From a virus: a DNA stretch of 27,796 bases. The notes below the pieces were generated by a model. The model was not told the origin of the DNA. It ran no database searches and worked only from the letters and a program-made list of their open reading frames with translations. The stretch covers positions 1 to 27,796 of the IMG/VR virus record IMGVR_UViG_3300037091_000192. One strand, written 5' to 3'. Below are positions 1 through 27,796 of the stretch, piece after piece (position 1 is the first letter of the stretch; every line of letters starts with the position of its first letter). Made by a program: the position numbers and the translations under genes.

Positions 1-502
1 TCAATTCACTAAGCCTAGTGGATATATTAACAGTATTCACTATTAAATTATTTATAGAAGCTGTTCCAGTAACTGTTAATGTTCCTACATCAATTGTACC
101 AATTGTTAGTGGATCAGCAGTGACTCCCCCAAACCCCAAAAATGGTCTAACATCATTTATACTATTATTTCCTATTGTTACCCCTGTTGTTTGATTAATA
201 GTAACTTCAGCCAATACTAATTCTGCAGCAGGATAATCAGGCGCAACCCCAGGCAGTCCTTCTGTACCCTGTACTATAGTCAATGTAGCAGCATCTGTTA
301 TTATTAAAAGATCTACTCTTGAATTCCCCGGAGTTATTACAGGGGAAAAAGCCAAGGAAAGACCGCCTGAAAAATTAACAGTGGCTTTAGAATCTGATTT
401 TAAAAATGTACCTGCAGAAACATATACTTTGTTATCAATAGGAGTATCAGCAATAATTTTTAGAGAACTTAAATCCCTTGTGTGTAATCTTGATTTTACC
501 AT
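1..502 (-). CDS. Fibre-like virion protein, N-terminal part (cut by window edge)
   Basis: The frame opens with ATG at 502 behind a GAGG ribosome binding site about 11 bases upstream and is still open at base 1, giving 167 residues of a longer protein. It starts MVKSRLHTRDLSSL, continues with beta-rich sequence, then a stretch around residues 66 to 120 reading LLIITDAATLTIVQG ... LVLAEVTI ... NNSINDVRPF. Phage fibre and baseplate-associated proteins often carry such a segment, in which a 'LA.V' strand is followed by 'I.D.R'. The last visible part is Thr/Asn-rich (DVGTLTVTGTASINN), like the entry to a fibre shaft. It is the last minus-strand gene visible, after the DUF5659 gene. Fibre or appendage protein is an inference from composition and context; the missing C-terminus would normally hold the receptor-binding part. 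Confidence 0.6.
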   Translation of the reverse strand, partial: MVKSRLHTRDLSSLKIIADTPIDNKVYVSAGTFLKSDSKATVNFSGGLSLAFSPVITPGNSRVDLLIITDAATLTIVQGTEGLPGVAPDYPAAELVLAEVTINQTTGVTIGNNSINDVRPFLGFGGVTADPLTIGTIDVGTLTVTGTASINNLIVNTVNISTRLSEL

Positions 503-558
503 TTTTAATTGCCTCTTTTGTTTTAAACATTATATTACATTTTATTGTTTACAATTTT

Positions 559-810
559 TCATTTTACATTGAAAGTTATTGACTTAAGATCTCGTAGTGC
601 CCCGAGGAGCTTTTTTGCAGAAATACAATTGTGGTCATTGTAGAAATCTATTGTCAATTGTTTTCTTTCAGGTATGTCCTTAAATAAAAATGTGGTTTTA
701 GAACCATCTTTCTTAACATCTGCTATTTCCATATTTTGACACTTTAGAAAAGAAGCCAAATTAAGATCACTTGTACTAAATATTTTTTCTTCAGATATTT
801 GGTTTTCCAT
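559..810 (-). CDS. DUF5659 family small phage protein
   Basis: An 83-residue protein starting MENQISEEKIFSTSDLNLAS. I chose the ATG at 810 because an AAGGAGA site lies 7 bases upstream; a longer frame reaching 879 has no ribosome binding site and overlaps the preceding gene. The pattern SDLNLASFLKCQNMEI near the N-terminus, then a strand with TTFLFKD and a C-terminal ALRDLKSITFN, matches what I know of DUF5659, a short domain common in phages and AT-rich bacterial genomes whose function is unknown. Length also fits, since family members are usually 70 to 100 residues. It lies 19 bases downstream of the beta-solenoid frame and upstream of the fibre-like gene, so it is expressed with virion appendage genes, but no role can be assigned. 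Confidence 0.75.
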   Translation of the reverse strand: MENQISEEKIFSTSDLNLASFLKCQNMEIADVKKDGSKTTFLFKDIPERKQLTIDFYNDHNCISAKKLLGALRDLKSITFNVK

Positions 811-829
811 AATTAATCTCCTTTTTAAT

Positions 830-2107
830 TTATGCAATAAGTTGTCTTGTTTCTGCAAACTCTCTAACATTAGATTCAAGTCTTAATGCTGATTCTATTC
901 TTTCACCAAAATCTCTTGCCATACTAAATGACCAATTAGTTACATTTGTACCAGCACTTTTTGTGGCAACTATTGGAGCAACACTTCCACTTGCATTTGA
1001 ATCTGAAACTACCACATAACTTACTGATTGTGTTCCAGCTACATTAAACAACCATGCAATACCTGTAGCATAACTTTGCAATACTATTTTTTTATCTATT
1101 GATTGCCCATTAATTACTATATTTTTAAATGCATAAGTTGAAGTTCCATTAAAGGATAATTGTGTTCCACCCAATATACTTGTAAAATTATTTAATATAG
1201 TACAAGCATCAACAAATCTTAATCCCTGTTTAGATACATTTGTAACTGTCATATTATAAAAACTATTACTGCCTGTTGTTATGAGTTGTCTGTTTGTTCC
1301 ATTAAATATTATTAATCCGCTTCTTTGAGTAAAAGTTGCTGAATCTGTCCAGTTACCAGATGATGTAATAGAATAATTGCTTGCTGTAACATCAAGTGTA
1401 CCAGATGATATAGTTAAATTTCCATTAACTCTTAAATCGGCACTCAAAACAAATGTTGCTTTACTAACATTGGTGTCATTAATTATTAAGTTAAAATAAC
1501 CAGATGCTCCAAAATTTTTAATAGTTATATTATCTGGAGTATTATTACCAATATATTCAAATGTACCACACATGCCATCAATTGTTGTCCAAAATACAGT
1601 TTCAATCCCTTTTAATCTTATCCAACCTGAATTACATATTAAAGAAGAACCTCCAGTTATATTATATCCACTGAGAGACAAAATACCTGCTCCTGCACTT
1701 AATGATCCTCCAGCTAAAACTATGTTAGTATCAAGATTAAATATATCTGTTCCATTGGCTGCATTTATACTTAAATTATAATAATCATCACCTGTAAACA
1801 CTTTTATTGTATATGGTCCTGCTCCAGCACCATAATATTCATAAGTTCCATCTGTTGTATAATTTGTTGCCCAAGATACTGTTTCTGCACCTTGTAATCT
1901 GATTGTCCCATGATTTGTTAAAGATGTTGTTGTGGTAACATTATTCCCATTCAAATCCAAAGTCCCTGCTGTTATTGTTAATGCTAAATCTACATCTAAA
2001 TTACTTCTAGTAATTGTTAAAGAACCTGCTGGTTTATTTATTATTAAATTATTAAAATCTTGAGATACTCCTGTCCCACCTGCTTTTAATAAGGCATTAG
2101 AATACAC
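830..2107 (-). CDS. Beta-solenoid, adhesin-like virion protein, start codon missing
   Basis: A 425-residue reading if the in-frame GTG at 2107 is used, but that GTG has no ribosome binding site. The frame is open further upstream, to a TAA at 2183-2185, and the extra codons (GGNWDNSIAAGFTSGNNTIT and on) look like genuine protein of the same type. The sequence consists of repeated Gly/Asn/Thr-rich units of about 65 to 80 residues, each opening with an aromatic-x-N-L-x-I-N motif (FNNLIIN, YYNLSIN, YFNLIIN, FYNMTVT) followed by 'GTLDLNG'-type strands and 'IRLQGAETVSW'. This is typical of parallel beta-helix adhesins and phage fibres. The C-terminus (ARDFGERIESALRLESNVRE) is helical and unlike the rest. 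A cell-surface-binding appendage is the likely role. The missing start suggests a truncated cassette or an unusual initiation. Confidence 0.6.
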   Translation of the reverse strand: MYSNALLKAGGTGVSQDFNNLIINKPAGSLTITRSNLDVDLALTITAGTLDLNGNNVTTTTSLTNHGTIRLQGAETVSWATNYTTDGTYEYYGAGAGPYTIKVFTGDDYYNLSINAANGTDIFNLDTNIVLAGGSLSAGAGILSLSGYNITGGSSLICNSGWIRLKGIETVFWTTIDGMCGTFEYIGNNTPDNITIKNFGASGYFNLIINDTNVSKATFVLSADLRVNGNLTISSGTLDVTASNYSITSSGNWTDSATFTQRSGLIIFNGTNRQLITTGSNSFYNMTVTNVSKQGLRFVDACTILNNFTSILGGTQLSFNGTSTYAFKNIVINGQSIDKKIVLQSYATGIAWLFNVAGTQSVSYVVVSDSNASGSVAPIVATKSAGTNVTNWSFSMARDFGERIESALRLESNVREFAETRQLIA

Positions 2108-2182
2108 ACCATTATAAAATGTTATTGTATTATTACCGCTTGTAAATCCTGCTGCTATTGAATTATCCCAATTCCCTCCTAA

Positions 2183-2818
2183 TTACTTGATTAATTGTAT
2201 CCTTTTAAAACTATTATTCCTTATTTGCTTTGATGTGGATTTTTCAGATATTTCTTTCAATAATGCCTTATTTACAGATTTTGCAATGAATGACAATTTT
2301 TTAAAATGTTGTAGTTTTTCAAAAGATTCAAAAGAATTTACTTCTTTAGTATCATCATTAGATACTTCGTTTTTAACAACTATTTCCTCTTTAACAACAA
2401 TAGGAGCAGGATCTAATACAACCTTTGCTCCGTCTGAAACTATAGCTACTTCCTTATTATTTCTTTTATAAAGTTCAGCCATTTGTTCTTGGCTTTTATT
2501 GGCATTTTCATCAATTTTTATTTGTTTTTCTGCTTCTGCTCTATCAAATTCTTTTTTCTTTTCTTCATTTGTTTTTTCTATTATTTTGAGTTCTGGTTGA
2601 TCTGAATCTGATTCCACTATCCAACCTGCATTTAAACATCTGAATAAACAACCATTTAGCAGAGATGATGTTAAAACCTTTTTATCTATTTTTTCAACTG
2701 GTACATACTCATTTTTCTGAAGTATAACTATCCTTCTATTGCCATTCTCAAACCAAAAAAGATCATTTAGATCCAATCCACCCATACCACTCTGTACTGC
2801 ACAAATATACTTTTTCAT
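2183..2818 (-). CDS. Accessory virion protein with EYVP/AGW N-terminal domain
   Basis: A 211-residue protein; ATG at 2818 follows AGGAGG with 7 bases between. The N-terminal 80 residues hold EYVPVEKID ... LTSSLLNGCLFR ... AGWI, which matches the N-terminal part of the 278-residue product just upstream in the operon (EYVPTASID ... SVQSGAISR ... AGWL). The two therefore share a domain. Residues 80 to 130 are Lys/Glu-rich and probably coiled coil (NEEKKKEFDRAEAEKQIKID), then comes a Val/Glu-rich linker and a basic C-terminus ending FKRIQLIK. The TAA stop is directly followed, in the same frame, by the beta-solenoid reading frame, so a fusion by readthrough is formally possible. Location after the capsid genes suggests a minor head, neck or tail protein; no specific function is recognised. 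Confidence 0.7.
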   Translation of the reverse strand: MKKYICAVQSGMGGLDLNDLFWFENGNRRIVILQKNEYVPVEKIDKKVLTSSLLNGCLFRCLNAGWIVESDSDQPELKIIEKTNEEKKKEFDRAEAEKQIKIDENANKSQEQMAELYKRNNKEVAIVSDGAKVVLDPAPIVVKEEIVVKNEVSNDDTKEVNSFESFEKLQHFKKLSFIAKSVNKALLKEISEKSTSKQIRNNSFKRIQLIK

Positions 2819-2845
2819 TTTACTGCCTCCTATTTAATATTTTAT

Positions 2846-3181
2846 TTAATTAATTTTTAATATCTGACTTAAATTTAAAAAACTCTCTATTGCAGAAAAC
2901 ACATTGGGATTGGCTGACCAGTTTGCTGGAATAAATTTCTCTACACATTTCTTAACTATTTCATAATCCTTATCTTCAAAAATTATTTTGCCACTTTTAT
3001 CAGCATTATCAAAAGATTCAGAAATTCTTCTTAAAAGCCTAAAACCCTCTATACCAGAAGGAAACTCATTCTCTTTAGTACCTATGTTTATACAATAAGA
3101 GATTATCATCAAAAGAGTTTCATTTACCTCTTTACCTTCCTTATCTAAAACTTTCCAACTTTTATTTTCTATCTCTTTCAT
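2846..3181 (-). CDS. Small phage protein of unknown function, between capsid and tail genes
   Basis: A 111-residue protein whose ATG at 3181 sits 4 to 5 bases behind AAGGAGG. It begins MKEIENKSWKVLDKEGKEVN, looks alpha-helical throughout, and contains IEGFRLLRRISESFDNA and a C-terminal IPANWSANPNVFSAIESFLN. I recall similar short helical proteins next to capsid or tail genes in other phages, but I cannot name a family. Its leader shares a 16-base AT-rich stretch with the leader of the next gene (start 2818), directly before the ribosome binding site in both. It could be a tail-assembly or head-completion helper; that is context only. Confidence 0.65.
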   Translation of the reverse strand: MKEIENKSWKVLDKEGKEVNETLLMIISYCINIGTKENEFPSGIEGFRLLRRISESFDNADKSGKIIFEDKDYEIVKKCVEKFIPANWSANPNVFSAIESFLNLSQILKIN

Positions 3182-3210
3182 AAACCCTCCTTAATATTTT
3201 ATTTAATATT

Positions 3211-3240
3211 GGGAACTCCAGCATTATTACTGAAGTTCCC
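3211..3240 (-). other. Intergenic hairpin after the 278-aa gene
   Basis: The sequence has arms GGGAACT and AGTTCCC with one mismatch, three more pairs (CAG/CTG), and an 8-base loop. It lies 18 bases after the stop of the gene ending at 3258 and just before the leader of the gene starting at 3181. On the minus transcript it is followed by AATATTAAATAAAAT and not by a U-run, so it is a poor intrinsic terminator in that direction. It could protect mRNA ends or mark a processing site. Confidence 0.45.
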
Positions 3241-3257
3241 TTCATATTTTTAATAAA

Positions 3258-4094
3258 TTATGCTAATGTTATTGTTGCAGCATACGCACCCAAACTGAAT
3301 ACAACATGGGTAGTATCTGAACATTTAATAACCATACCATTAGACAATCTTATAGATCCCAGTGTGAATGTTCCACCATTAAGATCTACACCATATGACC
3401 AAGTGCCAGCTGTGCAACCCAATATAGCTCTTGCTGTATAGTGGGATGAAGAACCACTACTAATATCAGCATAGAAGTTATACCCAGAAGCTATTGTAGG
3501 TGTATTTGAACTATCTAACAATGAATATACACCAACTGCTAAAGGCAATGTTACTGTTGCATTTGCTGTTACTTTAGCATACACACCAGCTAACATACTT
3601 CCTGCAGCCAAAGATGCCTGAGCTGTAGCTTTTAATTCGGCTCCTATTATCCATTTATTTGTCTTAGGAGTTGCTCCTACTGTTGATTGGATTATTACAT
3701 CAGAAAAAATTCCTTCCATCTGACCTTTTCCACCCCATGGATCTGCACCTGTCATTTTGCAAGCGACATGCATCATGCTCTGTCTATCTAATTTGCTAAT
3801 ATCAGTTAATGGAATCCAATTGCTTGTTGATGCCGGATCTTTTGTTGAGTATCTATCTGATGTATATTCAACATCAACATCCGCATCACCCGCAACTGTC
3901 AACCATCCTGCTGTAATAGCCCTAGAAATGGCTCCTGATTGCACTGATTTATTTAAAGCCTGAAAATCTATAGAAGCGGTAGGTACATACTCTCCTGTAT
4001 CTAAAAGAACAGGGGCATACACACCATCGCCATCAGTATCAATTGAGACATCATCTAGTTTTAAATCATCTACTGTACTTCTGTATGTTGCCAT
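3258..4094 (-). CDS. Virion protein downstream of major capsid protein (decoration or head-fibre type)
   Basis: A 278-residue protein with its ATG at 4094 placed 8 bases after AAGGAGGG. The N-terminal part shares the EYVP ... ID ... S...G ... AGW domain with the 211-residue product further down the operon. The middle and C-terminal parts are rich in Ala, Thr, Ser, Gly and Val, with alternating strands (NATVTLPLAVGVYSLLD, SIRLSNGMVIKCSDTTHVVF), and lack charged coiled coil, which fits an exposed beta-sheet virion protein. It directly follows the major capsid gene across a strong hairpin, the usual place of decoration, head-fibre or minor capsid proteins. No signal peptide or membrane segment is seen. 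Head decoration or fibre is my best guess; a tail protein is the main alternative. Confidence 0.65.
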   Translation of the reverse strand: MATYRSTVDDLKLDDVSIDTDGDGVYAPVLLDTGEYVPTASIDFQALNKSVQSGAISRAITAGWLTVAGDADVDVEYTSDRYSTKDPASTSNWIPLTDISKLDRQSMMHVACKMTGADPWGGKGQMEGIFSDVIIQSTVGATPKTNKWIIGAELKATAQASLAAGSMLAGVYAKVTANATVTLPLAVGVYSLLDSSNTPTIASGYNFYADISSGSSSHYTARAILGCTAGTWSYGVDLNGGTFTLGSIRLSNGMVIKCSDTTHVVFSLGAYAATITLA

Positions 4095-4141
4095 CGATTT
4101 TTCCCTCCTTATAAAGATTTTAAAACAAAACTTTTTATTAA

Positions 4142-4188
4142 GGGAGAGGATTTGAAATTTTTTATAAAACTTTTATAAATCCTCTCCC
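4142..4188 (-). terminator. Strong hairpin downstream of major capsid gene
   Basis: Twelve perfect base pairs (GGGAGAGGATTT with AAATCCTCTCCC) enclose a 23-base AT-rich loop, 17 bases after the capsid stop codon. On the minus transcript it is followed by TTAATAAAAAGTTTT, which is only partly U-rich. It may be a leaky terminator or a 3' stabilising hairpin that raises capsid mRNA above that of the genes behind it. The structure is seen directly; the function is inferred. Confidence 0.6.
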
Positions 4189-4205
4189 AATAATTAATTT
4201 TAAAA

Positions 4206-5171
4206 CTAGGCAGTTGTATTAATTAAAACAATGCCCTTTACAAAGCGGATTACAAATCCAAGATCTTCCCAGATTGCAAATACATCTGCCATCTGATTTG
4301 CATCTTTCATTGTTTCTACACTGATGTCTGTCCTGATTGCAACAACACCAATATAGTCTGCTGGTGCCAATACATATACTTCTGTTTTAGGTACCATAAC
4401 TGAGTCAATAACTTCAACTCCCATCATGTTTCCTATTTTACCAGCATTTAATGCTTTTTCCTGATAGTTAGGTGCAAATATTCCTGCTCCACCATTTCCA
4501 CCAACTATTGTATTGAATAACATGAAATCTTTACCCCTGAATGGGTTAATGAATACTTTAGAAGCATTCAGAAGTTTAGATCTTAATGTTACAATACCTT
4601 CTGCTAACTTGTCCATTGAAAGTTTCCCTGATGTATCACTTAGCACTGAAGGATCAGCATCTGCAGCTGTAGTCCCTTCTAATCCCGGGATGTCTGCTTG
4701 GCCAGTTATACCAGAAGCATATTTTAATAGTGTATAACCTTTGGAATCTTCCTGTAGCTGAATGGAAGCTTTTGCTCTTTCCTGTGTCTTATTCAACACA
4801 TCAAATTTACGGAAATTGCTTTCATTCCATCTTACTATGGGTTTTGTGCTGATAGGTGCTGTGTCTATCCTAACCCTGTCAGATACAACCTGTGTCTGAT
4901 AAGGTAAACCATTAATACCTATTCCAGCTGCACCAACTGCTATATCAGCATCAAATACTGCTTCTTCTCCCAAACTTAATTTATATGTCTGAAAGAGCTG
5001 TCTGATTCTTCCTTCATAAAGCAAGTCTCTTTTCAGAGGTGAAAGCATTCCAGCTGCAACTTTCTGCAAACCACCTGGAGATGCCAGAAGTGCTGTTAAT
5101 TTTGTTTCTACTTCCGCAGCCGATAAAGTCTTGTCATAAATATCAGCTTCTTTAACTATTTCATCTGCCAT
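4206..5171 (-). CDS. Major capsid protein (HK97 fold)
   Basis: A 321-residue protein; ATG at 5171, with AGGAGG 8 bases upstream. It forms the prohead shell around the scaffold. Support comes from position (after the protease-scaffold and a decoration-like gene), size, and sequence features of HK97-fold capsid proteins: an N-terminal helical part, a central substrate-like region (VRIDTAPISTKPIVRWNES), a long helix with LAEGIVTLRSKLL, and the C-terminal segment VYVLAPADYIGVVAIRTDIS ... MADVFAIWEDLGFVIRFVKG, where the last strands end in a typical 'vl' tail. There is no long N-terminal delta domain, which agrees with a separate scaffold being supplied by the protease gene. A strong hairpin follows the gene. 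Confidence is high for capsid protein; I did not identify a closer subfamily. Confidence 0.85.
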   Translation of the reverse strand: MADEIVKEADIYDKTLSAAEVETKLTALLASPGGLQKVAAGMLSPLKRDLLYEGRIRQLFQTYKLSLGEEAVFDADIAVGAAGIGINGLPYQTQVVSDRVRIDTAPISTKPIVRWNESNFRKFDVLNKTQERAKASIQLQEDSKGYTLLKYASGITGQADIPGLEGTTAADADPSVLSDTSGKLSMDKLAEGIVTLRSKLLNASKVFINPFRGKDFMLFNTIVGGNGGAGIFAPNYQEKALNAGKIGNMMGVEVIDSVMVPKTEVYVLAPADYIGVVAIRTDISVETMKDANQMADVFAIWEDLGFVIRFVKGIVLINTTA

Positions 5172-5276
5172 GTTATTATCCTCCTATTTTTATATAATAT
5201 GCGACCATTTAAGATCATTACATATTTTGTTTCCAAAAATTTTAATAATTTAAAACATCTAATCTTTTTAAATAAA

Positions 5277-5750
5277 TTAGATTAAAGATTTAATTCTAAT
5301 AACTGCTGCTGATCCTGTTCCAGAAACTGACATCAACATACCAACTACGTTAATTGTTGCAGTTGTTGAACCTGTCAGTAGTCCATTTGCACCAACATAT
5401 ACATATGCATTTGGGCTAGGAATTGCTGATGTATCAAAAGGATGTCCCATACCATCTTTATTGGAAACTTCAATCACTGCACCTACACCTGTCAATACAG
5501 AGAACAAACCATTTCTTGAATAGTTTGTATAATCAAAACCTGTACCAACTGGATTTGGTCCTGCAGCCGGAGCAACTGATCCTTCAAGTACAAAACCTAA
5601 AGGTAAAGTTGTTATATCATTGTAAGGCCTGACATAACCTGTTGCTGGTTCAAACTGAACTACCTGCCCAGCTATAATTGTAACTGTTGTTAAAGCTGTT
5701 TTGCTGAAACCGGGCAAACGTACACCTTCTTTAAGCACAGAAATGGCCAT
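5277..5750 (-). CDS. Capsid decoration / structural cement-like protein
   Basis: A 157-residue protein with ATG at 5750 behind AGGAGG. It begins MAISVLKEGVRLPGFSKTAL, followed by TIIAGQVVQFEPATGYVRPY and PLGFVLEGS, then Gly/Val/Ser-rich strands to the end (INVVGMLMSVSGTGSAAVIRIKSLI). Such small all-beta proteins with 'G.vv.....G.v.p......pLG....g' occur in many phages directly upstream of the major capsid gene, where they decorate or cement the shell. The gene lies between the protease-scaffold gene and the capsid gene, in line with that order. There are no transmembrane segments or charged coils. Capsid accessory protein is a context-plus-pattern inference; the exact type cannot be told. Confidence 0.65.
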   Translation of the reverse strand: MAISVLKEGVRLPGFSKTALTTVTIIAGQVVQFEPATGYVRPYNDITTLPLGFVLEGSVAPAAGPNPVGTGFDYTNYSRNGLFSVLTGVGAVIEVSNKDGMGHPFDTSAIPSPNAYVYVGANGLLTGSTTATINVVGMLMSVSGTGSAAVIRIKSLI

Positions 5751-5903
5751 GTTTTTAATCCTCCTATTTTTAAATTTTTTATTGCTTAATGCATTTAAAT
5801 GATTAACTTATCCCTGCTTTTCTTATCTTTTTATTTCACTTTTCTTTACTCATCTTTTCTTTTTATTACAAAAATCATTTAAAATTTTTATTGTTTGTAG
5901 ATA

Positions 5904-7037
5904 CTAAGACCACTTTAAATTTTCTAACCATCCATCTTTTGATGTTTCAACCTTCATATTCATAATAATGCTTGATAGACTGCTATCTATTGCAATAGAA
6001 GCTTTCTTAATTAATCCTATTGATTTAGCAAATGCCTCTATTGAGCTATCATCCATCTTCAGTAAAGTTGCCTTTTGGGTTTCAACTGCTTTCTTTAAAG
6101 CACTCTTTCTGCAATCTAAAATGTTAAATCCTTCTTTTTGAAAATATTCTAAATCCTTGGGGTCTGCTTCTATAAGACCCTTATTGGCCATCAATTCAAT
6201 CAATTTGGATATTTTTTCATTCTTGACTTCTAATGCTTTTTTAATTTTTTCTTCTGCTTCCAGAGCAGCTTTCTTTTCTTTCTCTGCTTTCTCCTTTGCC
6301 TCTTTTTCTTCCTTTTCCTTTTTCTCTTTAGCTTCCTTTTCTTCTTTCTCTTTCTTTTCTTTGGCTTCTTTATCAGCCTTTTCCTTATCTTCTTTCTTTT
6401 CTTCTTTAATTTCTTTTTTCTCTTCTATTTTTTCCTTTTTAATTTCTTCAGGTGTCTTTTCACTCTTTACCACTAATTCAACTTTCTTACTTGCAGGTAC
6501 TGTTTCAACTTCCGCCAAAGGCTTCTCTTCTTTAGTCTGTTCAGAAGGTGTTTCTTCTATTTTAGGTCCTTTATCTTCTGTAGGATTTACTTTTGGCAAA
6601 CCAACTTCATCCTCAGGTTTTTTATCTAATTTATAAAGTGTTCTGAAAAACTTTATAATAACTGCTATATCATCACCAAAGGCATCTGGGAATCTATCTA
6701 CTTCTTTACCAGCTTTATCCTTGATTATTAACTCTTTTGTATCTTTATCCTTAGTTCCAAGATAGCCATCACCTATTATAATAGGATCCTGCAAATCAAA
6801 TGCGGATGAATCCTTTTTAACATCTGCTATCTTAACTTCTTCTTTTACAGTTTTTATATCTTTTACAACATCTGCCTTTACTTCTTTTTTACTTATTTTA
6901 TCATAAACCCTATTAAAACAATTGGGACACTTTGCAGCCATTACTTTTAATTTTTCAATATAATCATCTGCAAAATTCATAGCTTTCTTTATTACAGCAA
7001 TCTTTTCATCTATACTAACTTCTTTTTTAATTTCCAT
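5904..7037 (-). CDS. Nested scaffold protein from internal start in protease gene
   Basis: Within the protease-scaffold gene an ATG at 7037, in frame, is preceded by AGGAGGG with 9 bases between, as good a site as that of any real gene start in this operon. It would give a 377-residue protein starting MEIKKEVSIDEK that lacks the protease and contains the Lys/Glu coiled coil and the C-terminal part. In phage lambda the scaffold Nu3 is made in the same way from the end of the protease gene C, so the arrangement has precedent. The internal site encodes TIGGNIKM in the long product, so it could exist for coding reasons alone, but a full AGGAGGG at the right distance by chance is unlikely. Expression is inferred. 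Confidence 0.6.
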   Translation of the reverse strand: MEIKKEVSIDEKIAVIKKAMNFADDYIEKLKVMAAKCPNCFNRVYDKISKKEVKADVVKDIKTVKEEVKIADVKKDSSAFDLQDPIIIGDGYLGTKDKDTKELIIKDKAGKEVDRFPDAFGDDIAVIIKFFRTLYKLDKKPEDEVGLPKVNPTEDKGPKIEETPSEQTKEEKPLAEVETVPASKKVELVVKSEKTPEEIKKEKIEEKKEIKEEKKEDKEKADKEAKEKKEKEEKEAKEKKEKEEKEAKEKAEKEKKAALEAEEKIKKALEVKNEKISKLIELMANKGLIEADPKDLEYFQKEGFNILDCRKSALKKAVETQKATLLKMDDSSIEAFAKSIGLIKKASIAIDSSLSSIIMNMKVETSKDGWLENLKWS

Positions 7038-8393
7038 CTTTATATTCCCTCCTATTGTATTTTCATTCATTAATTTGGAAAGCTTCTCCAATCCCTCTTT
7101 TTCTATATATGCAACCAAGTTGTTTCCATAAGATTTTTCATCTGTTATATAACTTTCATACTTTTTAAGATCTTCAGCATTCCAAATTTTACTCAATACA
7201 ACTCTCATAATTGGTTTGCTTTCTTTTAGTATTAAATAATAACTTTGTTTGGTATCTGCTTTCTTAATGAAAACAGATTTATAAACACCTTCTTTCTTCT
7301 CTTCAACCTTGGTTTCAATTGTAGCTGTCATTGTAGCGGTTGCAGTAGCAACCACTATTGAAGATTTTATCTCAACACAAGCCTCACATATTGTAGCAGA
7401 AACAGTAGCTGTTGTAGAAGCAGTAATTTGAGTCATTTCAACAGCTACTGGCGTTTCTGCTTTTTCAGTAATATCTACTGATTTTGGTTTAAAATAATCT
7501 GCTAGTTTTATATACTCAAATCCAGATATTTTTCTAAGGGCTTCATCTACAACACTCTCTGTTTTGGGTTTTTCACAAACACATGCTTGCACTTTCTTTT
7601 TATTCTCTGGAGTCAAAGAAGCAATTAACTCATTCAATTGTGCCAATATATCAGTCTGCTTAGCAGTGTCTATTGCACTTGTTGTAGTTAATCTATCTTT
7701 TAATTCAGATATAATAGAAAGAACTTTAGCATCATTGTCTGCAGGTATATTAACAACCCCCAATCCTGTAAAAGTTATTCCTCTGTTTATTGAATAACAT
7801 TTTATTTTAACTCCGCCTATTTCTGATTCCTTATTTAATCCACCAATAAAATGCTCACACTTTTTATCTAGTTCATTATGAATGACATTACCACAAATTG
7901 AACAGTCACTTGAGGCAACAGAAGCTTCCATACTAACACAATCTAATATTCCAGTTTCTATTTGTCTGGCTATTTGTGGTTCTGCTTTCTTATCTACCTT
8001 ACAAAGTCCTTCAACATATATTTCATCTATATCATTATTTTTTTCTTCAACCATATAAACATCTATTATCTTGCCTATAAGCCTATCAGTTTGATGGTTT
8101 AGATCAACATGCCTACCTGTAAATGATGCATAAGACTTTAAAACTTCATCATGGGGGAATACATCTCCATTACCATTAGCACAAAATCCTTTTATGTTTG
8201 CCTCTACTATGGGTCTCTCTGTTGATAAATTTGGGCAAGCATGCAAAAACTTGGCACGAAAGTATAAAAATTCATCACTCTTATTTTCAATAGATTTTTC
8301 ATTTGCATATTTTTCTATAGTAGTGCCTCTAGCAACTTGGCTGAAACTTCCATGAGCTGAAATTTTAGCTAACATACCAAACTTATTAATCAT
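5904..8393 (-). CDS. Prohead protease fused to scaffold protein
   Basis: An 829-residue protein; ATG at 8393 lies 7 bases after GGAGGT. Residues about 45 to 225 form a capsid maturation protease of the serine type: RPIVEANIKGF, then GRHVDLNHQTDRLIGKIID with candidate catalytic His100, and ILDCVSMEASV with candidate Ser154. A zinc-knuckle-like set C164/C167/C179/H181 (CSICGN ... CEHF) follows, as in the large-phage branch of these proteases, and the block ends with VVNIPAD. The rest is scaffold-like: a Thr/Ala tract near 325-370, Lys/Glu linkers, and a coiled coil at about 638-718 with repeated KEAKEKKEKEE. The C-terminus ends WLENLKWS. The protease should cut scaffold and other head proteins. 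A second start inside the gene probably makes scaffold alone. The partner genes (portal, capsid) flank it. Confidence 0.8.
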   Translation of the reverse strand: MINKFGMLAKISAHGSFSQVARGTTIEKYANEKSIENKSDEFLYFRAKFLHACPNLSTERPIVEANIKGFCANGNGDVFPHDEVLKSYASFTGRHVDLNHQTDRLIGKIIDVYMVEEKNNDIDEIYVEGLCKVDKKAEPQIARQIETGILDCVSMEASVASSDCSICGNVIHNELDKKCEHFIGGLNKESEIGGVKIKCYSINRGITFTGLGVVNIPADNDAKVLSIISELKDRLTTTSAIDTAKQTDILAQLNELIASLTPENKKKVQACVCEKPKTESVVDEALRKISGFEYIKLADYFKPKSVDITEKAETPVAVEMTQITASTTATVSATICEACVEIKSSIVVATATATMTATIETKVEEKKEGVYKSVFIKKADTKQSYYLILKESKPIMRVVLSKIWNAEDLKKYESYITDEKSYGNNLVAYIEKEGLEKLSKLMNENTIGGNIKMEIKKEVSIDEKIAVIKKAMNFADDYIEKLKVMAAKCPNCFNRVYDKISKKEVKADVVKDIKTVKEEVKIADVKKDSSAFDLQDPIIIGDGYLGTKDKDTKELIIKDKAGKEVDRFPDAFGDDIAVIIKFFRTLYKLDKKPEDEVGLPKVNPTEDKGPKIEETPSEQTKEEKPLAEVETVPASKKVELVVKSEKTPEEIKKEKIEEKKEIKEEKKEDKEKADKEAKEKKEKEEKEAKEKKEKEEKEAKEKAEKEKKAALEAEEKIKKALEVKNEKISKLIELMANKGLIEADPKDLEYFQKEGFNILDCRKSALKKAVETQKATLLKMDDSSIEAFAKSIGLIKKASIAIDSSLSSIIMNMKVETSKDGWLENLKWS
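7047..7055 (-). promoter_or_regulatory. Internal Shine-Dalgarno for nested scaffold
   Basis: Minus-strand ATAGGAGGG ends 9 bases before the in-frame ATG at 7037. It matches the leaders of genuine starts in this operon (ATAGGAGG before the starts at 5171, 5750, 13166 and 19809), which is why I treat it as a real initiation site. Confidence 0.6.
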
Positions 8394-8408
8394 AATTTAA
8401 ACCTCCAA

Positions 8409-9176
8409 TTATTTAGTATTTTCTATATTAATTCTAGAAATCATTAATTTAGTAAAATACTCTTCCCAATACTTTCTATTAAAGTTTGCTTTGGCATTGC
8501 ATGCATGACACAGTGTTATTAAATTAACTTCACTACAATTCTTTTTATTATAATCTAAATGATGAATACACAAATTTATACCATATTTCATTTGATGTTC
8601 TATTTCAGTTATGCCACAATCTTCCCCTTGGCAGGTGTATTCATCTCTTTTTCTAATAAACTCCTTTAATTCTTTTGTAAACTCAACACCATATTCACTT
8701 AATTCCCCAGATATTCCAGTACCACCTCTCATTATACTCATTTCTTTTTTATAGTTAGAATTTCCCCATGTTTGTGTAGAAGACTTACTATAATTTTTTT
8801 TAGCATTAACAGTATTACAACCCAATCTATGCTTTTCCCTTTTTATTGGATCACCATATCGTCTCTTTTGTGCATTACTTTTACCAATATTTAAATGTTC
8901 CCTACAACAATATTTTTTAACACCTTTATTATAATTATTTATATAATTATCCACTAATACATTACAATCTATTATTGGGCACTTGATTAAAATATGCTTA
9001 TCTTTTTTAAACAATCTCTTGGATAAAATTTTTCCCTTGCCAATTTTTGCATGTTCCTTGCAACAATATTTTAATATTCCCCCTGCATGTCTTTTTTTGT
9101 TATTATCAACCATAACATTACAATTTTCTAGGGGACACTTTACAAATATATGTTTGCATTCAATCCTTAAAGCCAC
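8409..9176 (-). CDS. Free-standing HNH endonuclease with two zinc-finger repeats
   Basis: A 255-residue protein starting with GTG at 9176, supported by AAGGAG 9 bases upstream. Residues 1 to 105 contain two copies of one unit: HIFVKCPLENCNVMVDNN ... KYCCKEHAKIGK and HILIKCPIIDCNVLVDNY ... KYCCREHLNIGK. Each has CPxxxC and CCxEH, so each probably binds zinc and DNA. The C-terminal third is an HNH nuclease: YTCQGEDCG, then NLCIHHLDYNKKNC (HH pair) and LITLCHACNAKANFN, with two CxxC-like pairs holding structural zinc. Such free-standing homing endonucleases cleave phage DNA lacking them and spread their own gene. It sits between the 74-aa gene and the protease gene, in the same segment as an intein-loaded portal gene. 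Family assignment is firm; its target is unknown. Confidence 0.88.
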   Translation of the reverse strand: MALRIECKHIFVKCPLENCNVMVDNNKKRHAGGILKYCCKEHAKIGKGKILSKRLFKKDKHILIKCPIIDCNVLVDNYINNYNKGVKKYCCREHLNIGKSNAQKRRYGDPIKREKHRLGCNTVNAKKNYSKSSTQTWGNSNYKKEMSIMRGGTGISGELSEYGVEFTKELKEFIRKRDEYTCQGEDCGITEIEHQMKYGINLCIHHLDYNKKNCSEVNLITLCHACNAKANFNRKYWEEYFTKLMISRINIENTK

Positions 9177-9182
9177 AGGTTT

Positions 9183-9407
9183 TTACTCCTTTATAATTCC
9201 CCTACTTTTAAAATCTGTTATAATATAGGTTTCTAATTCATTGACATAATCTTTCATGTGTCTGGAAAATTGTTCCATTGATCTATCACTCATTTCACTT
9301 ATTCTTACTAAATCTAATGCCCTACCCATTGTGCGATGTAAACAACTATCTATCATTGCCTCAACATAATCCTTTATCTCTTTTTTCTTCTTAATCTCTT
9401 CAGCCAT
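9183..9407 (-). CDS. Small helical protein of unknown function
   Basis: A 74-residue protein, MAEEIKKKKEIKDYVEAMID and on. I set the start at 9407 because AAGGAG lies 5 to 6 bases upstream; the in-frame ATG at 9422 would make that site part of the coding sequence. It is charged and helical, with no cysteine pair or membrane segment, and contains ISEMSDRSMEQFSRHMKDYV. The leader carries a candidate intrinsic terminator and an alternative hairpin, so its expression may be attenuated. I recognise no family. It lies between the zinc-ribbon gene and the HNH gene, and could be a small assembly factor or simply a passenger. Confidence 0.6.
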   Translation of the reverse strand: MAEEIKKKKEIKDYVEAMIDSCLHRTMGRALDLVRISEMSDRSMEQFSRHMKDYVNELETYIITDFKSRGIIKE

Positions 9408-9425
9408 ATCTTCTCCTTTCATATC

Positions 9426-9476
9426 AAAAAAATAGGAACAAAAGCTTGTCATAGCAATTGTTCCTATAATTGGAAC
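9426..9476 (-). terminator. Candidate intrinsic terminator with competing hairpin (attenuator-like leader)
   Basis: On the minus strand, ATAGGAACAA (9467-9458) pairs with TTGTTCCTAT (9441-9432) over a 16-base loop, and the 3' arm runs into seven T's (9432-9426), the form of an intrinsic terminator with a GC-poor stem. Upstream, GTTCC (9476-9472) can pair instead with GGAAC (9464-9460), which would take away half of the terminator stem. This lies in the leader of the 74-aa gene, below a conserved promoter-like element. It may simply end upstream transcripts in part. Confidence 0.5.
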
Positions 9477-9494
9477 TAATCTTTAGTATATATA

Positions 9495-9520
9495 CTTATA
9501 GGATTTATAACAAGAAATTA
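9495..9520 (-). promoter_or_regulatory. Conserved promoter-like element, copy 1
   Basis: The minus strand reads TAATTTCTTG followed by TTATAAATCCTATAAG, overlapping the stop of the zinc-ribbon gene. The same sequence, with one base deleted and one changed, occurs at 27077-27101 upstream of the whole minus-strand operon. Two copies in the same orientation, each upstream of genes, suggest a promoter or activator site. TATAAAT recalls T4 late promoters, but no such polymerase factor is visible here. A TTGTTA and a TATACT 17 bases apart also overlap this copy as a sigma-70 alternative. Confidence 0.5.
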
Positions 9521-9772
9521 TCCTATTTTTATACAATTTAATGTATTACAAGATGGGCAGATTATCTCTATTTCCCCACTCTTTATTATAGTCTTTAATC
9601 CCCTATGCTTTAATGTAGCTGCACCCTCTATCTTCTTGGATAATAAATGTTTACAGTGAGAGCATTTACATAAATCATTCTTCTTCTCTATTTTATCCCA
9701 CATTATATCAAAATCCTTATTATTACTAGCTATTTCTGCTATCTTATGAGGGGATCCAGTCTTTTCTATCAT
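9518..9772 (-). CDS. Com-like zinc ribbon protein
   Basis: An 84-residue protein with ATG at 9772 and AGGGGG 8 bases upstream. The C-terminal half carries two CxxC knuckles, CKCSHCKHLL and IEIICPSCNTLNCIKI, separated by about 28 residues. The second knuckle with 'IxCPxCxTLN' matches the Com family of phage Mu-like zinc ribbon regulators, which bind mRNA or DNA; here the spacing between knuckles is longer than in Com. The N-terminus has KTGSPHKIAEIA, which echoes KIGSPEKIVIV in the 27-residue peptide encoded directly before it. Genes of this type are often found next to portal genes in phages. Zinc ribbon is clear; a regulatory role is an inference. Confidence 0.65.
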   Translation of the reverse strand: MIEKTGSPHKIAEIASNNKDFDIMWDKIEKKNDLCKCSHCKHLLSKKIEGAATLKHRGLKTIIKSGEIEIICPSCNTLNCIKIG

Positions 9773-9773
9773 A

Positions 9774-9857
9774 TTATTTACCCCCTTTCTTCTTGGTTTC
9801 CTTACCCGTCTTTACTATAACTATCTTTTCTGGTGATCCAATCTTTGATATAGGCAT
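9774..9857 (-). CDS. 27-residue basic peptide upstream of Com-like gene
   Basis: ATG at 9857 lies 4 bases after AAGGAGGT, and 27 codons follow to TAA at 9774. The peptide starts MPISKIGSPEKIVIVKTGKE and ends in a Lys/Gly-rich tail. Its GSPEKI segment resembles GSPHKI at the start of the next product, and the next ATG comes 1 base after its stop, so the two are likely translated together. It could be a real small protein or a leader peptide; it could also be the remnant of a duplicated zinc-ribbon gene. The near-ideal ribosome binding site is the main support. Confidence 0.55.
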   Translation of the reverse strand: MPISKIGSPEKIVIVKTGKETKKKGGK

Positions 9858-9886
9858 ACTAACCTCCTTATATATCTAATTAAAAT

Positions 9887-9915
9887 ATTATATATTTAAC
9901 ATATATTAAGTACAA
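9887..9915 (-). promoter_or_regulatory. Candidate sigma-70 promoter after portal gene
   Basis: The minus strand carries TTGTAC (9915-9910), 17 bases, then a perfect TATAAT (9892-9887) in the 72-base AT-rich gap between portal and the 27-aa gene. The -35 box matches consensus at only three positions, and such AT-rich DNA gives chance TATAAT boxes. It would drive the small zinc-ribbon genes separately from the portal gene. Confidence 0.4.
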
Positions 9916-9929
9916 AAACCATATATCAC

Positions 9930-12900
9930 CTATACTGCTGGTGTAGGTGCTGGTGTTTCTGCTACAGGTGTTTCAGCAACTGGTGCTGTTTCTGCACCAG
10001 GTAAAGGAGTTTCTGGTTTAATTGTTTCTTCTTCCCCAGGACCAAGCACAACTGGACTAGGTCTTCCCCCACCACCACCTGCATTATCATTTTTAATAAA
10101 CTCTTTAGGTATTCTATCATTCTTATCAAATACTGTCCCTGCTTCCTTTTCTAACTTACTTCTTTCTGTTGCATAATCTAAACTGGGAAATTTAGTAAAA
10201 AGTGTCTCTGTGCTTACATACCCTTTCTCATGCATATCTATATAAAGCTTTCTCTCTTCTGCCTCTTCTTCAATATCAAGAGATTTATACCAAGTTATCT
10301 GTGGAAGCACTAATACCTTTTCTTTACCCTTTTGATAATAAAATTTATTATCTAATGCTATAGGCCTGTAAAATTTATTTATCATCCAGCTTTCATAAAG
10401 ATCCCTTTTGGTCTTTGCCATCATTGTAAAGTTCTGTAGGGACATTGACTTTAAATTACTATTACCTGTTAAAATAAATTTGCCGTTTCTTTCTACCATG
10501 AAAATATGATTGGGAACCTCTGCACACCATACAATACCCTTGTAATAAAATGGAGATATTACATTGGATATTGATTTACTATCCAAACAATGTATACCAT
10601 TTAAATTTTGATCTGAATCAGAAAAATAAACAAGGTATATTCCTTTATCATTTTTATCCTTTAATGTTGGCATATAACCCAATTTAAAACATATTTCACA
10701 AATATCTTCTGCCAATTGTTTGGATGTTGTAATATAAGTATAATAAATTTTATCTGTTTCTGCTTTTCTAGTGGCAACTCTTTCATTGCCATCTCCCTTG
10801 ATTAATGCATCTAATATTAATTTTAAATATTTTGGTTCTGCATTTTTCATCCATACAGGTATATGTTTAACAAAAGAATTTTGCCCAGCCTCACTAATAA
10901 CAAACTGGGTTAAATCTTTATTGCACCAAACAAAACTTTTTTGTGGTGCAACAAGTTTATTTGTTTTTTTAGAAATATATTTACATTGATATGAATATTT
11001 ACCATGTTTAAATGGTAAAGCATCACATACTGCTTCTATGTCTTTTATACAATCACTACCTATAGACTGACCTATTCCCAATCTCCATGCCTTTTTGCGT
11101 TCTTTATTGGAGATAGTGCCATCTTTCCTCTTATACCCATTCTTAACATTGTATCCATTACCCCATCCTTCACTAATCCAATATCCCATAAATTTAAACC
11201 AATCTTCCATCTTTACTTGTTCATTAGCAACAGTTATAAATTCCCTCTGCTGTTCTCCAATCCATTTTCCACCAACTCTCATTTGTGATCTAGATTGTAC
11301 ATCTTTGGCTTCTACAAATCCCCATTCACCTTTATATCTTTGTTTTGCCCAACACCTATGATTGGGAGTAACCATTAAATCAACACTGTTAGTATTAAAA
11401 TGAATCAAATGCCCTTCATAATCAAATTTAAAAATATTGGTGGGTTTATGATATTCATATTCTTCTGTTTCTGGATTAAATGTCATCACTTCATCTTCCA
11501 TTGTCAACTCACCATGAAACTTCAAACCAGACTTTGTTACAATTCTAGATTTGTCATCCAGACAGAAACTTGGTCCATCACCCGTGATTAAATTTTTGTT
11601 GACTCCAAGTCCAACCATTATCTGATCCTGTAAATAATCATAATCTTCTTTCACTGGTAAGAGCTTACCTGTTACACCAAGTGCCTCATATTTTATATAA
11701 GGAGGAAAGACCATACTGAAGGGAGGCGATTGTATAGCCTGATTAATCATATCCCTTATACTATCTAATTGATCTGGTGTAGGTAAAATATTATTTGCTA
11801 TATCTCCAACTGTCCAAAGTTCTACTGGCATGTGATATCTATCTGCTGCTGCTACTTGTGCAAGACGTATCTTGTCCTGGTAAACAAGGCTATTTTTAAC
11901 AAATATACCAGACATATTAGAAGTTAATATTGCAAAATTATGATATGGTTTTGAATTAATCAAATCATAAACATCTTCTCTTTCAGCGAGAAACTCTGCT
12001 TTTTTAACTTTATGATTAATTAAAACCAACTCTTTAAGATCACATATTATGTCATCCTTATCTTTGCATATATCTTTATATAAAGGCATTAAGGATTCAT
12101 TTTCTAATAAATCTTTGGCTTCACAGTAATTGCCATCTCTCAACATTATCTTGTGATCTGGTGTACATTTAAAACTACTATCATCATCCAATGTAATCTT
12201 AACCATTTCCCTATTAACATCATTTAACATTACCTCTTCTACTAATCCAGATGCTATGTTTTGTGTTTCTGGATTTATAGAATATACATAAATATTTTTT
12301 GCTTTTTCTTCATATAACTGTTTAATAGATTTATTCTTTCCATTTAATAAAGGAATAATAGTATCTCCACTTAAACATTTGAAGCAACATTGTATTGGCG
12401 CTGTCCCCCTTGTTGCAGATGGATCAGTTATTCTGGCAATCTGTGAAACATTATTATTATCCAATGGTATATTTTTATTAGCTTTAATTGCAGTGATAAC
12501 TTCTTGAGGAACTCCTTTTTGTAAAAGTTCATTCTCATCCATCTTACCAACTATTTTCTTCATCTCTTCTGTGGCCACTAATGCAAAAGTTATTTTACCA
12601 TCTCCAAATAAAGCTGATTCTATTTCAACTAATTCTGGCTCTAAAAGTATTCCATTCTTCCACCTCATTGAGCCGGACCATGGACCCTCTGAAATCTTTT
12701 CTTTATTTAGGAAATGTAATGCTTCACCAAATTTTTCATAAGATAAAGAACTTTGTAGTATATAATAAAACAAATCAAAATTTTCATTGAAAGACATTTC
12801 TTTATAAAACTCAGTAACTGAATCATCTTGAGAATTTAATTCAAATCTGGAGAAAGGATAGTAAGCCCTAAGTAGCAAAATATTTTGGATAAAAGGTTCT

Positions 12901-13166
12901 AAATTAAAGAAAATCCTTACCCATTTTAAAATTTCTTGCCTTGACTTTGGAAGTAACCAGCTGTCACTTGTCATCTCTGGAGAATACCAAAATGATTGTG
13001 CCTGTGTTACATTGGCTGCAGATGCTTCTTTTATTATATCTTCACCTTTAGCCACAACACCACCATCTTTCTTCATATTCCCAAACCGATAAGCCGAGTT
13101 AAGGGTGTGTCGACCTGTCATTGCAATTATATCGGATTCTGACAAATTCTCTTTATTTTCGGACAT
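9930..13166 (-). CDS. Portal protein precursor with two inteins
   Basis: A 1078-residue precursor; ATG at 13166 follows AGGAGG. Removing the two inteins (residues 264-425 and 535-902) leaves a 548-residue portal, a normal size. Portal features in the exteins are LKWVRIFFNLEPFIQNILLL near 79-98, the core CCFK joined to SLVYQDKIRLAQVAAADRYH, QAIQSPPFSMVFPPYI, and GVNKNLITGDGPSF joined to SNLKSMSLQNFT, followed by YESWMINKFYRPIA. This agrees with the portal pattern 'DKlRqAQ...ADR' and 'G...lltG.g..y.N', so both inteins sit in conserved motifs. The C-terminus is Gly, then Pro/Ala/Thr/Glu-rich (VAETPVAETPAPTPAV) and disordered. The dodecameric portal docks TerL and the neck. It lies downstream of terL, with two small genes between them. 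Confidence 0.88.
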   Translation of the reverse strand: MSENKENLSESDIIAMTGRHTLNSAYRFGNMKKDGGVVAKGEDIIKEASAANVTQAQSFWYSPEMTSDSWLLPKSRQEILKWVRIFFNLEPFIQNILLLRAYYPFSRFELNSQDDSVTEFYKEMSFNENFDLFYYILQSSLSYEKFGEALHFLNKEKISEGPWSGSMRWKNGILLEPELVEIESALFGDGKITFALVATEEMKKIVGKMDENELLQKGVPQEVITAIKANKNIPLDNNNVSQIARITDPSATRGTAPIQCCFKCLSGDTIIPLLNGKNKSIKQLYEEKAKNIYVYSINPETQNIASGLVEEVMLNDVNREMVKITLDDDSSFKCTPDHKIMLRDGNYCEAKDLLENESLMPLYKDICKDKDDIICDLKELVLINHKVKKAEFLAEREDVYDLINSKPYHNFAILTSNMSGIFVKNSLVYQDKIRLAQVAAADRYHMPVELWTVGDIANNILPTPDQLDSIRDMINQAIQSPPFSMVFPPYIKYEALGVTGKLLPVKEDYDYLQDQIMVGLGVNKNLITGDGPSFCLDDKSRIVTKSGLKFHGELTMEDEVMTFNPETEEYEYHKPTNIFKFDYEGHLIHFNTNSVDLMVTPNHRCWAKQRYKGEWGFVEAKDVQSRSQMRVGGKWIGEQQREFITVANEQVKMEDWFKFMGYWISEGWGNGYNVKNGYKRKDGTISNKERKKAWRLGIGQSIGSDCIKDIEAVCDALPFKHGKYSYQCKYISKKTNKLVAPQKSFVWCNKDLTQFVISEAGQNSFVKHIPVWMKNAEPKYLKLILDALIKGDGNERVATRKAETDKIYYTYITTSKQLAEDICEICFKLGYMPTLKDKNDKGIYLVYFSDSDQNLNGIHCLDSKSISNVISPFYYKGIVWCAEVPNHIFMVERNGKFILTGNSNLKSMSLQNFTMMAKTKRDLYESWMINKFYRPIALDNKFYYQKGKEKVLVLPQITWYKSLDIEEEAEERKLYIDMHEKGYVSTETLFTKFPSLDYATERSKLEKEAGTVFDKNDRIPKEFIKNDNAGGGGGRPSPVVLGPGEEETIKPETPLPGAETAPVAETPVAETPAPTPAV
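10461..11564 (-). mobile_element. Portal intein 2, 368 residues, with LAGLIDADG endonuclease
   Basis: The intein starts at Cys535 (CLDDKSRIVTKSG) and ends at Asn902, with Ser903 as the +1 residue. Splicing blocks visible: block A at the start, block B VTPNHRCW with Thr600 and His603, and block F/G VWCAEVPNHIFMVERNGKF ending LTGN-S. The usual penultimate His is a Gly, a variant known in several phage inteins. Between the blocks lie two LAGLIDADG-type helices, FMGYWISEGWG (659-669) and LILDALIKGDG (783-793), so it probably encodes an active homing endonuclease. The insertion falls in the conserved portal motif around 'TGDGPSF/SNLKS'. Boundaries are seen directly; activity is inferred. Confidence 0.88.
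11892..12377 (-). mobile_element. Portal intein 1, 162-residue mini-intein
   Basis: It begins at Cys264 (CLSGDTIIPLLNG), has block B FKCTPDHKIML with Thr335 and His338, block F VYDLINSKPYHNF with His409, and ends IFVKN-S with Asn425 and +1 Ser426. There is no room or motif for a homing endonuclease, so it is a mini-intein that spreads only in trans or by descent. The penultimate residue, usually His, is Lys424, which may slow Asn cyclisation. Excision restores CCFK-SLVYQDKIR, a good portal motif. The two inteins are different in sequence and not copies of each other. Confidence 0.85.
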
Positions 13167-13180
13167 ATTATTTCCTCCTA

Positions 13181-13198
13181 TTTGAAATTATTTTCAAA
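13181..13198 (-). other. Small hairpin just upstream of portal ribosome binding site
   Basis: TTTGAAA and TTTCAAA, 4 bases apart, form a 7-bp AT-rich stem directly before the AGGAGG of the portal gene. The stem is weak, and it could only modestly affect ribosome access. Confidence 0.3.
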
Positions 13199-13202
13199 AC
13201 TG

Positions 13203-13484
13203 TTATTGATTGCATGTTAAGTATACTCCATCAGTTATAGTAAAGTTATTATCACTTACACTAAAAGTACCACTTTTACATATCACAGTAGGATTTCCCC
13301 AAGGATCCACAGGTGTATGTATTGGTAATGATGGGAAATACTGTGGCTGTGGGTTAGCAGGTATGGTATCATAGTGGTAATGATATTCATACACCACCTT
13401 TTGATTCAATTTTAGTATTGCCATTTCTTGCTTCAACAATTCTATTTCCTTTTCTAACTCACAAATATCTTTTCTTTTTTTCAT
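13203..13484 (-). CDS. Small coiled-coil protein with Pro/Tyr-rich middle
   Basis: A 93-residue protein; ATG at 13484 lies behind AAGGAGG, inside the end of the preceding gene (26-base overlap in another frame). Residues 1 to 30 are a strong coiled coil (ICELEKEIELLKQEMAILKL). Then follows YEYHYHYDTIPANPQPQYFP and a beta-rich C-terminus (SGTFSVSDNNFTITDGVYL). It sits between TerL and portal. I recognise no family. A small structural or connector protein that oligomerises by its N-terminus is a guess. The overlap with the upstream gene suggests translational coupling. Confidence 0.6.
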   Translation of the reverse strand: MKKRKDICELEKEIELLKQEMAILKLNQKVVYEYHYHYDTIPANPQPQYFPSLPIHTPVDPWGNPTVICKSGTFSVSDNNFTITDGVYLTCNQ

Positions 13485-13743
13485 CTTTAACCTCCTTTTC
13501 TGTTAGACCATATCTCTCTTCTTGAGAAGCTTTGTAATTTTCTGAATTTAATATAGCTAGTGTTTGATTGTTTATATTATTTATAATATTATTAGCATCA
13601 GAGATAGCCATCTCCAAATATTCTTTATTTATCTTATTCTCAAAATCCCTTTTAGTAAGGGTTTTATAAAGTTTACTTATGCTGTCTTGAAATACCCCCA
13701 AAAATCCTTTATATTCGTCTAATTGCTTTAATATTGCTCTCAT
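13459..13743 (-). CDS. Small helical protein between terL and portal
   Basis: A 94-residue protein starting MRAILKQLDEYKGFLGVFQD, all helical, with a charged C-terminus (EKEVKDEKKKRYL). Its ATG at 13743 comes 3 bases after the terminase stop, with a GGGGAGA site inside the end of terL, so translation is probably coupled to TerL. No zinc site, helix-turn-helix or membrane segment can be made out. Its location could suggest a packaging accessory protein, but a small terminase would normally precede terL and have a DNA-binding domain, which I cannot see here. Confidence 0.6.
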   Translation of the reverse strand: MRAILKQLDEYKGFLGVFQDSISKLYKTLTKRDFENKINKEYLEMAISDANNIINNINNQTLAILNSENYKASQEERYGLTEKEVKDEKKKRYL

Positions 13744-13746
13744 GGC

Positions 13747-15399
13747 TTATCTCCCCAACATTCTGTCACCAAAAGTCTTTTGACCACTATGACCACCACC
13801 ACCTGGCATTCTGGTAGTTGATCCACCCATAACTGGCATAATTATTGTATGACTGCCTACATTGCTTTGTTTGAATGTGGAATGTTTATCACAGGCCCAA
13901 ATGCAAAGTGCATCTGAAAACATAATATCATCATGAAAACCCTCAGCAGCTTCTAGTCTTGCATTGGGTCCAAGCTTTTCTTCTTTCTCAATATTGCACC
14001 ACTCACTATAACCTTTCTTAATTACTACTACTGAATTAATAACATCTTGATTGGGATATTTTACTCTATCATGCCTTAATTCAAACATAGATAAATCAAC
14101 TAAAGCATTCTTCCAATTTTTGTGGGTTATATGTTCTGTAGCACCAAATTGAACCCCTTCTACTGGGAACTTATCTTTTTTAAGAGAATCTAAAGCGGCT
14201 ACCCCCAAAACAGAAAAGTCTAATAGTCCAAACTTACATCTGAATCTACCTGTTACTGGGTGTACAACGGCTTTACATTCTTCTAATACATCAAGTGGAC
14301 TTTCTTTATTACTCCATGTGGATCCAAAGACTTTCTCTTTAGTTCCATCTAAAAGCCTTCTCCAAACAGATAGAGCATGGAAATCTCCAGATTGCTTGAC
14401 TTCACCCTGTTTGTTTTTCTTTACTATTAATGTGCCACTTGCAAAGTCTATACCAAAGAAATATTCTTCACCAGGTCTGCCTTCATTTAAATAATTATGT
14501 GTACCAATCAGTTTAGCTTTATCTTCATCAGTTAATAAAAGACTTAAAGATTCAATCCATTCTATCATGTATTGAGTTTTAAAATCATTTTCATCCATCT
14601 CATCTTCTGATTCTTGTTCGTGTAATTCAGGATTATGAGGAAATAATTTAATCTTTAAACTTAATGGCATGTACTCTAATTGCTTTCTGGGATATTCTTT
14701 CTCTATACCATTTAAATCTTTTAATGTTATACTACCGCCTTGTAAAAGAATTGGACATCTTGTCCAGTCATATGCTATTTTTGTATATTTACTATCTTTA
14801 AATGATTTAAAAAAATGGTTTCTATATCGTGGTACACCTATCTTTATTATTTTTTGGTGTGCTCCTGTTGCCATTGGGATTATTGTCTCACTCATGGCAT
14901 GGTCTCGTACTTTCTGGCTTTCGTCTACCACTAGGCAATTGTAGTGTTCTCCGACATTTTCTGCCTGTTCAGAAGCAGATTGTGCTATAACAAAAGAACC
15001 ATTCTTAAAATATATTTTTGTTTTTGTTGATCTCTTAAAATCAACTGAATCTTTCATGTTGCTTTTAGCAATTATATTATACATTACCCCAACAACTCTG
15101 GTTGCCTGATCTGCTTTAGGAGCAAATATACCAACTTTATAATCAGCATTATCTTCACATAGAAGTATAAGTCCAGCAGCAACAGCATAGGTTTTTCCAG
15201 AACCACGAGCACAAACTATTATAATATATTCACAGTTAATATCTATAACATGTTCAATAATATCTACTTGGTTATCAAATAAATCTACCTTCAACCTCTT
15301 TAGTATTCTAAAGGATTTGTCAAACGCCTCATCAATTATAGAAATATTATCTGCGGTAATTATACCAATTGCACCTGAACTATTATTGTTCATTGTCAT
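13747..15399 (-). CDS. terL: Terminase large subunit (TerL)
   Basis: A 550-residue ATPase-nuclease that drives DNA into the prohead and cuts it. Walker A is CARGSGKT (63-70), Walker B CLVVDES (155-161), with the coupling motif likely in IIKIGVP (184-190). The RNase H-like nuclease has acidic residues in YFFGIDFASGT (Asp318), FGLLDFS (Asp394) and EGFHDDIMFSDAL (Asp490, Asp491, Asp496). The C-terminus is Gly/Met-rich and flexible (MPGGGGHSGQ). The start at 15399 has GAGGGGA 4 to 5 bases upstream; a second ATG two codons later is possible. No intein is present although TerL is a common intein host. No small terminase is recognised in the window. Confidence 0.93.
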   Translation of the reverse strand: MTMNNNSSGAIGIITADNISIIDEAFDKSFRILKRLKVDLFDNQVDIIEHVIDINCEYIIIVCARGSGKTYAVAAGLILLCEDNADYKVGIFAPKADQATRVVGVMYNIIAKSNMKDSVDFKRSTKTKIYFKNGSFVIAQSASEQAENVGEHYNCLVVDESQKVRDHAMSETIIPMATGAHQKIIKIGVPRYRNHFFKSFKDSKYTKIAYDWTRCPILLQGGSITLKDLNGIEKEYPRKQLEYMPLSLKIKLFPHNPELHEQESEDEMDENDFKTQYMIEWIESLSLLLTDEDKAKLIGTHNYLNEGRPGEEYFFGIDFASGTLIVKKNKQGEVKQSGDFHALSVWRRLLDGTKEKVFGSTWSNKESPLDVLEECKAVVHPVTGRFRCKFGLLDFSVLGVAALDSLKKDKFPVEGVQFGATEHITHKNWKNALVDLSMFELRHDRVKYPNQDVINSVVVIKKGYSEWCNIEKEEKLGPNARLEAAEGFHDDIMFSDALCIWACDKHSTFKQSNVGSHTIIMPVMGGSTTRMPGGGGHSGQKTFGDRMLGR

Positions 15400-15418
15400 A
15401 AGTTCCCCTCTTCTCTTT

Positions 15419-17047
15419 TTATATCTTCTTTAATTCTCTTTCAAATCCAACTAATCCTTTTCCCCAATCCAATAGACTGTGTAGCAAATTCTTTATAGTA
15501 TCTGCAAAAACTGCTTCAATAGTTAATGAAGATTTCAAGTCAGGGAAAGTTACCAACCTAACATCTTCTGTTATTAAAGTCTTTATCTCTTTAGCCATAG
15601 ATGTTTGATAGTCCAATATCTTTTTATCCATCTCAGCAGTCAATTCTTTTACTGCCTGTGCTTTTTTATCTTCCATTTCTTTTACATTTTTTAAAATACT
15701 TTCCTTTGTATCCTCTGGATAGACAAACTCTTTCTTTTCTGTTCTTGTAGTCAACTTGGCAAATATGTCTTTACCAACCCTTGCTACCCATTTTTCATAT
15801 ACATTTAATGTATTGAACAACTTACCAGCTGCATTGATCATTACCGTAACTTTTTGTGATTTACCTTGTTCTTTTTCCATCTTTGTTTTAAGCTGATCAA
15901 TAGCATCTTTTACCATTTTATCATCATTTTGCATCATCTTACCTAAAGCTATTGTTTTTTCAAGGAGATTTTTTAATTCCCCAGTAGTTACATCTTGAGC
16001 ATCTTTAACATCTTGTGCTGTCACTTGTTGCAATCTTATCTTCTGAACATCTAATTTAGTAGGTTTAATTACTTTATCAGGAGCTACTTTGGGCTTAACT
16101 TCTGTAGTCTGTTCTGTTTTAGGAGTCGCCGGCTGATTTAAAACTTTATCCAACTCATGTAATACATCATCTGAATCATCTGCTTTCTTATCTAACTTTC
16201 CTTCCTTCACCACAATATTGGGATCATAACCATCATGATCTATTAAATCATTTTTAATGTCTTCAATATCGCTTTCACCCTCACCACTATAAAAAACTGT
16301 ATCTATTAATTTATTATATAAATAAACATCAAAAGGCTTAGTGGCACCGGACTTTTTGTTTAAATTTTCTTCTTTCTTAACTTCTGGTATAACTTCTTTC
16401 TGAACATCTTTCTTTCCAATACCTCTTGCTTTATATTTCTTTTCTAATTCTGTCATGAAATCATATTCTTTACTAGTAAAAGCTTCTTCAAAACGTCTTG
16501 CCAACTCTTCTGCTGCCTGCTGCTTCACTTCTCTTGTAGGTTTATTCACTTGTGATTTCCCATCATCTGCCCAATCTGTAATTCTTTGGAACCAAAGCTT
16601 TGCCACCTCTTCTACAAGATACATAAATAATTTAGGAGCTAATGCAACATCATATACTCCTCTTAATTTCTTTCTGGTTAAATTTTTATATATATCCATT
16701 AATCTTCCATATAATCTTCCATATAATGGTTCTTCATTTTCTACAAGTAATACTAGGTCATCAGCATCTGCATCATAAACATCTATATCTTTATTCTCCG
16801 GACTATAATGCTGCTCTATAGCTTTCTTATCTTCTGGGTTTTCTGCTTCTTCTACCTTGTTGCAAACATCACATAATACAATACCATCTTCTCTTTTTAT
16901 ACCCAGTTCACTACCACATCTAGCACAAATATAAGGTTCATCTTTTACTTCAGATATTTCTGGTATAACTTCTGCCTTTTTAATTTCTTTAGGCATTTCT
17001 TTTTCAGCCCTCTTTATTACATTCAATATCCAATTTGCTTTATGCAT
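15419..17047 (-). CDS. Large Lys/Glu-rich protein with zinc ribbon and 'NW' N-terminus
   Basis: A 542-residue protein, ATG at 17047 behind AGGAGG. It starts MHKANWILNVIKRAEKE, close in pattern to the N-termini of the 893- and 527-residue products. A zinc ribbon follows at Cys41, Cys44, Cys59 and Cys62 (CARCGSELG ... LCDVCNK). Then come a helical region (100-210, including LAPKLFMYLVEEVAKLWFQR), Lys/Glu/Pro linkers, and a long coiled coil (about 330-500) ending LLDWGKGLVGFERELKKI. A 12-base tandem repeat gives LYGRLYGR. The gene lies immediately upstream of terL. I know no family for the whole protein. A head-internal or packaging-associated virion protein is inferred from place and shared N-terminus; no enzyme motif is seen. 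Confidence 0.65.
   Translation of the reverse strand: MHKANWILNVIKRAEKEMPKEIKKAEVIPEISEVKDEPYICARCGSELGIKREDGIVLCDVCNKVEEAENPEDKKAIEQHYSPENKDIDVYDADADDLVLLVENEEPLYGRLYGRLMDIYKNLTRKKLRGVYDVALAPKLFMYLVEEVAKLWFQRITDWADDGKSQVNKPTREVKQQAAEELARRFEEAFTSKEYDFMTELEKKYKARGIGKKDVQKEVIPEVKKEENLNKKSGATKPFDVYLYNKLIDTVFYSGEGESDIEDIKNDLIDHDGYDPNIVVKEGKLDKKADDSDDVLHELDKVLNQPATPKTEQTTEVKPKVAPDKVIKPTKLDVQKIRLQQVTAQDVKDAQDVTTGELKNLLEKTIALGKMMQNDDKMVKDAIDQLKTKMEKEQGKSQKVTVMINAAGKLFNTLNVYEKWVARVGKDIFAKLTTRTEKKEFVYPEDTKESILKNVKEMEDKKAQAVKELTAEMDKKILDYQTSMAKEIKTLITEDVRLVTFPDLKSSLTIEAVFADTIKNLLHSLLDWGKGLVGFERELKKI
16701..16724 (-). repeat. 12-base perfect tandem duplication
   Basis: The plus-strand unit AATCTTCCATAT occurs twice in a row inside the 542-aa gene and encodes the repeated LYGR. 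It looks like a recent slippage duplication that kept the frame. Confidence 0.8.
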
Positions 17048-17071
17048 GATAAAACCTCCTAATATAAAATT

Positions 17072-17143
17072 TTATTCTACTGGTTCATTAACATCATCTT
17101 CTAGTGGTACCAATTTGGGTCCTTTTTCTATAATCCCCTTACC
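17072..17143 (-). other. Short out-of-frame coding continuation after the 893-aa gene
   Basis: Directly past the TAG of the 893-aa frame, the -1 frame is open for 23 codons to a TAA and reads IIEKGPKLVPLEDDVNEPVE, protein-like in composition and similar in style to the tails of neighbouring products. It has no start or ribosome binding site. It may be the original C-terminus cut off by a one-base indel, a frameshift product, or chance. I see no classic slippery heptamer. Confidence 0.35.
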
Positions 17144-19809
17144 TTATCAGATTGTATAGCACCATAAACAAATCCATTTGATGAATATTGTAAGATATAA
17201 TACTTTCCAACACTATTTTTTAATTCTGGGAAAAGATTGGCATCATCTATTGAAATATCTATTGCATCATATGTGGTTCCATCAGATCCTTCAACTGTAT
17301 CATCAGCACCACCATCCATAGCTATATCATAAAAATAAGGTGTATAAGCCTTTTCACCTTCAAATTTACCAGGGTGACTAACTATTTCCTCATAGTATGA
17401 TTTGTCTTTGGTTTCTTCTGCCTTCTTAATAGATTTATTCAATTTACCTTCTAAATCTATTTTAATCTGTCTTTGTACTGCTTCAGGTAAATCACTTACT
17501 TTAACTTCCTTACCCAAAGTATTTTCTAATGTCTGTTCTGGATAATCAGGGTTATCAAACCCCATAATCCATTGATCTATACTTTCCAGTCCTAAATCCT
17601 CAAAAATGTTTTTATCATGCTGCCAAAATCCTTGCGGATGATTTGGATTCTCAGATGATCCCACTATCCAACCATCAGGAAATATTATAGTATATCTATC
17701 AAATGTTTCTCCACCATTATCAAACACCCTTACTTGCTGATTTGGCAATTCACCTTTATCCTCTAGTTCTTTTAAATGTTTATCTATATTTTCTGTTGTT
17801 GCTTTATTATCAGGAGATTCCATTAATTCTTTTGTCTTAGGAGAGAACTCTTCTGCCTGTTTACCACTTAATTCTGATGGATCATGAACAACTGCTTCCC
17901 CTGGCTTATCTGATTTCTCTGCCAACATTACAGTAACTTCATAAGATTTTTTGGCTTTAAAAAATTCAGCTGCTTTCTTCTGCGCCTCAAAAGATGTTTT
18001 TGCCCACACCTCTGTTTTCTTACCTTTATAAAATGCCACATAACCATTTAAATCCTCATGACTTTCTTCTGCTTTCTTACTTGATTTCTTTGATAAATAT
18101 TCCTCATTAATATAGTCCCTCAATACACCTGCTGTATCATAAAATATCTTTGCCTGTTCTAGTGTAAATGTGTGAGTAAATTTCCTTTTACCATTTATAA
18201 AACATCGTATGGCATACTCATCATCTGTTTTCTTATCAGAAGTCAACATTTTACCATACTGTTCTTTCTGCCATTTTCTATATTCACTAACTAATTCAGC
18301 AGGATATTTCTTTTCTACATCTGCTTCTAAATCCGGTTCCCCCTTTGCTGATTTTAAATCCTCTATTAACTGTTTAAACTTTTCAGGAACTTCGCTGGAT
18401 TTCTTCTCAACAACTTTTAAATCTTCTGGATCTGATGTTACATTAATAACAGGATTAGCCTTCCATGCTTCTTCTGCTGAACTAAATCCCAATCTCTTTG
18501 CTATCCCATATGTTTCATCATAATGTTTAAATTGCTCAAAATCTTTATCATAGCTATCTTGTAGTTTACCCTGCCAAGAGATTTTACTTAAACTAGAATA
18601 TTTATGCTTTGTTCCCATTCCCTTTTGCTGTGTACTATATCCAGTCATATATCCTTCTTTATCCTTTTGTTCTACAAACTTTTTAGCATCTCTTTCATCT
18701 GTGAATATCTGCTTTTGTAATTTTCCAGTACTATCCCCTTTCATCCACCAAACCAGCCACTCTGTATTAGTATCATCATCTTCATTTCTATATCCAGTTC
18801 TATCTCCCTTTGCTTCTCTTTCTTTTACAAAAGCAAGAGCCTCTGATTCTGTTTTAAAATATTGCCTTTCATCTTTGCCATCTTCCTTATAATTAACATA
18901 CCACTTACCACTTTCTTTATTTAAACTTGATTCCTTATTACCCACTTGCTCAAACTCCATAAAATCACTCTGTTGACCTTCCCCAGTAGAAGCAAATAAC
19001 TTTGGAGGAGTTTGATCACTCATCTCAAATTTTACCATCTTCCTAATATATTTCCCTGGATTACCAATCATATCCTCAGTAGAAGCAGATACACATTCAT
19101 ACTTGTTTGATTTAAGCATACTTAAAAATTTCTCTTTAGAAATGTCCTCTGTTGAATATCCAGCTTTCTTATCTTCTTTTTTAACTTCTTTAAATTTACC
19201 TTTATATTTACAAACTGGGCAAGGTCCACCTGTTGCTCCAGATAAAGCCTGTGTATCTGATAATATTGTCTTACATGCAGGACATTCATATTTTTCAGTA
19301 GATACTTCATCACTGGCCTTCTTTTCCCCAACAGTTGTAGTATCCTTAACCTTCCACTCCCCCATTTCATTTTTAAATAATACCCTATCTCCACCTTCAC
19401 CATGTATTTCATAAAAATCCCCTTTATCTTCATATATGCCAAATGCTCCCCATTCAGGATGTTTTATATTTTCTATACTAACTTGCCTTACTGGTAATTT
19501 CATCATATCATATTCTTTTTGGGGATCTGTAACCTCAGATGTTTTACCAACCCCTGCCAGTTTCTCTTCTAATTTTTTCTTAACCTCTTCATATTTACCC
19601 TTAATAAAAGGTTTGAAATCAAGTGTTATAATATACATATCTCCTGTAATATCACTTTGTACAGATACATCTTTACCTGCTTTAATTTCTTCTGCAAAAG
19701 CTTTCATTGCCAATGCCTGCATTTCTTCATAGTAATCAAATGTTCCTGCTTTCTTTTCAACCTTCTTATCCCAATCTACAAGATCTGTAAGCCAATTTTT
19801 CTTATACAT
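17128..19809 (-). CDS. 893-aa multidomain virion-associated protein with zinc ribbon and repeated W/Y modules
   Basis: ATG at 19809 follows AGGAGG by 8 bases. It begins MYKKNWLTDLVDWDKKVEKK, the shared 'NW' N-terminus. A zinc ribbon lies at Cys176, Cys179, Cys197 and Cys200 (CPACKTIL ... CPVCKYKG). Residues 302-340 and 351-391 are two copies of one module (KWYVNYKEDG ... FKTESEALAFVKE and EWLVWWMKGD ... FTDERDAKKFVE, each ending TGY); the 1305-aa protein has a third. Residues 586-645 (YVAFYKGKKTEVWAKTSFEA ... KSYEVTVMLAEK) resemble short domains I recall from other phage proteins. The C-terminal part is acidic and beta-rich (YDIAMDGGADDTVEGSDG). No catalytic motif is recognised. It looks like a mosaic of small domains on Lys/Glu linkers; its role is unknown, perhaps a head-internal protein. 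Confidence 0.65.
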   Translation of the reverse strand: MYKKNWLTDLVDWDKKVEKKAGTFDYYEEMQALAMKAFAEEIKAGKDVSVQSDITGDMYIITLDFKPFIKGKYEEVKKKLEEKLAGVGKTSEVTDPQKEYDMMKLPVRQVSIENIKHPEWGAFGIYEDKGDFYEIHGEGGDRVLFKNEMGEWKVKDTTTVGEKKASDEVSTEKYECPACKTILSDTQALSGATGGPCPVCKYKGKFKEVKKEDKKAGYSTEDISKEKFLSMLKSNKYECVSASTEDMIGNPGKYIRKMVKFEMSDQTPPKLFASTGEGQQSDFMEFEQVGNKESSLNKESGKWYVNYKEDGKDERQYFKTESEALAFVKEREAKGDRTGYRNEDDDTNTEWLVWWMKGDSTGKLQKQIFTDERDAKKFVEQKDKEGYMTGYSTQQKGMGTKHKYSSLSKISWQGKLQDSYDKDFEQFKHYDETYGIAKRLGFSSAEEAWKANPVINVTSDPEDLKVVEKKSSEVPEKFKQLIEDLKSAKGEPDLEADVEKKYPAELVSEYRKWQKEQYGKMLTSDKKTDDEYAIRCFINGKRKFTHTFTLEQAKIFYDTAGVLRDYINEEYLSKKSSKKAEESHEDLNGYVAFYKGKKTEVWAKTSFEAQKKAAEFFKAKKSYEVTVMLAEKSDKPGEAVVHDPSELSGKQAEEFSPKTKELMESPDNKATTENIDKHLKELEDKGELPNQQVRVFDNGGETFDRYTIIFPDGWIVGSSENPNHPQGFWQHDKNIFEDLGLESIDQWIMGFDNPDYPEQTLENTLGKEVKVSDLPEAVQRQIKIDLEGKLNKSIKKAEETKDKSYYEEIVSHPGKFEGEKAYTPYFYDIAMDGGADDTVEGSDGTTYDAIDISIDDANLFPELKNSVGKYYILQYSSNGFVYGAIQSDKVRGL

Positions 19810-19821
19810 TTAAATTTCCTC

Positions 19822-20088
19822 CTATTTATGCTGTAATATTAATGGTAAAACAAATGATATTATACAATAAAGAATCCCCACAGTTGCAGCTCCCCCCATA
19901 ACATAATAAACATATTTATATAATATATCTACCTTTTCTACTAATCCCTGCTTCCCATTGCCCTTTACTACCAGAATTAAATCATCCATTTTAACATCTA
20001 ATGTTTTATGTGCTTCAACATGAACTAATAACATACTCTTAACATCTGCTATTACAGCATCACTTTTTCTTTCATATTGCGGCTCCAT
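19822..20088 (-). CDS. Small single-span membrane protein (holin- or XhlA-like topology)
   Basis: An 88-residue protein; ATG at 20088 with AAGGAG about 11 bases upstream. Residues 1 to 45 are charged and helical (VKSMLLVHVEAHKTLDVKMD), followed by GNGKQGLVEKVDILYKY, and residues 60 to 85 form one hydrophobic span (YYVMGGAATVGILYCIISFV) before a short LILQHK tail. I recall 'GNG..GL.e.v' before a C-terminal membrane span in many phage small proteins of unknown role, and XhlA-type lysis proteins share this topology. No endolysin is nearby, and the gene sits among virion genes, so a membrane-contact role in infection is as likely as lysis. Confidence 0.6.
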   Translation of the reverse strand: MEPQYERKSDAVIADVKSMLLVHVEAHKTLDVKMDDLILVVKGNGKQGLVEKVDILYKYVYYVMGGAATVGILYCIISFVLPLILQHK

Positions 20089-20113
20089 TTATTAAGGTCT
20101 CCTTTCATTGATT

Positions 20114-21697
20114 TTATTTAATGTTTTCTAAAGTTGCTTTTTCCTCTTTCTCACATACTTCACATATATCTTTATCTATTGCTATCTCTTTATTACAGAT
20201 ATAACATGCCTTCTTGGATTCTTCTTTCTCTATAACCTTATCTTCTTTTACTATTTCTTTATTTTTACCAACTTCTTTAATTTCTTCTTTAGGTATATCT
20301 ATTTCCTTAACCTCATCCTTAATATCATCTTTCTTTTTATCAGGTACTGTTTTTACTGTTTCCTTAACTTTAGTATGTACTCTATTCTGCTTGTCTTTCC
20401 ATGTTACTGTCTTTGTAACCTTTACAGTATGATCTGCAAACTTACTGATACCATAACTTCCTCTTAATTTAGCATTTGTTTTAATAACATCCTTCTTATC
20501 TATCCAAATAGGTTTCTGAAGAGTATCATAATCACTTGGTGCACTTGAATTAGTAATTCCTATTTTATCATCCTTTATATCTATTACCATATAAAGACTC
20601 TCTCCTAAATCCTTTCTATTCTTAACCCTAATTAAATCCCCTGTATGAATTTCTCTGTCTTTGGGTAATTTAGTATCTTCTTTAAATTCTGGTAATGGTT
20701 CTCTATCTAATTGATAGGGTCTCAAATTTATTAACATAATATCAATGGCTTTTTCTAATATGGCATCCATATTATTTTCATCATTATCCCCAGGATCACT
20801 AACATCAAAGTCAAACCTAGGAGGCTTCTCACTTACTACCCATATCTTTACAATTAATCCATTGCATTCTTTTGATATAGCATTGATAGCTGTCTTTATA
20901 GCATCAGGAGAAATTTTTGCTTGAATATCCAATGAAGCATTGGATTTAGATAAATCCTTTACAACATATACCTCTTTCATTAATTTGTCTTTTTCTGCCA
21001 TTAACTCTTTGGCTTTCTTGAAATCATCATCATTCTTTGTTTCTAATAGTTTCTTTATTTCAGATTGTAATTCATCTATCTTTTTTATATTACTATCTGT
21101 TTCATCTGCCTTAATATTTAAACTAGTATGCTTTTCTACCTCTTTTACAGTTGGTCCTAAATCATTTTTAGGAACAACTTTTTCTGGAGGTGTTATAAAT
21201 TCATCTTTGGCTTTCTCAATAGTTTTCTCTTTGTCTTTCTGCAATGTCTGATCACTAGGAGTAACAGGCACTGTGGCTGGTGGATTGGCTTTGGGAACTT
21301 CTTCTTTAGTAATTGTCTTAACTGGCTTATTACGTTCCTTAACATCCCTAGAATGATTAGTGAAATCTATCTGTCCAATATCTCTAGCCAACATATCATG
21401 CAAACTTTCTGTACTTGCTATTTCCATCGCCTTACTTTTAGCTTCTTCTTCAGAATTAAAAACTAAAGTTTTCTCTACACTAAATTCAGCATCAGTTATA
21501 TATTGTCCGGCTCCAGTATATGATCCATAATGTATTTCTTTACCTCGTTGCCATATGAACTCTCCCTTTGCTCCAGTCGCTGTATAGGCCAGTATCTCAC
21601 CCTTATTTTTTTCTGTAACCTTGTCAATTAACAGGGCTGATTTATCTATTTTAAAAACATCCTTAACAAATTCTATTAACCAATTTTTCTGGTTCAT
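20114..21697 (-). CDS. 527-aa Lys/Glu-rich protein with 'NW' N-terminus and C-terminal zinc ribbon
   Basis: ATG at 21697 follows AGGAGG. The N-terminus MNQKNWLIEFVKDVFKIDKS shares the KNW-hydrophobic pattern with the 893- and 542-aa products. Visible parts: a beta-rich domain at 34-100 (GEFIWQRGKEIHYGSY ... FNSEEEAKSKAMEIA), Pro/Lys linkers, a coiled coil at about 200-245, an alpha/beta domain at 255-330 (IKTAINAISKECNGLIVKIW), an SH3-like strand set at 350-410 (HTGDLIRVKNRKDLGESLYM), a Lys-rich stretch, and a zinc ribbon near the end at Cys498, Cys501, Cys512 and Cys515 (CYICNKE ... ICEVCEK). No enzyme motif is visible. It lies between the AAA+ gene and the membrane protein gene. Probably a virion component; function unknown. 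Confidence 0.62.
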   Translation of the reverse strand: MNQKNWLIEFVKDVFKIDKSALLIDKVTEKNKGEILAYTATGAKGEFIWQRGKEIHYGSYTGAGQYITDAEFSVEKTLVFNSEEEAKSKAMEIASTESLHDMLARDIGQIDFTNHSRDVKERNKPVKTITKEEVPKANPPATVPVTPSDQTLQKDKEKTIEKAKDEFITPPEKVVPKNDLGPTVKEVEKHTSLNIKADETDSNIKKIDELQSEIKKLLETKNDDDFKKAKELMAEKDKLMKEVYVVKDLSKSNASLDIQAKISPDAIKTAINAISKECNGLIVKIWVVSEKPPRFDFDVSDPGDNDENNMDAILEKAIDIMLINLRPYQLDREPLPEFKEDTKLPKDREIHTGDLIRVKNRKDLGESLYMVIDIKDDKIGITNSSAPSDYDTLQKPIWIDKKDVIKTNAKLRGSYGISKFADHTVKVTKTVTWKDKQNRVHTKVKETVKTVPDKKKDDIKDEVKEIDIPKEEIKEVGKNKEIVKEDKVIEKEESKKACYICNKEIAIDKDICEVCEKEEKATLENIK

Positions 21698-21715
21698 TTA
21701 TATCCTCCTGATTAC

Positions 21716-24700
21716 TTAAACTTTTTCTTCAACAATAGGTTTAACTTCTTCTAGCCTTTCTTTCTGTTCTTTATTATAATCTTCTACAAATTTCTCATCC
21801 ACATCCCCTTTATCCTTTGCTTTATTTTCAGCATCTTCAAGATAGGGTAAATAATATTTGGGATTTTCAGAAAGATGATCAAGTGCAATTTCCTTTGCTA
21901 CATTTTTATCATCAGTATGTTCCATCTCTATTTCAATACCTTTGGCTAATTGCTTGGGATCAACTTGATCCTCTGTCAATTTCTTGTGCTCTGCCATTCC
22001 ACCAGGTATGCCATTATCTATTTTATTTTCTTTTATAACTGCAGGCTCATCCCCTTTTATTTCTTCTGCTTTCTTATTAGCTACTACATCAACTGCTACT
22101 TCTGGTCCATCTGAATCTTCTTCATCTATCTTCAAATCTGCTATCTTTTCCCTTATAATTACATTATCAAAGGATCTCATTACATCACATACATCCATTG
22201 CTGGTTCACTTATTATCTTACCAGAGAATCCATTACTATCTATTACTCTATCTCCCTTGGTAAACTTTTTAGAAGCTATTTTTGATCCACTTTCTATTAA
22301 TTTTTTATCATCTTCTATAAACTTATTTGCTTCTTCTTCTGTATTAAAATGATGTCCTGTATCCTGTTTATTACCTTTCTCATCATAAGTAAAAACATAA
22401 AACTTACCATCAACAGGTTCTACTTTATGAGTAATATTGGATTTCTTTACCATTTTAGATACTTTGCTAACATCAAACTCATCTGAAATGTCCTTCATAT
22501 GTTCCCAATACATTGCATCCCCTTCAAAATCTACAGTAGTTATTCCATTGTCTTTATTAGTATGTATTTGATAATGTAACTCTCCACCCTCTTTCTCAAC
22601 TGCCTGTACCATGTTATCCAATTTAAGATCTAATTTTTCAATCTCTGCATCTGTTAATACACCATAATCTTTTGTTTCTTTAACCAATTCTGGTCCCTCA
22701 ACCCATGGTTCCAACATATTTTCAGGATAATCGGTTATTTCAGGTAGATAAAAATCTATCCATCCATAATCCTTCTCTTCCCTTAACCCATTTTCTTTAT
22801 CCCTCATCTCCAACTTGTCTATTTCTTGATAAGTAGAGAACTCCGGCTTACTCCAAAGCTTTTCTATGATAGACCAATTGTCTTTTTTCCATGCATCAAA
22901 TGCCATCTGCATTCCCTTTTCTGTATACATATCATCCTTAGTTAATATTCCCTGTGCTACTGCATCCTCATATTTAATAGCTGGAACTTTACCTATACCT
23001 TTACCAAAGTCTGCTTCTTTTTTACTTACATCTCTCTTAACTTCTTTCTTACATTTAGGACAACCAAATACATCTTCTTTCCCCTTTGTAATATGTTCTA
23101 ATTCTGTTTTACATTCTGGGCAAAGTTCCTTCTCTGCTTTCTTCATTCCTGCAAATTTCTGCATTAACTTAAATGAAGCTAATTTGATTTCCTTAATAGT
23201 TTGCATGGGAAAGAAATTATCCCTTATTATCTGACAACTTGCCTTCATACATTCTAATATTGTTTTATCCTCATGCCTAGCTAAAATTTTGGCTGTATTT
23301 ACTGTTTCTCTAACATGTGCTCCAGTGAAATCTTTAGATAGTTTTATAATCTCATCTGTTACATCTATATCAGAAAACTTTTTATAAAGCATCTTTAAAC
23401 TTGCTTCTGTAGGTAATCCAATTTCTATCTTTCTATCAAATCTTCCCGGGCGAGATGACAATGCTTCATCCAATAAAGCTATTTTATTAGTAGAAGCAAG
23501 AATAACAACAGGCTCATTATAATCCCTCATACCATCCATGTTTGTTAAGAGATCACCAAGTAAATTGTTATTTACAAATACTTCATTCCTATTACCGGAA
23601 ATCATGTCAATATCTTCAAAAGCCAAAACTGTCTTGCCAAGATAAGGAAGTAAATCAAAAAGACTACCTGCACTCATTCTCCTAAAGCTTTCAGCTGTAA
23701 CATATACTCTACTGACATTCTTTCCTTCTAGCTCATTGAAAATAGCTTTACATGCTGATGTCTTCCCTGATCCTGGAGGTCCATACATTACTAATCCCCT
23801 CTTATTAACCCCAACTCCAGCAAGTTTAACATCACCCAAAAAACTAACTGTATTCATTTTAATATCTTTCTTTATCCCTTCTTCTAATACAACATCATCC
23901 CAAGAGATTTTGGGTACTCCATGAAACATTACATTACCATTTTCTACATGTAAGCATTTACCACGATATTGATTTTCTTTAAGCATCTTGGTTTCAAACT
24001 TTTCCATCCAATTCATAGCTGCTTCCCTTGTCTTAGCAAAACAAGAGATTGACCAATCTTGATAATGCTGATTGGATTGGATAACCATATGGGGATAGAT
24101 TATTAAGGAATTGTTTATAACAGAAGCTATTTTATTTGTATCTACAGGTATATCTATAATCTCTACATTATCTGAAAAGCTTTTACCATTGTTTATTATT
24201 CTAGGATCTTCTGCCTTTATTAATTCAGTTAAAGCATACTGGGCTACTGGCACTAGAAATCCAGAGTAACTCCTATTGACTGATTGCATTCCCTCTATTG
24301 CTGCCTGTTTATGAATGGATTCTAATTTTGTTAGGAGAGAGGATTTCTTGTTTAATGAAGTTTTTTGGTTACTCAACCATGGCGCTCTTTTGGGTTTATC
24401 ATCTGCCATATTATAATCAGAACATAAGTTATCTATTTCATCATGAGCAGATTCCCATGTATCAAATACCTCTAGCGGCAATTTTTCTTTTACATATTCA
24501 AATACTTCATCATTATTATCAATTCCAGAAGCATTGGCTTCATAAACCAATCTCTTAACTTCTTTCTTCCATTCGGGACCTATAGTTCTAGCCTCTTCTT
24601 TAACCAATGATGATTGTGTCATGGAAATTGGGCTATCACTCGATTTATCCCCAGTACCTACAGGCTCACTTTCTGATTTCATTGTTGATAGAAATTCCTT

Positions 24701-25633
24701 TGTCTTGACACCTGCCTCTTCTAATTTCTTATCTGCTATTAATTTATGTATCTCTGCCAATTTAAGTTTGATAGAATTATAAAGTGTTTCCGTTTCTGCC
24801 TTAGTCTTTAAAGTCTTAGTAAAAATCCCTTCCCAAGAATCTGTCCAATAGATTGCTATATTTACTTCCTCTTCTGATACATAATTAACTTCTTTAGAAG
24901 AAGTATACATGGACATTGTTATACTTCTTATTTTGTCCTTTGATATGGCATCAGGATCCACAACATCAAATGTATCTTCTGTTGCTATATTCTCTTTATC
25001 TATATTAACTCTTTCTGATTTTTTAGAAACATCTTTAATTTCATCAGCATAAGAAATATCATCTCTCCAACTGTACATGTCATCCATATAAATATCTGTT
25101 ATATCTGTCATATCTTCATATCTATTTGCCCATTCAATATGAACAGTTTTTTTATCGGTTTTATTTGCATAAGTAACTTCATGCCCAGATGCATCATATT
25201 CTTCCATGGTAAATAGCAAACCATCTACTACAATATAATCAAATAACTTTCCACCATTCTGAATATGCTTTTTATAATCCTCTACAGTTTTAAATCTTTG
25301 ACTTGAAGAAGTATATTCATTTATAAGTTTAGGACTTGTTTTGCCTACAGTTTCTTTAGATGATTCCGCTACTACTTCTTCTTTTGCCATATCATTAAAT
25401 TTCTTTAGGTTATCCCTATCTTTATTATTTAATGATTCAGCAACCTTTGCTTTGTATATCAAATCTTCCAATTTCTTTATCTCTGATATATCTGTTGTAT
25501 TCTTAATCTTTTCATAAAGCTCCACTATAGGATTTAATTTGGGTTTAACTCCAATCACTTCTTCCTTTTTTATAACATCATCTGCAACTACCTCTTGTAT
25601 AAAATCAGATATGGAACTATTCTTATCTTTCAT
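21716..25633 (-). CDS. 1305-aa AAA+ ATPase with zinc ribbon and DUF5661-like C-terminus
   Basis: ATG at 25633 follows AGGAGG. The ATPase core (about 560-790) has Walker A GPPGSGKT (618-625), Walker B VLAFEDID (669-676), sensor 1 ILASTN (711-716), and the Arg-finger region SRPGRFDRKIEIG (727-739). This is the classical FtsH/BCS1-like AAA clade, whose members pull or unfold proteins as hexamers. A zinc ribbon follows (Cys838, Cys841, Cys858, Cys861), then Lys/Glu-rich sequence, a WYV-type module at 1076-1110 like those of the 893-aa protein, and at about 1206-1270 a DUF5661-like domain (GIEIEMEHTDDKNVAKEIAL, then DHLSENPKYY). Residues 1-450 are charged and contain no known domain. It lies near the start of the virion operon. 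ATPase assignment is certain; substrate and whether it enters the virion are unknown. Confidence 0.88.
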   Translation of the reverse strand: MKDKNSSISDFIQEVVADDVIKKEEVIGVKPKLNPIVELYEKIKNTTDISEIKKLEDLIYKAKVAESLNNKDRDNLKKFNDMAKEEVVAESSKETVGKTSPKLINEYTSSSQRFKTVEDYKKHIQNGGKLFDYIVVDGLLFTMEEYDASGHEVTYANKTDKKTVHIEWANRYEDMTDITDIYMDDMYSWRDDISYADEIKDVSKKSERVNIDKENIATEDTFDVVDPDAISKDKIRSITMSMYTSSKEVNYVSEEEVNIAIYWTDSWEGIFTKTLKTKAETETLYNSIKLKLAEIHKLIADKKLEEAGVKTKEFLSTMKSESEPVGTGDKSSDSPISMTQSSLVKEEARTIGPEWKKEVKRLVYEANASGIDNNDEVFEYVKEKLPLEVFDTWESAHDEIDNLCSDYNMADDKPKRAPWLSNQKTSLNKKSSLLTKLESIHKQAAIEGMQSVNRSYSGFLVPVAQYALTELIKAEDPRIINNGKSFSDNVEIIDIPVDTNKIASVINNSLIIYPHMVIQSNQHYQDWSISCFAKTREAAMNWMEKFETKMLKENQYRGKCLHVENGNVMFHGVPKISWDDVVLEEGIKKDIKMNTVSFLGDVKLAGVGVNKRGLVMYGPPGSGKTSACKAIFNELEGKNVSRVYVTAESFRRMSAGSLFDLLPYLGKTVLAFEDIDMISGNRNEVFVNNNLLGDLLTNMDGMRDYNEPVVILASTNKIALLDEALSSRPGRFDRKIEIGLPTEASLKMLYKKFSDIDVTDEIIKLSKDFTGAHVRETVNTAKILARHEDKTILECMKASCQIIRDNFFPMQTIKEIKLASFKLMQKFAGMKKAEKELCPECKTELEHITKGKEDVFGCPKCKKEVKRDVSKKEADFGKGIGKVPAIKYEDAVAQGILTKDDMYTEKGMQMAFDAWKKDNWSIIEKLWSKPEFSTYQEIDKLEMRDKENGLREEKDYGWIDFYLPEITDYPENMLEPWVEGPELVKETKDYGVLTDAEIEKLDLKLDNMVQAVEKEGGELHYQIHTNKDNGITTVDFEGDAMYWEHMKDISDEFDVSKVSKMVKKSNITHKVEPVDGKFYVFTYDEKGNKQDTGHHFNTEEEANKFIEDDKKLIESGSKIASKKFTKGDRVIDSNGFSGKIISEPAMDVCDVMRSFDNVIIREKIADLKIDEEDSDGPEVAVDVVANKKAEEIKGDEPAVIKENKIDNGIPGGMAEHKKLTEDQVDPKQLAKGIEIEMEHTDDKNVAKEIALDHLSENPKYYLPYLEDAENKAKDKGDVDEKFVEDYNKEQKERLEEVKPIVEEKV

Positions 25634-25662
25634 GAATTGCCTCCTAATTGATTTAATTATTA

Positions 25663-25863
25663 TTAAACTGAAGTATTATTTGCCAAGTAACTGGCATCTA
25701 TTAATGGAGTAGCCATTACTTCTGCTAAATTATATTTAAGCCTTGTATCATTTAATATCCTATCCAAATCCTCTATACATTTTTCAAAATCCGGAGTAAT
25801 AGATATATCATCAAACATATTGATAAAGAACTTACTATTTATAAATTGCAATCTGTTATTCAT
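25663..25863 (-). CDS. 66-aa protein of unknown function
   Basis: The ATG at 25863 directly follows the TAA of the preceding gene. The nearest purine-rich site (AGAGGA) is about 14 bases away, so it probably depends on translational coupling. The product (MNNRLQFINSKFFINMFDDI ... FEKCIEDLDRILNDTRLKYN) is mostly helical, with no cysteine pair or membrane span. No family recognised. It lies between the 352-aa gene and the AAA+ gene and might be a small partner of either, which is only a guess. Confidence 0.5.
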   Translation of the reverse strand: MNNRLQFINSKFFINMFDDISITPDFEKCIEDLDRILNDTRLKYNLAEVMATPLIDASYLANNTSV

Positions 25864-26922
25864 TTATATCTTGGCATCCTCTTTTTCATTGCTATCCACC
25901 AGGACAAGTGTGAAATAGCTACCTGTTCCAGCCGCACTAATTTTCCCCTCACTATCATCTGTAACCTTGTATTTTAAACCTTCCACATCTATAATGTCTC
26001 CAACCTTGGTTTCCTCTGGCATAACTGTTTTATTTATCTTTAAAGTCCTGCATACAAAGTTTCCCACATTATTAAGATCTGCCTTCTTATTTTGTAAAGA
26101 TTCTTCAGAAGAATTTACAGCATTAGGCACAAAATGTAATGTCTTAAGTGTTTCCTCTTCCTTAAATTTCTCTTCTTCATCTATTTTCTTTTCATATTCA
26201 CTTACCTTTTTATCTTCCTCTTCCTCAATTATTTCTTCAGTAGTAGAACACTTGGCTATCTCTTTTTGTATTATAGAAACATCAGGCATCTTTGCTGATG
26301 ACTTGTCAATAACTACAGGTATTCTTAATTTCTTTTCCCCTTTCTTATCTATTACACTAATAAAGAATTCAACCATACCTGTAAATGTATTAGCTTTTTT
26401 ATCCAAACTCATTTTGCAATCTTTATAGGATTTAACATTTTCATATTGCAACTTCTTTAAAAGATTTACTATATTAGCTTCTGCAGAAATTATTATATTG
26501 TTTATAATAACTTCATCACTTGAAGACATCTTTAAATTCTTCTCTTCTGGTATCAGTATGCTTTCTGTTACTGTTGACTTAACTGCTTTGGCAATAGGAC
26601 ACCCTGCAATAACTGCATCTTCTTTGGGCATCATAATAGCATCATCATCTATTGCTACTTCATATTCCTTTTCAAAGTATTCTTCATTTAAAAGAGATTT
26701 ACATTTGATAGTAATTATTCCAGATAACCCATGCCCTGATTCTTTTAGTGTATCTTTGCAAGAAGTTACCTTAATATCCTCTTGCTTAAAACCTTTTAGA
26801 AATTGTACAAGGAGATTGGAACTCATTAATTTAAGTTCTTCTCTTTTGTTTCTAATATGTGCCTCATCCCGTTCTATACGCTGCCTGTTGGCGTTACCTA
26901 CAAATGATCTTGATGTTTTCAT
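25864..26922 (-). CDS. 352-aa first gene of the virion operon, with internal repeat
   Basis: ATG at 26922 follows AGGAGG by 8 bases. The N-terminal 35 residues are basic and helical. Residues 37-102 and 150-215 look like two diverged copies of one domain (VQFLKGFKQEDIK ... LSGIITIKCKS ... YEVAIDDD and VNLLKKLQYENVK ... FTGMVEFFISV ... IPVVIDKS). An acidic coiled coil (230-260, EEEEDKKVSEYEKKIDEEEK) follows, then a C-terminal beta domain (KVGDIIDVEGLKYKVTDDSE ... YFTLVLVD) that may bind another protein. It is the first gene after the divergent control region. No enzymatic motif is seen and I recognise no family; a virion or assembly protein is inferred from the operon. Confidence 0.6.
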   Translation of the reverse strand: MKTSRSFVGNANRQRIERDEAHIRNKREELKLMSSNLLVQFLKGFKQEDIKVTSCKDTLKESGHGLSGIITIKCKSLLNEEYFEKEYEVAIDDDAIMMPKEDAVIAGCPIAKAVKSTVTESILIPEEKNLKMSSSDEVIINNIIISAEANIVNLLKKLQYENVKSYKDCKMSLDKKANTFTGMVEFFISVIDKKGEKKLRIPVVIDKSSAKMPDVSIIQKEIAKCSTTEEIIEEEEDKKVSEYEKKIDEEEKFKEEETLKTLHFVPNAVNSSEESLQNKKADLNNVGNFVCRTLKINKTVMPEETKVGDIIDVEGLKYKVTDDSEGKISAAGTGSYFTLVLVDSNEKEDAKI

Positions 26923-26993
26923 TGTGGAGCCTCCTGTGATATTTTATTACTAAAACTTTTTATGATTAAAACTTTTCCCTACAAATACAAATA

Positions 26994-27014
26994 GAGTATA
27001 TTGTTAATATACTC
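26994..27014. promoter_or_regulatory. 21-bp palindrome in divergent control region (operator candidate)
   Basis: GAGTATATT and AATATACTC flank a 3-base centre, 9 perfectly paired bases on each side. It lies between the minus-strand operon and the plus-strand early promoters, and just beside two TTGGTAA direct repeats (27017-27023 and 27027-27033) one helical turn apart. This is the form of a repressor or activator binding site, though in RNA it could also fold as a hairpin in the operon leader. Confidence 0.5.
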
Positions 27015-27036
27015 ACTTGGTAAAAATTGGTAATAT

Positions 27037-27066
27037 ATTATATACCTCTAAAATTATGTCTTTCAT
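27037..27066 (-). promoter_or_regulatory. Candidate minus-strand promoter of the virion operon
   Basis: ATGAAA (27066-27061), an 18-base spacer and TATAAT (27042-27037) on the minus strand, about 115 bases upstream of the first operon start codon. The -35 box matches four of six positions. The conserved element at 27077-27101 lies directly upstream and could be the true promoter or an activator site. Confidence 0.4.
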
Positions 27067-27076
27067 GGTGTATACT

Positions 27077-27101
27077 CTTATAGGATTTATAATAGAAATT
27101 A
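27077..27101 (-). promoter_or_regulatory. Conserved promoter-like element, copy 2
   Basis: The minus strand reads TAATTTCTA then TTATAAATCCTATAAG, matching the element at 9495-9520 except for one deleted and one changed base. It lies about 155 bases upstream of the first gene of the minus-strand operon and only 14 bases from the -35 box of the first divergent plus-strand promoter, so the two could influence each other. Confidence 0.5.
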
Positions 27102-27115
27102 ACAAAAATAATCTC

Positions 27116-27144
27116 TTGACAATGTTTAATAGATATGGTATAAT
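27116..27144 (+). promoter_or_regulatory. Consensus sigma-70 promoter 1 (extended -10)
   Basis: TTGACA at 27116-27121, 17 bases, TATAAT at 27139-27144, preceded by TGG. Both boxes match consensus perfectly. It drives the 49-aa gene, whose ribosome binding site AAGGAGGT follows within 20 bases, leaving a very short leader. Confidence 0.92.
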
Positions 27145-27165
27145 ATACACATCTAAGGAGGTATA

Positions 27166-27315
27166 ATGAAAACAGTTAAAAATTGGGTATTTCTTGCACT
27201 ATTTATTATATCTGTTGTTTTTAGCATTTATTTTTATAATGCTTATGGCAGATGTAATGAAGGTGGATTATCCCTATTTATGGCATTAGCATGTTTACCC
27301 TTTATGGCTGATTAA
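27166..27315 (+). CDS. 49-aa membrane peptide, early gene candidate
   Basis: ATG at 27166, 4 to 5 bases after AAGGAGG, 49 codons, TAA at 27313. The peptide begins MKTVKNWVFLALFIISVVFS with one hydrophobic span at residues 7-24, and a second shorter hydrophobic stretch near the C-terminus (LSLFMALACLPF). It has two cysteines. Its own perfect promoter argues for a real, strongly and early expressed gene. Small membrane peptides encoded at the early side of phage genomes often inhibit host functions or exclude other phages, but nothing in the sequence shows which. No family recognised. Confidence 0.75.
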   Translation: MKTVKNWVFLALFIISVVFSIYFYNAYGRCNEGGLSLFMALACLPFMAD

Positions 27316-27333
27316 AGTATTTTAGATTAACTA

Positions 27334-27362
27334 TTGACATTGTTATAAGAATATGATATAAT
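27334..27362 (+). promoter_or_regulatory. Consensus sigma-70 promoter 2 (extended -10)
   Basis: TTGACA at 27334-27339, 17 bases, TATAAT at 27357-27362, preceded by TGA. Both boxes are perfect. It lies 18 bases after the stop of the 49-aa gene and drives the 45-aa gene. Confidence 0.92.
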
Positions 27363-27403
27363 ACTCATAGTAATAAATTAAATTAAGTACCAAAGGAGGA
27401 AAT

Positions 27404-27541
27404 ATGAAAACATATAAAGAATATAAAACACCAAGTAAATTTTGTTTGGGTAAAGATGAAAAAGTATATGGATTCAAGGATAATGTAATGGAAATAAATA
27501 ATATAATAAATTATGATGAAAATGATTCTTATAGTGATTAA
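27404..27541 (+). CDS. 45-aa soluble peptide, early gene candidate
   Basis: ATG at 27404 follows AAAGGAGGA by 3 to 4 bases; TAA at 27539. The product begins MKTYKEYKTPSKFCLGKDEK, with a basic first half and an acidic C-terminal end (NYDENDSYSD). No membrane span, no motif and no family recognised. Its separate consensus promoter and strong ribosome binding site are the evidence that it is real. Early host-takeover peptides often look like this, but the function cannot be inferred. Confidence 0.7.
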   Translation: MKTYKEYKTPSKFCLGKDEKVYGFKDNVMEINNIINYDENDSYSD

Positions 27542-27558
27542 TTAATTTAAAATGGGTA

Positions 27559-27587
27559 TTGACATTTACCTATTAATATGGTATAAT
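27559..27587 (+). promoter_or_regulatory. Consensus sigma-70 promoter 3 (extended -10)
   Basis: TTGACA at 27559-27564, 17 bases, TATAAT at 27582-27587, preceded by TGG. This is the third perfect promoter in under 500 bases, again just behind the stop codon of the gene before it. Confidence 0.92.
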
Positions 27588-27617
27588 ACATTATTAAGAA
27601 AGTAATAAGGAGGATGT

Positions 27618-27794
27618 ATGGGACAATTAACTAAAAGAGGATTAGAAGAAGCAAGAAAAAATATAGGAATAAAAGAAGTTATTGGGATGATAATATTGGG
27701 TATTTTTCTTTTATGTATTTTACATGCATATGCTTCATTTATGTGCAAATGGGGTAATGCAATAAATAAACAGAAACAGGAGGTAGTCAAATGA
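27618..27794 (+). CDS. 58-aa single-span membrane protein, early gene candidate
   Basis: ATG at 27618 lies 4 bases after AAGGAGG; an ATG two bases behind the GGAGG at 27614 is too close to use. The 58 residues have a charged, helical N-terminus (LTKRGLEEARKNIGIKEV), one membrane span at about 21-40 (IGMIILGIFLLCILHAYA) and a basic C-terminus (INKQKQEVVK). TGA at 27792 overlaps the ATG of the next gene, so the two are translationally coupled. Function unknown. Confidence 0.72.
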   Translation: MGQLTKRGLEEARKNIGIKEVIGMIILGIFLLCILHAYASFMCKWGNAINKQKQEVVK

Positions 27795-27796
27795 AA
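27791..27796 (+). CDS. Start of next plus-strand gene (cut by window edge)
   Basis: ATGAAA at the end of the window overlaps the previous stop as ATGA, with AGGAGG 8 bases upstream inside the preceding gene. Only two codons are visible, so nothing can be said of the product. Confidence 0.5.

Follow-up and report, generated by a model that had tools for sequence, protein, structure and literature searches.

Proteins packaged in phage heads include nucleases, ADP-ribosyltransferases, polymerases and DNA modifiers. Polyvalent proteins (Iyer et al. 2017, PMC5512222) are large polypeptides that combine unrelated domains, are predicted to be packaged and injected, and have been proposed to undergo processing, a description that would likewise suit the protein considered here. 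In phages of the SPN3US/phiKZ type (PMC10052503), the head protease cuts the major capsid protein (MCP), the portal and internal proteins at one short motif, and many of these proteins enter the host. The SPN3US prohead protease gp245 (PMC10052503) cuts after AXE in the MCP, the portal and the abundant ejection (E) proteins.

The locus compared with these systems here lies in a 27,796-base IMG/VR virus fragment from an uncultured phage (IMGVR_UViG_3300037091_000192; "the window" denotes this whole stretch). It encodes a 1305-aa protein that, judging by its protease-site-like motifs and exact module boundaries, looks like a processed polyprotein. The explanation that we tentatively prefer, and hold to be plausible though far from assured, is that its AAA module travels as head-polyprotein cargo, is cut out by the prohead protease and reaches the host by ejection; the cleavage, the packaging, the ejection, the ring and its substrate are all steps that we infer.

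Position and domain architecture of the AAA gene

Almost every gene in the window is carried on the minus strand, including the one for the mosaic protein with the AAA+ module (21716..25633, with ATG at 25633 and stop at 21716). The initial annotation had given its coordinates and length correctly, and the strand is the minus strand, as for all other features listed below. A frame or assembly artefact is an unlikely origin of this gene, because its reading frame is uninterrupted and independent contigs encode cores of about 55-59% identity. Upstream of the gene lies a 352-aa head-operon protein with an LDKKA site (25864..26922). Downstream follow, in order, three mosaic proteins, namely one of 527 aa with the N-terminus MNQKNWL that adjoins the AAA gene in the head operon (20114..21697), one of 893 aa with the N-terminus MYKKNWL and an internal SSLNKES (17128..19809), and one of 542 aa with an LDKKA site (15419..17047). 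After these come the terminase large subunit (TerL, 13747..15399), a portal protein with intein insertions (9930..13166), a prohead protease with a long C-terminal extension (5904..8393) and an SPO1-like MCP (4206..5171). With TerL, portal, protease and MCP downstream, the AAA gene is therefore placed in the head operon.

The N-terminal region of the 1305-aa protein (residues 1-439, 24317..25633) matched no family and is not homologous to the flank of the orthologue in the contig G001, and no match was found in Pfam, PHROGs or IMG/VR for residues up to about 440. The N-terminal half had been described as unmatched, which holds to about this point but not for residues 445-570 (23924..24301), which form a conserved N-domain of the ATPase module, Bcs1/YjoB-like by predicted fold. 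The claim of a complete classical AAA core was confirmed, with the AAA ATPase domain PF00004 at residues 615-740 (23414..23791; Pfam E 1.8e-19) and the full signature read in the sequence: Walker A GPPGSGKT (residues 618-625, 23759..23782), Walker B FEDID (residues 672-676, 23606..23620), sensor 1 ILASTN (residues 711-716, 23486..23503) and the SRH with arginine finger SRPGRFDR (residues 727-734, 23432..23455).

The proposed DUF5661-like C-terminus likewise stood, with residues 1217-1262 (21848..21985) above the Pfam cut-off of that family (E 1.1e-9). Of the zinc ribbon, a CxxC..CxxC knuckle is present at residues 838-861 (23051..23122), and every Pfam zinc-ribbon match fell below cut-off. The module thought to be common to this and the 893-aa protein was not upheld, since direct comparison gave a 33-residue match with E 0.18 and a zinc knuckle with E 0.017, neither of them significant. 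FadA and other weak Pfam matches were set aside as chance. One head-operon polypeptide thus combines several unrelated domains, namely the AAA core, DUF5661 and a zinc-ribbon-like region. An IMG/VR search with the whole protein returned 43 loci, and because each matched the small DUF5661 domain only, in phages without the motif described below, DUF5661 is no guide to this system.

Orthologues and genomic setting of the AAA core

The conserved part of the 1305-aa protein is residues 445-828 only, for which three orthologues with 47-59% identity were found in IMG/VR (G001, G037 and L179). G001, a 138.9-kb phage contig found by searching with the AAA region, is 59% identical to the window protein over window residues 439-821 only, and both flanks are unrelated; the core therefore behaves as an exchangeable module. 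G037 (210.9 kb) was reached via a search with the prohead protease and a subsequent profile search of those records (E 7.6e-160), and a further search yielded L179, the AAA protein of which is 78% identical to that of G037. In both of these the AAA protein is free-standing (475 and 490 aa, respectively). A TerL query gave no match in IMG/VR, and a GTDB scan with the core gave a single match, an ordinary FtsH.

In a tree of 16 AAA proteins, the window, G001, G037 and L179 proteins formed one clade (support 99/99). The distant AAA genes of cultured Schitoviridae, Samunavirus and BUCTxx99, considered as orthologues, fell on other branches; they are mostly found near genes for RNA polymerase, dCTP deaminase, helicase or DNA polymerase. 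A candidate relationship to the anti-phage ATPase IetA/IteA was rejected as generic AAA similarity (54 bits, against a curated IteA cut-off of 510).

The expectation that orthologues would lie beside TerL and head genes was borne out for the close subfamily. All four members are located in head or late blocks, and in three of the four (window, G037 and L179) the AAA gene is upstream of TerL, with portal, protease and MCP following in the window and in G037. The order in G037, on one strand, is RNR, small genes, AAA, small genes, TerL, portal, protease, MCP and a DUF5661 gene, and L179 keeps this order as far as TerL, where the retrieved stretch ends. The G001 AAA gene lies downstream of the protease, the MCP, a run of MKWL genes and a mosaic protein of 2100 aa, directly before the tail genes.

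The initial annotation regarded orthologues in DNA-replication or host-takeover regions as evidence against a role in the virion, and more distant homologues (about 33% identity) in related phages partly fit that picture. In G005 and G014, two phages whose capsids are related to that of the window phage, their neighbours are RecA, Mre11/Rad50-like genes and PolA; in G022 and G025 the neighbour is RNR. These neighbourhoods would suit a relocated housekeeping ATPase that retains its relatives' job in DNA or nucleotide metabolism and owes its place in the head operon to an accident of gene order. The RNR gene just upstream in G037 fits with this, as does the finding that the G001 and G037 records each hold one AAA of the family, the head-block copy, as if one copy had replaced the other. 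Nevertheless, identity to the metabolism-block copies is only about 33% and the head-block proteins form a separate clade; moreover, in two phages the ATPase is fused to head modules, and the junction coincides exactly with a protease-type site. We consider such a relocation without a head function unlikely. The data would fit a scenario in which a gene from a metabolism block first entered the head block and later became fused into mosaics.

Predicted fold and mode of action

A structure model of residues 445-833 was built from seven sequences and had a mean pLDDT of 73, with higher values over most of the N-domain; an AlphaFold model from two sequences was poor (pLDDT 45). In a Foldseek search of the PDB, the top 12 matches were Bcs1 states and B. 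subtilis YjoB, aligned over nearly the full length (Bcs1 E 2.8e-16). VIA-align ranked YjoB first, with Z 18.9 and 327 of 389 residues aligned, at a large rmsd of 5.5 Å and for a model of pLDDT 73, and placed proteasomal ATPases close behind (Z 18). The earlier label FtsH/BCS1-like is apt, in that the AAA domain by sequence alone is nearest to VCP/FtsH and the whole core by fold is nearest to Bcs1 and YjoB.

Compared to FtsH, the head subfamily lacks seven residues that cover the FVGVG pore loop 1, and the relatives from metabolism blocks lack six; this deletion disfavours the previously suggested unfolding of scaffold fragments. The 1305-aa protein contains no HEXXH zinc-protease motif and no hydrophobic segment, and the transmembrane helix that precedes the N-domain in Bcs1 is absent (maximum 19-residue hydropathy 1.08). 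Bcs1 is described as moving a folded iron-sulfur protein (PMC10567702, PMC11143374). Because of the Bcs1/YjoB-like fold, the missing pore loop segment and the folded substrate of Bcs1, a predicted ring that handles folded proteins is favoured over a threading unfoldase.

A Bcs1/YjoB-type fold is that of a chaperone class for folded proteins, and an alternative is that the AAA protein works on head proteins in the producing cell, for example by folding the large mosaic proteins or loading them into the prohead, and is absent from virions or a mere passenger in them. The late head-operon place of all four orthologues is consistent with such an assembly chaperone. Furthermore, the free-standing AAA proteins of G037 and L179 start at the core, without the MNxxxIAxxILKxA-like N-terminus of their small head neighbours (targeting-like sequences such as MNSKEMADILLKTA and MNLKLHKIVDEILKEA), and may therefore not be packaged. 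However, no general requirement for a chaperone of this kind is apparent, since for several close capsid relatives (MCP identity 61-65%) the available DNA contains no AAA gene in the head block, and a purely cytoplasmic role would hardly account for the site-bearing mosaics into which the module is fused in two phages. On balance, a function confined to head assembly seems to us somewhat unlikely.

A short motif at putative module boundaries

A recurrent motif, [LIF]-x-[KR]-[EKQ]-A, was found in the head proteins and counted in G001 in the form [LIFM]-x-[KR]-[KREQ]-A. The G001 head block contained 45 motifs in 28 proteins, compared to 5.9 in shuffles (7.6-fold); outside the head block, the tail proteins contained 1 (3.0 in shuffles) and the remaining proteins 13 (11.2 in shuffles). 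In the G001 proteins of 2100, 1219, 876 and 552 aa the motif separates stretches of the polypeptide. Enrichment was weak in the window overall, with 8 strict motifs versus 4.0 in shuffles. An analogous [KR]-x-A excess was seen in large head-block proteins of related actinophages and Bacillus phage G.

The motif also occupies the N-terminal propeptide position of the MCP, the portal and usually the protease. In the window it is found near the N-terminus of the MCP (IVKEA at residues 5-9, nt 5145-5159, followed by DIYD) and of the portal (IIKEA at residues 44-48, nt 13023-13037, followed by SAAN), while the N-terminus of the window protease contains no strict site. Across the relatives, a slightly relaxed form of the motif was two to four times as dense over the first 80 residues of the MCP, the portal and the protease as over the bodies of these proteins. 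The simplest reading of the motif is that it is a recognition site of the prohead protease.

The sole strict motif of the 1305-aa protein is IHKQA (residues 440-444, 24302..24316), a putative prohead-protease site directly before the core. A three-way alignment places Met1 of the free-standing G037 protein exactly at A445 of the window protein and A451 of the G001 protein, each of which is the first residue after a motif (IHKQA followed by AIEG, and LERKA followed by A451, respectively). The chance of a motif falling within two residues of the boundary was estimated from strict motif counts (1 in the window protein and 4 in the G001 protein) at 0.4% and 1.6%, respectively, two values that are not fully independent. 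Weaker candidates for processing are the motif-like SSLVKEEA (residues 341-348, 24590..24613) and TSLNKKS (residues 425-431, 24341..24361), together with the relaxed motif MQKFA (residues 824-828, 23150..23164), which is located where homology to the orthologues fades. DUF5661, fused C-terminally in the window protein, is a separate small head-block gene in G037. The coincidence of motif and core start, combined with this separate gene, would look like what is expected of concatenated, protease-separable modules.

The motif could instead be an uncut capsid-targeting or docking peptide, the AAA module remaining within a full-length, 1305-aa internal head protein. The short head proteins of G001 do open with MKWLxxKA-like versions of the motif, as a tag at the start of a module would. 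Yet in the MCP and portal the motif closes the N-terminal extension just ahead of the conserved domain, at the point at which a propeptide would be expected to be cut, and the core of the free-standing orthologue starts after the motif and not with it. A docking function without cleavage therefore appears very unlikely.

Proposed route from head polyprotein to ejected ring

On the cargo explanation, a multi-domain head protein would carry a complete Bcs1/YjoB-type AAA+ ATPase (residues 445-828) as one of its passenger modules, and this 1305-aa protein would join the other mosaic proteins inside the prohead. The prohead protease, which would trim the MCP, the portal and itself, would also cut the [LIF]-x-[KR]-[EKQ]-A sites between modules, thereby releasing the ATPase as a mature subunit of approximately 384 residues that could assemble into a ring. 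This ring would be packaged with the DNA, ejected into a new host and act early on folded substrates, which may be a protein of the host or of a defence system, or else phage proteins ejected alongside, and it would not thread and degrade them.

The main weaknesses of the cargo explanation are the N-termini of the G037 and L179 proteins, the weak motif enrichment in the window and the metabolism-block location of the wider family. The AAA-less close capsid relatives, the moderate confidence of the structure model and the lack of a strict site at the N-terminus of the window protease also speak against it. The broader proposition is possible but rather doubtful, namely that a tailed phage packages an ATP-driven, Bcs1-type folded-protein motor by encoding it within a virion polyprotein as a stretch that the protease can excise, that it delivers this motor to the next host, and that the prohead protease of this phage group is a general polyprotein processor releasing interchangeable modules.

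If true, a Bcs1-like AAA ring carried in the head would add a new class to the machines that phages eject, one that might disarm or remodel host proteins before phage gene expression. The motif map yields a rule, open to direct testing, that predicts which phage proteins are cut and at which positions; it also suggests that domains bounded by protease sites can be moved into and out of the virion as cargo.

Comparison with known systems

The ATPase module of the window protein, with an N-domain and a single AAA domain, is predicted to resemble Bcs1 and YjoB in fold (327 of 389 residues aligned with YjoB) and, like them, lacks the FtsH-type pore loop 1 segment. It differs from them in that identity is about 20%, the transmembrane helix of Bcs1 is missing and the module is embedded in a phage head protein. 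The HEXXH domain, transmembrane segment and FVGVG pore loop of FtsH proteases are all absent from it. Profile comparison (E 1e-22 to 1e-14) puts the phage AAA proteins of PHROG 3757, 7485 and 30773 into the wider family of the window protein; the members examined are free-standing and located in DNA- or nucleotide-metabolism blocks, whereas the head-block subfamily is a separate clade.

A literature search found no AAA in a polyvalent or packaged head protein. For the SPN3US/phiKZ-type phages, no AAA motor is reported in the available part of the description (PMC10052503). Moreover, the site given in that part is AXE, used mostly for removal of N-terminal propeptides (PMC10052503), whereas the motif here is of the L-x-K-x-A type and is repeated between modules. 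For the polyvalent proteins (PMC5512222), self-processing of a zincin type was proposed, whereas the sites found here point to the prohead protease, and the domains of their network differ from those recovered here (the text has 0 matches to "AAA"). The polyvalent proteins are the closest concept, to which an excisable head module with a Bcs1-like motor would add a new variant.

Features of the window

Two protein genes downstream of the capsid gene, at 2183-2818 and 3258-4094, encode products with about 50 N-terminal residues in common (38% identity, E 2e-7), a similarity that suggests, from sequence comparison, a common virion-attachment segment. In the portal gene (9930-13166), alignment with relatives that lack inteins points to two apparent intein insertions, spanning roughly residues 266-426 and 536-902; one of the two is LAGLIDADG-like. 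At the right end, three similar copies of a promoter-like repeat (TTGACA, spacer, TATAAT) lie on the plus strand at 27097-27589, directed toward divergent genes, which lead away from the head operon.

AAA homologues and head-block proteins in other phages

In G014, a capsid relative, the AAA homologue of the metabolism block (L164:9198-11669) is split by an intein inserted within the Walker A motif. In a second relative, G005, the corresponding gene (L160:9325-11148) is immediately followed by a phage metallopeptidase gene (PF18894), and a metallopeptidase likewise lies near the AAA gene in some Schitoviridae. The phage contig G001 encodes, after its AAA gene and one small ORF, a protein (L045:12605-13921) in which modules bearing the putative prohead-protease motif are fused to a 3'-phosphoesterase domain of the DNA ligase D type (PF13298, E 4e-16); this fusion protein is possibly a packaged DNA-end repair enzyme.

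Gordonia phage Stormageddon, which has an ADP-ribosyltransferase gene near its MCP gene, carries repeated SRRTA/SRRQA-type sites between segments of gp8, gp9 and gp12 (L063:4708-15109), three to four times commoner than in shuffles. Finally, small head-block proteins of phage contig G037 (L158:7738-12000) have in common an amphipathic N-terminus with ILKEA or LLKTA at its end, which is similar to the cleaved capsid-targeting sequences of T4 internal proteins.
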